Part shown: in pieces, positions 1 through 64,000 of the stretch
Layout: each line of letters starts with the position of its first letter
How positions within the stretch are numbered: position 1 is the first letter of the stretch
Assembly: GCA_030524455.1 (NCBI GenBank)
Contig: JAUNGT010000003.1
Location: 1 to 64,000, forward strand
Source of the DNA: Eubacteriales bacterium
Lineage (GTDB): Bacteria > Bacillota > Clostridia > Lachnospirales > Lachnospiraceae
Direction of reading: 5' to 3'
Length of the DNA: 64,000 nt
Notes under the pieces: model-generated
The model's database searches: none
Seen by the model: the letters and a program-made list of their open reading frames with translations, nothing else
Told to the model about the DNA's origin: nothing
Program-made: the position numbers and the translations under genes

Positions 1-1
1 T

Positions 2-30
2 ACTTTACCACAGAGCTTCCTGTTTGTCAA
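2..30 (-). promoter_or_regulatory. Strong sigma-A promoter, third of three in tandem
   Basis: On the minus strand a consensus -35 TTGACA (25-30) is followed after exactly 17 bp by TAAAGT (2-7). Its -10 hexamer and spacing match the promoter 100 bp upstream. It points out of the left edge, so the transcribed gene is not visible. Tandem promoters of this kind are typical of rRNA or other very highly expressed operons; that target is an inference. Confidence 0.75.
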
Positions 31-101
31 CAACTTTTTTAAACTTTTTTCGACTTCTTTTTTTGAAGTCCGCCGCGCTTTTTCAGCCGCAACAGTCATT
101 T

Positions 102-130
102 ACTTTACCAGAACCGTTTGCATTTGTCAA
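102..130 (-). promoter_or_regulatory. Strong sigma-A promoter, second of three in tandem
   Basis: TTGACA (125-130), 17-bp spacer and TAAAGT (102-107), read on the minus strand. It lies exactly 100 bp upstream of the promoter at 2-30 with the same -35, spacing and -10, as if the unit had been duplicated. A- and T-rich tracts surround it. Confidence 0.75.
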
Positions 131-208
131 GCGCTTTTTTCTTCCTTTTTCAAAAACTTTTTTGTCTCTGTTTGGAAGAATTTGTCACCGTTTGCGGCAA
201 CGAAAAGT

Positions 209-237
209 ATACTACCACACCAGGAGCATCCCGTCAA
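209..237 (-). promoter_or_regulatory. Sigma-A promoter, first of three in tandem
   Basis: TTGACG (232-237), 17-bp spacer and TAGTAT (209-214) on the minus strand. It is the upstream-most of three promoters with the same spacing and direction. No start codon with a convincing reading frame follows between here and the window edge, which fits a stable-RNA operon beyond position 1. Confidence 0.6.
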
Positions 238-524
238 TAGGGAATTTTATTTTTGTTCTGTAACAGTTCAGCCAGCCAGGGGTAACGGGTCAAAATCGTG
301 CTCGCACGAATTTTGGCCGGTTGCTCCTGGCTGAGGGAGCGCCCGATCATGAGCAAAGGTAGCCGCGTAGCGGCGGAAAGCGCGTTAGCGCGGCTTTGCG
401 AATGGCGCGGCTGAACTGTTCGTTCCGGTTCCGGCCTACCGATGCCGTTATCGCTGAAAGCAGCCTCGCACACTTGCTGTTCGAGGCTGCTTTCCGCTGT
501 ATGGGAATCCCTTATTTGTTTTTG
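238..524. other. Intergenic region rich in small inverted repeats
   Basis: About 290 bp between dapL and the outgoing promoters. It holds several short palindromes (around 288-305, 359-400) and the long hairpin listed separately. The reading frames crossing it are not gene-like. The repeats could mark a dispersed intergenic element, but no second copy is present in the window. Confidence 0.5.
456..494 (-). terminator. Hairpin downstream of dapL
   Basis: A perfect 13-bp inverted repeat (456-468 and 482-494) with a 13-nt loop lies 31 bp past the dapL stop. There is no U-tract on the minus strand, so it may be a processing or Rho-type stop structure, not a canonical intrinsic terminator. Confidence 0.5.
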
Positions 525-1766
525 TTACAGAAGCTCCCGGATCCTCCGCAGCGCCTCCCGCGTATTTTCGTGGGTGCCGAATCCGGTCAGTCTGAAATAT
601 CCTTCCCCGCTGGCCCCAAAGCCCGAGCCGGGGGTCCCGACCACCTGGGCCCCGTTCAGAAGCCGGTCAAAAAACTCCCAGGAGGTTAAGCCGTCCGGGG
701 TCTTCAGCCAGACATAGGGGGAATTGACGCCGCCGAAAGCCCGATAGCCCGCCTCCTTTAAGCCCTCGCGGATCAGCCTGGCGTTCTCCATATAGTAAGC
801 GATCTGTTCCCTCAGCTGGGCCTTTCCTTCGGGCGAATAAACCGCCTCCCCGGCACGCTGGACAATGTAGGGCGCACCGTTATACTTGGTTCCGTGACGG
901 CGCAGCCACAGGTCATTTAAGCTGACACCGTCCCGCTTCAGCTCCCGGGGCACCACGGTATAACCCAGGCGCAGACCGGTGAAGCCCGCGTTTTTTGAAA
1001 AGCTACGCATCTCGATGGCGCAGCTTTTCGCGCCCTTGCACTCGTAAATGCTGTGGGGCACGTCCGGCTCCGAAATATACGCCTCATAGGCCGCATCAAA
1101 CAGGATCACAGCCCCCTTTTCGTTGGCGTAATCCACCCACCTTTGCAGCGCGTCCTTCCGGATTGCCGCTCCGGTGGGGTTGTTGGGAAAGCAGAGATAA
1201 ATCAGATCCGGCGTTTCCGCGGGAAGCTCGGGCGCAAAGCCGTTCTCCTCCGTGCAGGGCATATAGATCAGCCCCTCATAGACTCCCTTCTCCGGATCGT
1301 AGGCGCCGGTGCGTCCCGCCATCACGTTGGTATCCACATACACCGGATAAACCGGGTCGCATACCGCCACCCGATTGTCCAGCCCGAAAATCTCCTGAAT
1401 ATTTCCCACGTCGCACTTGGCTCCGTCGGAGACAAAGATTTCCTCCGGGGAAATATCACAGCCCCGCGCCAAAAAATCCTCCCTCGCAATCACATTCAGC
1501 AGAAAATCATAGCCTCGCTCCGGCCCGTAGCCGTGAAAGCCCTCCGGCGTCCCCATCTGGGCCACCGCCTTCTGGAGCGCCTCAATGATAGCGGGCGCAA
1601 GGGGCTGGGTCACGTCGCCGATCCCCAGGCTGATCACCGGCTTTTGGGGATTGGCCTGCTTATAATCCGCCACCTTCCGGGCAACGGTGGAAAACAGATA
1701 GCTGCCCTGCAGCTTCCGGTAATTCTCATTGATCGTAAACATCGCGGTCTTTTCCTCCTCCTTCAC
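525..1766 (-). CDS. dapL: LL-diaminopimelate aminotransferase
   Basis: PLP-dependent class I/II aminotransferase that converts tetrahydrodipicolinate directly to LL-2,6-diaminopimelate with glutamate as donor, on the lysine and peptidoglycan route. The N-terminal [16 protein letters not shown] segment and [13 protein letters not shown] are typical of DapL. The PLP lysine is Lys-258 in [10 protein letters not shown], and FPNNPTG lies near 193-199. Length (413 aa) is normal. The first ATG overlaps the upstream ANTAR gene stop as ATGA, but a second ATG (1742) gives the more conserved N-terminus. It is last in the glutamate/glutamine operon, which supplies its amino donor. Confidence 0.93.
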
Positions 1767-2311
1767 TCGTCATAAATCAAAAGCAGGATCATCTGAGCTG
1801 TCTCCACCATATTTGTACCGGAATCCATGCTGCTTTTCTGAATATAGCGAAAAGCCTCCTGCTCCGTCATATGGTTCCGCTCCATCAGCACCCACTTGGC
1901 GTTATTGATGTAATTTTGCTCCTGCTCGGAGCGCTTTTTGGGCGCTATCTTCCGCTTTTTCAGGCGGCGGTCCAGCTGAGCCAGCATCATCTCCGCCGTA
2001 CTGCACAGATCCTGCGGACGCACCGGGTAGGTCAGGGGCACCGCCCCGGCCGGACAGCTTCCCGCCTCCCCCGGAGAGGTGAGAAGAAGCATATCAAAAT
2101 AGTCCGGCAAATACTCCGCCAGCTGACTAAAGTGCATATCCCGCACCCGGTGGCTGCAGATCACAATGCCGCTGTCAAGCTGATGGACCTGGGACAGGGC
2201 TGAGGATGCCGTCGTGCACAGCGCAGAGGCCGCAAGTCCTCTCCTGCCCAAAATATCGCGGATCCGCTTCGCGTCTTCGATTTTCGGCATCACAATTATT
2301 ATACTGCTCAT
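1763..2311 (-). CDS. ANTAR-domain RNA-binding response regulator
   Basis: 182 aa. The N-terminal ~110 residues resemble a degenerate receiver domain. The C-terminal ~55 residues ([18 protein letters not shown]) form an ANTAR helical domain, which in NasT/EutV-type proteins binds paired-hexaloop RNA to prevent termination. It sits between glnA (12 bp upstream) and dapL (4-bp overlap), so it probably tunes nitrogen assimilation. Clostridial glnA neighbours of this type are common. I could not identify the cognate RNA hairpin in this window. Confidence 0.85.
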
Positions 2312-2323
2312 CCGCCGCTCCCG

Positions 2324-3649
2324 TCATGTACGGTACAGGTACTTTTCCACTTCCCACTCCGATACCTGGGACATATATTCGTTCCACTCCGCCTTCTTGG
2401 CCTGCACATAGACCTCCACGAACTCCTGTCCCAAAACTGTTTTCACAAAAGGATCCGCCTCCAGCTCAGACACCGCCTCACGCAGCGTATCCGGCAGATG
2501 ATCCACGCCGGAAATCGCCTTTTCTGCCTCGGTGCGCTCCTCAAAATGCAGGGAGGCCTCCGGTCCGGGCTCCGTCTTTTTGGCGATGCCGTCCAGCCCC
2601 GCGGAAATCGCCAGGGCCAGCGTCAGATAGGGATCGGCGCAGGGATCGGGGAATCGCAGCTCCACCCGCGTCTGCTCCCCGCGCAAAAAGGGCACCCGCA
2701 GAAGCGTGTTTAAACGCCGCGTGGTCCAGATAATGTCCCGGGGCGCGTCGCAGCCGGAGGTTAATCGCTTGTAGGAATTGACCAGCGGGTTTGTGACCGC
2801 GCACATCCCCTTGGCGTGAGCCATGATGCCTCCCATGAACCACTTCGCTTCCCGGCTTAAGCCGTCCGGGCTTTCCGGATCCTGAAAAATGTTCTTTCCG
2901 TCCCGGAAAGCCGACAGATTCAGGTGCATGCCGGAGCCCGCCGTTCCCGCCTTGGGCTTGGGCATAAAGGTGGCGTAAAGGCCGAACCTCTTGGCGATGG
3001 AACGCACCGCCGTTTTGAAGGTCACAATGCGGTCCGCCGTCTCCATGGGGCCCGCATAGCGGAACACGATCTCGTGCTGCCCCGGCGCTTTTTCATGGTA
3101 GGAGGACTCGATCTCAAAGCCCATCTCCTCCAGCGTCATCACCATGTCCCGGCGGGCATTCTCGCCTAAGTCCAGCGGGCTGATGTCCATATATCCGGCC
3201 CGCTCATGGGTGACTGTGGTGGGCGTCCCGTTCTCATCCTCGTGAAACAGGAAAAACTCGCACTCCGGATCCACGCGGAAGCTGTAGCCCTCCGCCTCCG
3301 CTTTCTCAATCGTGCGCCGCAGGATGTGCCTGGGGCTGACCGAAAGGGGCGTGCCGTCGGCCCGGCACACATCGCAGAGCATCCGGGCCACCTTGCCCTG
3401 CTGCGGACGCCAGGGAAGGATCACGAAGGTATCCAGATCCGGGCAGAGGTACATATCCTCCTCGCCCCTGCGCAGATCCCCGTACATGCAGGAGCCGTCG
3501 ATCAGATATTTATTATCTTTCATATATTGCAGCTGCGTCGAAGTGACCGCCACATTTTTGAGAGTCCCGAACAAATCCATAAACTGCAGCCGGATAAATT
3601 CCACGTCCTCGTCCTCCACCAATCTCAAAATCTCGTCTCTGGTTTTCAT
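2324..3649 (-). CDS. glnA: Glutamine synthetase, type I
   Basis: 441 aa, the usual GSI-alpha length. It makes glutamine from glutamate, ammonia and ATP. Visible signatures are the N-terminal beta-grasp with DLFGTLKNV, the ATP-site motif MPKPKAGTAGSGMHLNLS and the C-terminal catalytic half with RVELRFPDP. The adenylylation loop typical of GSI-beta was not recognised, so control is more likely by feedback or transcription. It lies 17 bp after gltD; together GltBD and GlnA form the GS-GOGAT cycle. Confidence 0.95.
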   Translation of the reverse strand: MKTRDEILRLVEDEDVEFIRLQFMDLFGTLKNVAVTSTQLQYMKDNKYLIDGSCMYGDLRRGEEDMYLCPDLDTFVILPWRPQQGKVARMLCDVCRADGTPLSVSPRHILRRTIEKAEAEGYSFRVDPECEFFLFHEDENGTPTTVTHERAGYMDISPLDLGENARRDMVMTLEEMGFEIESSYHEKAPGQHEIVFRYAGPMETADRIVTFKTAVRSIAKRFGLYATFMPKPKAGTAGSGMHLNLSAFRDGKNIFQDPESPDGLSREAKWFMGGIMAHAKGMCAVTNPLVNSYKRLTSGCDAPRDIIWTTRRLNTLLRVPFLRGEQTRVELRFPDPCADPYLTLALAISAGLDGIAKKTEPGPEASLHFEERTEAEKAISGVDHLPDTLREAVSELEADPFVKTVLGQEFVEVYVQAKKAEWNEYMSQVSEWEVEKYLYRT

Positions 3650-3666
3650 GCTTCACTCTCCCGTAT

Positions 3667-5151
3667 TTATAGGTTGGTATAGCCCATCAGCGATTCGTCC
3701 GCCTCCCGGGCGGCCTCCTTGCCCTCCTCGATGGCCCATACCACCAGGGACTGTCCCCGGTGCATGTCCCCCGCCGTAAAAATGCGCTCATCGGCGGTAC
3801 GATAGGAGCCGGGGGCCGTCTCCACATTTGTTCTCGCATTCAATTTTACACCAAAACTGTCCGCAATGTAACCCTCGCTGCCCAAAAAACCTGCGGCGAT
3901 CAGCACAAGCTCTGCGGGAACCTCCCGCTCCGTGCCCGCCACCGGAACCATGGACATCCGTCCCGTCTTTTCGTCTTTTTTGGGCTCCAGGGAAACCAGC
4001 ACAGCGCCGCACACAGTCCCATCCTTCCCCTTCTTAAATTCCGTCACCGTCGTCTGGTAAACCCGGGGATCCTGCCCGAATTTATAAATGGCCTCCTCCT
4101 GGCCGTAGTCGGTTTTCAGCACCTTCGGCCACTCCGGCCAGGGATTGGAGGCAAGCCGGTGCTCCGGGGCCTTCGGCATCATCTCCAGCTGGGTGACGCT
4201 GGCCGCCCCCAGACGGATTGCCGTTCCCACACAGTCGTTGCCCGTATCGCCTCCGCCGATGACCAGCACATGCTTTCCCTTCGCCAGCTCATAGGGAACT
4301 TGCTCAAACCCGCTGTCCAGCAGCCTTTTTGTCACATTGCCCAGAAAATCCACCGCAAAGAAAATCCCCTTCGCGTCCCGGCCGGGCACACTGATATCTC
4401 TGGGATGCGAAGCCCCGCCGGCCAGGACAACCCGGTCGTATTGGGAAAGCAGCTCCTTTCCCTCCACATCCTTTCCCACGTCCACACCGCAGAGAAAACG
4501 GATTCCCGCCTCCTCCATCACCCGGATCCGACGGTCGATCAGGCTCTTATCCAGCTTCATGTTCGGAATGCCGTAGCGCAGAAGGCCGCCCGGACGGTCG
4601 TGGCGTTCATAGACGGTCACGCTGTGCCCTCTCTTGTTCAGATACCAGGCAGCGGAAAGCCCGGCCGGGCCGCTGCCCACCACCGCAACCTTTTTCCCGG
4701 TACGCACCCGGGGCGCTTCCCCCTTCACCAGTCCGTGGGCGAAGGCGTATTCAATCACCGCCCGCTCATTCTCCTTGGTGGAGACAGGGGCCGCATGCAG
4801 ACCGCAGGTACAGGCCGCCTCGCACAGGGCGGGGCAAACCCGGGAGGTAAACTCCGGGAAGCAGTGCGTCTTTGTCAGGCGCACATAAGCCTGCTCCCAG
4901 TTGCCGTGCCAGACCAGATCGTTCATCTCCGGCACCAGATTGTGCAGCGGACAGCCGGAGGCCATCCCGGCAATCATCATGCCGGACTGGCAGAAGGGCA
5001 CGCCGCACTCCATGCAGCGTGCCCCCTGGAGTCTCTGCTCCTTCTCCGGAAGCTGCCCGTGAAACTCCTTAAAATCCCTGATCCGCTCCCCGGGAGCCTC
5101 GACAGGGCCGTCTTTTCTCTCATATTCCAAAAATCCTGTGGGTTTTCCCAT
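3667..5151 (-). CDS. gltD: Glutamate synthase small subunit
   Basis: 494 aa. It feeds electrons from NADPH to GltB. The N-terminal part carries two cysteine clusters for 4Fe-4S centres (CMECGVPFC, CPALCEAACTC). These are followed by an FAD-binding GSGPAGLSAAWYL and a later NADPH-binding GGGDTGNDC. It is 15 bp downstream of gltB in the same operon. Length and motif order are standard. Confidence 0.95.
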   Translation of the reverse strand: MGKPTGFLEYERKDGPVEAPGERIRDFKEFHGQLPEKEQRLQGARCMECGVPFCQSGMMIAGMASGCPLHNLVPEMNDLVWHGNWEQAYVRLTKTHCFPEFTSRVCPALCEAACTCGLHAAPVSTKENERAVIEYAFAHGLVKGEAPRVRTGKKVAVVGSGPAGLSAAWYLNKRGHSVTVYERHDRPGGLLRYGIPNMKLDKSLIDRRIRVMEEAGIRFLCGVDVGKDVEGKELLSQYDRVVLAGGASHPRDISVPGRDAKGIFFAVDFLGNVTKRLLDSGFEQVPYELAKGKHVLVIGGGDTGNDCVGTAIRLGAASVTQLEMMPKAPEHRLASNPWPEWPKVLKTDYGQEEAIYKFGQDPRVYQTTVTEFKKGKDGTVCGAVLVSLEPKKDEKTGRMSMVPVAGTEREVPAELVLIAAGFLGSEGYIADSFGVKLNARTNVETAPGSYRTADERIFTAGDMHRGQSLVVWAIEEGKEAAREADESLMGYTNL

Positions 5152-5166
5152 GATTGCTTTTCCTCC

Positions 5167-8100
5167 TTACGCCCTGCTGCCGACGCTGGCGTAAAACGCC
5201 TCGATCTGCGCCTCCTGCCTGCTCATGCCCTGCTCCTCAAACTGGGAGGACAGCTGCAGCATCCGCTTGTAATCTCCCGGGATGATCTTCTTGAACTTCG
5301 GCAGGTACTCCTCGTAATTTTCCAGCACCTTGCGCGCCTTCTCGGAGCCGGTGTGCGCCATATGGGCCTCCAGCAGGGATTTTAATTCCTCCTGGTCATA
5401 CTTTGTCTCCACCTTCTCCATCAGCACCATTTCCTTGTTCAGGTTTTTGTACAGGCAGCTTTCCTCATCCAGCACATAGGCGATGCCTCCGCTCATGCCC
5501 GCCGCAAAGTTCTTGCCGGTGGGGCCCAGCACCACCACATGACCGCCGGTCATGTACTCGCATCCATGCTCACCCACGCCCTCGACCACCGCGTCCGCGC
5601 CGGAATTACGCACAGCGAACCGCTCGCCCGCCACACCCGCGATGTAAGCCTGTCCGCTGGTCGCCCCGTAGAGCGCCACGTTGCCGATGATGATATTGTC
5701 CTCCGGCGAATATTTGGCATCCCCGGGGGCAAACACCGCCAGCTTGCCGCCGGACAGTCCCTTTCCGAAATAGTCATTGCTGTCTCCGCACAAAGACAGG
5801 GTAAGTCCCTTCGGCAAAAATGCGCCGAAGCTCTGTCCGCCGGCTCCCTCGCAGTGAATGGTCAGCGTATCCTCCGGCAGTCCCTCGGGATAGCGCCGGG
5901 TGATCTCCGCCCCCAGAAGGGTGCCGAAGGTGCGGTCCGTGTTCGTCAGCCGAACGCTGCAGGAAGCCTTCTTCTTCCCGGCCAGCGCCTCCTTCACCTC
6001 GCGGTTTTTCAGCAGCACCGCCTCGTCCTTTGTCTTTTCCAGATGGAAATCGTAGGCGCAGGCCGGATCGAACACGCTCTCCCTGCGGGAAGCCTGCATG
6101 CCTCCCTGCAGGATTCGGCTCAAATCAATCTCCGCTTCCCGCCCGGTCAGGCCGTCCTTTTTCTTGAGCAGATCGGTGCGGCCCACCATTTCATCCAGCG
6201 TGCGCACGCCCAGCTTCGCCATATATTCCCGCAGCTGCCGTGCGATAAAGGTCATAAAGTTGATCACATACTCCGGTTTTCCGGTAAAGCGCTTGCGCAG
6301 CTCCGGATTCTGAGTGGCGATGCCCATGGGGCAGGTGTCCAGGTTGCAGACACGCATCATCACGCAGCCCAGCGTCACCAGAGGCGCGGTCGCAAAGCCG
6401 AACTCCTCCGCTCCCAGAAGGGCCGCAATGGCCACATCCCGCCCGCTCATCAGCTTTCCGTCGGTCTCGATCACCACCCGGTTTCTCAGCCCGTTTTGCA
6501 AAAGCGTCTGATGGGTCTCCGCCAGTCCCAGCTCCCAGGGCAGTCCCGCGTTGTGGATGGAGCTGATGGGAGCGGCGCCGGTTCCGCCGTCATAGCCGGA
6601 GATCAGCACCACCTGCGCGCCGGCCTTTGCCACGCCGGCCGCCACGGTTCCCACGCCCGCCTCGGACACCAGCTTCACCGAAATCCGTGCATACTTGTTT
6701 GCGTTTTTCAGGTCGTAGATCAGCTGCGCCAGATCCTCGATGGAGTAAATGTCATGGTGCGGCGGCGGGGAAATCAGGCTCACGCCGGGGGTGGAGTGCC
6801 TGGTCTTTGCAATCCAGGGATACACCTTTTTGGCCGGCAGATGTCCGCCCTCGCCGGGCTTTGCCCCCTGCGCCATCTTGATCTGAATCTCTCTGGCACT
6901 GACTAAGTAGCGGCTGGTAACGCCGAAGCGTCCGCTGGCTACCTGCTTGATGGCGGAGCTTCTGTCATGCTCCGTCCCGGCGGATTTTAAGCGCTCGTCG
7001 CTCTCTCCGCCCTCGCCGCTGTTGGATTTGCCGTGCAGATAGTTCATCGCCACCGCCAGCGCTTCGTGGGCCTCCTCGGAGATGGAGCCGTAGGACATGG
7101 CGCCGGTCTTGAACCGTCTGACGATGGATTCCTCGCTCTCCACCTCCTCCAGCGCAACGCCCTGCTCCGGATAGTTAAAATCCATCAGACTGCGCAGATA
7201 TCCGGTCTTTTCCGCGTCCGCCAGCTTTGTGTACTCGCAGAATTTTTCATAGCTGCCGTCCCGGGTGGACTGCTGCAGAAGGTGGATCGTCTGGGGATTG
7301 TAGCGGTGCTCCTCCCCCTGGCTGCGCAGCTTGTGCCGCCCCATGGAGGACAGGGTAAGATCCGTGTCCAGCCCCAGCGGGTCAAAGGCCCTGGAATGCT
7401 GCGCGTCGGTCTGCGCCGCGATATCCTCCAGCGTGATGCCGCCCACCCGGCTCACCGTGCCGGTAAAGTAAGCGTCGATCACCTTTTCGGAAATGCCGAG
7501 GGCCTCAAAAATCTGGCTGCCCTGATAGGACTGGATGGTGGAAATTCCCATCTTGGAGGCGATTTTTACGATTCCCTGCAGGATCGCGTGGTCGTAATCC
7601 TCCACCGCCGCATAGTAATCCTTGTTCAGCAGCCCGTCCTCCACCAGCTCGGCGATGGTTGCGTGCGCCAGATACGGATTCACCGCGCAGGCTCCGTAGC
7701 CCAAAAGCGCCGCGAAATCATGCACCTCCCGGGGCTCTCCCGACTCCAGGATGATCGACAGCGCCGTACATTTTTTTGTCTTGACCAGATGCTTATGCAC
7801 CGCGGATACCGCCAGCAGAGACGGGATCGCCACATGGTTCTCATCCACGCCCCGGTCGGACAGGATCAGGATATTTGCGCCCTCCCGGTAAGCCTTGTCC
7901 ACCTGCACAAACAAATGCTCCAGCACCCGGTCCATGGGCGTGCTCTTGTAGAAAATAATCGGCACGCAGGCCACCTGGAAGCCGGGCTTTTTCATAGTGC
8001 GGATCTTTAACAGATCCAGATCGGTCAGAATCGGATTGTTGATCTTTAATACCTGGCAGTTTTCCGGCTTTTCCTCCAGAAGGTTTCCGTTTTTGCCCGC

Positions 8101-9717
8101 GTAGACGGTCGTGGAGGTCACGATCTTTTCCCGGACCGCATCGATGGGCGGATTCGTCACCTGCGCAAACAGCTGCTTAAAGTAGTAAAACAGCGGCTGA
8201 TACTCCTTGGAAAGCACGGCCAGCGGAGTGTCCACGCCCATGGCCCCGATGCGCTCCCCGCCGTTTAACGCCATGGCACAGATCCCCTCCCGGTACTCCT
8301 CGTAGGTATAGCCGAAAGCCTTCTGCAGACGCGCCCGCTCCGTCCTCGTAAAGGAAGGAACCTTCTCGTTCGGGATTTTCAGTTCTTTTAAGGTCACCAG
8401 GTTGGAATCCAGCCATTCGCCGTAGGGCTCGCGCTTTGCGTAGGTCTCCTTGATCTGCTCGTCGGTGAGCACCTCGCCCTTTTTCGTGTCCACCAGCAGC
8501 ATCTTGCCGGGATGGAGACGTTCCTTTTTCAAAATATGTCCCGCCGGGATATCCAGCACTCCGACCTCCGAAGAAAGGATCAGCCGTCCGTCATCGGTAA
8601 TGTAGTAGCGGGAAGGGCGCAGACCGTTGCGGTCCAGCACCGCTCCCATCAGGTCGCCGTCGGAAAACAGGATCGAGGCCGGCCCGTCCCAGGGCTCCAT
8701 CATGGTGGCGTAATACTGATAAAAGTCGCGTCCCTCCTGGGAAATCGTATCGTTGTGGCTCCAGGGCTCCGGGATCGTGATCATCACCGCCAGAGGCAGC
8801 TCCATCCCGCTCATCACCAGAAATTCCAGGGTATTATCCAGCATGGCGGAATCGGAGCCGTTGGTGTTGACCACCGGAAGCACCTTCGTCAGATCGTCCG
8901 CGGAAAACCGGGGCGCATGCATCGTCTCCTCCCGGGCCAGCATCTTGTCGGCGTTTCCCTTGATTGTGTTGATTTCGCCGTTGTGCACGATGAACCGGTT
9001 CGGATGGGCCCGCTCCCAGCTGGGGTTGGTGTTGGTGGAGAAACGGGAGTGCACGATCGCGATGGCGGAGTCGTAATCCGGATCCTGCAGATCCATGAAA
9101 AAGGTGCGCAGCTGTCCCACCAGAAACATTCCCTTGTAAACCACCGTCCGGCTGGACAGGGAGGGCACATAGGTGTTATCGTTGCTCTGCTCGAATACCC
9201 GGCGCACAATATAGAGCTTGCGGTCAAACTCCAGTCCCTTCTCCACGCCCTCCGGCTTTTTGACGAAGGCCTGGCAGATCACCGGCATACATTCCCGGGC
9301 CTTGTGCCCGAGAACCTCCGGATCAGTGGGCACGTCGCGCCAGCCCAAAAACTCCATGCCCTCCTTCTCCACGATGATTTCAAACATTTTTTTCGCCTGA
9401 CTGCGTTTTAACTCGTTTTGGGGAAAGAAAAACATTCCCACACCGTACTCCCGCTCCCGGCCCAGTTCGATTCCCAGCTCCTTACATACCCGCGTAAAGA
9501 AACGGTGGGAAATCTGGGTCAGAATGCCTACGCCGTCGCCGGTTTTTCCCTCCGCATCCTTGCCGGCTCTGTGTTCCAGCTGCTCCACGATCCGCAGCGC
9601 GTCCGCCACAATCTGATGGCTCCTTTTTCCTTTTATATCAACAACCGCGCCGATACCGCAGTTATCATGCTCAAAGCTTTGCCGATACAGCCCCTGCTGT
9701 TCCTGGTTCTTGTTCAT
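5167..9717 (-). CDS. gltB: Glutamate synthase large subunit
   Basis: 1516 aa, full length. It converts glutamine and 2-oxoglutarate to two glutamates. A class II amidotransferase domain begins at Cys-20 (HDNCGIG), so a 19-residue propeptide is probably removed. The central domain, the FMN-binding synthase domain (GEGGESDERLKS, AGAQVVLISGYDGGTGAAP, CNLDTCPMGIATQ with Fe-S cysteines) and a C-terminal beta-helix (GGHVVVLGPTGKNFAAGMSGG) follow in order. It lies 44 bp after pyrG, so readthrough from pyrG is possible. Confidence 0.96.
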   Translation of the reverse strand: MNKNQEQQGLYRQSFEHDNCGIGAVVDIKGKRSHQIVADALRIVEQLEHRAGKDAEGKTGDGVGILTQISHRFFTRVCKELGIELGREREYGVGMFFFPQNELKRSQAKKMFEIIVEKEGMEFLGWRDVPTDPEVLGHKARECMPVICQAFVKKPEGVEKGLEFDRKLYIVRRVFEQSNDNTYVPSLSSRTVVYKGMFLVGQLRTFFMDLQDPDYDSAIAIVHSRFSTNTNPSWERAHPNRFIVHNGEINTIKGNADKMLAREETMHAPRFSADDLTKVLPVVNTNGSDSAMLDNTLEFLVMSGMELPLAVMITIPEPWSHNDTISQEGRDFYQYYATMMEPWDGPASILFSDGDLMGAVLDRNGLRPSRYYITDDGRLILSSEVGVLDIPAGHILKKERLHPGKMLLVDTKKGEVLTDEQIKETYAKREPYGEWLDSNLVTLKELKIPNEKVPSFTRTERARLQKAFGYTYEEYREGICAMALNGGERIGAMGVDTPLAVLSKEYQPLFYYFKQLFAQVTNPPIDAVREKIVTSTTVYAGKNGNLLEEKPENCQVLKINNPILTDLDLLKIRTMKKPGFQVACVPIIFYKSTPMDRVLEHLFVQVDKAYREGANILILSDRGVDENHVAIPSLLAVSAVHKHLVKTKKCTALSIILESGEPREVHDFAALLGYGACAVNPYLAHATIAELVEDGLLNKDYYAAVEDYDHAILQGIVKIASKMGISTIQSYQGSQIFEALGISEKVIDAYFTGTVSRVGGITLEDIAAQTDAQHSRAFDPLGLDTDLTLSSMGRHKLRSQGEEHRYNPQTIHLLQQSTRDGSYEKFCEYTKLADAEKTGYLRSLMDFNYPEQGVALEEVESEESIVRRFKTGAMSYGSISEEAHEALAVAMNYLHGKSNSGEGGESDERLKSAGTEHDRSSAIKQVASGRFGVTSRYLVSAREIQIKMAQGAKPGEGGHLPAKKVYPWIAKTRHSTPGVSLISPPPHHDIYSIEDLAQLIYDLKNANKYARISVKLVSEAGVGTVAAGVAKAGAQVVLISGYDGGTGAAPISSIHNAGLPWELGLAETHQTLLQNGLRNRVVIETDGKLMSGRDVAIAALLGAEEFGFATAPLVTLGCVMMRVCNLDTCPMGIATQNPELRKRFTGKPEYVINFMTFIARQLREYMAKLGVRTLDEMVGRTDLLKKKDGLTGREAEIDLSRILQGGMQASRRESVFDPACAYDFHLEKTKDEAVLLKNREVKEALAGKKKASCSVRLTNTDRTFGTLLGAEITRRYPEGLPEDTLTIHCEGAGGQSFGAFLPKGLTLSLCGDSNDYFGKGLSGGKLAVFAPGDAKYSPEDNIIIGNVALYGATSGQAYIAGVAGERFAVRNSGADAVVEGVGEHGCEYMTGGHVVVLGPTGKNFAAGMSGGIAYVLDEESCLYKNLNKEMVLMEKVETKYDQEELKSLLEAHMAHTGSEKARKVLENYEEYLPKFKKIIPGDYKRMLQLSSQFEEQGMSRQEAQIEAFYASVGSRA

Positions 9718-9761
9718 GGTGTTTCCTCCTGCTTCCTGTAAGGGTTCTTCTTCCTAACCGT

Positions 9762-11372
9762 TCAGCCCGCCGTTGCGTGCTCAATCGCTGCCGCGATCAG
9801 CCCCTTAAACAGCGGGTGGGCCAGGTTCGGCCGGGATTTAAATTCCGGATGGGCCTGGGTTGCCACAAAAAACGGATGCTCCTTCAGTTCGATCATCTCC
9901 ACGATCCTTCCGTCCGGCGACAGTCCGGAAAGAATCATGCCTTTTTCCTGCAAAAGCTCCCGGTACGCATTGTTCACCTCGTAGCGGTGCCGGTGCCGTT
10001 CGGAGATTTCGGCCTTGCCGTAAAGCTCCCTGGCTCTCGTCCCCTCCGCCAGCACACAGGGATACGCTCCCAGCCGCAGAGTGCCTCCCAGGTTTTCCAC
10101 GCCGTTTTGCTCCGGCATCAGGTCGATCACCGGATCCGGCGTGTCCGGATCCAGCTCGATGCTGGCCGCCCGCGGCAGGCCCGCCACGTTCCGGGCAAAT
10201 TCCACAATCGCCAGCTGCATTCCCAGACACAGCCCCAGGTAGGGAATCCGGTTGCGCCGGGCATAGCCGATCGCAAGAATCTTCCCCTCCGTGCCCCGCT
10301 GGCCAAAGCCCCCCGGAACTAAAATCCCGTCCACGTCGTGGAGATATTCCTCCAGGTTTTCCGGCGTCAGCTCCTCCGCATCGATCCAGCGGATATTCAC
10401 CTCCGCCCTGTTTTCGATGCCGCCATGCTTTAACGCCTCCGCCACGCTCAGATAAGCGTCATGCAGCGCCACATATTTTCCGACCAGAGCGATCGTCACG
10501 GAGGTCTGCGGATGGTGCAAATCCTCCACCATCCGGTTCCAGTCCGCCAGATCCGGTTCCGGGCAGGGAATATTCAGACATTCGCACACCGCCTGTGCCA
10601 GGCGCTCCTTCTCCATCAAAAGCGGCACATCGTAGAGGGAGGGCGCATCCAGATTCTGCAGCACATGCTCCTTTTTCACATTGCAGAACTGGGCGATCTT
10701 TTCCTTCATTTTCTCATCCACCGGATAATCGGAGCGGCACACCAGAATATCCGGCCAGATTCCCATGCTCTGGAGCTGCTTGACGCTGGTCTGGGTGGGC
10801 TTTGTTTTCATCTCCCCGGAGGCCTTCAGGTAAGGGATCAGCGTCACCTGGATCATAATCGCGTTCTCATGCCCCATATCGTGCTGGAACTGCCGGATCG
10901 CCTCCAGGAAGGGCTGACTCTCGATATCGCCCACAGTGCCTCCCACCTCGATGATGGAGATGGTATCCTCCTCCGGCGATTTTCCCCGGTAAAACCTGGA
11001 CTTGATCTCGTTGGTGATATGCGGAATCACCTGTACCGTACCGCCGCCGTAATCGCCGCGGCGCTCCTTGTGCAGCACGGACCAGTAAATTTTACCGGTG
11101 GTCACATTGGAGTTGTTGTCCAGACTCTCGTCGATGAACCGCTCGTAATGTCCCAGATCCAGATCCGTCTCCGTGCCGTCATCGGTGACGAACACTTCCC
11201 CGTGCTGAATCGGGTTCATCGTACCCGGATCCACGTTAATATACGGATCCAGCTTCTGCATCGTCACATGATAGCCGCGCGCCTTCAGCAGCCGTCCCAG
11301 CGATGCCGCCGTGATCCCCTTTCCCAGACCGGAAACCACTCCCCCGGTCACAAAAACATATTTCACTCCCAT
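9762..11372 (-). CDS. pyrG: CTP synthase
   Basis: Aminates UTP to CTP using glutamine. The N-terminal synthetase domain starts [17 protein letters not shown]. The C-terminal class I glutamine amidotransferase has [10 protein letters not shown] with the nucleophilic Cys, and a His-Glu pair near AHPEF. The start at 11372 is chosen over an upstream in-frame ATG (11402) because GGAGGAGAGC precedes it and family proteins begin here; this gives 536 aa. A hairpin with a U-tract lies about 35 bp upstream and may be an attenuator. Confidence 0.95.
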
Positions 11373-11407
11373 GCTCTCCTCCTTGTGCATCCGGCCGCAC
11401 ACAGACG

Positions 11408-11452
11408 AAAAAAGAGGTCAAAAAACCTGCAAATGCAAGCTTCTTGACCTCC
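11408..11452 (-). terminator. Intrinsic terminator between htpG and pyrG, possible pyrG attenuator
   Basis: On the minus strand GAGGTCAA and TTGACCTC form a stem with a roughly 21-nt loop, followed by TTTTTT. It lies 80 bp after the htpG stop and about 35 bp before the pyrG start, downstream of a -10-like TACAAT (RC of 11466-11471). It could end htpG transcripts or be the CTP-sensitive leader terminator known from Bacillus pyrG. No initial G-run was seen at the predicted start site, so the latter is uncertain. Confidence 0.65.
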
Positions 11453-11531
11453 TTGTCAATCCTACATTGTATACGACTTCTTTTTTATGCGGTATAGTTT
11501 ACCCCATCCTGCCGGATTTGTAAAGAACTTT

Positions 11532-13604
11532 TTATTTCGCCAGCAGCATCATAATTTCATTCGACCGCGCCACAAACTTCGTCATGGCCTCGGGGGAGAG
11601 GGGCGCGTTCTGCAGCTTCGCCAGATCGTAGAGCTGTTCACAGATCATCCGGGTGTTGTCGCCCTCCTCATGGCCGGTGATATACTCTACCAGCGGGTTG
11701 TTGGCGTTCAGCACCAGCGTCTCGCCCTCCGCGCCGAACATTCCCATATCCATGCCGCCGCCATACGCCTTCATCATATCCTGCATCCGGCGGCTCTCCT
11801 CGGAGATCGTCAGGACAGAGGAAATCTTCTTATCCTTGAGCTTCTCGACCCTGACATTGAGCTTGTCGTTGCCAAGCTCCTTGCGCATCAGCTTCTCCAG
11901 CTTCTCCCCCTGGGCCTTTAACTCCTCCTGCGCCTTCTTGCCCGTTTTGCTCTTGAAGGCGTCGGTCAGATCCGCGTCGATACGGGCAAAATGAATGCCC
12001 TCGTTCTTCGCCTCCAGCTGGGAGATGAAGGGCTGGTCGATACGGTCCGTCAAAAGGACAGCGTCCAGCTTGGCAGCCCGGAACATGTTGATGTACTGGC
12101 TCTGCTGCTGCTCGTCGGTCACATAGTAGATGGTCTTTTCCTTCTTCTCCTCTTTCTTGTCCGCTTCCTCCTTTGCAGCCTCATCGCCGTCCACGACCTC
12201 GGCCTCCACCTTCTCGCCGTTCTCGTCCACTGCGCTGCCGCCGTCTTCCTCTGCCGCCTTCTCGTCGGGGTCGCTCTTGGCCACCTCCAGGCACTCGGGC
12301 AGGGTCTTATACTTGCCGTCCAGATCCTTAAAGAGGATATAGTCGGTCATCTTCTCGCAGAACTTCTCATCCTTGAGGCAGCCGAACTTGATAAAGGGAG
12401 CGATATCGTCCCAATACTTCTCGTACTCCTCCTTCTGGGTCTTGCACATGCCGGCCAGCTTGTCCGCCACCTTCTTGGTGATGTAGTCGGAAATCTTCTT
12501 CACAAAGCCGTCGTTCTGCAGGGCGCTTCTGGAAACATTCAGCGGCAGATCCGGGCAATCGATCACGCCCTTTAACAGCAGCAGAAACTCCGGAATCACT
12601 TCCTTAATATTGTCCGCGATAAACACCTGATTGTTGTACAGCTTGATCACGCCCTCGATGGACTCGTACTCCATGTTGATCTTGGGGAAGTACAGGATTC
12701 CCTTTAAGTTGAAGGGATAGTCCATATTCAGATGGATCCAGAACAGGGGCTCCTTGTAATCCATAAATACCTTACGGTAAAAATCGATATACTCTTCCTT
12801 CGTGCACTCGCTGGGATTCTTGGTCCAAAGCGGATGCGTGTCGTTGATCAGCTCCGGTCTCCGGGCGATCTTAAGCTTGTCCGGATCGTCCTCCTTCTCC
12901 TTCTTGACCTCCTCGATCACCCGGTCGGTATCCAGCTTCTCGGATGCCAGGATGGTCTGCGTCTCCGGCGTGTTGGCCCGGGAGACATAGATCTCCACCG
13001 GCATGAAGGAGCAATACTTCTTGATGACCTCGGTGGCCTTGTACTCGTTGCAGAACTGCAGGCAGTCCTCGTTTAAGAACAGGGTGATGCAGGTACCGAC
13101 CTCGGTCCTGTCTCCGTCCTTCATATCAAACTCCGTGCCGCCGTCGCATTCCCAGTGCACGGGCACTGCGTCCTTCTGCCAGGAAAGGGTGTCGATATGC
13201 ACCTCGTCCGCCACCATGAAGGCGGAGTAAAAGCCCAGGCCGAAGTGTCCGATAATCTGATCGTCGTTGGCCTTATCCTTGTATTTGGCGATAAAATCCG
13301 TCGCTCCGGAGAAGGCGATCTGGTTGATGTACTCCTCCACCTCGCCGGCCGTCATGCCCACGCCGTTATCGATGAACTTAATCGTCTTGGCGTCCGGATC
13401 CACGATCACGTCGATCCTGGGCTTATAGTTTTCCGGCAGCTCATATTCGCCCATCATATCAAGCTTCTTCAGCTTGGTGATCGCGTCGCAGCCGTTGGAA
13501 ATCAGCTCTCTGTAAAAAATGTCATGATCGGAATATAACCACTTCTTGATAATCGGAAAAATATTTTCACTGTTGATTGACAGTGCTCCATGTTTCTCTG
13601 CCAT
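11532..13604 (-). CDS. htpG: Hsp90-family chaperone HtpG
   Basis: 690 aa cytosolic ATP-dependent chaperone. The N-terminal GHKL ATPase has the Asn/Asp nucleotide-binding segments (ELISNGCDAITKL, FIDNGVGMT, GHFGLGFYSAFMVAD), followed by middle and C-terminal dimerisation domains. A charged acidic-lysine insert (about 455-495, EEADKKEEKKEK) makes it longer than E. coli HtpG and recalls the eukaryotic charged linker. It has its own promoter and a CIRCE element upstream, so HrcA control is likely. Confidence 0.95.
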   Translation of the reverse strand: MAEKHGALSINSENIFPIIKKWLYSDHDIFYRELISNGCDAITKLKKLDMMGEYELPENYKPRIDVIVDPDAKTIKFIDNGVGMTAGEVEEYINQIAFSGATDFIAKYKDKANDDQIIGHFGLGFYSAFMVADEVHIDTLSWQKDAVPVHWECDGGTEFDMKDGDRTEVGTCITLFLNEDCLQFCNEYKATEVIKKYCSFMPVEIYVSRANTPETQTILASEKLDTDRVIEEVKKEKEDDPDKLKIARRPELINDTHPLWTKNPSECTKEEYIDFYRKVFMDYKEPLFWIHLNMDYPFNLKGILYFPKINMEYESIEGVIKLYNNQVFIADNIKEVIPEFLLLLKGVIDCPDLPLNVSRSALQNDGFVKKISDYITKKVADKLAGMCKTQKEEYEKYWDDIAPFIKFGCLKDEKFCEKMTDYILFKDLDGKYKTLPECLEVAKSDPDEKAAEEDGGSAVDENGEKVEAEVVDGDEAAKEEADKKEEKKEKTIYYVTDEQQQSQYINMFRAAKLDAVLLTDRIDQPFISQLEAKNEGIHFARIDADLTDAFKSKTGKKAQEELKAQGEKLEKLMRKELGNDKLNVRVEKLKDKKISSVLTISEESRRMQDMMKAYGGGMDMGMFGAEGETLVLNANNPLVEYITGHEEGDNTRMICEQLYDLAKLQNAPLSPEAMTKFVARSNEIMMLLAK

Positions 13605-13668
13605 GAAAAATCACGATCCTTTCTTTTCTGTACTAATCTTTCATCCTGCCTCCGCAGGCTTTATGCAC

Positions 13669-13697
13669 ATTTTAGTCCTCCCCCTGCAAAAAGTCAA
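13669..13697 (-). promoter_or_regulatory. htpG promoter
   Basis: Minus-strand TTGACT (13692-13697), 17-bp spacer and TAAAAT (13669-13674). It starts transcription roughly 60 bp before the htpG ATG at 13604. The CIRCE element lies just upstream of its -35, an unusual order. Confidence 0.8.
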
Positions 13698-13704
13698 TAC
13701 AAAA

Positions 13705-13731
13705 TTAGCACTCATTTGAAATGAGTGCTAA
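13705..13731 (-). promoter_or_regulatory. CIRCE operator upstream of htpG
   Basis: Perfect consensus TTAGCACTC, 9-bp spacer, GAGTGCTAA. This is the binding site of the heat-shock repressor HrcA. It ends 4 bp before the stop codon of the upstream lipoprotein gene and lies 7 bp upstream of the htpG -35 box. Confidence 0.95.
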
Positions 13732-13735
13732 CACT

Positions 13736-14749
13736 TTATCCTTGCGTCTGAAAATACATGTTATAAACCTCAAAAAAGGTCGAGGTTTTCACCTCATCAT
13801 TATGAATCAGCGTCACGCTGTTCCACAGCTCCTCGTTGAGCTGGCGCACCAGCGTCTTTTCAAAACTGTCATACTCGGAATTAAAGGCCTCGCTGCGGCG
13901 CTTTTCCAGGATCTTCTCCTTATTGGCCTGGGTCTGCGCCTCGTCGAAGGTGCTGATGCATTTGAGTACATAGAAGCTCTCCCCGTCCTGCACCACGCCG
14001 CTGACCTCGCCCTTTCCCAGGTTAAAGGCCGCTTCCTCGATGGCCTGACTCATCTCCCCCTTGCCAAAGGAGTAGGTGACGGTCACATCTTCGCTGTTTT
14101 CCTGGGCAAGCGCTTCAAAATCCGCATCCTCTGCACCGGCCTTTTCCGCTACCTGGGCCGCCTTGTCCGCATCCTCCATCCGGATCGCCTCCACCGTGAT
14201 GGTGCGGGCCTCATCATCGCTGATTTCCGGATTTATATTCTCCACAATCTCCCGGTAAACCTTGTCCGCCAGAGCATACTCTCCGTACATCCGGGCCAGC
14301 TCCTTTTCATCCACATTGAGAGCCTTAGCCTCCGTCTCGCTGAGGGAGGCAAAATATTCCTTCGCCGCGGCTGCCGCCCGCTCCGTCTCATTTTCCTGAA
14401 GCTCCACGCCCTTTTCCTTCGACAGAAGGGTCATCACCTTGAGCTGTGCCAGCTGGTCCAGCACCTGGCTGCGGGCCTCCTGCTCCAGCGATTCACTGCC
14501 GTCCGTCGCCTCCCAGATCCGGCTGCCATACACCGCCTCATACTGGTTCTGAAGATTGGTCAGATAAACCATCAGCTCCGGCAATGTGCAGGAGGCGGTC
14601 CCGATGCGGAACACCTCGTTCTTTTTCAGTCCCGCCGTCAGCACCACCTTTGCGCCGCAGCCTGCCAGCAACGCTGTCAGAAACGCTGCGCCGCAAAAAA
14701 AAGCCAGCGTGCGCTTCCCTTTCTTCCATCTATCTCTTTTTCCTGTCAT
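13736..14749 (-). CDS. Peptidylprolyl isomerase-like lipoprotein (PrsA/SurA type)
   Basis: 337 aa. A basic N-terminus and hydrophobic stretch end in the lipobox LLAGC (Cys-31), so it is probably a lipoprotein on the outer membrane face. A SurA-like N-terminal helical part is followed by a parvulin-type domain (about 190-280, with FGKGEMSQAIEEAAFNLGKG). It would help fold secreted proteins. It directly follows the FAD oxidoreductase gene (21 bp). Classification rests on architecture and motif; the isomerase active site was not checked residue by residue. Confidence 0.82.
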   Translation of the reverse strand: MTGKRDRWKKGKRTLAFFCGAAFLTALLAGCGAKVVLTAGLKKNEVFRIGTASCTLPELMVYLTNLQNQYEAVYGSRIWEATDGSESLEQEARSQVLDQLAQLKVMTLLSKEKGVELQENETERAAAAAKEYFASLSETEAKALNVDEKELARMYGEYALADKVYREIVENINPEISDDEARTITVEAIRMEDADKAAQVAEKAGAEDADFEALAQENSEDVTVTYSFGKGEMSQAIEEAAFNLGKGEVSGVVQDGESFYVLKCISTFDEAQTQANKEKILEKRRSEAFNSEYDSFEKTLVRQLNEELWNSVTLIHNDEVKTSTFFEVYNMYFQTQG

Positions 14750-14770
14750 ATTTCCTCTCGCTATTACCTG

Positions 14771-16174
14771 CTATTCCACACCTGCCGCCGCGCGCAGAAT
14801 GCTCCGCGCGACCGAAAGGCCGTTCGCCGAGGCCTGCTGCAGCCCGCGGGTCACGCCCGCCCCGTCGCCGATGGCGTAAAGCCCCCGGATGCTGGTCTCA
14901 AAATCCCGGTTCACAATGACCCGGTTGGAATAAAATTTTACCTCCACGCCGTAGAGCAGCGTCTCGTCCGCCGCGATGCCCGGTGTCACCTTATCAAGCG
15001 CCTCAATCATCTCCACGATCGCCACCATAATCCGGTGCGGGAACACCAAAGACAGATCTCCCGGCACCGCATCCTTCAACGTGGGCATCAGATTGTTGCG
15101 GCACAGCCGTTCCTCCGTGGTCCGCCTGCCCCGCTTGAAATCCCCGAAGGTCTGCACCATGATCCGTCCGCCGCAAAGCATGTTGGACAGCTCCGCAATC
15201 TTTTTGCCGTATTCAATGGGCGTCCTGAAGGGCTTGGTGAAATTTTTGGACACCAGCAGGGCAAAGTTGGTGTTGTCGGTCTTGTGCTCCTTCGCCTTAT
15301 AAGCATGGCCGTTGACTACCGCCAGGCCGCCGTCATAGTATTCCGTCGCCACCTCCCCGGAAGGGTTGGTGCAGAAGGTCCTTACCTTATCGTCAAAGGT
15401 GGGCGTATGATAGATCAGCTTCGCCTCATAGAGGTTGTCATTCAAAAACTGCATCACCTCGTCCCTGACCTCCACGCGCACACCGATATCCACTGTGCCG
15501 GGAGTTGTCTCGATGCCGATCTGTTCGCACTTCTCACGGAACCAGTCTGCGCCCTCCCGTCCCACGGCGGAGACGATCCGTGCAGCCCGGAAGGTTTCTC
15601 CGTGATCCGTCGTCACGCCCACGGCCCGTCCACCCTCCACAAGGATCTCCTCCACCATCCGGTGAAACAGCAGGGTCACGCCGCGGTCCTTCAGATGCTG
15701 CTGCAGCTTCTGATAAATCTTATATCCCTCCTCCGTGCCGAGATGGCGGATCGGACATTCCACCAGCTTTAAGTTGGCAATGATGGCCGCCCGGCGGATC
15801 TGGCGAAGCTCCTTCTCCCGGTCCGCCCCGTATACGTTTCGATCCGCCCCAAACTGCAGGTAAATCCGGTCCGATTCTCCGATCAGGCTGCGCGTCTCCT
15901 CATAGCCCAAAATCTCCGGCAGGTTGCCGCCCACATCCGGCGACAGGCTCAGCTTGCCGTCGGAGAAAGCGCCCGCTCCGGAAAAGCCCGTGGTGATTGA
16001 GCAGGGCTTACAGCCCACGCATCTGCCGGTCACCCGCTTGGGACATTGCCGCTCCTCGATGGGCCTTCCCTTCTCTATCATCAGCACACGACAGTCCGGT
16101 TTTTGCCGCATCAGCTCGTAAGCGCAGAAAATGCCTCCCGGTCCCGCGCCGATAATGATCACATCATATTCCAT
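14771..16174 (-). CDS. NAD(P)/FAD-dependent oxidoreductase (COG2509-like)
   Basis: 467 aa flavoprotein. The N-terminal Rossmann dinucleotide site is VIIIGAGPGGIFCAYEL. A cysteine-rich CPKRVTGRCVGCKPC segment follows, and a C-terminal FAD contact is GLYAIGDGAGVTRGLQQAS. It resembles the uncharacterised dehydrogenase family common in anaerobic Firmicutes; the substrate is unknown. It sits in a likely operon with the CBS and DJ-1 genes upstream. Confidence 0.8.
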   Translation of the reverse strand: MEYDVIIIGAGPGGIFCAYELMRQKPDCRVLMIEKGRPIEERQCPKRVTGRCVGCKPCSITTGFSGAGAFSDGKLSLSPDVGGNLPEILGYEETRSLIGESDRIYLQFGADRNVYGADREKELRQIRRAAIIANLKLVECPIRHLGTEEGYKIYQKLQQHLKDRGVTLLFHRMVEEILVEGGRAVGVTTDHGETFRAARIVSAVGREGADWFREKCEQIGIETTPGTVDIGVRVEVRDEVMQFLNDNLYEAKLIYHTPTFDDKVRTFCTNPSGEVATEYYDGGLAVVNGHAYKAKEHKTDNTNFALLVSKNFTKPFRTPIEYGKKIAELSNMLCGGRIMVQTFGDFKRGRRTTEERLCRNNLMPTLKDAVPGDLSLVFPHRIMVAIVEMIEALDKVTPGIAADETLLYGVEVKFYSNRVIVNRDFETSIRGLYAIGDGAGVTRGLQQASANGLSVARSILRAAAGVE

Positions 16175-16201
16175 CCCGCTTACTCCTTCTTGGCGACAGC
16201 C

Positions 16202-16744
16202 TCATCTTACGGACCCGGCCATCACCGACCTGCCGCTCTCCTGGCCAAGCCGCGCATATTTTCCGGAGGAATGGCGGCCGTTTTTCTGAGAGCTGCGGCT
16301 CTTCCCCCACTCCTCGCCATCCAGACGGCGCTGCTCCTCCTCCGCCCGGCGCTGTCCCATCAGGTGATGGATGATATCCCGGCGGGTCACAATGCCGATA
16401 AACACCTTCTCATCATCGATCACCGGCACAAAATTCTGCACGCTGACCTTTTCCAGAAGCCCCTCCATCCCCACGTCCACATGAACGGGCTTGTTGTCGC
16501 GGGAACGTCTGACCTCCATCACGGAAATATCCTCCATCTCATGGAGGCTCGGGAAGTCCATATTCTTTAAGCCCCACAGCACATCCCCGTCCGTGATCGT
16601 CCCGATGTACTTACCGTCCACCGATAAAAGGGGAACGGCCGCGTAGCCGTGGTGCTCCATCTTCTCCAGCGCCTGGCGCAGGGTGTCATCCTCGCGCACA
16701 TAAGCGACTTCGCTTTTGGGTGTCAAAAAAAATAATATATTCAT
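16202..16744 (-). CDS. Two-CBS-domain protein
   Basis: 180 aa. Two CBS motifs (about 10-70 and 80-130) with YIGTITDGDVLWGL and FIGIVTRRDIIHHL. Such pairs bind adenine nucleotides and act as energy sensors. A basic, Ser/Arg-rich tail of about 45 residues follows and has no recognised domain. It lies 12 bp after the DJ-1 gene and 27 bp before the flavoprotein gene. The regulated partner is not known. Confidence 0.85.
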   Translation of the reverse strand: MNILFFLTPKSEVAYVREDDTLRQALEKMEHHGYAAVPLLSVDGKYIGTITDGDVLWGLKNMDFPSLHEMEDISVMEVRRSRDNKPVHVDVGMEGLLEKVSVQNFVPVIDDEKVFIGIVTRRDIIHHLMGQRRAEEEQRRLDGEEWGKSRSSQKNGRHSSGKYARLGQESGRSVMAGSVR

Positions 16745-16756
16745 CTGCCGTTCCTG

Positions 16757-17308
16757 TTACCTTTCATATACAATCCTGTCCGCAAGCTCTGCCGCCGCTT
16801 CCCCGGAGACAAGCTTCTCCACAATCTTAAGCCCGAAGTCGATGGCGCAGCCCATTCCCCGGCCCGTAATCACGTTGCCGTCCGCCTCCGCCGGGCCGTG
16901 CGTCACCTGTGCGCCCTCAAGCTCCTGCTCCATAGCGGGGAAGGAGGTCGCTCTCCTGCCCTTCAAATAGCCTCTGTGCCCGAAAATCTGCGGTGCCGCA
17001 CAGATCGCCGCCACCCATCTGCCGCTCTCATAAAAGCGGTCCAGCTGCTCCATCAGGGCGCTACTGGCCTCCAGATGAAGCGTCCCGGGCATCCCTCCCG
17101 GCAGCACCAGCATATCCAGCGCATCAAAATCCACATCCGCAAGCGTCGTGTCCATCTTCACGGTTATGCCGTGGGAGCCCTCCGCTTCCGGCGTCCCGTC
17201 CACCGATACCATAACCGCCTCTATCCCTGCGCGCCGGCACAGATCCACCACCGTGAGCGCCTCTATCTCCTCAAAGCCCTTCGCAAAAAATACTCCTACT
17301 TTGGCCAT
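16757..17308 (-). CDS. DJ-1/PfpI family protein (YajL/ThiJ-like)
   Basis: 183 aa single-domain alpha/beta protein. It has the family Glu in GFEEIEAL, the nucleophile-elbow Cys in VAAICAAPQ and a conserved VITGRGMG. Members act as deglycases, chaperones or stress proteins; substrate cannot be read from sequence. It is first in the DJ-1/CBS/flavoprotein/lipoprotein run, preceded by a promoter at 17431-17458. Confidence 0.88.
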   Translation of the reverse strand: MAKVGVFFAKGFEEIEALTVVDLCRRAGIEAVMVSVDGTPEAEGSHGITVKMDTTLADVDFDALDMLVLPGGMPGTLHLEASSALMEQLDRFYESGRWVAAICAAPQIFGHRGYLKGRRATSFPAMEQELEGAQVTHGPAEADGNVITGRGMGCAIDFGLKIVEKLVSGEAAAELADRIVYER

Positions 17309-17430
17309 TTCCCTACTCCTTTCCGCGTTCCTTTCTTTCTTTTGGAACCAGCTTTATCTTACCAGATTACGCATTCAGGTGAAAGAGAAAAAATATGAAT
17401 ATTTTCTAAATAATTGGGGAAAGCGTTTTG

Positions 17431-17458
17431 ATTATAAGACAATTATCACAAAAGGCAA
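17431..17458 (-). promoter_or_regulatory. Promoter of the DJ-1 gene cluster
   Basis: Minus-strand TTGCCT (17453-17458), 16-bp spacer and TATAAT (17431-17436), about 120 bp upstream of the DJ-1 start and just after the tsf terminator. Confidence 0.65.
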
Positions 17459-17486
17459 CGACATAAATGAAATTTCCTATAGTATA

Positions 17487-17522
17487 AAAAAGGGCTCCGG
17501 ATCTCTCCGGACGCCCCTTTTT
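17487..17522 (-). terminator. tsf terminator
   Basis: GC-rich stem GGGGCGTCCGG / CCGGAGCCC with a 6-nt loop and a T-run on each side, 24 bp after the tsf stop. It could function in both directions. Confidence 0.9.
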
Positions 17523-17545
17523 TCGATCTTCACAAATGGAACGCG

Positions 17546-18493
17546 TCAGCCAAGCTGCGCCGCAACCTCCGCTGCGAAATCCTCCTGCTTCTTCTCGATG
17601 CCTTCGCCGGTCTCGAAGCGGACAAATCTCTTCACAGACAGGTTTGCGCCGTTCTCCTTGCCAACCTGAGCCAGGTACTGCGCCACGGTCTGCTTTCCGT
17701 CCTCCGCCTTCACATAAACCTGCTCCAGCAGGCAAACTTCCTTCAGCTCCTTGTTCAGACGGCCGTTCACCGCGCCCTCGATCACCTTCTCGGGCTTGCC
17801 CGCCATCTTGGGATCGTTGGCGATCTGCGCCATCAGGATCTCCTTCTCATGCGCCTTGTACTCCTCGGACACATCAGCGGTGGATACATACTTGGGATAC
17901 AGAGCCGCAACCTGCATCGCCACGTTGGTCAGAGCCTCCTTCACCGCGTCGTTTACCACATCGGTGTCAGCCTCCACCAGCACGCCGATACGGCCGCCGC
18001 CGTGGGTATAGGAAACCACGCAGCCGTGGGAAGCCACAACCTTCTCAAATCTTCTGATCTTTAAGTTCTCGCCGATCACCGCAATCTGCTCCACCAGCAC
18101 ATCCTTCACGGTCTTGGAAGGATCCGCGTGCCAGGGCTCCGCCAAAAAGGCATCCAGATCCGTGTTGTCGGAATTTACCGCCTGCTGTGCGACAGCCTCC
18201 ACGAAATTCTGGAACTTCTCGTTCTTCGCCACGAAATCGGTCTCGGAGTTTACCTCCACAACCGCTGCGGTGGTGTCGTCCTTTACCGCAATGCGGCAAA
18301 TTCCCTCCGCCGCGATACGGCCGGCCTTCTTCTCCGCCTTCGCCTGTCCGTTCTTTCTCAGAAATTCAACCGCCGCGTCCATATCGCCGTTGGTCTCTGT
18401 CAGCGCCTTCTTGCAGTCCATCATGCCGGCGCCGGTCATCTCTCTCAGCTCTTTTACCATTGCTGCTGTAACAGCCATCGTCTCATCCTCCAC
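17546..18493 (-). CDS. tsf: Translation elongation factor Ts
   Basis: 315 aa. Nucleotide exchange factor for EF-Tu. The N-terminal UBA-like domain reads VKELREMTGAGMMDCKKAL, followed by VEVNSETDFVAKNEKF and the dimerisation core. It is 23 bp downstream of rpsB in the standard rpsB-tsf operon, and closed by a strong terminator. Confidence 0.97.
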   Translation of the reverse strand: MEDETMAVTAAMVKELREMTGAGMMDCKKALTETNGDMDAAVEFLRKNGQAKAEKKAGRIAAEGICRIAVKDDTTAAVVEVNSETDFVAKNEKFQNFVEAVAQQAVNSDNTDLDAFLAEPWHADPSKTVKDVLVEQIAVIGENLKIRRFEKVVASHGCVVSYTHGGGRIGVLVEADTDVVNDAVKEALTNVAMQVAALYPKYVSTADVSEEYKAHEKEILMAQIANDPKMAGKPEKVIEGAVNGRLNKELKEVCLLEQVYVKAEDGKQTVAQYLAQVGKENGANLSVKRFVRFETGEGIEKKQEDFAAEVAAQLG

Positions 18494-18516
18494 TCAAAAA
18501 ACGGTTATCGGGTTTC

Positions 18517-19284
18517 TTATGCTTCCTCTGCCGCAGCAACCTCTTCGATATCGGAAGTCTCGCCGGATGCAGCTGCAACAGCCTCCTCGGTGTAAACCTC
18601 CTCACCCTGGTTTGCCTCGATCACGGCGTCAGCCATCTTGGAGGTGATCAGCTTCACGGCGCGGATCGCGTCGTCGTTGCCGGGGATGATGTAATCCAAC
18701 TCCTCGGGATCGCAGTTGGTGTCGCCGATACCGATCAGCGTAATGCCCAGAGCATGAGCCTCCTGCACGCAGATCTTCTCCTTCTTGGGATCTACCACAA
18801 AGATCGCGTCGGGGATGCGGGTCATCTCCTTGATACCGCCCAGGTTCTTCTCCAGCTTCTCCCACTCCTTGCGGATCTTGATAACTTCCTTCTTGGGCAG
18901 CACATCGAAGGTGCCGTCCTGAGCCATATTCTCAATCGCCTTTAAGCGCTCGATTCTGCTTCTGATAGTCTTGAAGTTGGTGAGCATACCGCCCAGCCAT
19001 CTCTCGTTTACATAGTACATGCCGCAGCGCTCCGCCTCGGTCTTTACCGCATCCTGCGCCTGCTTCTTGGTTCCCACGAACAGGATCGTGCCGCCCTGAG
19101 CAGCGATCTCGAACACTGCCTTGTAAGCCTCGTCAACCTTCACGACAGACTTCTGCAGGTCGATGATGTGGATACCGTTTCTCTCGGTGAAGATGTAGGG
19201 AGCCATCTTAGGGTTCCATCTTCTGGTCTGGTGGCCGAAGTGGACGCCCGCCTCAAGTAACTGCTTCATGGAAATAACGCTCAT
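18517..19284 (-). CDS. rpsB: Ribosomal protein S2
   Basis: Small-subunit protein bS2/uS2, about 255 aa. The N-terminus [22 protein letters not shown] and [18 protein letters not shown] core are diagnostic. The start at 19284 is chosen over the upstream in-frame ATG (19317) because GGAGG lies just before it. The C-terminus has an Ala/Glu-rich tail typical of clostridial S2. Its promoter survives between the gene and the prophage, so integration should not have silenced it. Confidence 0.97.
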
Positions 19285-19397
19285 TTTCTTTTCCTCCGTT
19301 TGGTTTGTCTTCCGCATTTTTCTCCCGGTCTGCCATCCAAAGCGCGAAAGGACACCTGCAGCCGAACAAAATGCGTGCTTTTTATCGCAACGTTAGT

Positions 19398-19426
19398 AAT
19401 ATAACACAAAAAAGCCTCTCTGACAA
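19398..19426 (-). promoter_or_regulatory. rpsB-tsf promoter
   Basis: Minus-strand TTGTCA (19421-19426), 17-bp spacer and TATATT (19398-19403). The -35 box is inside the loop of the terminator at 19409-19436. Confidence 0.75.
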
Positions 19427-19436
19427 GAGGCTTTTT
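19409..19436 (-). terminator. Original tRNA-Gly terminator
   Basis: An 11-bp stem (AAAAAGCCTCT / AGAGGCTTTTT) with a 6-nt loop and T-run. It abuts attL. In the empty site it would lie immediately after the tRNA-Gly 3' end, so it is the tRNA terminator now separated from its gene by the prophage. Confidence 0.85.
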
Positions 19437-19452
19437 CCTTTTTTAAGCAGAT
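19436..19452 (-). repeat. attL, 17-bp direct repeat
   Basis: TCCTTTTTTAAGCAGAT, identical to 54751-54767. The last seven bases are the 3' end of tRNA-Gly read in reverse. It marks the left prophage junction. Confidence 0.9.
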
Positions 19453-19675
19453 TAAAAATTTCAACCTTTTTTTCGACAGTTTTTCAGTTTCGGCATTATT
19501 GCTAATTTTGTATTGGGTATTTTGTAGAATTTAACTATACATAATGAAAAGCAGCAGATATGCTGCCTTTACTATACCAGAATGTACCCGTCTTGTAAAT
19601 CCCTACAGTGCAGATACGGGCGCAGTTTTAAGGCTGCCACTGCTGCCAGCCTCTCAAAATCCCCGCATCTGAATA
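19453..19675. other. Non-coding segment between attL and the transposase gene
   Basis: About 220 bp, AT-rich near attL. It contains the hairpin at 19546-19569 and no convincing gene. An 8-bp CTTGTAAA (around 19594) has an inverted counterpart near 20790, but this is too short to define insertion-sequence ends. Confidence 0.5.
19546..19569 (-). terminator. Terminator after the transposase gene
   Basis: GCAGCA, 4-nt loop, TGCTGC followed by TTTT on the minus strand, about 107 bp past the transposase stop. It protects the rpsB side from readthrough out of the prophage. Confidence 0.6.
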
Positions 19676-20737
19676 TTAAGCCAGCTTTTCTATCTCTTCT
19701 GCGAAAAGCTCCCCAGCAGAACGGTAGCCATGTATCCTGCGTGGGTATCTGTTTATCCATTCCTCTATTTCTGCTATTTCCTCGTCGGTCTTATCGTCAA
19801 AATTTGTACCCTTTGGCACTTTGCGCCGTATCATTTTATTTGTTACCTCATTCGTGCCACGCTCCCAGCTGCTATACGGGTGGCAGTAATATAAATGCGT
19901 CCTCTTTTCCCCCTCATTCAATACAGAACGCTCTAAGCCCTTTACGTCCGCAAACTCGCTGCCGTTATCTACTGTAATGCTTTTAAATACCTTACCGAAC
20001 AAATCAGCACCCCAGCGCTTTTCTAAAGTATCCAGTGCGGCTACTACTGCCTCGTCCGTATGGTCTGGTAGCTTGAATATGATTTCTTCCCGTGTCTGCC
20101 TCTCTGTCAGCACCAGTAGCGTATTTTTAGACACTCCCCGTTTTCCTATCACGCTATCCATTTCCCAATGTCCGAACTCTTCCCGCTTGTCTATCTCTTC
20201 TGGGCGCTTCTCTATACTGTCGCCTGCTGCCGCTCTTTTCTGCTGCTTGCGCACTTTCTTATATTTCCGCTTTTTATTTTTCTTTACTGGCAAATCCTTA
20301 TTAGTCAACTTAAGAAAAACGCCCTTATCAATATAGCTGTAAAGCGTTGCCACGCAGACAGTAGTATTAAATTCCCCCTCTCTGCCTTGTGCCTTAAGTT
20401 CCCCCAGCACCGCTGCTGGGCTGTAATCCTCATTTACTATTTTATCCTCTATGTAATTTGCATACGCAATATCATTGCCTATTTTAAGCTGTGTGCCTCT
20501 TACTTTTAAATTTTCCTCTGCCCGCTCCTGTGCCTTATCTGGGCTGTATCTTATTTCCGTTGTATAATCACTGTTTAAATGTTCGTATTCTCCCCTTTTC
20601 AGCTCATTATATATAGTGCTGCGGTGTACTCCCAGATGCGCTGCTATTTTTGCCTTGCTTAGCCCCTCTTTTAAAAGTGCCTCTATTTTTATCCTATCTG
20701 CCCTTGTCAACTGCCTGCTGCCCTTTTTGTTTGCCAT
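19676..20737 (-). CDS. IS30-family DDE transposase in the integrase position
   Basis: 353 aa. An N-terminal helix-turn-helix of IS30 type (LTRADRIKIEALLKEGLSKA, GVHRSTIYNELKRG) is followed by an RNase H-fold catalytic core: first Asp in GHWEMDSVIG, second in ITVDNGSEF, and the Glu in YSSWERGTNE. All three acidic residues are present, so it may be active. Start chosen at 20737 (MANKKGSRQ) after AGAGAGG; an upstream ATG exists at 20785. It lies 220 bp from attL, where phages normally keep their integrase. Clear IS-type inverted repeats are not visible around it. Confidence 0.9.
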   Translation of the reverse strand: MANKKGSRQLTRADRIKIEALLKEGLSKAKIAAHLGVHRSTIYNELKRGEYEHLNSDYTTEIRYSPDKAQERAEENLKVRGTQLKIGNDIAYANYIEDKIVNEDYSPAAVLGELKAQGREGEFNTTVCVATLYSYIDKGVFLKLTNKDLPVKKNKKRKYKKVRKQQKRAAAGDSIEKRPEEIDKREEFGHWEMDSVIGKRGVSKNTLLVLTERQTREEIIFKLPDHTDEAVVAALDTLEKRWGADLFGKVFKSITVDNGSEFADVKGLERSVLNEGEKRTHLYYCHPYSSWERGTNEVTNKMIRRKVPKGTNFDDKTDEEIAEIEEWINRYPRRIHGYRSAGELFAEEIEKLA

Positions 20738-20778
20738 TTGTTCTACCTCTCTTTCGTTGTGGTCTATAACGACGAAAA

Positions 20779-20806
20779 GCCGCAAACTCTTTTACAAGTC
20801 TGCGGC
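20779..20806 (-). terminator. Terminator of the repressor/channel operon
   Basis: An imperfect 10-bp stem (GCCGCAGACT / AGTTTGCGGC) followed by TTTT on the minus strand, 20 bp after the channel stop and upstream of the transposase start. Confidence 0.65.
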
Positions 20807-20825
20807 GTTCTTTTTGGGTTGCTGC

Positions 20826-21574
20826 TCATTCTTTCTTAATCTCGTCCATATATCCAGCTGTTATAATGCCTGCTGGCAGGGCTACAATAGCAATTCCCAC
20901 AAATGACGAAAGCATAGTTACAATACGCCCTGTGGTAGATACTGGGTATATGTCCCCATAGCCCATAGTCGTAAGGCTGACCGTAGCCCAATATATAGCT
21001 GAAAAGAAATTATCAAATGTATCCGGCTCAACATTAAAAATAATCAATGCGCATATAACAATATACGCAGCAGCCAGCACACATACCGCTAAAAGCGGCT
21101 CTTTTTGTTTCCTAATCACATTAGAAATAACTGTAATACTTTTAGAGTATCTCACAATCTTAAATACTTTAAATACCCTAAATGTGCGCAGCAATCGAAA
21201 AAGTTTTAAAATTTTAAATCCAGATGCTATTATTGTGAATGTTGGAAGTATAGCTAAAAGGTCAATGATAGCCATAGGCGTAAAAGGATAAATAAGGAAT
21301 GGTTTTACCCCCCCCCCCAAACGTTTTTTCGTTTCTTGGTATTACCTCTTGCTGTCCCTAGTTTGTAATCTGCCGTTAGGAAACGCAGCAGGTAGTCAAT
21401 AACAAAAATACTGGCAGTTATATAGTCCACTGCCAAAAATAAAGAATTTGTTTCTTTGAACGCCAGCGGAATAAGACTAATAACAATAGCGCACATCATA
21501 ACCACGTCGTAAAGCCTGCTTGGCTTGTCGTTTCCGTCCGACAGTTCTATTACCTCAAATAACCGTTTTCTCAT
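20826..21574 (-). pseudogene. Voltage-gated K+ channel split by a frameshift in a G11 tract
   Basis: Two adjacent frames make one six-helix channel. The first (21305-21574, 89 aa) holds S1 and S2. The second (to 20826) holds S3, an arginine/lysine-rich S4 (FKILKLFRLLRTFRVFKVFK), S5, the pore with selectivity filter TTMGYGD, and S6. They meet at a run of 11 G (21308-21318). A 12- or 9-G tract would restore one frame of roughly 250 aa. The start overlaps the repressor stop as ATGA. It could be phase-variable, use -1 frameshifting, or reflect a sequencing error. Confidence 0.88.
21308..21318 (-). repeat. Homopolymeric G11 tract inside the channel gene
   Basis: Eleven consecutive C on the plus strand. 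This is the only tract of this length I saw in the window, and it sits exactly where the channel frame breaks between the S1-S2 and S3-S6 halves. Such tracts change length by slipped-strand mispairing. Confidence 0.9.
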
Positions 21575-21789
21575 TCTGTACTATCTCCTATATTATCCAA
21601 TTCCAGAATTTTATCAGCAGATGCGTTAAGCTCTCTGCATATTTTCGCCAGTGTTACAGCGCTCGGTGTAAGCTCGTTGTTCTCCCAGCGGCTTATATCT
21701 TTCTGATAAACTTGCAGGCGCTCTGCAAGTTCTTTCTGCGTCACGCCTGCGCTCTTTCTGGCTTTTTTGATATTCCCGCCTAAATTCAT
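21571..21789 (-). CDS. Xre/Cro-type helix-turn-helix repressor
   Basis: 72 aa consisting of one HTH_3 domain (IKKARKSAGVTQKELAERLQ, QKDISRWENNELTPS). It lacks a C-terminal peptidase or dimerisation domain. It overlaps the 32-aa gene upstream (ATGA) and the channel gene downstream (ATGA), so the three are translationally coupled. It is the best candidate to bind the palindrome at 22138-22157 and keep lysogeny. Confidence 0.88.
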   Translation of the reverse strand: MNLGGNIKKARKSAGVTQKELAERLQVYQKDISRWENNELTPSAVTLAKICRELNASADKILELDNIGDSTE

Positions 21790-21884
21790 GCCTTACCTCT
21801 CTTTTCTCTCGCCCTCATTATTAAAGCTATCATCAATTTTACCAGTCCTACGGCTACTAAAAAAATGCCTAACTTTAAAATCAT
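21786..21884 (-). CDS. 32-aa membrane micropeptide
   Basis: Reads MILKLGIFLVAVGLVKLMIA, then IMRAREKRGKA. One hydrophobic helix is followed by a basic tail. It ends in an ATGA overlap with the repressor gene, which argues that it is really translated. No family recognised. It may anchor, sense or accompany the channel. Confidence 0.55.
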   Translation of the reverse strand: MILKLGIFLVAVGLVKLMIALIMRAREKRGKA

Positions 21885-21927
21885 GCTCTTTACTCGGCTT
21901 TGGGTTTGTGTTATATTTTGAGTAGGA

Positions 21928-21946
21928 GGCGGGCTTTTTGCCCGCC
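21928..21946 (-). other. GC-rich hairpin between the two micropeptide genes
   Basis: Perfect 7-bp stem GGCGGGC / GCCCGCC with a 5-nt loop. No T-tract follows on the minus strand. It could modulate mRNA stability or translation within the operon. Confidence 0.5.
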
Positions 21947-21953
21947 CTCGGCT

Positions 21954-22070
21954 CTAACCAATTAGCTTATCTATTATGATTAGTGCCGTTCCTACGATTA
22001 AGTCTATCAGTGCATTTGCCGCCAGCACTTGCCATTTGATAGGCTTTTTCTTTTGTTTTTTCTTACCCAC
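21954..22070 (-). CDS. 38-aa membrane micropeptide
   Basis: GTG start followed by GKKKQKKKPIKWQ and a hydrophobic helix (VLAANALIDLIVGTALIIID). A strong basic N-terminus suggests an inside-positive single-pass protein. AAAGGAG lies upstream, somewhat far from the GTG. It is first in the lysogeny-side operon. Function unknown. Confidence 0.5.
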   Translation of the reverse strand: MGKKKQKKKPIKWQVLAANALIDLIVGTALIIIDKLIG

Positions 22071-22134
22071 TTCCTGCCGTTTCTCCTTTCCAGTGCTTTA
22101 CACTTATTTGCTTTGTTCTCCTTTCCATGCTCTA

Positions 22135-22163
22135 ATTATATACCTTTTTCGGTATATTGTCAA
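22135..22163 (-). promoter_or_regulatory. Perfect consensus promoter with embedded operator palindrome
   Basis: TTGACA (22158-22163), 17-bp spacer and TATAAT (22135-22140) on the minus strand, matching the sigma-A consensus at every hexamer position. The spacer holds ATATACC-N6-GGTATAT (22138-22157), a perfect 7-bp palindrome overlapping the -10. This fits autorepression by the Xre protein encoded downstream. Confidence 0.88.
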
Positions 22164-22193
22164 CGCTTTTCAATCATATTTTCCAGTTTATAG

Positions 22194-22242
22194 GCAAAAA
22201 AATTGAGGGTTGACAGCCCGTAAGCCGCCCACCCTCAATTTT
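22194..22242 (-). terminator. Terminator after the endolysin gene
   Basis: Perfect 12-bp stem AAAATTGAGGGT / ACCCTCAATTTT with a 20-nt loop and a T-run on the minus strand, starting 2 bp after the endolysin stop. It separates lysis from lysogeny transcription. Confidence 0.9.
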
Positions 22243-22243
22243 C

Positions 22244-23704
22244 CTACGCTAAACGTGTTGCACAGTCAAGGCTTATCCAGCCTGCGCCGCTTTTCAGCTT
22301 GCCCCAGCCTGCCGTACTTCCCTTGCCCGCTTTAACTTCCGTAATGGTAAATACACCTATACCCGTATGCTCTCCCGTCTTTGCATAATCCGTCCCCGCG
22401 CCCGTTCTGATATTAAGGTCTAATATATCTACTTTAACCTCAAACGGCACGCTCTCTGCTTGCGGTGTTTCCTGCGGTACTGCTGCCTGTTGTGTTCCTA
22501 CATACTTTTTATAATATGCCTCGCCATACTCTGCCCGCTTTTTCTGTACCACTTCGCTCTGGTCTGCTGGCTTTTCAAATTCCAGCAGCACGGCATCAGA
22601 GGCAGCCCGCACGCTCTCTGCGTCCTTTAAGGTGCTGATAACGGATTTATAGCCTTGCAACTCGTCCCACAAAAAGGCAAGCTGCATATCCAAACTACCG
22701 ATAGATGCGCCCACCTTTTTTGTATAATCAAACAGCGCTTGCTTTCTGGTGTAGTACGTCCATTGTGCCAGCCCGTAGCCCGCCTTGTCATTTACAAAAT
22801 TACTGTAACTGCCATTATCCACCGCAGCTGTATACTCTGCATCTGTCATATTAAGGCTCTTGTTATAGCTGTTTTGCAGATTGCAGGAATTAAGCCCGCT
22901 TTCCGCATACAGATTACCCATTAAGCCTGCCACTGCATAGGCATTTAAGCCCTTGCCTGCCAGATAGTCCCAGATAACCTTTTCTGTGTTGGTATTCTGT
23001 ACCATGTTGCCTGCTGCCGCCTTGCTGTATACTGCCTTACCGTCCCAGTCGTACACGGTGTAACCGTCCGTGCAGACTTTCTTTGCATTATCCAGAGAAG
23101 CATAAGCCCCTATCTGGCTCTTTGCATCTTCCCAGCTCTTGCGCACTCGGTATAGTTTATCTGTCTGATTGTTGCCAGCAGATGCAGCGCCGCTTACCAG
23201 CTGTTTAAATTCGTCCCATGTATGCGCTGTAGTGTTATATACATACGGGTTAGGGCAAATCTTCCCCGTAACGTCGTAATGCCTTATAACATTCGACGCA
23301 GGCACATTGTACTTATCCATTAAGTATCGTGTCAGCTCTGCCGCAGCCTCTACCGTTGCGTCCTCAAAATACCAGTCCTTATCTGTCGCACCCAGACTGG
23401 CTGTGTTTTTCTTCCTTACGCATAACTCAATACCGATACTGTTAGCATTTCTGCACTCGGCGTGCTTATAGCTGCCCGCCCCGCAGTGCCATGCTATATT
23501 TTTATCCTCAACACTCTGCCAGATAGCCCCGTCAAAGTCTACAAAATAATGTGCCGACGCATTTCTATTGCCGCCTGCGTAATACTGGCAATTCGCCTCT
23601 GCGCCGCCCAATGCGCCTACATAATGTATAACAATGTACTTGATACGGGAAATATCGCCCGCATTAAAATTGTATCCGCTTATCAGTTTGTTTATATCTC
23701 TCAT
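22244..23704 (-). CDS. Modular endolysin: amidase, lysozyme-like domain and SH3
   Basis: 486 aa. Residues about 20-165 form a zinc N-acetylmuramoyl-L-alanine amidase (amidase_2: IKYIVIHYVG, SAHYFVDFDGAIWQ, VIRHYDVTGKICPNP). A short region (about 185-235) resembles a peptidoglycan-binding linker. Residues about 240-370 match phage tail-lysozyme domains (AVAGLMGNLYAESGLN, GLAQWTY). The last ~65 residues are an SH3b-type wall-binding domain (LNIRTGAGTDYAKTGEH). There is no signal peptide, so release depends on the adjacent holin. Two catalytic domains in one lysin would cut both peptide and glycan bonds. Confidence 0.88.
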   Translation of the reverse strand: MRDINKLISGYNFNAGDISRIKYIVIHYVGALGGAEANCQYYAGGNRNASAHYFVDFDGAIWQSVEDKNIAWHCGAGSYKHAECRNANSIGIELCVRKKNTASLGATDKDWYFEDATVEAAAELTRYLMDKYNVPASNVIRHYDVTGKICPNPYVYNTTAHTWDEFKQLVSGAASAGNNQTDKLYRVRKSWEDAKSQIGAYASLDNAKKVCTDGYTVYDWDGKAVYSKAAAGNMVQNTNTEKVIWDYLAGKGLNAYAVAGLMGNLYAESGLNSCNLQNSYNKSLNMTDAEYTAAVDNGSYSNFVNDKAGYGLAQWTYYTRKQALFDYTKKVGASIGSLDMQLAFLWDELQGYKSVISTLKDAESVRAASDAVLLEFEKPADQSEVVQKKRAEYGEAYYKKYVGTQQAAVPQETPQAESVPFEVKVDILDLNIRTGAGTDYAKTGEHTGIGVFTITEVKAGKGSTAGWGKLKSGAGWISLDCATRLA

Positions 23705-23781
23705 AATTTCTGCCGCCTTTCATAAAAAATAAGCGCCTGCGGTTTCCCGCAAGCGCCCTGCTATGTACTGTCTATGTTTAC

Positions 23782-24270
23782 TTATTTTTCCTGCTGTCTG
23801 TATCCCTCTACGCTGCCCGTAGTGCTGTTTCCGTCCAGCTCGTCCGTGTCCGGCAGCTCGTCCGTATATTTTACCAGAAACGCCCGTACCGTCGCCCAGA
23901 CTTTCTTGACGGGCAGCCCGCAAAGAGCCATATTCTTAAAGATACTTACTACCTCATAAGCTATGTAGAGAAGTGCGAAAAATTCAGCCGCGCCAACGCT
24001 CTTAAGTCCTAACTGGCTACGCACAGTTTCCGGGATAAAGCCGATAAGATTAACTTTTATCAGCATATCAATAGCCAGCATAAATACCAGAGAAATAAGC
24101 ATACCCACTTTTCGGATAGCGCCGTCAATCCCCGCGCAGCTATTGAATTTCTTTTCTCTTACTGCCCGTAATACTCCGAAAATTGTGTCAAACACAATCG
24201 CAAGTACCACCAGTTCAATAATTTTGTTGTGCGCCGCCGTGTTAATAAATTCCATAATTTTCATTTCCAT
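23782..24270 (-). CDS. Phage holin (toxin secretion/lysis family)
   Basis: 162 aa. Three hydrophobic segments (about 18-38, 52-72, 95-112) with the family-like NKIIELVVLAIVFDTIFGVLRA. A charged cytoplasmic tail includes DELPDTDELDG. It makes the membrane holes that let the endolysin reach the wall. Located 77 bp upstream of the endolysin, and overlaps the preceding coiled-coil gene by 10 bp. Confidence 0.85.
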   Translation of the reverse strand: MEMKIMEFINTAAHNKIIELVVLAIVFDTIFGVLRAVREKKFNSCAGIDGAIRKVGMLISLVFMLAIDMLIKVNLIGFIPETVRSQLGLKSVGAAEFFALLYIAYEVVSIFKNMALCGLPVKKVWATVRAFLVKYTDELPDTDELDGNSTTGSVEGYRQQEK

Positions 24271-24509
24271 AAATCCTGCCTTTCCGCTTTTTGCAAATTT
24301 AATGCCCGCTCTTTCAGTTCTGCGCCGTCGTATTTTGCTACGTTCTCCCAGTTTTCAAGAGTGATTATTAACTCTGTAATAAGCTCGCTTTGTCGTTTAA
24401 TAGTTTCCTGCTGCTGCCGCTGTATCATAGCCCCATTTGCAATAAGTCTGCTCTGTTCTTCAATAGTTTCTTGCTGCTCTTGCACCACTCTTAATAAATC
24501 ACTACCCAT
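24261..24509 (-). CDS. Small coiled-coil protein of the lysis cassette
   Basis: 82 aa. Glu/Gln-rich heptads (VVQEQQETIEEQSRLIANGA, RQQQETIKRQSELITELI) predict a long coiled coil without a membrane segment. It overlaps the holin start. Such small proteins precede holins in many clostridial phages; a spanin or antiholin role is possible but not shown. Confidence 0.6.
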   Translation of the reverse strand: MGSDLLRVVQEQQETIEEQSRLIANGAMIQRQQQETIKRQSELITELIITLENWENVAKYDGAELKERALNLQKAERQDLWK

Positions 24510-24559
24510 GTACTCAACTCCTGCACCTGCTGGTTTATGCTGCCTTTTCCTGCAAATAA

Positions 24560-24596
24560 ATATGCCCTTGTCAGCCTACCGCTTTCAAGGGCATAT
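24560..24596 (-). terminator. Terminator at the end of the tail/DGR operon
   Basis: Perfect stem TATGCCCTTG / CAAGGGCATA with a 15-nt loop followed by TTTATTT on the minus strand. It lies between the CD1375-like gene and the lysis genes. Confidence 0.8.
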
Positions 24597-24602
24597 GCTC
24601 CT

Positions 24603-24746
24603 TTATTCAGTTGTATGATCTGCCGGGTTTCCGTTTTCGTCCAGCCCGACTGCCGCCAGCTGCTCTTTTACAGCCGCTCTGTACCTTGTCGGCACTGTGT
24701 CAATCGTCCTTTTTCCTGCAATAATCAAGGCACAATATAAATCTAC
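24603..24746 (-). CDS. CD1375-like small phage protein, copy 2
   Basis: 47 aa (MVDLYCALIIAGKRTIDTVP then TRYRAAVKEQLAAVG). The start at 24746 is chosen over an upstream ATG (24797) by similarity to the neighbouring paralogue. This short family is found next to tail and lysis genes in clostridial phages; its function is unknown. Confidence 0.65.
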   Translation of the reverse strand, partial: VDLYCALIIAGKRTIDTVPTRYRAAVKEQLAAVGLDENGNPADHTTE

Positions 24747-24801
24747 CATAACCTTTTCCCCTTTCTTTGTAAAAATTAACCATAGAATACTAAACATAGT
24801 T

Positions 24802-24903
24802 TTACGCCCCCAGTTCGGCGCTTACGGCTGCCCTGTACTTCTCCGGCACGTCGTCAATGCTTTTTCTGCCTGCTCTGATAAGCGTTACATATAACTGCAC
24901 CAT
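24802..24903 (-). CDS. CD1375-like small phage protein, copy 1
   Basis: 33 aa, MVQLYVTLIRAGRKSIDDVP then EKYRAAVSAELGA. It is clearly paralogous to the protein at 24603-24746 (shared LY-x-LI-x-AG-(K/R), ID-x-VP and YRAAV). GGGGGCAAGGCA precedes the ATG. The pair is a recent-looking tandem duplication. Confidence 0.65.
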   Translation of the reverse strand: MVQLYVTLIRAGRKSIDDVPEKYRAAVSAELGA

Positions 24904-24918
24904 TGCCTTGCCCCCTTT

Positions 24919-25311
24919 CTATGTAGTGGTATTTATATTTGCTATTGCGTCCATGATACTTTCAAACATTTCCGCAATCGCTCCCATGATGATAAACTGG
25001 TTTCCCTCTGCCGTAATCTGCTGTTCAAAGCTATCTGCAATCGCTCCCATGACTACAAGATTATTTTCTACCAACTCCTGCTGCGAAAGGCTGTTGCAGT
25101 CTGCAAGCTCTTTTTGATACTGTGCATACTCTTTCAGCGTTAGTGCCGCCTCTTCATACGTCCATACAGTTATGCTATCGCCGTCCTGCTGTTCTTTTGT
25201 TTCCTGCTGTATATTTTTCCTCAAATATACGCAAAATGGGCTTGCCGTTGTATCAATCTCTTTCGGCTTTTCTGCCTGCGTTCCCTCGGTTTTTCTCCAC
25301 TTTAGCTGCAT
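24919..25311 (-). CDS. Phage protein of unknown function overlapping the RT gene
   Basis: 130 aa. An N-terminal part (LKWRKTEGTQAEKPKEIDTT) is followed by helical segments with two copies of an (V/I)MGAIA-(D/E)-xFE motif (about 86 and 108). It overlaps the last 59 bp of the reverse transcriptase gene in another frame. Its position beside the RT raises the possibility of a DGR accessory protein, but it does not look like the four-helix Avd family. A tail-associated role is equally possible. Confidence 0.6.
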   Translation of the reverse strand: MQLKWRKTEGTQAEKPKEIDTTASPFCVYLRKNIQQETKEQQDGDSITVWTYEEAALTLKEYAQYQKELADCNSLSQQELVENNLVVMGAIADSFEQQITAEGNQFIIMGAIAEMFESIMDAIANINTTT

Positions 25312-26365
25312 CGTTCTTACTCCTTTCCCTCTTGGCTACAAATTTCTTTAATTTGCCTATATTTACATATGGTCTTATGTACTGTGCATAACTGCCGAAT
25401 GTATCCGTATGTTTGATATAGCCCATGTAGCTTATCATTCCCTGCGCTCCCTTTATTGTAGTGTGCTTTCCTACTTTCTTCGCCTTACGCATGATGCGGA
25501 TAAATATAGATTTTCTTAAAATTGTCTTTTCCCGGTAAAACTGCCAGCCCATAAAGTCAAGCGGTCTGCCTTTTCCTTTATATTCAAATCTGAATACCTG
25601 CCAGTTTTCCTTTACTTTCAGCTTAAGATTGTCCCTCAAATACTGCTCAATCGCCTTACGTGCTTTGTGCAGTTCCTTCTTATTCCTGCCGAATATTACT
25701 ATATCGTCCATATAGCGCATATAATACTTTGCTTTCAGTTGCTCCTTTATGTAATGGTCTAACGGTGTCAGCATAAAGTTAGCAAACCACTGGCTTGTAT
25801 AGTTCCCCAGAGGCAATCCCTTTTCGCAGCCGTCGATCACCTTGAATATCAGTTCTAAAGCCTGCCAGTCCTTTATTTTTGTCTTAAGCATTGTTTTTAA
25901 TATTTCCTTATCCACGCTCTCATAAAAATGCTTAATATCCATTTTGAACACATATTTTGTGTTCTTCACGTCCCGGCGCAGCCATTTTTCTATACGCTTT
26001 TTCCCGTAGTGTGCGCCTCTTCCCGGAATACTGCCGCAACTGTACTCGTACATAGGCGCAGTAAAAATAGGCTGCAATACCTGTATAATACAATGGTGTA
26101 TTATCTGGTCGTATTTAAAATGCGGTTTCCTTATCCGGCGTACTTTGTGGTGCGTCCCCTCATTCACGATGCACGGCGTATCAACGTGCGGCTTATATGT
26201 CCCGTTCCTCAAAATTTGTTGTATTCTCTTTACGTGCGTGTCCATATCTTCCAGCACTTCCCTTACGTCTTTTCTGCTTCTCTTCCGCTTGCTGGCGTTC
26301 ATAATGGCAGCTTTTATATTTTCCTCGCTGGCTATCTTCTCCATAAGGTTTTTATAGGTTTTCAT
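25253..26365 (-). CDS. DGR reverse transcriptase
   Basis: 370 aa. RT palm with motif A KMDIKHFYESVD (about 141-152), the DGR-type motif GLPLGNYTSQ (183-192) and the catalytic YMDD at 218-221, plus a thumb with LDFMGWQF. The SQ-containing motif 4 separates DGR enzymes from group II intron and retron RTs. It copies the TR RNA with errors at adenines. No maturase, endonuclease or CRISPR partner is attached. A basic C-terminal tail (about 330-370) may bind RNA. Confidence 0.95.
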   Translation of the reverse strand: MKTYKNLMEKIASEENIKAAIMNASKRKRSRKDVREVLEDMDTHVKRIQQILRNGTYKPHVDTPCIVNEGTHHKVRRIRKPHFKYDQIIHHCIIQVLQPIFTAPMYEYSCGSIPGRGAHYGKKRIEKWLRRDVKNTKYVFKMDIKHFYESVDKEILKTMLKTKIKDWQALELIFKVIDGCEKGLPLGNYTSQWFANFMLTPLDHYIKEQLKAKYYMRYMDDIVIFGRNKKELHKARKAIEQYLRDNLKLKVKENWQVFRFEYKGKGRPLDFMGWQFYREKTILRKSIFIRIMRKAKKVGKHTTIKGAQGMISYMGYIKHTDTFGSYAQYIRPYVNIGKLKKFVAKRERSKNDAAKVEKNRGNAGRKAERD

Positions 26366-26717
26366 TTTGACTTATTCTCCTAAAAGGTTTTCACTATTTC
26401 CATGTTACTAGCCCTTACCTTTTGCGGTTGTATTTTCACTCGCCAAATGGTTAGCACTGTTTCAAGTGCCTGCGGTGTAGGGTAATAGGGTACTTGGTTA
26501 TTGTTCCGTCAATTAAATAAGTTAAGCCCAGCCCGTAGTTCCAATTCGAGTTAGAAAGCGCATTGTTCAAATTCAAAGCGCACCCCACGTGCAAGCCGTT
26601 ATTGCCATTGCTGCCGAAACGCGCAAAGCAGCCCGTCAATGCGTACCCTAAAACCCCTAAATTTATTCCCAGCCATAAGGATAAGCGGGGGAATACTCCC
26701 CCGTTCCCCCTATGCAG
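26366..26717 (-). ncRNA. DGR template RNA region
   Basis: About 350 bp of non-coding sequence between the target gene and the RT gene, same strand, containing the TR (26517-26630). In known DGRs the TR and flanking sequence are transcribed as the RNA used by the RT. Exact RNA ends cannot be read from the sequence. Confidence 0.75.
26517..26630 (-). repeat. DGR template repeat (TR)
   Basis: 114 bp aligned without gaps to the VR at an offset of 222 bp. On the coding strand it has 24 adenines. Eleven of these differ in the VR (complements of 26518, 26523, 26536, 26539, 26540, 26546, 26564, 26572, 26573, 26590, 26600), while the other 90 positions are identical. It has many AAC/AAT codons in the target frame, the codons with the broadest outcome when A is mutated. 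Confidence 0.97.
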
Positions 26718-26726
26718 CTACGCTGC
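26714..26726 (-). other. Small hairpin just after the VR
   Basis: GCAGC-GTA-GCTGC on the minus strand, about 13 bp past the VR end and overlapping the target stop codon. Some DGRs need a hairpin or cruciform at this place for retrohoming. The stem is short, so this is a candidate only. Confidence 0.4.
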
Positions 26727-28343
26727 TAAAGGTTGCTCACAAGTCAAGCCCAGCCCGAAGCCCCAATACGAGTTAGAAAGCGCATAGTTCAAAAGCAAAG
26801 CGCACCCCACGAGCAAGCCGTAATTGCCATTGCTGCCGAAACGCGCAAAGCACTGCTGTGACGTAGAAAACCAAGCGCCGTCCGGTATATATGTACTGTC
26901 GCTGCCGGATACTGTAGTAGGTAACAACCCGTATTCGCTCATATTGTGGGCGCTCTGATAGCCGCCGCTCGTCCCGGATAGTCCGAAACTCATAGCTACA
27001 TACCCACTGCCGCTTGTGCTATATGGTCTGCACATTTTTACACCATATTTGCCTGTGGTATTATAAACAAGCCCCTGCATCAGTTTCCAGATGTTGCCCC
27101 AGAGGTTTTCGCAATGAAAAACTTTTACCACTTCCGACGTGCCTACGCCCTTGCCATAAAACTGCCCGTATTGGTTGCCAGTTCCCGTTTTTAGATAATT
27201 AGTGCTGCTACTGCTCTGCCCCGTATATCTTCCATACCCATATGCCGCCTGCACATCATCGTTGAGTGCCATAAGCCTAAGTAAATCCCATATAAGCGCT
27301 ACCCTGCTCCATGTGTCGCACTCCCATAAATCGCCGTTTGCCTGCGCATACGTAAGCTGCGTGTTTCCTGCTACCGTATTGCACGGTGTTAAGCCGGATA
27401 TAGAGCGTATTTTACTGCTCACATTTGCCCCGTCGTAGATAGAACGTGCAAACCATTCCATTATGCTGCCGTCCTCTCTCTGGTGCGCATACGCCTTGAA
27501 ATCATCTGTCAGCTGGATATTGCAGACTTGGAAATACTCGTATGTATCGTCCTGCCAACGTTTTACCCAGCACGTGGGAAATAATGCCATTGCGTTGCCC
27601 TCGTAGCTGCTGTTCGCTACGTCGCTTGCCGTACCGTCTGCTTTAAGTGTGTAATCATCTGGGTTAAGCTCGTAGTCTATTGTGCCGTCATATTTCAGCA
27701 TTACTGGCTTATTTTCCTTTACAAACCATGCATTAGCCCATTCCTTTAAGTCCAATGCGCCCGTCGTTGTATCGAGCGTTACCGCTCCCATACCTACTGC
27801 CATATCTGTAGCAACTAATCTTGTTGCCGGGTTGCTGTCGCCCTTTGTCCTCTTGTAACCGTATAAGATATACTCCTGCGGTGTAAATTTCGCACGGTTT
27901 TTCACTGCGTAACTGTCGTTATAGATTTGCAGTCCTGCTGCCCGGTTATAGTGTCCGCTGTCGGAATAAGGGAAAGCAGAGATAAAATATTCTGTGTCAT
28001 TTTCCAGCCCGTCGATAATAAGTGCCTCGCTGCTGTATTTCCCCGGCTCCGTATTGTCTATGATAAGCGTACCGTCGTTCTCATCTACGGGATAGCCGCC
28101 TTGTTTCATCACGATTTTTACGCCCTTAACGCTGCATATCCTCTGCCCCTCTATATATGTGTCTGCTGGCTCTGTAAATTTCAGTTTAGCGCCGCCGTCC
28201 ATTGCCATTACGCTAAAAGCCTGCATATCCTGCGGCGGTATCCCGGCTGCTATACGTGTTGCCGTTTCGTCCAGATTTTTTGCAGCCTCTTCTACTTTAC
28301 CTGCTGTTTCATCAATGATATATTGCGCCTCTGCCCAACTCAT
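26718..28343 (-). CDS. DGR target: tail-tip receptor-binding protein with C-type lectin-like end
   Basis: 541 aa. A short N-terminal helix region (AQYIIDETAGKVEEAAKNLD) probably attaches to the tail. A middle beta domain follows (about 40-180), then a C-terminal module (about 240-541) of the FGE/C-type-lectin kind used by DGRs. The VR encodes residues about 497-535. Compared with the TR, Asn codons have become Tyr, Leu or Gly, His has become Leu and Tyr has become Phe or Cys, all in expected surface-loop positions around conserved GCAL and ALSNS. It overlaps the upstream tail gene by 4 bp. Confidence 0.92.
   Translation of the reverse strand: MSWAEAQYIIDETAGKVEEAAKNLDETATRIAAGIPPQDMQAFSVMAMDGGAKLKFTEPADTYIEGQRICSVKGVKIVMKQGGYPVDENDGTLIIDNTEPGKYSSEALIIDGLENDTEYFISAFPYSDSGHYNRAAGLQIYNDSYAVKNRAKFTPQEYILYGYKRTKGDSNPATRLVATDMAVGMGAVTLDTTTGALDLKEWANAWFVKENKPVMLKYDGTIDYELNPDDYTLKADGTASDVANSSYEGNAMALFPTCWVKRWQDDTYEYFQVCNIQLTDDFKAYAHQREDGSIMEWFARSIYDGANVSSKIRSISGLTPCNTVAGNTQLTYAQANGDLWECDTWSRVALIWDLLRLMALNDDVQAAYGYGRYTGQSSSSTNYLKTGTGNQYGQFYGKGVGTSEVVKVFHCENLWGNIWKLMQGLVYNTTGKYGVKMCRPYSTSGSGYVAMSFGLSGTSGGYQSAHNMSEYGLLPTTVSGSDSTYIPDGAWFSTSQQCFARFGSNGNYGLLVGCALLLNYALSNSYWGFGLGLTCEQPLAA
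26739..26852 (-). repeat. DGR variable repeat (VR)
   Basis: The 3' coding end of the target gene, 114 bp, 103 identical to the TR. All 11 differences are at TR adenines (coding strand). The GC-rich CGGGCTGGGCTT element near the 3' end is a likely initiation-of-homing sequence. Homology stops abruptly at 26852. Confidence 0.97.
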
Positions 28344-29302
28344 AATTTTTTATACTCCTCTCTTATCGTTTTATTTTCTGTGTCGGTGGCGGGTAGGAAT
28401 GTGGTTATTTTTTCGTATATATCTATGCCCTTTTCCAGCTGTTCTATTATCTGTTTATTTCCGCTTTCGTCCGTCCCTTTTGTTACGGTAAGCGTGCTTT
28501 CCTCATTTGTTACAACTATACTGCCGTCCGGCATGAACTCCGTACTGGAATTGACAAGCCCGTAGTGGCGTTGAAATGCCGTAAACGCTTCTGCTTCTAT
28601 CTCATTTTGCAAGTTTCCAGCTACGCTTTCATTCAATATCTGCTTGATTTCTTCCACCCATGCTAAAAAAGCCTCTCTCTGCGTGTTCTCCCATTCCGTC
28701 ATGCCGCTTTCTTCGTTGCTCGTCCAGTCCATAATATCTGCTATGTACTGCGCTTTAAAATCCTCTAAGTACGCCTCGAACTGGTTAAAAATCGCCGTTG
28801 TGTCTGCCTGCTGCACAAGCCCCGTTACAATGCCGCAAAGCTCTGTATTAAGCCGTGTGTCCGTTATGTCTGCCTGTGTAATGCTTGCTACTCCCTTTGC
28901 TACCAGCACGTCTGCTACTGCTATCTCATATGCGTCTGCATTTCTGGTAAGCGCCGGAGCTTGCGGCTGGGCGCTATATGTTCCCTTTAGCACCGCTGCA
29001 TATGTATCCCTTATTTTGTAATCGTTCCTTATGACAATGCGGTCAATTCTTGATAATGCGCCGTCTGCGGTGTCTAACTTAAGCGCAAGGTCGGCTTTAT
29101 TTCTATAGCCCACGCCCTCAATAAAGGCATTTCCAATACTTAACATGACCGTCATACCGTCGCCCTCGTTTACCTTTAGGGCATCGGAATTGTTATAAAA
29201 AACCCCGTTTCCCAGAAACAATGCGTAATAAGCCCTAAAATCGCTGGATTTATAGCGCCTGTCATGGTTCACGCTCCCATATGGAAAGCTCGTTTCTGCC
29301 AT
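28340..29302 (-). CDS. Baseplate/tail-tip protein
   Basis: 320 aa. The N-terminal ~100 residues (FPYGSVNHDRRYKSSDFRAY, NAFIEGVGYRN) are typical of siphovirus baseplate upper-type proteins. A helical middle and small beta C-terminus follow (STEFMPDGSIVVTN). It lies between the Gp37-like protein and the DGR target, so it probably forms the platform carrying the variable receptor binder. Confidence 0.75.
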   Translation of the reverse strand: MAETSFPYGSVNHDRRYKSSDFRAYYALFLGNGVFYNNSDALKVNEGDGMTVMLSIGNAFIEGVGYRNKADLALKLDTADGALSRIDRIVIRNDYKIRDTYAAVLKGTYSAQPQAPALTRNADAYEIAVADVLVAKGVASITQADITDTRLNTELCGIVTGLVQQADTTAIFNQFEAYLEDFKAQYIADIMDWTSNEESGMTEWENTQREAFLAWVEEIKQILNESVAGNLQNEIEAEAFTAFQRHYGLVNSSTEFMPDGSIVVTNEESTLTVTKGTDESGNKQIIEQLEKGIDIYEKITTFLPATDTENKTIREEYKKL

Positions 29303-29308
29303 TTTCCA

Positions 29309-30481
29309 CTACCTCACTTTCTGCTTGATTTTTTCTATTAGTGTCGGCAGGCTCTCCCCGAAAGTCACTTCTAAAGTTTCCTGCCCGTTCTGGCTCGTCT
29401 GGTTTATCTTTGTAATTCTGGCATCTATCTTGATGCCCCAGCGCTTTTCTATACTCGTCACAATATCCCCTACGGTAAAATCCTTTTTATATTGTAGGTT
29501 TTTACTGGTGCTTATCGTGGATACAAAACTTACGCACTCGCCATAGTTTTCAAGTTCCCCGTCTGCCTTTGTCGCCATAAGCTGCAAATACTGTTCTAAG
29601 GGTATTGCTACGTCCTGCCCGCTCTGGTCTTTTGTCGTCCTGCTTATGTCCGTAGCCTCTATGAAAAGCTCGTCCCTATCCCAGCCCTTTGCCTCTTCTC
29701 CGTCTTTCCATACCTCTATTCTGGGCTGTGTTCCGTCACTGTCCGCAGCGCCCGCCACGTAAGCGGTATTTTTCATGCTCTCTATGCTTTCCGTGTATTC
29801 CTGCTCGTTTACGTTATCAAAATCCCTCGAAAAAATGCAGGGCGTGTTACCTTGTGTATTGGTGGCGGTAAGGTCTTTCCCCTTGTAAAGCCAGAAACCG
29901 TACAGCCTTGCGCGCTCATTTACCAGAATGTCAAAGCCCAGCTTTCCTACCAGCGCCCGGTTATATATCTCGTCCTCTGCGCTTGCCCCAAACTCTGCGC
30001 TATATTCCACGCTGCTGCCGCCTAAATCGTCCTGCGCAAGCATTGTAAACCGCTCCCCTTGTCTTTCCTGCGGTGCATCTTCTCCAAAATTCTGCCGTAC
30101 AATAGTGTTTATGATATTCTGGTTGGTATCTGTAAGCATCAGCTGGTCTGTAATCAGTCTTTTTGATAGCCACTTTTTCAAAAAGCAGCCCTGTACTTCT
30201 ATCTGCTCTGCCCCGTTTATGTCCTTTGAGATAAAGCGGTATGTTATCTGTGCAGCCCGCCGCCACTCCCCTTTTTCGTCTGTATATTCTGCACTCTCTC
30301 CATGCCGTACAATGATATTGCCCTTTACCAGTAATGCCGTATTATTGTCTGTGATAGGCGCAAGTATCTTTACGTCGCCATAGTCGCCCTTGTCCCAGTA
30401 TGACGGCTGCCAGATAACACTTACCGCCTCGTCAATGATACCCAGCGGCTCTAAATCCATGTTAAACATTCGTAATTCCAT
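29309..30481 (-). CDS. Tail-associated protein, ReqiPepy6 Gp37-like
   Basis: 390 aa. The N-terminus MELRMFNMDLEPLGIIDEAV and the WQPSYWDKGDYGDVKILAP stretch match the Gp37-like siphovirus family; a late TVGDIVTSIEKRWGIKIDAR segment is also characteristic. It is expected to sit at the tail tip between Dit and the baseplate, in place of a classic Tal protein. Spacing is 3 bp after the Dit gene. Confidence 0.82.
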   Translation of the reverse strand: MELRMFNMDLEPLGIIDEAVSVIWQPSYWDKGDYGDVKILAPITDNNTALLVKGNIIVRHGESAEYTDEKGEWRRAAQITYRFISKDINGAEQIEVQGCFLKKWLSKRLITDQLMLTDTNQNIINTIVRQNFGEDAPQERQGERFTMLAQDDLGGSSVEYSAEFGASAEDEIYNRALVGKLGFDILVNERARLYGFWLYKGKDLTATNTQGNTPCIFSRDFDNVNEQEYTESIESMKNTAYVAGAADSDGTQPRIEVWKDGEEAKGWDRDELFIEATDISRTTKDQSGQDVAIPLEQYLQLMATKADGELENYGECVSFVSTISTSKNLQYKKDFTVGDIVTSIEKRWGIKIDARITKINQTSQNGQETLEVTFGESLPTLIEKIKQKVR

Positions 30482-30484
30482 GTC

Positions 30485-31390
30485 TTATACCCCCAAATAC
30501 TTATTTGAGTGGTAGAGCGTTACTTCCAGCGCATCTACCCCGCTCTCTGCATCATAACGAAAAACATTGTCGCCGATCGTCAGCTGCATAAATGTACTGT
30601 CTACGTCCACATACCTAAAATAATCCTCTGTTATACCGCCCCTTAATAGTGTCGCTCCCTTGCTGCCGTACTCTGTGTTTACCGTTACCACGTCGCCCGC
30701 TTGCAGCTCTGCATTTATCTGGATATATTCCCCCGTATCCATATTTAGTAAAATAGGGCTTGACAGTGTACCTGTCGCCCTAAATTCTATGCGCATACCC
30801 GTTGATACGTCGCCCTCGTTGTATACGTCCACGATTATATTAGGCTCTCTATAATCAAACTCTATGCCTATCTCGTCCTCATTTAGCCCCTCGTCCTCTG
30901 GTATCTCTAAGTCAAACTCAAAGCTGCCTATCCAGCTGGCAATATCGTTTTTTTCGTCCTGCTCTTCCCGCCAGAATGGGGACGGGCAGCTAAACTGTAT
31001 CGTAAAGTCATTAAATATTTTCTTCCTGCTGAAAACTGGCGTATTATCTACCTTGCAGTCAATTACCCTTACAAAGTCTTTGTAAATGTAGGTAAGCGTG
31101 CCCGAAAGCTCCGGGTTAAGCACTCTAAGCGCCGCCCGGCGCAGTTCTAATACTCTGTCTTTCTGCTGCTTGTTTATGCTACCCTTTATGTCTATTTCCC
31201 TTGCATCTATTTTCTGTCCGGTCAATGTTTCCCCATGCTGCCCCATAGAGCTGCTGCTATACAGTGTGTTCTGTATGTCGCTTAGCCCCGTCACATCAGT
31301 TGACACATTCACAAAATAGGGGCTATAAGCAGAAAATTCTATGCTTTCGCCCCTCTCATTCGTATATATAAGTCGTTCTGTTTCAATCAT
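30485..31390 (-). CDS. Distal tail protein (Dit-like)
   Basis: 301 aa. N-terminal FSAYSPYFVNVSTDVTGL, followed by KIDAREIDIKGSI and FTIQFSCPSPFWREEQ, typical of phage tail-component (Dit) proteins. These form the hub connecting tail tube to receptor-binding parts. It is 4 bp downstream of the tape measure gene. Confidence 0.85.
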   Translation of the reverse strand: MIETERLIYTNERGESIEFSAYSPYFVNVSTDVTGLSDIQNTLYSSSSMGQHGETLTGQKIDAREIDIKGSINKQQKDRVLELRRAALRVLNPELSGTLTYIYKDFVRVIDCKVDNTPVFSRKKIFNDFTIQFSCPSPFWREEQDEKNDIASWIGSFEFDLEIPEDEGLNEDEIGIEFDYREPNIIVDVYNEGDVSTGMRIEFRATGTLSSPILLNMDTGEYIQINAELQAGDVVTVNTEYGSKGATLLRGGITEDYFRYVDVDSTFMQLTIGDNVFRYDAESGVDALEVTLYHSNKYLGV

Positions 31391-31394
31391 GTGC

Positions 31395-33923
31395 TTACAC
31401 CGTCCTTGCTATCAGTCTAAAGTTTTTAGCTGCTGCTTTCTGCTGTCCGGCGTAGCTCGTTTCATTTGCATATATGTACTGGTTTACCACTACACCGCCT
31501 GCTGCCCTGCTGCCATAACCACCGCCTGCCGGGCTATTGCCGTTCGGGTCTGTTGGCTCTCCTAAATCAAACTCTTTCGGTATGCTGTCCTGCATAACGC
31601 GCCTTACGTTCTGCATTTCCTTTTCAAAACCTACGCCAATGCCCTGCGCAAGAAATATGCCTACCTCGTCCCGCATCAGCGTGGACGGGGAATTTATGCC
31701 AAAGAAAGACTTTAAGCCGTCCAGCACTGCATCTCCAAACCCTTTGATTTTTTCTAAAATCCAATCTTTAGCGTTGTTAATGCCATTCCAGATGCCCTGC
31801 ACTACGTTTGTGCCTATCTGTACCATTTTGTCCGGCAAATCCTTAAAGCCGTTCACAATCGTTGTGCAGACGTTTGCTATAGCCTCTTTTGCCTTTGCCT
31901 GCATCTTTGTTCCCCATTCGGCAATCTTGTTAATGCAGGTTACTATAGCGTTCCAGATTTTCTGCGGCAGCTCTTTGAGTAGGTTAATTACGTTATTTAT
32001 CATTGTGGCTATAACTTCTCTTGCTTTGGTCTGCATGTTTACGCCCCACTCTGCAAGCCGTACTACTGCCTCTGCGATAACGGGCGGTATCTCCTGCACC
32101 AGTTCCCCCAGTTTTTCCAGAACGCCTAAAACCATTTCGCCCACTGCTGCCAATACCTGCGGTATTCCAGTTATAAGCCCGTTTACAATCGCCGTTATAA
32201 TTTCCGGTAGCGCCTCTATTAGCAGCGGAATTGCCGCAATCAGTCCGTCAATTATCGCTGTCATAATGTCCCCGGCGCTCGCTATGATGAGCGGCAGTCC
32301 CTCTATCAGTCCGTTTATGATTGCCGTTATAATTTCCGGCAGTGCCTCTATCAGTACCGGAATTGCGTTTACAATGCCCTGCACAAGCCCTGTAATCAAC
32401 TGTAAGCCTGCCTCTATGATAAGCGGTATATTTTCTACCAGTTTTCCCACAATGAATACCACCGCCTCGGTAAGCGCTGGTATCAAATCCGGCAACGCCT
32501 GCGCTATTCCTGTAGCCAGTTGCAGTATGATTGCTACCCCTGCTTCTAAAATCTCCGGCAAAAGCTCTATAAGCCCATTCACTATGCTGCCTACCACTTC
32601 CAGCAATGCAGGTAGCAGTTCGGGGATTGCCTGTATAACCCCGTCTGCAAGTGCCGTAATAATCCCCGGTGCAGCCTCTAGCACTGCCTCTGCTACTGTT
32701 GTAATAAGCCCTACAAACTGCGGTATCATTTCCGTTATGCTATCAATAATCCCCGTTACTCCTGCCTTTATTTCTTCCCCGGCTTTCTCGTTTCCCGCTA
32801 TAAGGTCGCTTAAGCCGTTCATTAGCAATGTCATGGACGGCAGCACATCACTTGTAATTGAATTTTTCATACCCGTAAAGGTGCTTTGTAGCTTGGTCTG
32901 CGCATCACAAAAGGCGGCGCTTGCCGCTACCGCCTCATCTGACATAACCATACCGTATGCCTCACACTCTTCTTTTGCTGCTCTCGTTTCCTCGCTTGAC
33001 ATATTAAGCAATGCCGCCATATCTGTAGCGGATTTTCCTAATAAGTCTGTTGCGGCTGTGGTTCTTTCTGCGCCCTCGCCCATGTCCTGCAAGGCTGTTA
33101 TAACTAAGTCTAGCTGCTCTTCCTGCGTTTTCCCGTTCAAATCCTCAATAGATAAGCCTACAGCCTCCAGCTTTTCTGCTGCTGTTTCGCTCCCGTTGGC
33201 AGCATCTGTAATAACGCCGCTTAAGGTTTTCATGCCCGTTTGCAGTTTTGTTACATCTGTACCGCAGAGCTGAAAAACATAGTCCCATTCTTGGTACGCC
33301 TGCTTGCTAATACCTATTTTTTGGCTCATTTTGTCTATGGTGTCCCCGGCGCTTGCTGTTTCAGTTGCCATATCATACAGCTGTTTTCCCGCCGCCACTG
33401 CTGCCGTACCGATTGCCGCCACTGCTGCCGCAAGTGCTTTGCCAATGCCGCTTATCACATTTCCGAAACTGCTGAATTTACTTTCTGCGTCCTGCGCCTG
33501 CTTTCCACTCTCTTCTACCTCGTCCCCCATGCCGTCTGCTGCCTGCTCCGTATTCTTAAGCTCGGCTGTGGTCTTTTCAAGCTCATTTTCCGTATTGGCA
33601 AGTGCGGCTTTATTATAATTAAGCTGGGTTTCCAGCTTTTTGCTTTCCTCGCTATTTTCCCCGGTGGCATCCCGGCACTTTTTTAGCGCGTCCTCTGTTT
33701 CTTTTACCTTTTTTGCCTGCTCGTCGTATGTTTTCTGTAATACTTCCTGCTTTGCTTTCAGCGCATCTGCGCTGCCTGCATTATTTTTATACTCTGCTGT
33801 TACAAGTTTCATTTCAGAGTTAAGCACCTTAAGGGTGCTGTTAATTTCTTTGCAGGCTGCCTTATACTGCGCCTCGCCGTCAAAACTAAGTCTTGTTTTG
33901 ATATTTTCCGTTTTATCAGCCAT
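31395..33923 (-). CDS. Tape measure protein
   Basis: 842 aa. An N-terminal coiled coil (about 10-140) is followed by an Ala-rich hydrophobic segment (about 155-175). A stretch of imperfect hydrophobic repeats follows (about 380-590, variants of I-x-A-(L/I)-PE-II-x-AI-x-NGL). The C-terminus has WNGINNAKDWI and FFGINSPSTLMRDEVG typical of TMPs. It sets tail length and is ejected with DNA. It is preceded by the frameshifted chaperone genes, the standard order. Confidence 0.95.
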   Translation of the reverse strand: MADKTENIKTRLSFDGEAQYKAACKEINSTLKVLNSEMKLVTAEYKNNAGSADALKAKQEVLQKTYDEQAKKVKETEDALKKCRDATGENSEESKKLETQLNYNKAALANTENELEKTTAELKNTEQAADGMGDEVEESGKQAQDAESKFSSFGNVISGIGKALAAAVAAIGTAAVAAGKQLYDMATETASAGDTIDKMSQKIGISKQAYQEWDYVFQLCGTDVTKLQTGMKTLSGVITDAANGSETAAEKLEAVGLSIEDLNGKTQEEQLDLVITALQDMGEGAERTTAATDLLGKSATDMAALLNMSSEETRAAKEECEAYGMVMSDEAVAASAAFCDAQTKLQSTFTGMKNSITSDVLPSMTLLMNGLSDLIAGNEKAGEEIKAGVTGIIDSITEMIPQFVGLITTVAEAVLEAAPGIITALADGVIQAIPELLPALLEVVGSIVNGLIELLPEILEAGVAIILQLATGIAQALPDLIPALTEAVVFIVGKLVENIPLIIEAGLQLITGLVQGIVNAIPVLIEALPEIITAIINGLIEGLPLIIASAGDIMTAIIDGLIAAIPLLIEALPEIITAIVNGLITGIPQVLAAVGEMVLGVLEKLGELVQEIPPVIAEAVVRLAEWGVNMQTKAREVIATMINNVINLLKELPQKIWNAIVTCINKIAEWGTKMQAKAKEAIANVCTTIVNGFKDLPDKMVQIGTNVVQGIWNGINNAKDWILEKIKGFGDAVLDGLKSFFGINSPSTLMRDEVGIFLAQGIGVGFEKEMQNVRRVMQDSIPKEFDLGEPTDPNGNSPAGGGYGSRAAGGVVVNQYIYANETSYAGQQKAAAKNFRLIARTV

Positions 33924-33926
33924 GAT

Positions 33927-34157
33927 TTACAGCCCCCTTAGTGCTATGTCAATGTCGTCCAACTGCTGCCCGCCGTTCTGTGCGCCTCTTGCCCTGTCTG
34001 GCTTAAAAATGTGTGGATTATATTCTTTGTGATACCGAAAAAGCGTTATTATTTGATATGGTGTTTTGCGCCATGCCTGCCGCTCTGGGTATCGCAACAT
34101 AACTTCTGCGATATATAAAAGCCGGGCGGTGTCTAACTGTCCTGCCCGGCTTTTGTT
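33927..34157 (-). CDS. Tail assembly chaperone, frameshifted part (gpT-like)
   Basis: 76 codons in the -1 frame relative to the upstream chaperone gene, with no plausible start of its own. It reads LLYIAEVMLRYPERQAWRKT and PYQIITLFRYHKEYNP, ending 3 bp before the tape measure ATG. Made only as a fusion when ribosomes slip near 34157-34163, giving a product of about 206 aa. This is the lambda gpG-gpGT arrangement. Confidence 0.88.
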   Translation of the reverse strand, partial: NKSRAGQLDTARLLYIAEVMLRYPERQAWRKTPYQIITLFRYHKEYNPHIFKPDRARGAQNGGQQLDDIDIALRGL

Positions 34158-34163
34158 TCCCCC
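34121..34163 (-). other. -1 ribosomal frameshift signal
   Basis: Slippery run G GGG GAA (34157-34163) in the zero frame, a 6-nt spacer, then a perfect 7-bp stem GCCGGGC / GCCCGGC (34144-34150 and 34121-34127). The zero-frame TAG lies in the loop. Site, spacer and stem have the arrangement of known -1 frameshift elements. The exact slip codon is inferred. Confidence 0.8.
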
Positions 34164-34546
34164 TCTTCGCTTTCCTCTTCGTCCTCTCCTGTTTCCACCT
34201 TGTCCCCAGCCGTTCCTTTTGCAAAAGCGGCATAAATGGCGTTCTGTATTTCTCCCATATTTCTTGCCGTGATCATTCTGCCTACCCGTTCCTCTGTCAG
34301 CAATTCTGCGTTTTCGTCGTCCGCAAGCCTCGCCTCATTGATAAGCAAGGCAAAAAGCCACTTTACATTTTTGAAAAGGTCTTTGCTGCTTCTGTCGAAA
34401 ATCTCGCCCAGCTTGTCGTATCCCCCGAATTTTTCCTGTATAGCATCCAATGCGTTAAGGGAGAATAAAAGCCCATACTCTTTGCCGTTTAATGTGATAG
34501 GGTAAGCCCCATTCTGTAATGCGCTCATGATATAAATTAAGGGCAT
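34133..34546 (-). CDS. Tail assembly chaperone (gpG-like)
   Basis: 137 aa. NGKEYGLLFSLNALDAIQEK and an acidic C-terminus (GEDEEESEEGE) resemble siphovirus tail chaperones. These coat the tape measure protein during assembly. The second in-frame ATG (34525, MSALQNG) is an alternative start. Its end carries the frameshift signal. Confidence 0.85.
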   Translation of the reverse strand: MPLIYIMSALQNGAYPITLNGKEYGLLFSLNALDAIQEKFGGYDKLGEIFDRSSKDLFKNVKWLFALLINEARLADDENAELLTEERVGRMITARNMGEIQNAIYAAFAKGTAGDKVETGEDEEESEEGETKAGQDS

Positions 34547-34594
34547 AGCCAGCGCTACGCCCTCTCTCCTTTCCTATTCGTTTTTTTCTGTTTC

Positions 34595-35161
34595 TTATGC
34601 TGTTGTAATGTTCTCTGCCTTCTCCGGTACGGCTGTAAACCATGTTGCTGCCGTGTCACTGTCCGGCGTTCCCACATAGTCCGCTTTCCAGTTTCCGTCT
34701 TTCGTCCTGCGCATGATTGTAAGCTCAATTTCCGGTGTCTGGATATTGATGCTATCCCCTTTTGTTTCGTATTTCTCTGCCGGGACTTTTGCACGGCACT
34801 TAAGCAGCCAGATATATTTATATCTGCCGCCCGTCTTTTTCGCCCGGAAGCCTACGGCAATATATGGCGGCTCATCATCGCCGCTAGCCCACACTACTTT
34901 ATTCCCGTCTACCGTTTGCCCCAGTATCTCTGCTGTGGTTTCCGGCGTAAGATCGTCAACCCCCAGTTTAAGCGTACCGTTGGCAAATTCTGATATTGTA
35001 ATCGCCAGTGCATCATCAACGTACAGATTGCCGTCTGCCGTACTGATAGATAAATCAGCAGTCATTGCGCCTGCCATTTTCTTTGGCGTTCCGTATTCCT
35101 CTGTGCCGTCCTGCCCCTCTGTAATGACAGAATAATATAAATCTTTTAAGCCCAGTGTCAT
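34595..35161 (-). CDS. Major tail tube protein
   Basis: 188 aa beta-rich protein (GLKDLYYSVITEGQDGTEEY, WLLKCRAKVPAEKYETKGDS, GNWKADYVGTP) of the phi13-type major tail family. It lies between the tail terminator and the chaperone gene, the expected position. Confidence 0.88.
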   Translation of the reverse strand: MTLGLKDLYYSVITEGQDGTEEYGTPKKMAGAMTADLSISTADGNLYVDDALAITISEFANGTLKLGVDDLTPETTAEILGQTVDGNKVVWASGDDEPPYIAVGFRAKKTGGRYKYIWLLKCRAKVPAEKYETKGDSINIQTPEIELTIMRRTKDGNWKADYVGTPDSDTAATWFTAVPEKAENITTA

Positions 35162-35168
35162 TTTCTTC

Positions 35169-35495
35169 TCACTCCTTTAATATTTCGATTGTGATAGGTA
35201 CAAGCCAGTACCCCGTTTCTGTTTCGTAGCTCTCGGCATCAACGCTGTTTATGTAATACCCTGCTGCTTTCATCACTTCCAGCGCCTTTGCTAAATATTC
35301 CTCAAAATCGCCTTTGCAGATTAACGTAACTCTGTATAGCTCCCTGCCGCCGCTCTCTTCGTCGTCGGTGCTTACCGCCGCCCCTTTCAGCAGACGCAGG
35401 AAAGTAAAATATGCAACTGGCTTTTTCCTGCCAGTGTATGCGCCTCTCTGCGCTGGCAGCCCTGTACTTTCCAGTACCTTTTTTAAGCTATCCAT
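35169..35495 (-). CDS. Tail terminator/completion protein-like
   Basis: 108 aa. An alpha/beta protein with YRVTLICKGDFEEYLAKALE and GYWLVPITIEI. By length and position (after the gp10-like gene, before the tail tube) it is the tail terminator. Overlaps the gp10-like gene by 8 bp. Family assignment rests mainly on synteny. Confidence 0.7.
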   Translation of the reverse strand: MDSLKKVLESTGLPAQRGAYTGRKKPVAYFTFLRLLKGAAVSTDDEESGGRELYRVTLICKGDFEEYLAKALEVMKAAGYYINSVDAESYETETGYWLVPITIEILKE

Positions 35496-35832
35496 TGTTT
35501 TCGCTCTCCCATATTTGCCGCTGTGCCTCTACTACTTTATCGTGTGCCTTTGCATTTGCTGTTGTCATGTACGGGCGTGCCTGCTTGCTGCTCGTACCAT
35601 ATTCAGCCACAAAGCCGATAGTAGCGTAACGCACGTTGCTTTTGTCGCCCTTTCTGTCGTTCCCGTGTTTCGCCCTGCCCTGCGGGTATACGTCTACATA
35701 TTTCTCTGTATCGTCCCCTTTTATTGCAGTAGCCTTGATTGACTGTATAAAGCCTGCCGTTTCCTCAATCCCCATAGCCTTTGCCTCTGCTTTCTGTGCC
35801 TCTATCAGCACATCAGCCCCGGCTTTCAGCAT
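35488..35832 (-). CDS. HK97 gp10-like head-tail joining protein with unclear start
   Basis: 114 aa from the first ATG, but about 28 conserved-looking codons (EFNTVGLEDIIDAFSRREQA) continue upstream in frame to the stop of the previous gene (35923). No ATG, GTG or TTG lies in that extension, although AGGAG is present. gp10-type proteins are normally about 140 aa with an N-terminus like this one. A rare start (AUA or AUU), readthrough of the preceding TAG, or a base error would explain it. The C-terminal part contains GFVAEYGTSSKQARPYM, diagnostic for the family. Confidence 0.8.
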   Translation of the reverse strand: MLKAGADVLIEAQKAEAKAMGIEETAGFIQSIKATAIKGDDTEKYVDVYPQGRAKHGNDRKGDKSNVRYATIGFVAEYGTSSKQARPYMTTANAKAHDKVVEAQRQIWESENNG

Positions 35833-35922
35833 CTTAGGTACTGCTTGTACGGTTGCCTGCTCCCGCCTGCTAAAAGCGTCTATAATGTCCTCTAGTCCTA
35901 CGGTGTTAAATTCTCCTATTTC

Positions 35923-36252
35923 CTACACCCCCTCTTCCTTATGCCGTAAGTCCGTAAGCGTAAGCTCTATGGTATCGTCGTCTATGTCATACGTCTTAAG
36001 TACGAAAAAGCGTCGCCCGTCCAGCTCTACGGTATCCTCGCCCTCATAGTCTGCCTTATGTACCTCGTATTTTTCCTCTACCACCTTGCCCGTTTGCTGG
36101 CTTTTAAAATACTCGCTGTAGCCTACTGATTTCTTGTTACAAAAAACAGTACGGCAGCTTTCCTGCGCTGCATTTTCAAAGCCGTTATCATTTACCCGCT
36201 CGTCTGGTGGTTGCTGGCTTATAAGTGTAATCTCGTCCACCCATTCTGCCAT
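35923..36252 (-). CDS. Head closure/head-tail adaptor protein
   Basis: 109 aa. An AEWVDEITLISQ start and a short beta barrel (FFVLKTYDIDDDTIELTLTD) as in phage head-tail adaptors (SPP1 gp16 or HK97 gp7 type). It is 3 bp after the connector gene. Its TAG stop is in the same frame as the gp10-like gene downstream. Confidence 0.78.
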   Translation of the reverse strand: MAEWVDEITLISQQPPDERVNDNGFENAAQESCRTVFCNKKSVGYSEYFKSQQTGKVVEEKYEVHKADYEGEDTVELDGRRFFVLKTYDIDDDTIELTLTDLRHKEEGV

Positions 36253-36255
36253 ATT

Positions 36256-36612
36256 TTATGCCTCGCTTTCTGCGTCCTCGGTGTCGGTGTCCGTTTCGGA
36301 CACAGGCGGCGCTGGTTCTTCGTTGTACTCTTGTGACAAGGCAAGCCGCATTTTAAGCGTGTCATATGACTGCCTAAACTTCTCTGCCTTGTCGTTATAG
36401 CCAAATTCTGCCTTGCAATAAAGAGTTACCGCCCTCATAATCAGTGCGTCGCTCTCGTTAATGGCTTTTATGCCATCGTTTGCAAGGTCAGCTTTGCAGG
36501 CAGCTATACAATCCTCGATTTCTGCCGTTATTTTATCGCTGGTGCTGCTGATACGCAGCGCCGCACGCATTTTCTCTGTTAATGTGGTGGCATCTGCCGC
36601 CATATCCTGCAC
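36256..36612 (-). CDS. Head-tail connector protein (gp6-like)
   Basis: 118 aa helical protein with LTEKMRAALRISSTSDKITA, CIAACKADLANDGI and YCKAEFGYNDKAEKFRQSYD, typical of the phage gp6-like connector that docks below the portal. It ends in an acidic tail. Confidence 0.85.
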   Translation of the reverse strand: MQDMAADATTLTEKMRAALRISSTSDKITAEIEDCIAACKADLANDGIKAINESDALIMRAVTLYCKAEFGYNDKAEKFRQSYDTLKMRLALSQEYNEEPAPPVSETDTDTEDAESEA

Positions 36613-36624
36613 CCTCTTTCTGTG

Positions 36625-37020
36625 TTATCTCGTGATTTCCGCCACGCCTGCTGCCGCCAACTCTGCCGCACGCTCCCTGCTCACGCTGTAAATCTCTCCT
36701 GCGTCCTTAATCTGGTTAAGCTGCTTGTCTAAAAACCTTGTAACGGCTTTTACCTTGACCAGCCCTGCTACCGCCCCTGCCTCTTCTCTGGCTTTCTGTT
36801 CGGCTACCTGCGCCGCCTCTTCCTTTTCCGCTGCCTCGACTGCTGCCTTTTCCTCTTCTGTAAGCTGGCTCTCTTCCGGTACGTCTACCTCTACCGCCGC
36901 AATTCTGGCTATGATTTCCTCGGCTTTTCCGCTTGCGCTCACGCCCATATCTTTAGCCAGCGTCTGCAATTCCTTGTAGCTGTATTTCTTTAACTGTTCT
37001 GTACTTAAATGCCCTTTCAT
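36625..37020 (-). CDS. HeH/LEM-domain virion-associated protein
   Basis: 131 aa. The N-terminal ~45 residues form a SAP/HeH-type helix-extended-loop-helix (LKKYSYKELQTLAKDMGVSA, GKAEEIIARI). An Ala/Glu-rich linker and a C-terminal segment (LDKQLNQIKDAGEIYSVSRE) follow. Such proteins lie just after the capsid gene in many clostridial phages. Role not established; DNA or capsid contact is plausible. Confidence 0.7.
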   Translation of the reverse strand: MKGHLSTEQLKKYSYKELQTLAKDMGVSASGKAEEIIARIAAVEVDVPEESQLTEEEKAAVEAAEKEEAAQVAEQKAREEAGAVAGLVKVKAVTRFLDKQLNQIKDAGEIYSVSRERAAELAAAGVAEITR

Positions 37021-37077
37021 GTCCTATACCTCATTTCTGGCAGCCAGCGCTTAAGCGCCAGCCGCCGCATTTTTTCC

Positions 37078-38316
37078 TTACGCCGCCGCAATCTTCTTGA
37101 TAGTTACCAGACTATTCTTGTCAACTACCTTGCCGTCTGCCAGCATGATGCCCTTTGTAATCTGGTCGTCGGTGTCGTTGTCCTCATACTTCTTAACACC
37201 CATAGCATAGTTTGTATTAAGCACATAGTCCTTGAAGTTGAAAAGGAACGCAAACACCGTGCCTGCTGCAAGTGTCGCGGTGTACGCCGCCACATAATCA
37301 CAAAGCACTACTTCCCTGCCTAAAAGCGTACGCTCCGGCTTTCCTGTAATGCCGTGATTTACCCTTGCAATAGGCTGTCCGTTGCTGTCTGTCATGCCTA
37401 CATACGCCATAAAGGTCTTTTTGCTCATGCACCACTTGGCACCGTTCTCATACGCCAGCGGTAACGCCGCCTCTGCTGCAATCAAATCACTATAGGACGG
37501 TGCGGCGCTCTCCACTTCCTGTCCCTCTGTCGGCGTTTCAGATAAAATGCCTTTCGGTTTCCCGCTGCCGTCGCCGTCAATAATAGACTGCTCTAACGCC
37601 TTTGTCATAGCCTCAACGATATTGTTGATAAGCAGGCTCTCAAAAGCACTGATAGCCATTGTATCAACTTCCAGAGATACGGCTACTGCGCAGCGCAGCT
37701 TATGGTATGCAAAGGTAATCATGCCGTCTTTCTTGATGTCCTTATTCTGCTTATCGCTGCCCATTCCCTCGCTTACCCATGTAGCTACGGGCTTAACGGT
37801 GGATGCGGGGATAGCTACGCCGCCCTTGTACGCTGTTCTGGTTACAAGCGTTAAAATCATGCCCGTGCTTTCCAGTTTTTCTACAATCTGGTTAAGTACC
37901 GTCGTAGGAATAACCGCCCCTACGTCTGTGGTCTTGCTTACTGCGTCGGCTCTGTACTCTTTAGGGATTGCCTCGCCCCTGCACACATACTGCATGAACG
38001 CCTTTCGGTACTCCATGCTGCCGTACTTGTCGCCGTTGTCCTGCCCCTCTCCTGCTGCCCCTGCAAAGTTTCTAAGCAGCGTGGGCGCTGCACCGTTCCC
38101 GTCGACGCCCTCGTCGCCTACGGTTTCGCCCGTCGCAATTCTGGCAAGTAAGCTGTTGCGCCGTTCAGCATTTGCGATAATCGCCGCCCGCTCTTCCTGC
38201 AAGGCTTTTACCTCATTTTCCAGCGCCGCTATTTCCTCGTCTTTCAGTTTTGCCGCCCTTGTGGTTAATTCTCCTCTAATCTGTGCTAATCTTTCCTCGA
38301 TTTCCTTTAATCTCAT
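37078..38316 (-). CDS. Major capsid protein, HK97 fold
   Basis: 412 aa. The N-terminal ~55 residues are a coiled-coil delta domain (IEERLAQIRGELTTRAAKLK) expected to be removed by the prohead protease. The rest carries HK97-type signatures such as VGAVIPTTVLNQIVEKLEST, ALEQSIIDGDGSGKPKGIL and WCMSKKTFMAYVGMTDSNGQ. It lies 31 bp after the protease gene. Confidence 0.95.
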   Translation of the reverse strand: MRLKEIEERLAQIRGELTTRAAKLKDEEIAALENEVKALQEERAAIIANAERRNSLLARIATGETVGDEGVDGNGAAPTLLRNFAGAAGEGQDNGDKYGSMEYRKAFMQYVCRGEAIPKEYRADAVSKTTDVGAVIPTTVLNQIVEKLESTGMILTLVTRTAYKGGVAIPASTVKPVATWVSEGMGSDKQNKDIKKDGMITFAYHKLRCAVAVSLEVDTMAISAFESLLINNIVEAMTKALEQSIIDGDGSGKPKGILSETPTEGQEVESAAPSYSDLIAAEAALPLAYENGAKWCMSKKTFMAYVGMTDSNGQPIARVNHGITGKPERTLLGREVVLCDYVAAYTATLAAGTVFAFLFNFKDYVLNTNYAMGVKKYEDNDTDDQITKGIMLADGKVVDKNSLVTIKKIAAA

Positions 38317-38347
38317 TGTCTTTGTTCTCCTTTTCTTCTTTGATTTC

Positions 38348-38944
38348 TTATAAGCTCGCCATAATCTTTAGTAAGTTTATACGCCTCTGTAGCAACTCCT
38401 GCCGCTCCTGCTCATAACTCCTATCAGCAAAAGCACGGGCGCTTATTTCCGTACCGCTGTTTGCTGGTATGCTCACTGCGGATACGTCATAAACCTTTTT
38501 GATTTTTAATATTGTTCTGGTGTGTGTCTGTCTGTCGTAATTTTCCTCTGCCACCGTAAAGCCCCATGACATTTTATTTATCATACCAGCCTCTATATCT
38601 TGGTACAGCCCGCGAGCTAAATCTGTCCTGCCTAAATCGGCAGCGACCAAAAGCCCCTTATGGTCTGGCACTAAGATAAGCGTTTTGTTTGACTGGCGGG
38701 CAAACACCCTGCCTGCATGGTCGTACTGCATTATAACGTCGCTCATGTCTGCGCCGTCCAGTGCGTGTGCGTCTATTCTTTCATAAATCTTTGTGCCGTC
38801 CTCAAACTCATAAAGCAGATACGGCGCATCAAACGTAGTCGCGTAGCCCTCTACGTAAAAATCCGTCTGTATCCGCTTTGCGGCGGCTTGTGCGGTCAAA
38901 GGCGCTGCCAGCGCCCTATATTCCCGTTCTTTCTTAATCGGCAT
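38348..38944 (-). CDS. Prohead protease, HK97 family
   Basis: 198 aa serine protease that matures the capsid. Visible are FYVEGYATTFDAPY, the catalytic His in MQYDHAG and Ser in VSAVSIPANSG. Overlaps the portal gene by 11 bp. Confidence 0.93.
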   Translation of the reverse strand: MPIKKEREYRALAAPLTAQAAAKRIQTDFYVEGYATTFDAPYLLYEFEDGTKIYERIDAHALDGADMSDVIMQYDHAGRVFARQSNKTLILVPDHKGLLVAADLGRTDLARGLYQDIEAGMINKMSWGFTVAEENYDRQTHTRTILKIKKVYDVSAVSIPANSGTEISARAFADRSYEQERQELLQRRINLLKIMASL

Positions 38945-40232
38945 CTTTTACACCCTCTTTCTGTCCGCTGCCGTCCTGCGGTGGTTCTGGCGGCGTTTCC
39001 TGCTGCCCTTCGTCCTTTGTTGGCTCTGCTGCCTGCTGTCCCGCCTGTGGTACTTGCTGTATGATTATCTGCGGCTTTTCTTGGCTGTTTTTCAGTTCGC
39101 TTACCTCTGTGTATTCCTTGCGGATATAATACTTGTCGCCGTCCTCAACGTGCGCCATGTTCCATATATCCATTACGCCGTTGCGGTTCAATAGCGCACG
39201 GTCAAAAAGCTGCGTGCTTACTTGCAGCTTTGTTGCGTTGCTGGCATATTGCAGGCGGTTAGCGGAAAATACGATAGCATTGCCGCACGCTCTTTCACGC
39301 TCCGAAAAGCTCATATTTGACATTACAAGCGACAGCTGGATCGCAAACGGCTCTATCTTGCCCTCGTAGTAGGCGTTCCACGTTTCCTCATCGAATTTGT
39401 TTTGTAATATATCCATGTTTGTACCAAAGTGCGTACACACATTGTCTTGTATAAGTTGCATCTGCAAAGCGTTTGGCGTGTACGGCTTACTTTCCACCTG
39501 CTTAAGCTCGCTGAATTTGTTGTCATAAATAATCATTCCGCTGTCATTCTCTGCGCTTAAGTTTTCCTCGGTAAACCTCTGCCGCTCTTTTTTTATGTCC
39601 TCTGGTTTCAGCATATTAGCCACCTTTGCCAGAAAACGTATATTTGCAGAGTTTTTGACTGCGTTTATAATGCCCTCATTCTGCGTATGTATCAGCTGCA
39701 TTGTGGGCTTAAGCGTGCGGTTATCCTCTCCGAAAAGGTCGTCTTTATATTCAAAGTCCGTCATAATCCCCACACGCTCAAACTCAATAGCGCCGTGTTC
39801 CCCGTTCCCGAACAGATACCGTAAATATATCTGCCCTGCTGCCTCTACTACCTCGCAGCGCTGCGCGCGCAGGGGATACCAGCCGCACAATGTCCCGTAT
39901 CTGTCCTCTACTGGCACAATAAAAGCGGTGTGTTCCACCGCTACATAGGTCGCCACCCGCTTAATGAATTTTGCCGTATCCATGAAATAGTTGGGCTTTT
40001 GCTGTAGCGTCTTTTCCAGCCGCTTTAGTGCGCTGCCCTCTATCTCTGGCTTTAGCTTACTGCAATGCGTAGCAAAACTGTTTATTGCCGTTCTGGTCAA
40101 GTCCATTTCGTATACGCCGCCGTTGTAGCTGGTAAACGTCGGGCTGTACCCGTTCAGCATCTTAAAATAGCTGTCGATATAACGCAGCTCTTTACCATGA
40201 AAAAGATAATCTAAGAATTTGATACCGTCCAC
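38934..40232 (-). CDS. Portal protein, HK97 family
   Basis: 432 aa. Forms the dodecameric DNA channel at one capsid vertex. Motifs include YEMDLTRTAINSFATHCSKL and TNMDILQNKFDEETWNAYYE. A Gln/Pro-rich C-terminal tail (IIIQQVPQAGQQAAEPTKDE) follows. It is 8 bp downstream of terL. Confidence 0.92.
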   Translation of the reverse strand: MDGIKFLDYLFHGKELRYIDSYFKMLNGYSPTFTSYNGGVYEMDLTRTAINSFATHCSKLKPEIEGSALKRLEKTLQQKPNYFMDTAKFIKRVATYVAVEHTAFIVPVEDRYGTLCGWYPLRAQRCEVVEAAGQIYLRYLFGNGEHGAIEFERVGIMTDFEYKDDLFGEDNRTLKPTMQLIHTQNEGIINAVKNSANIRFLAKVANMLKPEDIKKERQRFTEENLSAENDSGMIIYDNKFSELKQVESKPYTPNALQMQLIQDNVCTHFGTNMDILQNKFDEETWNAYYEGKIEPFAIQLSLVMSNMSFSERERACGNAIVFSANRLQYASNATKLQVSTQLFDRALLNRNGVMDIWNMAHVEDGDKYYIRKEYTEVSELKNSQEKPQIIIQQVPQAGQQAAEPTKDEGQQETPPEPPQDGSGQKEGVKDAD

Positions 40233-40240
40233 TCTCCTTT

Positions 40241-41893
40241 CTATGCGGCGTTTTTAAGCAGCTCACCGCACTCCTCCCAGTATTTCTGTCGTACCGTCAT
40301 AGCGTCTATGACGGATACAAAACCGTCGATATGCGCCCGCTGCTCTATCTTTACAGGTCTGAATTTCCTTGTTTCCATGTTGTGTTTAAGCGCAACATTC
40401 AAGAAATGAGCCTTTAGTAAATTGTTGTCTGCAATCTTGAAATTGCCGTCCTTTATGATGCCCTCAAACTCCCGTATGACTGGTGTAAGATTTTCTCCTT
40501 GATGCACGTCGTCTGTCTGGAATCCATAGTCTTTCAATTCCTCAATCAGATATTTTGCCATGTATCTGTCATACCCTATTTTGAGTATATAAATGCCGTA
40601 TTTCTCCACCAGCCCCGTAAACCATGCGTATACGTCGTGATAGTCTACGTAGTTCTCACCGCTTAAGGTTATCAGCCCTTTTTTAACAAAAATGTCATAT
40701 GACACGCCGTCCGTAGCCTGCAAGGTTTCTACTCTGCCTCGCGGCATAAAGAATTGAGTGAACGCATAAAGCACGCCGTCTTTTTCAATTACCACGCTGG
40801 CTGCGGTCAAGTCCGTTGTCTGGCTTAAGTCTATGCCGCCAACTGCGTAGCAGTCCCTAAATTCCTCTAAGGTCTTTTCAACGCCTGCGCCGTCCACCGT
40901 CGCATATTCCAGCCATGCTATAGAACTGTTCTGCTTGATATTACAGTATTTTGTTAAAAATTCTGCCCGTTTGCTTAGGCTGCTTTCTGCTACTGCTATC
41001 TCGTCCACGAAAAAGCTCTCTGGTACAGATACTCCCATATTGGGATTAGCTTTCTTAAGCTCTTCTATATCGTTCCACTTCTCTACATCGTCTATTATGT
41101 AGAGGAACGGCAAAAGCCGTCTTTCCTTGCTGTTGCCCTTTAAAAAGCTGGTGCTGCGTTTCATCAGCTCATCATAAATACTGTCATTTATGTAGCCTGC
41201 GGTACTGATAGACAAAATCATAGGCTGGCGGCGCGCGCCTAAAGCGGATTTCATAACCTCATATTGTTTTAACCCTGCGTCGCCGCTCCATGCTGCCATT
41301 TCATCACATACTACCAGCTGCGGGTTAAATCCGTCTGACTTCTTGGCGTTAAATGCAATAGGCTTTACAAAACTGTTGGTATCCTCATAGTAAATATCGC
41401 TGCGCCGCTTTTTCGCCAGCTCGTTTAGCTCGTCCTCTGCCTGCACCATTTTGTAAAAGCCGTCATATACTAATGTCGCTTGGTCTAATTTCGGTGCTAA
41501 GCAGTATATCTCCTGCCCGTACTCCGGCTCTAAATAAACCATGTACGCAATAATCGCAGATGCAAATAAACTTTTTCCGTTTTTTCTGCCAATAACAATA
41601 AAAATTTCACGAAAAATGCGTGTTTTTTCTGCGTCTTGTATGCCAAAAATGACAGAAACTATGGCTTTCTGCCATAGTTCCAGCTTGATTAAATCATTGC
41701 GCCCCTTGCTGTGGTGGCAAAAATTCTCTATGAATTTTATAGCCTTGTTTGCCGCCTTTGCATTAAAAAAATACTCCTGCTTTTCCAGCCCGTCCACAAT
41801 GATTTTATAGATTGCTTTTATCCATTTTCCCGCTACGATTTCGCCGCTGATAATCTTAGCGTGGTACTCATAGATATAGTTTTTATACGGCAT
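40241..41893 (-). CDS. Terminase large subunit
   Basis: 550 aa. The N-terminal packaging ATPase has a Walker A-like GRKNGKS (about 102-108) and Walker B with glutamate in LVVCDEMAAW. The C-terminal nuclease domain contains VGGIDLSQTTDL and a later Asp in KIGYDRYMAKYL. It belongs to the terminase_1 family of cos-type siphoviruses. Confidence 0.95.
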   Translation of the reverse strand: MPYKNYIYEYHAKIISGEIVAGKWIKAIYKIIVDGLEKQEYFFNAKAANKAIKFIENFCHHSKGRNDLIKLELWQKAIVSVIFGIQDAEKTRIFREIFIVIGRKNGKSLFASAIIAYMVYLEPEYGQEIYCLAPKLDQATLVYDGFYKMVQAEDELNELAKKRRSDIYYEDTNSFVKPIAFNAKKSDGFNPQLVVCDEMAAWSGDAGLKQYEVMKSALGARRQPMILSISTAGYINDSIYDELMKRSTSFLKGNSKERRLLPFLYIIDDVEKWNDIEELKKANPNMGVSVPESFFVDEIAVAESSLSKRAEFLTKYCNIKQNSSIAWLEYATVDGAGVEKTLEEFRDCYAVGGIDLSQTTDLTAASVVIEKDGVLYAFTQFFMPRGRVETLQATDGVSYDIFVKKGLITLSGENYVDYHDVYAWFTGLVEKYGIYILKIGYDRYMAKYLIEELKDYGFQTDDVHQGENLTPVIREFEGIIKDGNFKIADNNLLKAHFLNVALKHNMETRKFRPVKIEQRAHIDGFVSVIDAMTVRQKYWEECGELLKNAA

Positions 41894-41899
41894 CTGCGC

Positions 41900-42253
41900 T
41901 CACTCTTCCCGCAGCGCCTCTAGCCTGCTTTTCTTTCGTTTTGCAGCTGGTACTAAGTCGGTCAGCTGCTTTATGACCGCTGCATAATTTTTGCTTAAGG
42001 CTATGTATGTTTCTGCCTCTGGGCTTTTCTTTGTCCCGTACTGGTTCTCACCGTTCTTATATTCGCTCGTCCAACCGTCCTGCTCTATGGTTTCCTGCAA
42101 GTCGTCCAACTCCACGCTCATAAATGCAGCCTTTTCTATCAGCGGCGTTACTAAGTTTTTCTTATTCTCGTCTAAATCCTTAAAAATCTTCTTAAGTCTG
42201 TTTTTCTCGGACTTAATGCGCTGTTCTTTTGTCTTTTCCGTCTTTGTTGCCAT
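41900..42253 (-). CDS. Terminase small subunit (P27-like)
   Basis: About 117 aa. Start at 42253 (MATKTEKTKEQRI) is chosen over an upstream ATG (42292). LKKIFKDLDENKKNLVTPLI and SPEAETYIALSKNYAAVIKQ match the P27 family. It recognises the packaging site and recruits TerL, 6 bp downstream. Confidence 0.88.
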   Translation of the reverse strand: MATKTEKTKEQRIKSEKNRLKKIFKDLDENKKNLVTPLIEKAAFMSVELDDLQETIEQDGWTSEYKNGENQYGTKKSPEAETYIALSKNYAAVIKQLTDLVPAAKRKKSRLEALREE

Positions 42254-42359
42254 TCCTTTTACCCCGCTTTCCTCTCCTGCGCCCCACCACACCCCCTACA
42301 CCACGCCTGCGCGTACCCGCAGGGTAATTTTAGGGTATCCCCCTCGGTATTTTCCCCCT

Positions 42360-42659
42360 TTAATTATTTTTTTGAATAGGGGGGACTATGCGCCCGTCTG
42401 CATCAAATCCGTACCGCAGTTGCGGTGTGCGTTTATGATGCTCTTTGTTGTGGCAGTCTTGGCACAGCGCCTCTAGGTTATCCCAGTTAAGCGTTATGTT
42501 CGTGTCGTTAATGTTTGCTCTGGTTATGTAGCGCTTGTGGTGCGCCACCTTTGCAGGCTCTCCGCAGCGCTCACAAATATAATCTTGTGACATTAAGTAA
42601 GCGGCTCTGGTATTCTCCCATGCCGCCGATAGATAGAAACTCTTAGCCCATGCTTTCAT
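42360..42659 (-). CDS. HNH endonuclease
   Basis: 99 aa. Zinc-binding CERCGEP and CQDCHNKEHH pairs surround the HNH core (KVAHHKRYI ... NWDNLEALC). HNH proteins directly before the terminase genes are needed for cos cleavage in HK97-type phages. Gap to terS is 106 bp and could contain cos. Confidence 0.92.
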   Translation of the reverse strand: MKAWAKSFYLSAAWENTRAAYLMSQDYICERCGEPAKVAHHKRYITRANINDTNITLNWDNLEALCQDCHNKEHHKRTPQLRYGFDADGRIVPPIQKNN

Positions 42660-42688
42660 ACTGTCCCCGCTCCTTTCCCTTTTGTATT

Positions 42689-42716
42689 CCCAGCGCCCTA
42701 GATTTCATGCGCTGGG
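42689..42716 (-). other. Hairpin upstream of the HNH gene
   Basis: Perfect 8-bp inverted repeat CCCAGCGC / GCGCTGGG with a 12-nt loop. It lies in the leader of the packaging operon, 30 bp before the HNH start. A 21-codon reading frame begins in it. Function unclear. Confidence 0.4.
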
Positions 42717-42737
42717 TAGAGGCTAAAGAATGAAAAC

Positions 42738-42800
42738 AAAAAAGAGTAGGCTACTGCTGCCGCATCACGGCTAAGCTATCGCCTACTCCCTACTCTTTTT
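42738..42800 (-). terminator. Terminator between early and late regions
   Basis: AAAAAGAGTAGG pairs with CCTACTCTTTTT across a 37-nt loop, and the left arm contains a second overlapping GAGTAGG copy that offers an alternative stem. A T-run follows on the minus strand. The two alternative pairings suggest a regulated stop before the late genes. Confidence 0.7.
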
Positions 42801-42867
42801 CATGTTACCATTGTACCGCTTTCAATTTCCCATGTAAACACCACGATTTTACCATTACTTTACCATG

Positions 42868-43047
42868 CTATGTTATCCTCGCACTGCCACACTTTTCGCA
42901 ATACTTTGTACGCAGTGCGCATGGTGTACCGCCCGTATACCATGACTTGATATATTTCTCCTGCACATTTCCGCAACTTAAGCATCTTACCTTTGCACGC
43001 TCTATTACCTTATCCGGCACTCTTCTTTGTTCATCATGTACCCACAT
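42868..43047 (-). CDS. 59-aa zinc-ribbon protein
   Basis: MWVHDEQRRVPDKVIERAKV, then RCLSCGN and KYCEKCGS. Two CxxC pairs 25 residues apart predict a zinc ribbon. AAAGGA precedes the ATG. Located between the ArpU-like regulator and the terminator of the early region. It may bind DNA or RNA polymerase; no family assigned. Confidence 0.65.
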   Translation of the reverse strand: MWVHDEQRRVPDKVIERAKVRCLSCGNVQEKYIKSWYTGGTPCALRTKYCEKCGSARIT

Positions 43048-43048
43048 A

Positions 43049-43558
43049 TCATTTTATCCTTTCCTCGTCAATTCCCCACAATAAGACTGATAGCTCGTTT
43101 ATGATAGCAGTTACCCAGCGCCTCGGCGTATTCTTTCCCGTGTCTAATTCCTCTGCTATCGCTGCATAGTCCCAGCCCTGCATAAAATACATTTCAAAAG
43201 CCTTGTACTCTATCTCCCTGCCCGCTACCCTGCGCCTATGCTCTATCTCTTCTACCGCCTTGTCTATGTGCGCCGTCATAATCAGAGTTTTAAAGCGGCT
43301 GCGCCTCACGCTCTCTAAGTATGTCCTCTGCTGTTCGTCGGTCATTCCCTTAAGTTCTAACTGTTCGCCGTCGCTTATTGCGTTCTCGATATGAAAAACG
43401 GCATCACGGTAGCATTTCATAAGCGTAAAAGTATTGTGGTACTTGTCTTTCTTTCTGTCCTGCTCTTCCTGCTTTTTGTACTCGGCTACTGCTGCCTTTG
43501 CCGCTTTCTGTATCAGCGCCTCTACCGCTGGCGTTACTTCAATCATTGTTTCCTGCAT
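43049..43558 (-). CDS. ArpU/RinA-like late transcription regulator
   Basis: 169 aa. The C-terminal half resembles a sigma region-4 helix-turn-helix (FEMYFMQGWDYAAIAEELDT, then GKNTPRRWVTAIINELS). Such proteins end the early region of many Firmicute phages and switch on the packaging and structural operon immediately downstream, as here. Confidence 0.78.
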   Translation of the reverse strand: MQETMIEVTPAVEALIQKAAKAAVAEYKKQEEQDRKKDKYHNTFTLMKCYRDAVFHIENAISDGEQLELKGMTDEQQRTYLESVRRSRFKTLIMTAHIDKAVEEIEHRRRVAGREIEYKAFEMYFMQGWDYAAIAEELDTGKNTPRRWVTAIINELSVLLWGIDEERIK

Positions 43559-43580
43559 CTGTGCCGCCTCTCCTTTCCCA

Positions 43581-43919
43581 CTAAAGCCCTTTTACCCATA
43601 TAACCGCCCCTTGCGGGTGCTTATATGGTATCGGTTTTTGATATTTCACATAATTTTCAAACACCCATGCATAAGGTACGCTATAAGGCAGACTTTCATA
43701 GCCAACCTCTATACGGTGCTTTTCTCTGCTCTTTTCGTACTGTTCTTTTGTAAGCTCTATGCAGTCTACTATATCCACTTGCCCCATAATATGACTGCTG
43801 CCGCTTTGGATTAAATATATTGTGCCTCTTTTCCTTGTCCTGCTGCCTCGTATCTCCCAACTTTTTAAACCGTCTAAAATCAGCTTTAACCATTTTTCTT
43901 TAATTATCAGCCCGTCCAT
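43581..43919 (-). CDS. ASCH-domain protein
   Basis: 112 aa from the ATG at 43919 (MDGLIIKEKWLKLILDGLKS, then WEIRG). The ASCH/PUA-like fold is indicated by the K-x-WE-(I/V)-R motif and the GTIYLIQSG strand. These proteins bind RNA or nucleotides; the target is unknown. Overlaps the previous gene by 20 bp. Confidence 0.82.
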   Translation of the reverse strand: MDGLIIKEKWLKLILDGLKSWEIRGSRTRKRGTIYLIQSGSSHIMGQVDIVDCIELTKEQYEKSREKHRIEVGYESLPYSVPYAWVFENYVKYQKPIPYKHPQGAVIWVKGL

Positions 43920-44448
43920 AATTCGCCACCCCGCTTTCGTATGCCATAACGAGTGCTGCCCGCAGGCTGTCTGCCGCATCATTCCTGCGCTGTATCCTAT
44001 CTGGGCTTGTCTGCCTTATATGTTCTAAATGGTCGCTCTCTAAAATCTCTGCTATCTTTTCTGCTGCCTTTTGGCTGTATGTAACGGCTCTAAGCTCGTC
44101 AGCGCCGCCCAGTGCGTTTATCTCATACACTGCATAATGACTGCTGCCGTATTCCCTCACTTGCCAGCTGAAAACACGCCCTTTAATCTCTATCGACTGC
44201 ATATTATCCGCTACATTCCTGCATACAGTCCCTGCGGTATCAAAAGCCCCGCCCAGCGCCCGCATAGCCGTTGCAGCAATATTTGTAAAAGCCTCTGCAA
44301 CTCTTGTGGCGGCTGTTGCTAAGTCCATATAGCTTATTTGTTTGATTGCCTTTTTCGCAAGCCTACGCTGCTTTCGCTTATCCAGTTCTAAAGGTGGGTT
44401 TACTCCATGCAATTTTTTATACCTCTTTTTCCACTGTCTATAATTCAT
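43900..44448 (-). CDS. Phage early protein of unknown function
   Basis: 182 aa. A basic N-terminus (RQWKKRYKKLHGVNPP, KRKQRRLAKKAIKQI) is followed by an Ala-rich helical region and a small alpha/beta part (FSWQVREYGSSHYAVYEINA). No family recognised. Overlaps its neighbours on both sides. Confidence 0.6.
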   Translation of the reverse strand: MNYRQWKKRYKKLHGVNPPLELDKRKQRRLAKKAIKQISYMDLATAATRVAEAFTNIAATAMRALGGAFDTAGTVCRNVADNMQSIEIKGRVFSWQVREYGSSHYAVYEINALGGADELRAVTYSQKAAEKIAEILESDHLEHIRQTSPDRIQRRNDAADSLRAALVMAYESGVANYGRADN

Positions 44449-44626
44449 TCCGTTTTACCTCGCTTTTCTCTTTCCTTTTTCTCTTACAATCTTGACATAA
44501 ACATTGTTTTCCAATCGTCCAGCCGTCCTGCCGTGCAAGATAAGCAGCATCGCCTTTTGACACGTTACCGCTCCAATACATCATAACTCCGCATTTTTCA
44601 CAAATTACACCCCGTACAATCGGCAT
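44438..44626 (-). CDS. 62-aa zinc-binding protein
   Basis: Start at 44626 (MPIVRGVICEKCGVMMYWSG). CEKC near the start and CLCQDC near the end form a probable zinc site, followed by a basic tail KRKRKEKSEVKR. Overlaps the preceding gene by 29 bp and the next by 11 bp. Confidence 0.62.
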   Translation of the reverse strand: MPIVRGVICEKCGVMMYWSGNVSKGDAAYLARQDGWTIGKQCLCQDCKRKRKEKSEVKRNEL

Positions 44627-44858
44627 TTTGCTTTTCCTCGCTTTCCTGCTTAATCTCAATGCGCCTGCTGCCCCGCTGCTGTATGATTGCCTCAACGTGA
44701 AGATAGGCAGGCAGCATTACTACGCTGCCCGCTCTAAGCTGGTACTCAATACTATTTTTCATTTTTTGGTAGTCCTCTGCCCTCGCTACCATATCGCAGC
44801 CTATGAAAATCGTTATTTCCTGCTGCTTATTCTTCTTTTTCCGCTGCCGTCTGTTCAT
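44598..44858 (-). CDS. Small early protein of unknown function
   Basis: 86 aa. A highly basic N-terminus (NRRQRKKKNKQQ) is followed by an alpha/beta segment (ITIFIGCDMVARAEDYQKMK). No recognised family. Located between parB and the 62-aa zinc protein. Confidence 0.5.
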   Translation of the reverse strand: MNRRQRKKKNKQQEITIFIGCDMVARAEDYQKMKNSIEYQLRAGSVVMLPAYLHVEAIIQQRGSRRIEIKQESEEKQNADCTGCNL

Positions 44859-44915
44859 TTCCCGCCTCGCTTTCTGGCATTACCTCTGGGTAATCTTGTA
44901 TTTTCATCCGCCCCT

Positions 44916-46013
44916 TTATCTGCCGTCGCTCTCAACCAGAATTTCTTGCAATTTATATAAATTATCCTCGCTTACGTCCTCTGCCCTCTCCATAAGGCAG
45001 CAAAGAGTATAACGCACCCATTCCAACTGCCCCCAACTATCCTGCGGCGGCTCTGTAGTGTCCGTTTCGGACACTTTCGCAATAGCGTGTACTGCTGCCG
45101 CTGCCGCATCTTTCGCCTTTTCCATAGCCACTGCCATATTATCTACATACCGCTTAAGCTGTCTTGCGTTCTCTGCCTCTTCCTCTGCTTTTTTCTGCTT
45201 GTCTAGGGCATCTGCTACGGCTTGGTCTGCGTCTATTTGTGCTATCTCTGCGTCTTTTGCTGCCTTATCTGCTTTTTCCCGTGCTTTTGCCGCCACCTGT
45301 TCTGCTACTTTCTGGGCTATTTCTTTTGCCCTCACGTCCTCGCCTGCTGCCGCTGCCGCTGCTATTGCTTTCTGGTCGTCCTCTGGCAACTTTGCAGCCT
45401 CATAAGCAGCGGTAATACCCATATTGCCACTCTTAAGCTGTTCTTTAACCTCTGGTGTGGCGTTATTGTTGATGCTCTCCATTCTGGCTACGTTGGTGCT
45501 GCTCTCATTCAGCATAGCTGCAATCAAATCACGCATTTTACCTTGTATCTCTAGCCCGTCCTCTTCCTTTGCCCGCATCAGCGCCGCTTTTGTACGCTCT
45601 ACTAATCTGGTTTTCTCATATGCCGTAAGCGGCTGCGTGTATCCGTTGCCAGCCAGCAGCCGCAGCTCATACATTGCCTCGCTCATATCCATGTAGCGGT
45701 AAAGCACTTTTTCATACTCTTTGTGTCCCCGCTCCCAATTCAGAATATTTGCGGCATTGCGTCTATGCCCGTCGATTATGAAATACTCGCCCTTTATCCT
45801 CGCAAGTACCGTGGGCTGCTCCTGCCCTACGTGTAAAAAGCTATCTGCCAGTTCCTCTACGTTCTCTAATTTCTGGTGCGTATTCTCTGGTGCTGCCTTT
45901 ACCTCATACGGGCTTAAATAAATTTCTTTGTAGCCCTCTGTCGCCGTAGGCGCTCCCGCTGCCTTTGTCTTTGCGTTCAAAATGTCTTTTAATCCAAATT
46001 TTTCCTTTGCCAT
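44916..46013 (-). CDS. ParB-family partition protein
   Basis: 365 aa. The N-terminal ParB/Srx domain has a box II-like FIIDGHRRNAAN (CTP/parS-binding region). A helix-turn-helix follows (LIAAMLNESSTNVARMESIN, then GITAAYEAAKLP). A long Ala/Glu/Lys coiled coil (about 205-310) is unusual for plain ParB. It lies 356 bp downstream of parA with one small gene between. Confidence 0.88.
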   Translation of the reverse strand: MAKEKFGLKDILNAKTKAAGAPTATEGYKEIYLSPYEVKAAPENTHQKLENVEELADSFLHVGQEQPTVLARIKGEYFIIDGHRRNAANILNWERGHKEYEKVLYRYMDMSEAMYELRLLAGNGYTQPLTAYEKTRLVERTKAALMRAKEEDGLEIQGKMRDLIAAMLNESSTNVARMESINNNATPEVKEQLKSGNMGITAAYEAAKLPEDDQKAIAAAAAAGEDVRAKEIAQKVAEQVAAKAREKADKAAKDAEIAQIDADQAVADALDKQKKAEEEAENARQLKRYVDNMAVAMEKAKDAAAAAVHAIAKVSETDTTEPPQDSWGQLEWVRYTLCCLMERAEDVSEDNLYKLQEILVESDGR

Positions 46014-46035
46014 ATTCCTTACCTCGCTCTCTGGC

Positions 46036-46365
46036 TTATTCGCCTATCAGTAGTTTAATTGCCTCTATAGCCCTTTCCGTTGCCTCGTTGCATTTCTTTT
46101 CCCACTCCTGCGCCCGTTCTGGGTGCTGCTCTCTTCTGTACTGCCTATATATTACTCTCCACTCTTCCTGCGATACCTGACGTTTATATAGCCTATACTT
46201 CCATTCCTCGCTAAAATACGTTCTTTCCTCGTCTGTCTGATTTAGTGCGCCTTGTCTTGCGAAAACTTTTGACGGGCTTAGCACTCCCAGCAGCCCTTTA
46301 AATCCTGCTGCCCTTATGCTCTTTGGGGCTTTCGGCTTTTTCCTTTGCTGTAATTCTTCATACAT
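46036..46365 (-). CDS. Unknown protein between parA and parB
   Basis: 109 aa, strongly charged (EELQQRKKPKAPKSIRAAG, EEWRVIYRQYRREQHPERAQ). Helical, no signal or membrane segment. Four bp after parA, so co-translated. It may be a partition accessory. Confidence 0.55.
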   Translation of the reverse strand: MYEELQQRKKPKAPKSIRAAGFKGLLGVLSPSKVFARQGALNQTDEERTYFSEEWKYRLYKRQVSQEEWRVIYRQYRREQHPERAQEWEKKCNEATERAIEAIKLLIGE

Positions 46366-46369
46366 TGCC

Positions 46370-47158
46370 TTACCGTCCCTTTCCCGTGTACTGCGTCACA
46401 AACTTCTTGTATCCCTGCGCTGCCCCGCAGCACGGGCTATACTCATAGATTGCTTTTTGCATGAAAGAACATTCCGCCACTTTCTTGGAATATCTGATAA
46501 TCCCCAGAATGTTATATACTCCCTGCTCTTTCAGCCACTCCACGCCTGCGCTTTCCCCGTCCGTATTCTGGTATGACGTAATCAGAACGCCTGCCAGCTT
46601 GATAGCTGGGTTAAATTCCTTTATGTCCTCTATCTGCTCTGCTACAATGTCCAGCCCCTCTAAAGCGTAATTATCCAGCTTTACGGGTACTATAACCTCG
46701 TCCGTGATTGCCAGCGCATTTAAGACGTTAAGCCCTATGTCTGGCGGGTTATCTATAATGCAGTAATCGTATTTGCCCCATACGGTGCAATCTCCGTAAT
46801 ATTCGATTTTTGCATTTTTCAGTTGCTCATACCGTGATAACTGGTTTTCGTTTTCCTCTTTGGTTAAATTCCATGTAGCCCCAAACAATGACATATTAGC
46901 CGTTACAATGTCTATGCCCTCGTAATCGGTCTGCTGTATTATCTCGTCTGGGTGTACCCAGTCCCCACTAAGTAGCCTTGTTATCGGTGCTACGCTCTCT
47001 GCGTCGTATCTACCGTATGCCTTGCTTAAATTGCCCTGCTTGTCGTTATCCAGCAACAGGACTTTGTAGCCCCTGCGGTAAAGCTCATACGCCATATTTG
47101 CCGCTGTAAAGGTTTTGGCTACGCCGCCCTTTAAATTCAAAATGCTTATTGTTTTCAT
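46370..47158 (-). CDS. ParA-family partition ATPase
   Basis: 262 aa. Deviant Walker A KGGVAKT (10-16), the A' box VLLLDNDKQGNLS and Walker B YCIIDNPPDIGLN. No N-terminal HTH, so the type Ib/Soj-like form. With ParB it would segregate a low-copy replicon. Confidence 0.93.
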   Translation of the reverse strand: MKTISILNLKGGVAKTFTAANMAYELYRRGYKVLLLDNDKQGNLSKAYGRYDAESVAPITRLLSGDWVHPDEIIQQTDYEGIDIVTANMSLFGATWNLTKEENENQLSRYEQLKNAKIEYYGDCTVWGKYDYCIIDNPPDIGLNVLNALAITDEVIVPVKLDNYALEGLDIVAEQIEDIKEFNPAIKLAGVLITSYQNTDGESAGVEWLKEQGVYNILGIIRYSKKVAECSFMQKAIYEYSPCCGAAQGYKKFVTQYTGKGR

Positions 47159-47184
47159 TCTATGCCTCTCTTTCTGCGCCGCCT

Positions 47185-47595
47185 CTAGCGCATTGTGATT
47201 GTTTCCCGCTCTTCTGTAAGCTCTTCTGGGTGCAATAAATAGCGCTCTATCAGTTCTGCCGCCAGCTGCCAGCTATAGCACACTGCTGTATAATATCCCT
47301 GCTGCCGCAAAAACTCTAACCAGCGTTTCTGATTTTCCGTTGTGGTGTTCCTGCCAGCCTTAAGCTCTATGTATAGCCCGTGGTATCCTGCCCGTACTGC
47401 TGGTAGCACAACGTCTGGCACTCCCGCTTTAACGCCCTGCCTCTTAAGCGCCGTGGCTGTCGCCTTGTCCCTTTTGCCGCCATTCGGTACATGATGCAGA
47501 TACTCTAACTCTGGCATACGCCCTAACTGGTACGCAGCCCAGCTAAATAGTGCCTCTTGGTGTCCGCTCTCGTCGTCCAGTCTAAAGTTTCTCAT
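47185..47595 (-). CDS. VRR-NUC domain nuclease
   Basis: 136 aa from the ATG at 47595 (MRNFRLDDESGHQEALFSWA), which overlaps the previous stop (ATGA). VRR-NUC signatures: GVKAGVPDVVLPAVRAGYHG, LYIELKAGRNTTTENQKRW, with D and E-x-K catalytic residues. Probably processes replication or recombination intermediates. Confidence 0.9.
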   Translation of the reverse strand: MRNFRLDDESGHQEALFSWAAYQLGRMPELEYLHHVPNGGKRDKATATALKRQGVKAGVPDVVLPAVRAGYHGLYIELKAGRNTTTENQKRWLEFLRQQGYYTAVCYSWQLAAELIERYLLHPEELTEERETITMR

Positions 47596-47744
47596 GTTCC
47601 CGCTCTCTCCTTTCCGTGGTTTTCCTCTCTTTGGTTCTGTGCCAGCACGTCTGCTCTGCATAGGTCGTAATACTCACACCATAGGCAGCAGTGCTTACAG
47701 CCCTTTCCTCTCTGGAATAACCAGTATAAAAGCCTCTGCCTCAT
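47592..47744 (-). CDS. 50-aa cysteine-rich protein
   Basis: MRQRLLYWLFQRGKGCKHCC then LWCEYYDLCRAD. Five cysteines in CKHCCLWCEYYDLC suggest a zinc finger. Coupled by ATGA overlaps to the genes on both sides, strong evidence that it is translated. No family assigned. Confidence 0.6.
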   Translation of the reverse strand: MRQRLLYWLFQRGKGCKHCCLWCEYYDLCRADVLAQNQREENHGKERAGT

Positions 47745-47899
47745 TCCTTGCGCCCTCTGTCGTCGTTATCGTTCCAGCGTTGCTGCCGCTCCATAGCGTC
47801 CACTGCTACGCTAAATGCCAGAAATCCCAGCGCAAACAACACTAAAAACACACATACTATGATTGCTACTACAATGGCTATAATTTTGATAATCTGCAT
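47741..47899 (-). CDS. 52-aa single-pass membrane protein
   Basis: MQIIKIIAIVVAIIVCVFLV, one transmembrane helix, then a charged tail QQRWNDNDDRGRKE. GGGGGGAT precedes the ATG. Starts 2 bp after the Rep stop and overlaps the next gene (ATGA). Confidence 0.6.
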   Translation of the reverse strand: MQIIKIIAIVVAIIVCVFLVLFALGFLAFSVAVDAMERQQRWNDNDDRGRKE

Positions 47900-47900
47900 T

Positions 47901-48665
47901 TTATCCCCCCCTTTCTAATTTGACTAACGTATATCTGAAATAGCCGTACCCGTAATACTCTGGGCTATGTACTCCCTTGCTTATACTGTTCTTGTCTACG
48001 TAGTATCCTTTTATCGGTCTTGCCTCTGCTTTAAAATATTCTCTGTCAGAAATTATGCTGTACTCTGGCTCTGGTCTTACTAAGTTCTTGCTACAGTTCC
48101 AGCGCTTGCCTTGTAGCGCCCCGTCCTCTGTCTTTCTGTGTGTACCCGTGTATTTAATCAAATATGCTGCCAGCTCTGCATACTGCCCGCTGTCGTCCAG
48201 AGGAAATACTTTTACTCTGTTATGTCCCTCATACGCCTTATACCAGCACTTCTGTAAAATCTTTGTATCTATCTGGTTTATAACTAAGTGGTGATGTCTT
48301 GCCCCTTTCTTGCCTATCTCCATTACGTGTATGTATTTAAGCTCTAGCCCAGCCTTTTTATATTCCTTGCGACACTCCCGTAGGAATATATCTATATCTT
48401 TCCTCATCTGCTCTCTGGTTCTGTCTGGCTCTCCCTTTTTCCGTATGTAGTCCAGTATTAAATGATAGTCGCCATAGCCATAGTTAGCATTTATCAGAAT
48501 ACGCAGCTTTCTTTCTGCCTGCCTTGTGTTTATTTTCTCCTGCTGCTCTGTGGTGGGCTTAACCTTATCCCCCCTCTTTATCCCCTGCTTTTTATATCTG
48601 CTTGTAAAATAGCGCTCTATCTCTATGGTTTTACCAGCCCTTGTAATCCTCTCAACGTATGGCAT
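47901..48665 (-). CDS. HUH endonuclease, rolling-circle Rep-like protein
   Basis: 254 aa. HUH metal-binding motif HHH at 124-126 within GARHHHLVINQ. A plausible catalytic tyrosine helix, ELAAYLIKYTG (about 168-178), resembles Rep proteins of rolling-circle replicons. The basic N-terminus may bind DNA. It probably nicks an origin and could start phage or plasmid-form replication. Inverted repeats just upstream (48705-48846) are origin candidates. Confidence 0.78.
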   Translation of the reverse strand: MPYVERITRAGKTIEIERYFTSRYKKQGIKRGDKVKPTTEQQEKINTRQAERKLRILINANYGYGDYHLILDYIRKKGEPDRTREQMRKDIDIFLRECRKEYKKAGLELKYIHVMEIGKKGARHHHLVINQIDTKILQKCWYKAYEGHNRVKVFPLDDSGQYAELAAYLIKYTGTHRKTEDGALQGKRWNCSKNLVRPEPEYSIISDREYFKAEARPIKGYYVDKNSISKGVHSPEYYGYGYFRYTLVKLERGG

Positions 48666-48704
48666 ATATTTTTACTCCTTTATAGGTCTATCTGGTCGGA
48701 AAGC

Positions 48705-48846
48705 TAATACTTTTATCAAGTGATAAAGCAGGCTTTCTGCCCGCATTTTTCTTGATATTTTCGCCATACAGTGATATACTGTGTTTAGGTTGTAAAAGCT
48801 GTATAGCTTAGCCCCTATGGTATTCCCGTACCGTAGGGGCTTTTTA
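48705..48846. other. Cluster of inverted repeats upstream of rep
   Basis: Four dyads within 142 bp: TTTATCA-AG-TGATAAA (48712-48727), ACAGT-N5-ACTGT (48768-48782), AAGCT-N4-AGCTT (48796-48809), and a 12-bp near-perfect stem GCCCCTATGGTA / TACCGTAGGGGC (48811-48840). An 83-codon frame crosses this stretch but overlaps the neighbouring gene and is not gene-like. Position before an HUH Rep gene makes this the best origin candidate. Confidence 0.5.
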
Positions 48847-48847
48847 C

Positions 48848-49336
48848 TTATCCATTTGTAAAATGTTTCTCTGCATACTCGTAAGCCTCTTTGTAGGGCT
48901 TTTGGCAACGGTAACTCGTGCAAGTGTGCAGCCTGCTACCTCTGCAAAACTCGCAGGCGTGTAGCTTTGCGTACCCGTTCAGCCATTTCCTGCGGTCATA
49001 TTCCAATTTGTAGCGCAACTTGTCTGCGTTCACTGCCTCTATGCCTGCTGCATCTGCCGCCGCTATTTCGGCGCTCATTCCCTCGCTTATTCCGTACTTA
49101 ACGCCCACTATCACAAAGTCGCAGCTTTTTAGCAGCGCTAAGCCTGCTGCCATGCCTGCCGCCCGTTCCTCTGGCTTGTCCTCATTTAAGCACTGCGTCA
49201 TATATAAATGTGGCGTAATTGGCGCTAAGCCTGCCTCTATCGCCTGCTTTGTAAGCGCCTGCGCATAGTCTATATTTCTGTCAAGCTCTGCGCTGTTCTT
49301 TGCCCTATACGGGCTGCATATGTATACTTTTCTCAT
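48848..49336 (-). CDS. Nucleoside 2-deoxyribosyltransferase-like protein (DUF4406/DUF7768 type)
   Basis: 162 aa. KVYICSPYRA at the start, GLAPITPHLYMTQ, and CDFVIVGVKYGISEGMSAEI resemble the nucleotide-binding fold of deoxyribosyltransferase-like phage proteins. The C-terminal 40 residues add CEFCRGSRLHTCTSYRC, a probable zinc site. Activity unknown. Confidence 0.72.
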   Translation of the reverse strand: MRKVYICSPYRAKNSAELDRNIDYAQALTKQAIEAGLAPITPHLYMTQCLNEDKPEERAAGMAAGLALLKSCDFVIVGVKYGISEGMSAEIAAADAAGIEAVNADKLRYKLEYDRRKWLNGYAKLHACEFCRGSRLHTCTSYRCQKPYKEAYEYAEKHFTNG

Positions 49337-49647
49337 TACTGCCCGCCTTTCTGTGCTTCTACTCTGGCAAGCTCGTGTTCTACCAGATGCTCTACCATGT
49401 GCATTAAATCATTTGTGCTTTTTTCTGTCATAAATCCGCACAACTCGCAACAAGTGGCAAAACCGCAGATTATATGATAATGCGTTACTACGTCCTGCTC
49501 TGTTTTCATGCTTTTAAGCCCGCTTATGAGTGAAGTTAGATTTATGACTGCCCGCTCGCCTAATTCGCCGCCTGCGCCCTCTATCGGTATCTCTATGCGT
49601 GTTGCCTGTGGCTCTCCTTTGCTGTTTACTATGGTTTTGCTTCTCAT
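49336..49647 (-). CDS. Unknown early protein overlapping the OB-fold gene
   Basis: 103 aa. N-terminal beta part (TRIEIPIEGAGGELGERAVI) and a C-terminal segment with CGFATCCELCGF and histidines (DLMHMVEHLVEHE), possibly metal-binding. Overlaps the upstream gene by 134 bp in another frame. Confidence 0.6.
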   Translation of the reverse strand: MRSKTIVNSKGEPQATRIEIPIEGAGGELGERAVINLTSLISGLKSMKTEQDVVTHYHIICGFATCCELCGFMTEKSTNDLMHMVEHLVEHELARVEAQKGGQ

Positions 49648-50365
49648 TTCCTGCCCGCTCCTTTCTGTTAATCAACTGTACTGATACCTCATAAGCCGTG
49701 CGCCGTTCTCTGTTGCCGCTGTCGGCATCAATAACCTTTTCATACTGGCGGCTCTGGTATCTTCCCAACAGTTCTACTACGTCGCCCTGCTGCCAGCCTG
49801 CCACCTCGTCCGCCTGCTCCTGCCAGCAGATGCAGGGAATAAAACACTTGTTACCCGTCAGCTCATTTTTTACAATGACGAAAATATCAGTAATACGCTT
49901 GCCTCTCGGCGTTGTTCTATACACTGGCTCATGTGCGATAATGCCCCGTATCGCTACGTCGTCCTGCATCATAGGTTTTCTTGCCAGCCCCACAAAATCT
50001 GCCAGAATAAATACCAGTACTTTACCACTCTTAAAGTCCTTAAGTGTCTGTACCTTGCCAGATACTAAAACCTTGCTGCCTATCGCAATCTCAAAGCCCG
50101 CTATCTCTCCCTCTTCTTTACTGATAACTGCATCTGTAAAAGCTACTATAACCTCGTCCAGCGTTCCCCGTGGGCGTGGTGTTTCAATCTTTGCCAGATA
50201 ACCATTGAAACGCAGCCCGCAAAGCTCCGTAACCTCTTTTACCTCTTTCAGTTCCCCTGCCAGTCCTGCTGCATTGTCCTTAATGCCGCCCGCTGTTAAT
50301 TCTTCCATAGCCATTGTGTTTAAATCTCGCATAAAATCTGGCTTATTATCCTGCTCTTTTCTCAT
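49514..50365 (-). CDS. OB-fold single-strand DNA-binding-like protein
   Basis: 283 aa as read. Two OB-fold-like segments: about 50-130 (GYLAKIETPRPRGTLDEVIV, VLVSGKVQTLKDF) and 138-235 (RGIIAHEPVYRTTPRGKRIT, IPCICWQEQADEVAGWQQGD). The last ~45 residues are basic and low-complexity, and are read from the alternate frame of the next gene. The true end may lie earlier if a frameshift is present. Probably a replication SSB. Confidence 0.72.
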   Translation of the reverse strand: MRKEQDNKPDFMRDLNTMAMEELTAGGIKDNAAGLAGELKEVKEVTELCGLRFNGYLAKIETPRPRGTLDEVIVAFTDAVISKEEGEIAGFEIAIGSKVLVSGKVQTLKDFKSGKVLVFILADFVGLARKPMMQDDVAIRGIIAHEPVYRTTPRGKRITDIFVIVKNELTGNKCFIPCICWQEQADEVAGWQQGDVVELLGRYQSRQYEKVIDADSGNRERRTAYEVSVQLINRKERAGNEKQNHSKQQRRATGNTHRDTDRGRRRRIRRAGSHKSNFTHKRA

Positions 50366-50621
50366 TCTCTACTATTTCCTTTCCGCTGTGGTTTTTCAGC
50401 ATTTCTATTGCCCGCTGGTAGCACGCTATCTCTGTGTCCTCTTTTACTTTGCAGATGCAACGCCCTTTTCTATCGCCCTCATACTCCCAGATTTCAATAA
50501 GGTTATTGCCGTATATGTCAAAGTGCATATGATACCTTAAGCTATGCCTCTTCTGTAGCGGTCTGTATATCTGGTAGAATTTATGTATAAGCGCCCTGCG
50601 TTCCTCGTCGTTCTCTTCCAT
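50346..50621 (-). CDS. Unknown early protein
   Basis: 91 aa. An alpha/beta protein with RYHMHFDIYGNNLIEIWEYE and CICKVKEDTEIACYQRAIEM. Overlaps the OB-fold gene by 20 bp. No family recognised. Confidence 0.6.
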   Translation of the reverse strand: MEENDEERRALIHKFYQIYRPLQKRHSLRYHMHFDIYGNNLIEIWEYEGDRKGRCICKVKEDTEIACYQRAIEMLKNHSGKEIVENEKRAG

Positions 50622-50668
50622 GCGCTGCCCTCACTTTCCCAAAAGTATTACTTATTCCTGAATAGGTA

Positions 50669-50869
50669 TTACTTTTTAGACGCCAGCCCGTCATATTTTA
50701 GCCGTCTGTACTCCGCTGCCATGTTCCGCACTTTATCAGAAAAACTGCGCCCCTCTACGTCCTCTATAACTTCCAGCGTTTCAGCGTCAATTTTTATGCT
50801 TTTCTGAATATTTGCGCCTACGTGCTGGTAGTTCCCGTTTTTCCATGTATACATATAGCTTTCACTCAC
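50669..50869 (-). CDS. Ribbon-helix-helix regulator
   Basis: 66 aa. IQKSIKIDAETLEVIEDVEG followed by RSFSDKVRNMAAEYRRL matches an Arc/CopG ribbon-helix-helix. Likely DNA-binding; it may control the early operon or copy number. Overlaps the previous gene by 8 bp. Confidence 0.72.
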   Translation of the reverse strand: MSESYMYTWKNGNYQHVGANIQKSIKIDAETLEVIEDVEGRSFSDKVRNMAAEYRRLKYDGLASKK

Positions 50870-51242
50870 TTTCTGGCTCTTCCTGCGTTTCCCCCACCAG
50901 CCAGCCCGTAAGCACTATATTTATCTGGCTACCGTCCCTGCCGTCGCTTATAATGTCTATATTCCCAAAGTAGCCATATACTGCGCCGTCTGGCGTGTAA
51001 ATGGTTATGCTGCCCTCTGTAGCTGGCTCTGGTGTTTCGATAACCAGCGGCTTTGCCTGCTGCCTCTGCATCAGCGCCGCTACCTCTTCGTCCGTCGTTG
51101 GCTCTGCGTCCTGCGCTTGCCACCAGATAAACAACATAAAGAGGATAATAGCCACGATAAATGCCACCAGTCCTGCTGCCGCCAGCAGCAGCCCTTTAAG
51201 CATCTGGTTTTCCCGTTTGTGTCGCCTCATTATCTGCCTCAC
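50862..51242 (-). CDS. Single-pass membrane protein
   Basis: 126 aa. One helix (LLLAAAGLVAFIVAIILFML) after a basic N-terminus, then an external Pro/Thr-rich part with GSITIYTPDGAVYGYFGNID. Overlaps its neighbours. Unknown function; could be a superinfection exclusion factor. Confidence 0.6.
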   Translation of the reverse strand: MRQIMRRHKRENQMLKGLLLAAAGLVAFIVAIILFMLFIWWQAQDAEPTTDEEVAALMQRQQAKPLVIETPEPATEGSITIYTPDGAVYGYFGNIDIISDGRDGSQINIVLTGWLVGETQEEPESE

Positions 51243-51483
51243 TTTCTTTTAAATTCCGCTCTGCGCACTTTATAAATGCTTTTATCTTTGTTATCTTTTT
51301 TTCGTGCGCCAGAATAGCGCTTACTGCCTTTTTCCTTATCCACTCCCAGTGCGCTATATCTGTGTTTTCCTTTTCCTTTTGCAAGTCCTTACGTGCCTTT
51401 TCCAAAGCCTCTTTTAAATCCCCGCTATATGAAAAGCTGTAGCTGTTTTTTGTTTCCTTAATGTGATATGTGCTTTTACCCAT
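51196..51483 (-). CDS. Charged helical protein of unknown function
   Basis: 95 aa from the ATG at 51483 (MGKSTYHIKETKNSYSFSYS). It continues with Lys/Glu-rich helices. Overlaps the methyltransferase end by 8 bp. No family recognised. Confidence 0.58.
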   Translation of the reverse strand: MGKSTYHIKETKNSYSFSYSGDLKEALEKARKDLQKEKENTDIAHWEWIRKKAVSAILAHEKKITKIKAFIKCAERNLKESEADNEATQTGKPDA

Positions 51484-52426
51484 ATTTCGCCTCGCTTTCT
51501 GCTGTTTCATTCAGTATTATTTTTCTAAATAAGCTCTCAAATATCGGTACTGGTATGCTATTGCCAGCCTGCTTGTAAAGTGGCATTGTATAACGCCCTA
51601 CTTTCTTATATACTGCTGCCGCTGCGTTAAAATCTGCATCTGTATAGCCCTGCAAGCGCCAGCACTCTAACTCTGTCAGATACCTATAGCGCCCATTACC
51701 CATATCTATTACTTGCGCTGGCGTTCTGTCCTGCCTTGTTGTTATGGTATAAGCATAATCTTTTATAACCGTTGCCCGCTTTATGCCAGTTTTTCCTATT
51801 ACGCTTAATACGCTCGGTTGCGTCACGTCGTATACTGGTGGTGCATCTGGTAATAAAAAATCGTTTATATCCCTCATGGGCGTTTTGATTAAATCATCAA
51901 AACAAAATTTTTCTTTCCCCAGCACTGATACCGTAAAAACTCTTTCCCGTGCCTGCGGTAGCCCAAACTCTCTAGCGTCCAGTATCTCAAAATTATTGCT
52001 ATATCCTAGCCTCTCCATTTCTGATAGATAACGGTCAAAATTGGCTTTCATATGTCGGCTTGTTACATTTTTTACATTTTCCCAGATAACGTATCTAGGT
52101 TTCCATTCTCCCATTTGCTCTATAATGTGAATTGTTTCCCACATAAGGCTACTTCGTGTTTCGCTTCCCTCGTCTGCCCCTTTCTGGTGTCCCGCTATGC
52201 TAAAATCTTGGCACGGGCTACCATGTATCAGAATATCTGGTTTTAAGTTCCAGCCTACTACGCTCTGTGTTTTATATTCCAATTCGTCAGAAAACATAGC
52301 ATTGTAGGAACGTACTGCCTTTTCGTCTATCTCCACATAATCAATGGCTTTTACGGGTATGCCTATATTACGCAGTGCGCAACGTGGGCTACCTATGCCA
52401 CCGAAAAGCTCTAATATCTGTACCAT
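51476..52426 (-). CDS. C5-cytosine DNA methyltransferase
   Basis: 316 aa. SAM site LELFGGIGSPRCAL, catalytic PCQ with Cys-72 (HGSPCQDFSIAG), ENVKNV, and the late GNSIPVPIFE motif. The target-recognition region is short, so specificity is unknown. No restriction enzyme is adjacent, so it most likely protects phage DNA from host restriction. Confidence 0.95.
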   Translation of the reverse strand: MVQILELFGGIGSPRCALRNIGIPVKAIDYVEIDEKAVRSYNAMFSDELEYKTQSVVGWNLKPDILIHGSPCQDFSIAGHQKGADEGSETRSSLMWETIHIIEQMGEWKPRYVIWENVKNVTSRHMKANFDRYLSEMERLGYSNNFEILDAREFGLPQARERVFTVSVLGKEKFCFDDLIKTPMRDINDFLLPDAPPVYDVTQPSVLSVIGKTGIKRATVIKDYAYTITTRQDRTPAQVIDMGNGRYRYLTELECWRLQGYTDADFNAAAAVYKKVGRYTMPLYKQAGNSIPVPIFESLFRKIILNETAESEAKYG

Positions 52427-52433
52427 TTACTGC

Positions 52434-52739
52434 CTACCTCTCTTCTGTTTCAAAATAATAATCATTCACTATCAGCTTTTGCCTGCTGAATATCAACACA
52501 AGCCCCAGCGGTACTGTAATAAGTGCTATAGTAGCGTCGCCCTCTAAAATCCATACCGCCAACACGGTAAGTATCAGCATCACTACCCCTAGCGCCCTCT
52601 GCTTAAGGAAGTACCAGCGTCGGGCTTGTCTTTCCCGCTCCCGCTGCCGTCTTGCCTGCTGCCAGCGGCGCATATCCTCTAAAGCATCTGCGTAGCCGTT
52701 TATATAACTGTCCTCACATTCCTTATATACTGCTCTCAT
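52434..52739 (-). CDS. Two-helix membrane protein
   Basis: 101 aa from the ATG at 52739 (after AAGGA); an upstream ATG (52814) is possible. A basic, Arg-rich N-terminal helix is followed by two transmembrane segments (VVMLILTVLAVWIL, IALITVPLGLVLIF). Seven bp before the methyltransferase gene. Confidence 0.6.
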   Translation of the reverse strand: MRAVYKECEDSYINGYADALEDMRRWQQARRQRERERQARRWYFLKQRALGVVMLILTVLAVWILEGDATIALITVPLGLVLIFSRQKLIVNDYYFETEER

Positions 52740-53048
52740 TCCTTGCCCCTTTTGGCGGCAGCTACCGTTATCCCTGCTGCCGCCACCGTGATACACAATT
52801 CCTTGCCTTGCCAAATCCCTTAAACTCTCCTTTTCGGCGGCGCTCTCTGTCTTTCCATGCCGCTATACTCCTGCTCTGGCGTGTTATTTACCGTGTGGGC
52901 TGCTTTTCACATTAAAAAGCCGCAGAAAACTTGTTGACCGTCCACATACTCTCTAGCTGGTATGACCGCTGCTATTTTTATCACGGTATCCAGATGCAGC
53001 TATTAGCCTGCTGCCCTCTGGTGCAGGCTCGCCATGCCTGCTACTCAA
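52740..53048. other. Gap upstream of the methyltransferase block
   Basis: About 310 bp between the membrane-protein gene and tRNA-Met. I see only very short frames (25 codons or fewer) and no convincing promoter or terminator. Confidence 0.4.
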
Positions 53049-53121
53049 TGCGCCGTATAGGACTTGAACCTATAACTTACTGCTTATGAGGCAGTTGCTC
53101 TAACCATTGAACTAACGGCGC
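53049..53121 (-). tRNA. tRNA-Met(CAT), phage-encoded
   Basis: 73-nt cloverleaf. Acceptor stem GCGCCGT / ACGGCGC, anticodon stem ACTGC / GCAGT with loop CTCATAA (anticodon CAT), T-arm with GGTTCAAGTCC. No CCA encoded. It could be elongator Met or an Ile2 tRNA needing lysidine. Confidence 0.92.
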
Positions 53122-53231
53122 TTATATATAAAAGCATTGTTACCGCAGGCGGCGCTTTGCTGTTGTGCCTGTCTCTGTTTGTATTCTGTGCCAATGGTCT
53201 TACCTTATGTCACGCCCATTTCACAATGCTT

Positions 53232-54059
53232 TTATAGTCCCTTTTCAAATAGGCTTATCTGCCTAAATTCCTGCTGTATGTCCTCGTCCACGTCGTCTAT
53301 ATCCATACATTCATTGAAAACACTTTGCAGGCTCTTTACCTTTTTCCATGTGTGCTGTATCTTCATTTCCGCCCTTACATACTCTGCCGCTATTTCTGGG
53401 TATCTCTTTATATTTTCTGCGGCGTGTCGCTCTGGCATGAACATACAAAACATACAGCTGCATCTACCCACATACTCATAGCACGGGTGCGGTTCTAGCT
53501 TAAGCTCTCTGCCCTGCTCAAACATTTTGCCTTTTTCGTAGTCTAAGCAAGGTCTGTACCAGTGACACGTAAAATCTGCTACACGCTTTGTCTTAAGTGT
53601 TGTGCTGTGGTATTCCAGCTCTGGCAGTTTTGCCCGCCCTGCGCTCTCGTCCCTGCGCTCCCCAGACAAAAACAAACACTTTGCGCCCAACTGTTGCCTA
53701 TGCTGTCGTATCCATTTATCAGTTACCGCCGTTTTCAGATAAGCGGTGCACCAGCGATTTTTCATATCTGGGAATTTAAGCCGCTCATTCAGCAGCAACC
53801 CTAAAAATCCTCTGGCATCTGATAAGAAAACGGGCTTAACTCCCATAAACGCCGCTACCTTGTAAAACCGTGATACGTTTTCTGGGTACTCACACCCAGT
53901 ATCACAATAAAGCAGATATATCTTTTCTTTTGGAAAATTCTTAATTGCCCAGTAAAGCGCCCCTGTGCTGTCTATTCCGTTTGAATAGCTTACAATTACG
54001 CTGGTATACTCTAAATCGCTTAACAGTCCCTCTGGTGGTATTATTTTTGTACGTGCCAT
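53232..54059 (-). CDS. PP-loop ATPase, PAPS reductase-like
   Basis: 275 aa. N-terminal PP-loop SYSNGIDSTGAL, LLYCDTGCEYPE, and a C-terminal cysteine group CSCMFCMF likely to bind a metal or Fe-S centre. Related to PAPS reductase and DndC-type enzymes that activate substrates with ATP. No dnd genes are nearby. Perhaps a nucleic-acid or tRNA modification enzyme. Confidence 0.85.
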   Translation of the reverse strand: MARTKIIPPEGLLSDLEYTSVIVSYSNGIDSTGALYWAIKNFPKEKIYLLYCDTGCEYPENVSRFYKVAAFMGVKPVFLSDARGFLGLLLNERLKFPDMKNRWCTAYLKTAVTDKWIRQHRQQLGAKCLFLSGERRDESAGRAKLPELEYHSTTLKTKRVADFTCHWYRPCLDYEKGKMFEQGRELKLEPHPCYEYVGRCSCMFCMFMPERHAAENIKRYPEIAAEYVRAEMKIQHTWKKVKSLQSVFNECMDIDDVDEDIQQEFRQISLFEKGL

Positions 54060-54091
54060 TATCCTTACCTCTCTTTCGTTTCTCTCTGAAT

Positions 54092-54283
54092 TTAAAGTGT
54101 TGTCTGTGCTACGTCGGCTGTATATGTCAGTTTGTCCGTACCACTACGCTTAAGCTCTCTGTAAATCGTATCTCTATGTGTTCCTACTGCTGCTGCAATC
54201 TCCGCTATGCTATCGCCAGTCTTAAGCATCTTTTCTATTATTTGCCTATCCTCATAGCGCAATCTCTTGTATTTTCTTGCCAC
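54092..54283 (-). CDS. Stand-alone IS30-type helix-turn-helix protein
   Basis: 63 aa. RYEDRQIIEKMLKTGDSIAE and GTHRDTIYRELKRSG align closely with the N-terminal DNA-binding domain of the transposase at 19676-20737, but no catalytic domain follows. It may compete for or regulate the same DNA sites. Located at the opposite end of the prophage. Confidence 0.8.
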   Translation of the reverse strand: MARKYKRLRYEDRQIIEKMLKTGDSIAEIAAAVGTHRDTIYRELKRSGTDKLTYTADVAQTTL

Positions 54284-54322
54284 CGTCCCCGCTCCTTTCC
54301 ATAAGGGAGGCTACCGTCGCCC

Positions 54323-54601
54323 TTATATATCAAAATTATTTGTCGCTATCGCTAGATTTCTTAATGCTGTGTTCTGTCCCTCTATCTGGTAGTATTCAGA
54401 TACCAAATTCATTGCCTTGTATATGTTCCCTGTTTTTGTCAGTTCCTCAACTAATTTTTCAATACTACACCAGCGTTTTCCGTCCCCTCTTTCTGCGCAT
54501 AACTCCTGCAATTCATGGAATATTTTTGTTTTTCTGGTGTCCAGCTTTGAAATTTCTTTATTCCATTCGGTGTACTTCTCTTTTAACTGCTTTTTTGTCA
54601 T
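54323..54601 (-). CDS. First early protein, unknown
   Basis: 92 aa from the ATG at 54601 (MTKKQLKEKYTEWNKEISKL), preceded by AGAGAGG. Helical, charged. It is the first gene at the right end of the prophage. No family recognised. Confidence 0.6.
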   Translation of the reverse strand: MTKKQLKEKYTEWNKEISKLDTRKTKIFHELQELCAERGDGKRWCSIEKLVEELTKTGNIYKAMNLVSEYYQIEGQNTALRNLAIATNNFDI

Positions 54602-54627
54602 AGTGTTATTACCTCTCTTTCGTTGAT

Positions 54628-54666
54628 AAAAAAATAAGCGTGTCAGAGTTTTTACACTCTGCACGC
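54628..54666 (-). terminator. Leader terminator before the first early gene
   Basis: GCGTG-CAGAGT stem pairing with ACTCTG-a-CACGC (one bulge), then a T-rich run on the minus strand. It lies 27 bp before the first early start, so early expression may require antitermination. Confidence 0.75.
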
Positions 54667-54691
54667 TCTCCTTTTTTCTCTGCTATTTCAA

Positions 54692-54736
54692 TAAAAAAAG
54701 AAATTCGGCAGAGGTTTAAAACCTCTTGTCGAATTT
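54692..54736 (-). terminator. Terminator at the right prophage end
   Basis: A 17-bp near-perfect stem (54701-54717 and 54719-54736) followed by TTTCTTTTTTTAT on the minus strand. It ends tRNA-Gly transcripts that now run into the prophage and replaces the terminator displaced to the left end. Confidence 0.85.
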
Positions 54737-54750
54737 CATTCTAAAACTTA

Positions 54751-54760
54751 TCCTTTTTTA

Positions 54761-54767
<7 letters not shown>
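54751..54767 (-). repeat. attR, 17-bp direct repeat
   Basis: Identical to 19436-19452. Seven bases belong to the 3' end of tRNA-Gly, so integration rebuilt the tRNA gene. Confidence 0.9.
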
Positions 54768-54831
<64 letters not shown>

Positions 54832-54921
54832 GTTACTTGAATGAGTATAGCACAATGTAATTCATTTGAAAAGACCTAAATTTATTTTTTTAGAGAAAGT
54901 TCCACCAAAGTTCCGTCCCGG

Positions 54922-55974
54922 TCATCTCACCACCCCGTGCGCCATCAAAAACTCCTTCCACACCTGGTAGTATTTGGCCTTCAAATGGATCTGGTCAAAG
55001 GTCCAGTCCGCGTGCAGGTTCCCGTTCTCGTCGCAGACAGCCTCGTTGACATCGATGTAGAAGATATCCCGGTTGTTCGCCAGCGTCTGGATCTCCACGT
55101 TGCGGATGTTGATGTTTGTATTGTTGAAAATCGGATCGGAGGCGTTTTTGTCTCCGGCCACCCGCATGATCCCCTGCACGAAGATAATGGCGTCGGGCTG
55201 CAGCCGCCGGATTTCCAGCACGGCCTTTGCGTAAGACTCAAAAAAGGATTCCGCCGTCCCGGTGCCCATCTCGTTGATGCCGATCATCAGGTACACCTTG
55301 CCAAACTGATGCCGGGTCAGGGCCTCCTCCAGCGTAAGCTTTTCGTCCCCTTCTTTAATAAAGGGTTTTCCTTTTTCAAACAGATCGTACACCGTCAAAG
55401 AGGTCTTACAGTAAAAGGTCGCGCGGTTTTCCAGACCGCCGTATTCAAACAGTCCCTGGGTTCGGGAATCGCCGATAAACACCGCATCGTCAAAATAGTC
55501 CTCCCCCACCTGGGTAAATCCGTAGGTCTGTCCCTCCCCGTTTTCCGGCTCTGCGCTTCCGGGAGTCTGGCCGTCTCCTGCTTCGTTCCCGGAAATACTT
55601 TCCGTTTCGTTTCCGGAAACGCTGCCGGGCATATCGTTTTCCGAGACGCCTCCGGAGACGCTGCCCGCCTCGTTCCCGGAAACGGCTCCGCTCTCCGGAC
55701 TGTCAGCCGCGCCGCTCTCCGATACGCTTTCGGACGGCTGCTCCTGCGGCACAGGAGTCTCCTCCTTGTCTCCCGGCTCCTGCAAAGCCTCCTCCCGGCT
55801 CCAGGGATAAATGTGATCCTTTGCCGCCATAAAGACGGAGGCCACGGCCGGCGCCGTGCCGGCGCCGTGATAATCTGCGTAGATCCCGTTATAGTTGGCC
55901 AGCGCAATCCCTTCCATCACAATCCCGCTGACCAGCAAAAGCGCCAGCAGCGGGCATTTTTTCCATCGCTTCAT
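54922..55974 (-). CDS. Membrane-anchored SGNH/GDSL-type hydrolase
   Basis: 350 aa. An N-terminal transmembrane segment (LLALLLVSGIVMEGIALANY) is followed by a low-complexity linker with repeated (V/I)SGNE units (about 95-140). An SGNH domain (about 165-345) has FIGDSRTQGL (Ser block), GINEMGTGTAE and a C-terminal DQIHLKAKYY (His). It probably works outside the cell with the MBOAT protein encoded 18 bp upstream to acylate a wall polymer or glycan. Confidence 0.82.
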   Translation of the reverse strand: MKRWKKCPLLALLLVSGIVMEGIALANYNGIYADYHGAGTAPAVASVFMAAKDHIYPWSREEALQEPGDKEETPVPQEQPSESVSESGAADSPESGAVSGNEAGSVSGGVSENDMPGSVSGNETESISGNEAGDGQTPGSAEPENGEGQTYGFTQVGEDYFDDAVFIGDSRTQGLFEYGGLENRATFYCKTSLTVYDLFEKGKPFIKEGDEKLTLEEALTRHQFGKVYLMIGINEMGTGTAESFFESYAKAVLEIRRLQPDAIIFVQGIMRVAGDKNASDPIFNNTNINIRNVEIQTLANNRDIFYIDVNEAVCDENGNLHADWTFDQIHLKAKYYQVWKEFLMAHGVVR

Positions 55975-55991
55975 CGATCAGCCCTTCTTTA

Positions 55992-57413
55992 TCAAAAGTT
56001 TGCGTACATAAACGGATTGTTCGCCGCGTTGGCCATCCGATACACGCAAAACCAGAATATCGCAAACAGCGCCAGGATCACCAGCGTATTACGGCGATGC
56101 TTTTCACACCAGCGGTACACCTGAGGGATACAGAAAAAGACAGAGGCTGCAAGCACCGGCCAGAAAACCGAAAGCTCCTTTCCAAAATCACCCGGATTCA
56201 CCGCGGCCCCCACTCCGAAAAACGGGAACAGCCGTGCAAAATAAATCCCCGCCTCCCTAAGAGACGGCGCCGCAAACAGCACCCAGGTCAGCGGAATCAC
56301 AAAAAGCACATACAGGTGCGAGAGAACCGGATGCCTCTTCAAATGCGGTCCCAGCCAGAATTTTTCCAGGATCACCAAAAGTCCCAGAACCAGCCCCCAC
56401 ACCACAAAATGCAGTCCGCCTCCATGCCAGAAACCGGTGACGGCCCACACCGCCAACAGGTTAAAGGCCGTCCGCCAGCCGCCCCGGCGGTTGCCGCCCA
56501 GCGGGATATAAATGTAATCCCGAAACCAGCTTCCCAGAGTGATGTGCCATCTTCTGTAAAACTCGCTGACCGACCGGGCGGAATAGGGCTGATCGAAGTT
56601 TCGGATCTTCGGAAAACCGATCATCACCCCGGTCCCCACCGCCATCAGGGAATACCCCGCAAAATCAAAATACAGCTCCATCGAATAGGAGAATGCGCCA
56701 AGCCAGGCGAGCGGCGTGGAAATGCTCTCAAAGCCCACGGTCTGAATATCGTTCCACAAAATCCCCAGGCGATCCGCCAAAAGCACCTTCATTCCCAGTC
56801 CGGCCACCAACAGCTTTATGCCGTCCTCCACCCGGGTGAGCTTTCCCTCTCCATCCAGCAGCCCCTCCAGCGCATCGTTGTAGCGCATAATCGGGCCGGA
56901 TACAATCTGCGGAAAGCAGCAGATATAAACGCCAAGCCGCACAAAGGAGTGCTCCGCCTCCGTCTCCCCCCGGTAAACATCCGCCAGATAGGAGATGCTT
57001 TTGAAGGTGTAAAAGCTGATGCCCAGCGGCAGGAGCATATTTGTGTCCATGGCTCCCGACAGCTTAAAATAGATCAGAAGCGCGGCATTACAGACAACTC
57101 CCAGAAACAGCCATTTTTTCCGGCGGCGCTGCTGTCTCCTCATCGCGCCGGGGCCGATTGCCTCCCGGCCTTCCTCCAGGCTGCGCCCGAACAGATAATT
57201 GACGCCGCACATACCCAGCAGCAGAAAAACGTATTTGGGCTCGCCCAGGCCGTAAAGAATCAGGCTGAAGGCGAACAGGACAAAATTCCGGTATTTCACG
57301 GGCGTCACAAAAAAAATCAGCAAAAAAAGAGGCAGATACCGAAACAGAAATTCCAGGCTGCTGAAAACAAGCGTGTTTAAAGTTCCCAAATTTCCAATTC
57401 CGATTGCTGCCAT
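55992..57413 (-). CDS. MBOAT-family O-acyltransferase (AlgI/DltB type)
   Basis: 473 aa, about 10-12 membrane segments. Diagnostic are the re-entrant PLGGNRRGG, the catalytic His in TGFWHGGGLHFVVWG, and SEFYRRWHITLGSWFRDYIY. Moves acyl (often acetyl) groups across the membrane to a partner SGNH protein. Follows ackA by 38 bp; whether acetyl-phosphate metabolism is functionally linked is speculative. Confidence 0.92.
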   Translation of the reverse strand: MAAIGIGNLGTLNTLVFSSLEFLFRYLPLFLLIFFVTPVKYRNFVLFAFSLILYGLGEPKYVFLLLGMCGVNYLFGRSLEEGREAIGPGAMRRQQRRRKKWLFLGVVCNAALLIYFKLSGAMDTNMLLPLGISFYTFKSISYLADVYRGETEAEHSFVRLGVYICCFPQIVSGPIMRYNDALEGLLDGEGKLTRVEDGIKLLVAGLGMKVLLADRLGILWNDIQTVGFESISTPLAWLGAFSYSMELYFDFAGYSLMAVGTGVMIGFPKIRNFDQPYSARSVSEFYRRWHITLGSWFRDYIYIPLGGNRRGGWRTAFNLLAVWAVTGFWHGGGLHFVVWGLVLGLLVILEKFWLGPHLKRHPVLSHLYVLFVIPLTWVLFAAPSLREAGIYFARLFPFFGVGAAVNPGDFGKELSVFWPVLAASVFFCIPQVYRWCEKHRRNTLVILALFAIFWFCVYRMANAANNPFMYANF

Positions 57414-57451
57414 CTTTTATCCCGTCCTTTATTTCACGGCCGGTCTCCCGC

Positions 57452-58654
57452 TCATCCCTGCACCAGCTCCCTGGTGTGTCTTGCGATCTCCAGCTCTTCG
57501 TTCGTCGGAATCACAAGCACTCTGGTTTTGGAGGCGGGTGTCGTCACATCCCTTTCCTTCCCTCTGACACGGTTTTGCTCACGGTCAAGCTCTACGCCAA
57601 GATAACCCAGATACTCGCACACAAGCTCCCGGATCACCGGGCTGTTCTCCCCGATGCCTGCCGTAAAGCAGACAGCGTCCACTCCGTTTAGCTCCGCTGC
57701 ATAAGCGCCGATGTATTTGGCGACGCGCAGCACAAAGGCGCGGATCGCCCTCGTCGCAGCCGGATTGTCCCCTGCCAGATAAGCGTCCTCCAGATCCCTG
57801 AAATCGGACGAAAAGCCGTCCGACAGTCCCAAAACGCCGGATTCCTTATTCAATATTCTAACTACCTCATGGATATTCTTACCGTCCTTGCCGGCAATCA
57901 TCTCCATCACACCGGGATCCACGTCGCCGCTCCTGGTGCCCATAATCAGACCCTCCAGCGGCGTAAGCCCCATGGAGGTATCCACACATTTTCCGTTTTT
58001 TATTGCGGAGACGGAAGCTCCGTTGCCCAAATGGCACACGATCAACTTCAGCTCCCCGCCGGGCCTGCCCAAAAGGGCCGCCGCACGTCTGGACACATAC
58101 TCGTGGCTGGTTCCGTGAAAGCCGTATCTTCTGATCCCATACTGTTTATAATAGCGATAGGGAACCGCGTACAGGTACGCATCCTCCTCCATCGTCTGGT
58201 GAAACGCCGTGTCGAATACCGCCACCTGCGGTACGCCCGGCATCAAAAGCTCACAGTCCTCAATCCCCTGCAGGTTTGCAGGGTTGTGAAGCGGCGCCAG
58301 CACCGTACATTCCATGATCGCCTCTTTGACCTTCCGGTCAATCAGCGTCGCCTTTGAAAAATGCTCCCCGCCATGCACAACGCGGTGTCCCACCGCGCCG
58401 ATCTCCGAAAGCTCCTTCACCGCGCCGGTCTCCGGATCGGTCAGGGTTTTCAGCATCAGCCGGACGGCATCCTTGTGGTTGGCCATCGGAGCCTCCCACC
58501 TGCGCTTCTCATGTCCCGCCAGCGTATAACTGATCTGGCTGCCAGCAATACCAATTCTCTCACATAATCCTTTGGCTGTCAATTCTTCGGTTTCCGCATC
58601 AATCAATTGGAATTTCAACGAGGAACTGCCGCAATTAACGACTAAAATTTTCAT
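57452..58654 (-). CDS. ackA: Acetate kinase
   Basis: About 400 aa. KILVVNCGSSSLKFQL start, GHRVVHGGEHF and AVFDTAFHQTM are signatures. Converts acetyl-phosphate and ADP to acetate and ATP. The start at 58654 is chosen because GGGGGT lies upstream and family proteins begin here; an upstream ATG exists at 58675. Confidence 0.96.
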   Translation of the reverse strand: MKILVVNCGSSSLKFQLIDAETEELTAKGLCERIGIAGSQISYTLAGHEKRRWEAPMANHKDAVRLMLKTLTDPETGAVKELSEIGAVGHRVVHGGEHFSKATLIDRKVKEAIMECTVLAPLHNPANLQGIEDCELLMPGVPQVAVFDTAFHQTMEEDAYLYAVPYRYYKQYGIRRYGFHGTSHEYVSRRAAALLGRPGGELKLIVCHLGNGASVSAIKNGKCVDTSMGLTPLEGLIMGTRSGDVDPGVMEMIAGKDGKNIHEVVRILNKESGVLGLSDGFSSDFRDLEDAYLAGDNPAATRAIRAFVLRVAKYIGAYAAELNGVDAVCFTAGIGENSPVIRELVCEYLGYLGVELDREQNRVRGKERDVTTPASKTRVLVIPTNEELEIARHTRELVQG

Positions 58655-58695
58655 TTTTGGATACCCCCATTTCAATTTTTACAGTCCACTTTATC

Positions 58696-58724
58696 ATAAT
58701 AACAAAAACCTTCCGGATTGACAA
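58696..58724 (-). promoter_or_regulatory. ackA promoter
   Basis: TTGTCA (58719-58724), 17-bp spacer and TATTAT (58696-58701) on the minus strand. The -35 is in the loop of the pta terminator. Confidence 0.65.
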
Positions 58725-58742
58725 CGAAAATCCGGAAGGTTT
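58707..58742 (-). terminator. pta terminator
   Basis: AACCTTCCGGAT-type stem (58707-58718 and 58731-58742) followed by a TTTT-containing run on the minus strand, 67 bp past the pta stop. Confidence 0.85.
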
Positions 58743-58808
58743 GTACAAAAATATTTTATTCAGGACAACACGATTGCTTTAAAAAAATTTATAATCCCTG
58801 AAGCATCC

Positions 58809-59810
58809 TTACATCAGCTGTGCCTGCACGGCGGTCAGCGCCACCACGCCTACGATATCCTCCCAGGAGCAGCCTCTGGACAGATCGTTGACAGGCTTTG
58901 CGATTCCCTGCAGCATGGGACCGTAGGCCTCCGCCTTCGCCAGGCGCTGCACCAGCTTGTAGCCGATATTGCCGCAGTCCAGGTTGGGGAAGATCAGCAC
59001 GTTTGCCTTGCCTGCCACCTCGCTGCCGGGCGCCTTCGACTTCGCAACGGAGGGCACGATCGCCGCATCGGTCTGCAGCTCGCCGTCCAGCGTCAGGCTC
59101 GGATATTTCTCATGGGCGATCTTAACCGCGTTCACTACCTTGTCCACCAGCGGATGATGCGCGCTGCCCTTCGTGGAATGGGACAGCATCGCGATAATCG
59201 GCTTTGCTCCCACCAGGTTCTTGAAGCTCTTGGCGCTGGTGTCCGCAATCGCCGCCAGCTCCTCGGAGGTGGGATCCTGATTCAGGCCGCAGTCCGCAAA
59301 CAGGAAGGTACCGTGCTCCCCATACTCACAGTTGGGTACATCCAGAATGAAGAAGCCGGATACCAGCTCCACGCCGGGCGCGGTCTTTAAAATCTGCAGG
59401 GCCGGGCGCAGCGTGTCCGCCGTCGCGTGGCAGGCTCCCGCCACCATACCGTCCGCGTCGTTATTTTTTACCATCACAACGCCGAAGGTCAGATTGTCGG
59501 AGAGCAGGATCTCGCGCGCCTTCTCCTCCGTCATTCCCTTGTGCTTTCTGGTCTCGTAGAGCAGATTCACATAAGTATCGAACTTGTCGCAGTTGTGCGG
59601 ATCAACGACCTTCACGCCGCTCAGATCCACCTCCAGCCAGCCTGCGCCATCCATGATCTTCTCCTCGTTGCCGACCATGATAATGTTGGCAATCCCTTCC
59701 TCTATAATATGGGCGGCCGCGATCAGCGTTCTCTTATCGTTGGTCTCGGGCAGCACGATCGTCTTTTTATCGGCTCTCGCCTTCGCCTTGATCTGGTCAA
59801 TGTAAGACAT
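58809..59810 (-). CDS. pta: Phosphate acetyltransferase
   Basis: About 333 aa, the short clostridial form without the regulatory N-terminal domain. ADKKTIVLPETNDKRTL, LNQDPTSEELAAIADTSAKS and LDCGNIGYKLVQRLA are family motifs. Makes acetyl-phosphate from acetyl-CoA; with AckA it yields ATP and acetate. The start at 59810 is chosen over 59939 for its Shine-Dalgarno and conserved N-terminus. Confidence 0.95.
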   Translation of the reverse strand: MSYIDQIKAKARADKKTIVLPETNDKRTLIAAAHIIEEGIANIIMVGNEEKIMDGAGWLEVDLSGVKVVDPHNCDKFDTYVNLLYETRKHKGMTEEKAREILLSDNLTFGVVMVKNNDADGMVAGACHATADTLRPALQILKTAPGVELVSGFFILDVPNCEYGEHGTFLFADCGLNQDPTSEELAAIADTSAKSFKNLVGAKPIIAMLSHSTKGSAHHPLVDKVVNAVKIAHEKYPSLTLDGELQTDAAIVPSVAKSKAPGSEVAGKANVLIFPNLDCGNIGYKLVQRLAKAEAYGPMLQGIAKPVNDLSRGCSWEDIVGVVALTAVQAQLM

Positions 59811-59853
59811 ACCCCTGTGTTCTCCTTTCGTTTTCCTCTCGTTATGTACCCTT

Positions 59854-59881
59854 ATTATACCAGTTTGGACGAAGGGTTCAA
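59854..59881 (-). promoter_or_regulatory. pta promoter
   Basis: TTGAAC (59876-59881), 16-bp spacer and consensus TATAAT (59854-59859) on the minus strand, about 45 bp upstream of the pta start. Confidence 0.75.
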
Positions 59882-59965
59882 GGAGGTTTTTCGGAAAATC
59901 TTGTACAAAATACGGCACATTGTCGCGCGGTCTGAACAAAACGGAGGGAATTTGACAAGCCGGCG

Positions 59966-60003
59966 AAAAAAGCCCCGGAACAGTGTATACCGTTCCGGGG
60001 CTT
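59966..60003 (-). terminator. groEL terminator
   Basis: Perfect 12-bp stem AAGCCCCGGAAC / GTTCCGGGGCTT with a 10-nt loop and T-run, 54 bp after the groEL stop. Confidence 0.92.
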
Positions 60004-60057
60004 TCCGGGATTTTGTATTAAATTCTGTACAAAGCCTTGGAAGGGATCCGGCCGTTA

Positions 60058-61698
<1,641 letters not shown>

Positions 61699-61707
61699 TT
61701 AAAAAAT

Positions 61708-61995
61708 TTAAGCTTCAATAATTGCCAGAATATCGGACTGCTTCACAACGATGTACTCTTCCTCGTCCAGCTTCACATCCGTGCCTGCGTACTTGGAATA
61801 GATGACCTGGTCGCCGGCCTTAACCTCCATCTTCACTTCCTTGCCGTCCACCACGCCGCCGGGGCCTACCGCAACCACCTCAGCCTGCTGGGGCTTTTCC
61901 TTGTTCTGACCGGGCAGGACGATTCCGGACTTGGTCGTCTCTTCCGCAACCAGCTGCTTTAATACAACTCTGTCACCTAACGGTACTAACTTCAT
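61708..61995 (-). CDS. groES: Co-chaperonin GroES
   Basis: 95 aa starting MKLVPLGDRVVLKQL at 61995, preceded by AGGAGGCAG. Mobile loop EETTKSGIVLPG present. An upstream in-frame ATG (62052) lies within the leader by the CIRCE and is rejected. Confidence 0.97.
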   Translation of the reverse strand: MKLVPLGDRVVLKQLVAEETTKSGIVLPGQNKEKPQQAEVVAVGPGGVVDGKEVKMEVKAGDQVIYSKYAGTDVKLDEEEYIVVKQSDILAIIEA

Positions 61996-62041
61996 GATAA
62001 CTGCCTCCTTATATCGATATTCATCTCTTTCGTGTGTTTTG

Positions 62042-62068
62042 TTAGCACTCATATACGTCGAGTGCTAA
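62042..62068 (-). promoter_or_regulatory. CIRCE operator of groES-groEL
   Basis: TTAGCACTC, 9-bp spacer, GAGTGCTAA: a perfect HrcA site, placed right after the predicted transcription start and 47 bp before the groES ATG, the classical arrangement. Confidence 0.97.
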
Positions 62069-62079
62069 ACACTATATGT

Positions 62080-62108
62080 ATATTATGTTTCTCCCCGGAA
62101 AGTTGCAA
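62080..62108 (-). promoter_or_regulatory. groESL promoter
   Basis: TTGCAA (62103-62108), 17-bp spacer and TAATAT (62080-62085) on the minus strand. The start site would fall just before the CIRCE. Confidence 0.75.
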
Positions 62109-62233
62109 CATTGCTGACGGATATATTTTACTTTATTTCTCGTGTTATCTCACTTTTTCTCTTTTTATCTTTCGTTTTCTTATCATGTGCGGTAATCTGT
62201 AATTTCATACTTTTTTTAGATTTGAGCACAAAA

Positions 62234-62259
62234 AACCGGAGGGAAAAGCTTCCCTCCGG
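62234..62259 (-). terminator. efp terminator
   Basis: CCGGAGGGAA / TTCCCTCCGG stem with a 4-nt loop followed by TTTTTTG on the minus strand, 20 bp after the efp stop. Confidence 0.93.
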
Positions 62260-62278
62260 AATTGTGTCAATCCGTCGA

Positions 62279-62836
62279 TCAAACCCTGGACAGATACTCG
62301 CCGGTCCTGGTGTCAATCTTGATCACGTCGCCCTCGTTGACGAACAAAGGCACATAAACCTGCGCGCCGGTCTCCACCGTAGCGGGCTTGTTCGCGCCGG
62401 TAGCGGTATCTCCCTTGAAGCCGGGCTCCGTCTCGGTGATCGCCAGCTCCACGAACAGGGGCGGCTCCACAGCGAATACGTTGCCATTGTGGGAACAAAT
62501 CTTGCAGGTCTCATTCTCCTTCACAAACTTGAGTGCGTCACCGATCGCATCCTTATTGAGCGCGATCTGGTCGTAGGTCTCCGTATCCATAAAGGTGTAC
62601 AGGTCGCCGTCGTTGAACAGGTACTGCATATCTCTTCTCTCGATGCGGGCGGTGGGACATTTCTCCGTGGGACGGAAGGTCTTCTCCACTACGCCGCCGC
62701 TCTTGATATTCTTCAGCTTGGTCCTTACAAAGGCCGCGCCCTTGCCGGGCTTTACATGCTGGAACTCAATAATCTGGTAAATATTGCCTTCAAATTCAAT
62801 GGTAACGCCATTTCTGAAATCACCTGCAGAAATCAT
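62279..62836 (-). CDS. efp: Translation elongation factor P
   Basis: 185 aa, three beta barrels. [20 protein letters not shown] and [19 protein letters not shown] (loop with the modifiable Lys) and the C-terminal [15 protein letters not shown] are diagnostic. Relieves ribosome stalling at polyproline. No modification genes lie nearby. Confidence 0.97.
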
Positions 62837-62903
62837 AAAACTTCCTCCTAAAAATTGTCACGGTTTCGATTCTCTACAAGTGTATCCTAAAAATCCGCTT
62901 TTT

Positions 62904-64000
62904 TCAACTCTTTTTTTCAAAATCCTCCGGGATTGGCTTTTCCTCGCTTACCAGCTCCAGCTCAAACCAGAAGCTCACGCCGTTTTCATAGTTGGAGACG
63001 CCGTATTTGCGGTTCATGGATTCCATGATCGCCTTGACAATCGAGAGGCCGATGCCGCTGCCGCCGTACTCCCTCGTCCTGGCCTTGTCCACCTTATAAA
63101 ATTTTTCCCACAGATGGGGAATGGATTCCTCCGGAATCGGCTCGCCGGTGTTAAACACGGAAACCCTCGCGCAGTCCTGCTCCCGCTCGATCTTTACCTC
63201 GATCACCTTGTCCCCGCTGCAGTGGTTGATGGCGTTGGTGACGTAGTTCATCACCACCTCCTCCACCTTGAACTCGTCGCCCCAGACATAAACCGGACCC
63301 GTCCGCTCCATATTGATGCGGATTCCGTTCTGCTTTGCCAAAAGCTCCGCCGACTGCAGATAATTGCGCACCAGCGCCGCAATATCGAAGCGTTCCATGG
63401 AAACCGTATCATTTCCGGATTCCAGCTGATTTAAGGTCAGAAGCTTCTTTACCATATTGTTCATCCGGGCCGCCTCGTCGGTGATCACGTCACAATAAAA
63501 TTTGCGGCTCTCCGGATCGGAATTGACATCCTCCGACAATCCCTCCGCATATCCCTGGATCAGGGCGATGGGTGTTTTTAATTCATGGGAGACATTGGCC
63601 AGAAATTCCCGGCGCATCTGGTCAATCTCCTCCTTTTTCCGGATATCGTTTTTCAGCGTATTGTTGGCCGTCTTTAACTCGGAAATCGTCTCCTCCAGCG
63701 TGTCTGAGAGCCGGTTGATATTCTCCCCCAGAACGCCGATCTCGTTTCGGCTGCGCCCCTCGTACCTTGCGTCAAAATCCAGACCGCACATCCGTCTGGA
63801 AATATCCGCAAGCTGCAAAATCGGCGTCGTGATCCTGCGGGCCACCAGCCAGATCACAATCCCGCTGAGCACCGTCGTCAGAATCCCCACCACCGCCAAA
63901 AAACGGTTGGCGATCTCCACACTGTCGCGGATCCCCTCCAGGGCCGACCGGACAATGAAAAAGTAGCCTCCCCCCAGTCCTCCCCAGATCTCGATATATT
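62904..64000 (-). CDS. Sensor histidine kinase, N-terminus beyond the window
   Basis: The frame is open to the right edge; the GTG at 63920 is internal. Visible: part of an outer sensor region, a transmembrane helix (FLAVVGILTTVLSGIVIWLV), HAMP, HisKA with phospho-acceptor in FLANVSHELKTPIALIQ, and HATPase with NYVTNAINHC (N box) and GGSGIGLSIVKAI (G box). A response regulator probably lies upstream, outside the window. Confidence 0.93.
   Translation of the reverse strand, partial: YIEIWGGLGGGYFFIVRSALEGIRDSVEIANRFLAVVGILTTVLSGIVIWLVARRITTPILQLADISRRMCGLDFDARYEGRSRNEIGVLGENINRLSDTLEETISELKTANNTLKNDIRKKEEIDQMRREFLANVSHELKTPIALIQGYAEGLSEDVNSDPESRKFYCDVITDEAARMNNMVKKLLTLNQLESGNDTVSMERFDIAALVRNYLQSAELLAKQNGIRINMERTGPVYVWGDEFKVEEVVMNYVTNAINHCSGDKVIEVKIEREQDCARVSVFNTGEPIPEESIPHLWEKFYKVDKARTREYGGSGIGLSIVKAIMESMNRKYGVSNYENGVSFWFELELVSEEKPIPEDFEKKS

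Follow-up and report, generated by a model that had tools for sequence, protein, structure and literature searches.

Evidence for a recently active diversity-generating retroelement without a detected Avd gene in a siphophage-type prophage

One of the closest known systems to the element described here is the diversity-generating retroelement (DGR) of Bordetella phage BPP-1, which comprises mtd, avd, the template repeat (TR) and brt. Avd is required in that system, and the spacer following TR recruits the complex of Avd with the reverse transcriptase (RT) and primes cDNA synthesis (PMC12875486); the mechanistic DGR work considered here rests on BPP-1. In DGRs of this Avd-dependent type the avd gene is usually located between VR and TR. 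A DGR hairpin with a GC-rich 7-10-bp stem and a 4-nt GRNA loop has been reported 4-34 bp after VR (PMC3240598). In a study of C. clostridioforme prophages, phrog_1423 RTs were tabulated in two and Avd was named in one (PMC11318856). Three Butyrivibrio phages, Arawn, Idris and Closwp03, have the same DGR layout as our locus and different TR and VR sequences; their DNA is ~74% identical over 82% of the query that we took from the variable protein (VP) gene to the RT gene, and their whole records, as our locus, gave no Avd match. The RT of Arawn and Idris was published as a hint of prophage immunity (Friedersdorff et al. 2020, PMC7372960), and the word 'retroelement' is missing from the main text of that paper.

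The window, that is, the whole stretch of 64,000 nt analysed here, comes from a probable member of the Lachnospiraceae and contains a prophage in which the VP gene, TR, the spacer, the RT gene and a small ORF follow one another on the minus strand (Table 1). A virion-protein gene and the genes for a Gp37-like tail protein, Dit and the tape measure lie upstream of the element, and those for a holin and an amidase downstream. Capsid, protease, portal and terminase genes were also found in the prophage, which is flanked by the EF-Ts and acetate kinase genes. The initial annotation had proposed an active-looking DGR at 26517-28343, a span that covers TR, VR and VP but leaves out the RT, although its text named it. 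The best explanation of the locus as a whole, to which we give a probability of roughly 0.93, is a siphophage-type prophage DGR with no avd found, whose RT is predicted to rewrite VR at adenines and so to vary the tip of a probable receptor-binding protein.

Table 1. Features of the DGR locus, with positions numbered from the first nucleotide of the window
Feature	Position	Strand	Remarks
Variable protein (VP), distal tail protein	26718-28343	-	541 aa
VR	26739-26852	-	Codons 498-535 of VP; 12 adenine-bearing codons outside the IMH, 7 changed relative to TR
GC-rich core and IMH-like 3' end of VR	26739-26757	-	Differences from TR fixed among relatives (window and 10 relatives)
Candidate target hairpin/cruciform	26686-26703	-	Perfect 7-bp GC-rich inverted repeat with 4-nt loop, CGGGGGA-GTAT-TCCCCCG
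TR	26517-26630	-	Flanked by the VP and RT genes
Structured core of the TR-RT spacer RNA	26374-26484	-	23 pairs, 10 changed on both sides
DGR reverse transcriptase	25253-26365	-	370 aa; YMDD and SQ motifs
Small ORF	24919-25311	-	130 aa; 59-nt overlap with the 3' end of the RT gene

When aligned on the minus (coding) strand, TR and VR formed an ungapped direct repeat of 114 nt with 11 mismatches, and an independent repeat search recovered the same pair (112 nt, 91%), bearing out the repeat pair given in the initial annotation. All 11 mismatches fell on the 24 adenines of TR (hypergeometric p 3.9e-9), the changes from TR to VR being A>T in six cases, A>G in four and A>C in one. The two 3'-most A>G changes are situated in CTTAACTTA of TR, corresponding to CTTGACTTG of VR. 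At these two sites the 3' end of VR was always TTGACTTG or CTGACTTG in the window and 10 relatives, whereas TR was variable and not always A, some relatives having G at the first of the sites or T at the second. Because VR was constant and TR variable there, both sites were left out of the mutagenesis count. As judged from the aligned repeats, they are the fixed differences expected of a DGR between the IMH of VR and the IMH* of TR, and not mutagenesis; fixed VR/TR differences of this kind at the 3' end were found across the window and the 10 relatives, the IMH function being predicted. The earlier count of 11 adenine mutations thus stood as to the adenines and not as to these two sites, leaving nine of nine changes at adenines (21 adenines in 105 nt, p 9.8e-8), which is the safer figure.

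The remaining changes correspond to N508Y, H511L, N517L, N520Y, N526Y, N528G and Y529F. Codon enumeration indicated that no A-to-N substitution in any TR codon can create a stop codon, and that the adenine-bearing codons could encode ~2.5e12 proteins. When the prophage's own genome was searched with TR for remote VRs, the matches besides TR and VR themselves were five of 14-19 nt (E 2-4), which we attribute to chance.

VP is made up of an FnIII-like domain (residues ~34-158) and a C-type-lectin/FGE-like domain (~209-537). In the predicted structure, the C-terminal C-type-lectin domain, which bears VR, matched the solved DGR variable proteins TaqVP and Mtd, in agreement with the C-type-lectin-like end claimed for the target beforehand. 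TaqVP (5vf4, from the Thermus aquaticus DGR) is 15% identical to VP and is presumably not a phage tail protein. The VP gene is located downstream of the Dit and Gp37-like tail genes, and VP has a tail-family match; VP is probably the receptor-binding protein, with VR at its likely exposed tip. The corresponding proteins of Arawn and Idris differ at nine of 36 VR residues, yet both records name the host strain DSM 3071, so that the effect on host specificity expected in the initial annotation is no more than possible.

The SQ motif is a hallmark of DGR RTs. The RT frame of the window is open, and both the YMDD and the SQ motifs announced in the initial annotation were present, at residues 218 and 191, respectively. 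The top matches of this RT, by sequence as well as by predicted fold, were to the DGR RT 8ub7, and it is closest to bRT. An NCBIfam scan also gave matches to Drt and retron RTs, all below the cut-off, which would fit an enzyme of phage defence or prophage immunity, the role suggested for Arawn and Idris by Friedersdorff et al. 2020 (PMC7372960). We regard such a role as extremely unlikely, given that a TR/VR pair adjoins the RT, that its best sequence and fold matches are to a DGR RT, and that Arawn and Idris differ from each other at VR within an otherwise near-identical 15 kb. A DGR function is hence an alternative to the published immunity reading of the Arawn and Idris RT.

At the DNA level, the comparison of these two phages was the clearest instance of natural variation. 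Their TRs are identical, as are the 600 nt upstream of VR and the 1,100 nt downstream of TR, and the 13 differences between their VRs all lie at TR adenines (p 8e-11). Between positions 1,817 and 16,972 of Arawn, an interval bounded by neighbouring SNPs, 13 of the 14 SNPs with respect to Idris are inside the 111-nt VR; up to position 18,000 the SNPs number 58, again with 13 in VR. The alignment is free of gaps before 18,447, and 509 of the 656 SNPs genome-wide are concentrated in bins 21,001-23,000. The nearest database protein to VP, P0001, showed a similar pattern, with eight of the 38 VR residues differing and only one of the 503 residues elsewhere. Seven of the eight changes can be reached by A-to-N substitution in a TR codon; the exception, F499L, lies in a codon without adenine. 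Relatives with other VR versions, proposed as a check in the initial annotation, were found in both cases, and the variation confined to VR supported its claim of recent activity.

Eight pairs of relatives with identical TRs were hand-picked from a larger pair comparison, with some loci shared between pairs. Their VRs differed at 124 positions in all, of which 118 were TR adenines and six were not; three pairs of near-identical DNA showed no VR differences. In the diverged pair L065/L044, whose TRs differ at 12 positions, 14 of the 23 VR differences were at adenines and nine were not. F499L and the minority positions of these comparisons are variation off the adenines, which the earlier reading had named as evidence against it. 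Over 39 loci, 639 of 657 TR/VR mismatches were at adenines, a figure from a search scored and filtered for adenine mismatches and so not independent evidence. From the sequence comparisons, we conclude that the element is a genuine, recently active DGR without a detected Avd. One might suppose instead that the DGR has decayed, so that the TR/VR pair would be the trace of earlier transfers and the element itself inert, as the stop codon within the RT of a second DGR of the same genome (contig C35) could indicate; the window RT, however, has an uninterrupted frame in which neither the YMDD nor the SQ motif is damaged, and P0001 is identical to VP outside VR except for one residue, which makes decay highly improbable. 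Arawn, which comes from ruminant samples, and Closwp03, from a cloacal swab of a chicken in South Africa (the L062 and L063 loci), were identical over the 7,552 compared bases including VR, which is surprising for a diversifying VR. A Melainabacteria MAG (L104) had two VR copies upstream of one TR; all nine differences of one copy and all 12 of the other were at adenines.

In the active DGR that we favour, the tail gene ends in VR, and TR, the structured spacer and the DGR-type RT follow in the same direction; the RT is predicted to copy the TR RNA with errors at adenines. By analogy with BPP-1, error-prone cDNA synthesis would be RNA-primed and start at the spacer, and the IMH, together with the hairpin behind VR, would guide retrohoming. 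VR would thereby be replaced by the cDNA, and the tail protein would change at what is likely its exposed tip; again as in BPP-1, this protein may bind the receptor.

Unlike the BPP-1-type elements, the window has no avd gene between VR and TR, a location that is excluded because the gap of 108 nt is too short. PF22296 and PF05635 gave no match at E<=10 in the whole genome (98.4% complete). As a positive control, PF22296 detected bAvd in the VR-TR gap of two Avd-bearing DGRs of related phages, L040 and L041 (E 2e-35 and 2e-34); over 33 records it gave four matches at E<=1, of which only these two were above the cut-off. Among accessory proteins, the search by name covered Avd. Our results support the initial annotation as to the nature of the element as a DGR, its specificity for adenines, the C-type-lectin fold of its target and its recent activity; that annotation had overlooked the absence of avd and counted two IMH sites as mutations. 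Since Avd is required in BPP-1, a working DGR without it needs explaining. The literature matches listed for DGR together with Avd included no report of such an element, in a search that did not reach the likeliest sources (Wu et al. 2018 and Weinberg et al. 2017).

L040, L041 and the group of L195 resemble the window in their TR/VR adenine pattern and DGR RT, but they carry Avd and their RTs are ~29-34% identical to the window RT; the VR-TR gap is 443-458 nt in L040 and L041. In the RT tree, 83 non-redundant rows without Avd at the locus were placed on one side of a branch with 100/99 support, and all nine Avd rows, two archaeal rows without Avd and six more distant RTs on the other. These rows were obtained from 158 loci with an RT match, of which 121 had at least 230 query residues and 100 were non-redundant; loci with split RT matches (L035-L039, L040, L045, L130, L131, L136, L140, L148, L153 and L154) are outside the tree. 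Absence of Avd across the clade was judged by running an HMM built on two Avd sequences over the DNA obtained for each locus and, for 33 records, with PF22296; many viral records are fragments. The median VR-TR gap was 453 nt in 11 Avd loci versus 141 nt in 87 others, in a set of loci biased by the adenine-scoring search. The RT of this clade would act together with its spacer RNA, either unaided or with some further, so far unrecognised partner.

The DGR cassette seems to have been swapped among phages sharing the holin, because phages with a holin 81-95% identical to that of this prophage (L195, L197, L199, L200, L201, L204, L206 and L207) carry an Avd-bearing DGR instead. In another locus, L045 (G048:C33), the RT is broken, the Avd-like fragments score below the cut-off and the spacer matches Rfam RT-14; this locus appears to be an Avd-type DGR in decay.

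The structured core of the spacer RNA was defined on 13 sequences, the window and 12 relatives including Idris, and consists of 111 nt and six helices with 96.3% of cells paired; its covariation was 0.348, as against 0.164 in shuffled and at most 0.121 in slid alignments. The window spacer matched Rfam RT-4 (RF03025) over its full length with 51.6 bits and E 4.4e-8, below the gathering cut-off of 73.5, and RT-18 more weakly; none of its close relatives L001, L004, L007, L013, L075 and L076 had an RT-RNA match at gathering score. In a cross-tabulation of 53 loci, which are related so that the Fisher p values are a guide, RT-18 or RT-4 reached the gathering score in 21 of the 41 loci lacking Avd and in none of the 12 that carry it (p 0.0015), and RT-14 in one of 41 and five of 12, respectively (p 0.0015). 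RT-16 was found in two of the loci without Avd and RT-17 in one. The spacers of L040 and L041, which have Avd, matched RT-14 and not RT-18/RT-4, which the window spacer resembles. A search on six such Rfam RNA names found no paper in the collection searched. A DGR role is now suggested for the orphan RNAs RT-18 and RT-4.

Because the BPP-1 spacer recruits RT-Avd and primes cDNA (PMC12875486), we infer that the window spacer RNA may recruit the RT and prime cDNA without Avd. We give even odds to the broader proposal that a large, mostly clostridial clade of phage DGRs retrohomes with RT and structured spacer RNA and no Avd, RT-18 and RT-4 being its RT-recruiting spacers as RT-14 would be those of Avd-bearing DGRs. 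Should this proposal hold, much of the diversity of phage DGRs would do without Avd, thought essential on the basis of BPP-1, or have something else in its place. A whole RT clade here has no detectable Avd at the locus. Adenine-confined variation of VR is nevertheless seen among its members, two of which are cultured phages with B. fibrisolvens DSM 3071 as their recorded source, and the job of Avd and its replacement become directly testable.

The other explanation for the missing Avd is that the DGR needs an unrecognised protein in its place, either the small ORF at the 3' end of the RT gene or a host protein. A homologue of the small ORF was detected at 101 of 148 RT-bearing loci, in 98 cases at -307 to +38 nt from the end of the RT frame, and at none of 13 Avd loci. 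In genome draws by profile, 11 of 14 distinct small-ORF places adjoined a DGR-like RT, and all 13 viral loci obtained with the small-ORF profile had an upstream RT match (in L181, a 41-residue piece only), the viral query (A7) having been made from six RT-adjacent copies and being biased towards such finds. On the other hand, in L224 and L227 the small ORF directly follows a tail gene and no RT match is present; L209 likewise has the small ORF and no RT match. Two of the stronger DGR-like RTs in a draw of 196 genomes (G103:C7 and G054:C9) had no adjacent profile match, a divergent copy being found later in G054. A C-terminal Phage_tail_APC domain (tail-assembly chaperone) was present in four of eight homologues scanned, and the small ORF was acidic in 61 of 61 representatives, as opposed to Avd, basic in 15 of 15 rows. 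As an Avd substitute, the small ORF was thus strong at the 13 viral loci and weakened by the RT-less copies. A substitute protein of either origin appears rather unlikely to us, and the small ORF is more likely a tail partner of VP, so that the DGR cassette is read as lying between two tail-partner genes. In L227, where an RT match is lacking, the tail protein encoded just before the small ORF resembles VP.

Linkage was also evaluated through neighbouring genes. Of 25 loci selected by the holin, 12 had an RT match (11 below 1e-15, that of L208 being weak), eight had Avd and two had the small ORF, L203 with and L209 without an RT. The head-protein control, with an RT in one of four loci, had too few loci to be used.

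The candidate target hairpin lies 35 nt past the end of VR, just beyond the published range of 4-34, and its loop is GTAT rather than GRNA (PMC3240598). Its stem was identical in 12 of the 39 loci with a TR/VR pair, which are the close relatives of the window, and the loops were GTAT, GCAC, GACT or TTTC; among close relatives a constant stem with a variable loop is the reverse of the BPP-1 hairpin rule (PMC3240598).

Exact repeats between the flanks of the prophage were of only 14-17 nt, and no integrase was found among the prophage ORFs scanned. ParA, ParB and a Rep-like protein are encoded in the region 41900-53000, and the prophage is possibly plasmid-like. The second DGR of the same genome (L066, G000:C35:104000-117000), with no Avd found and one TGA inside its RT frame, had 15 TR/VR differences, all of them at adenines.
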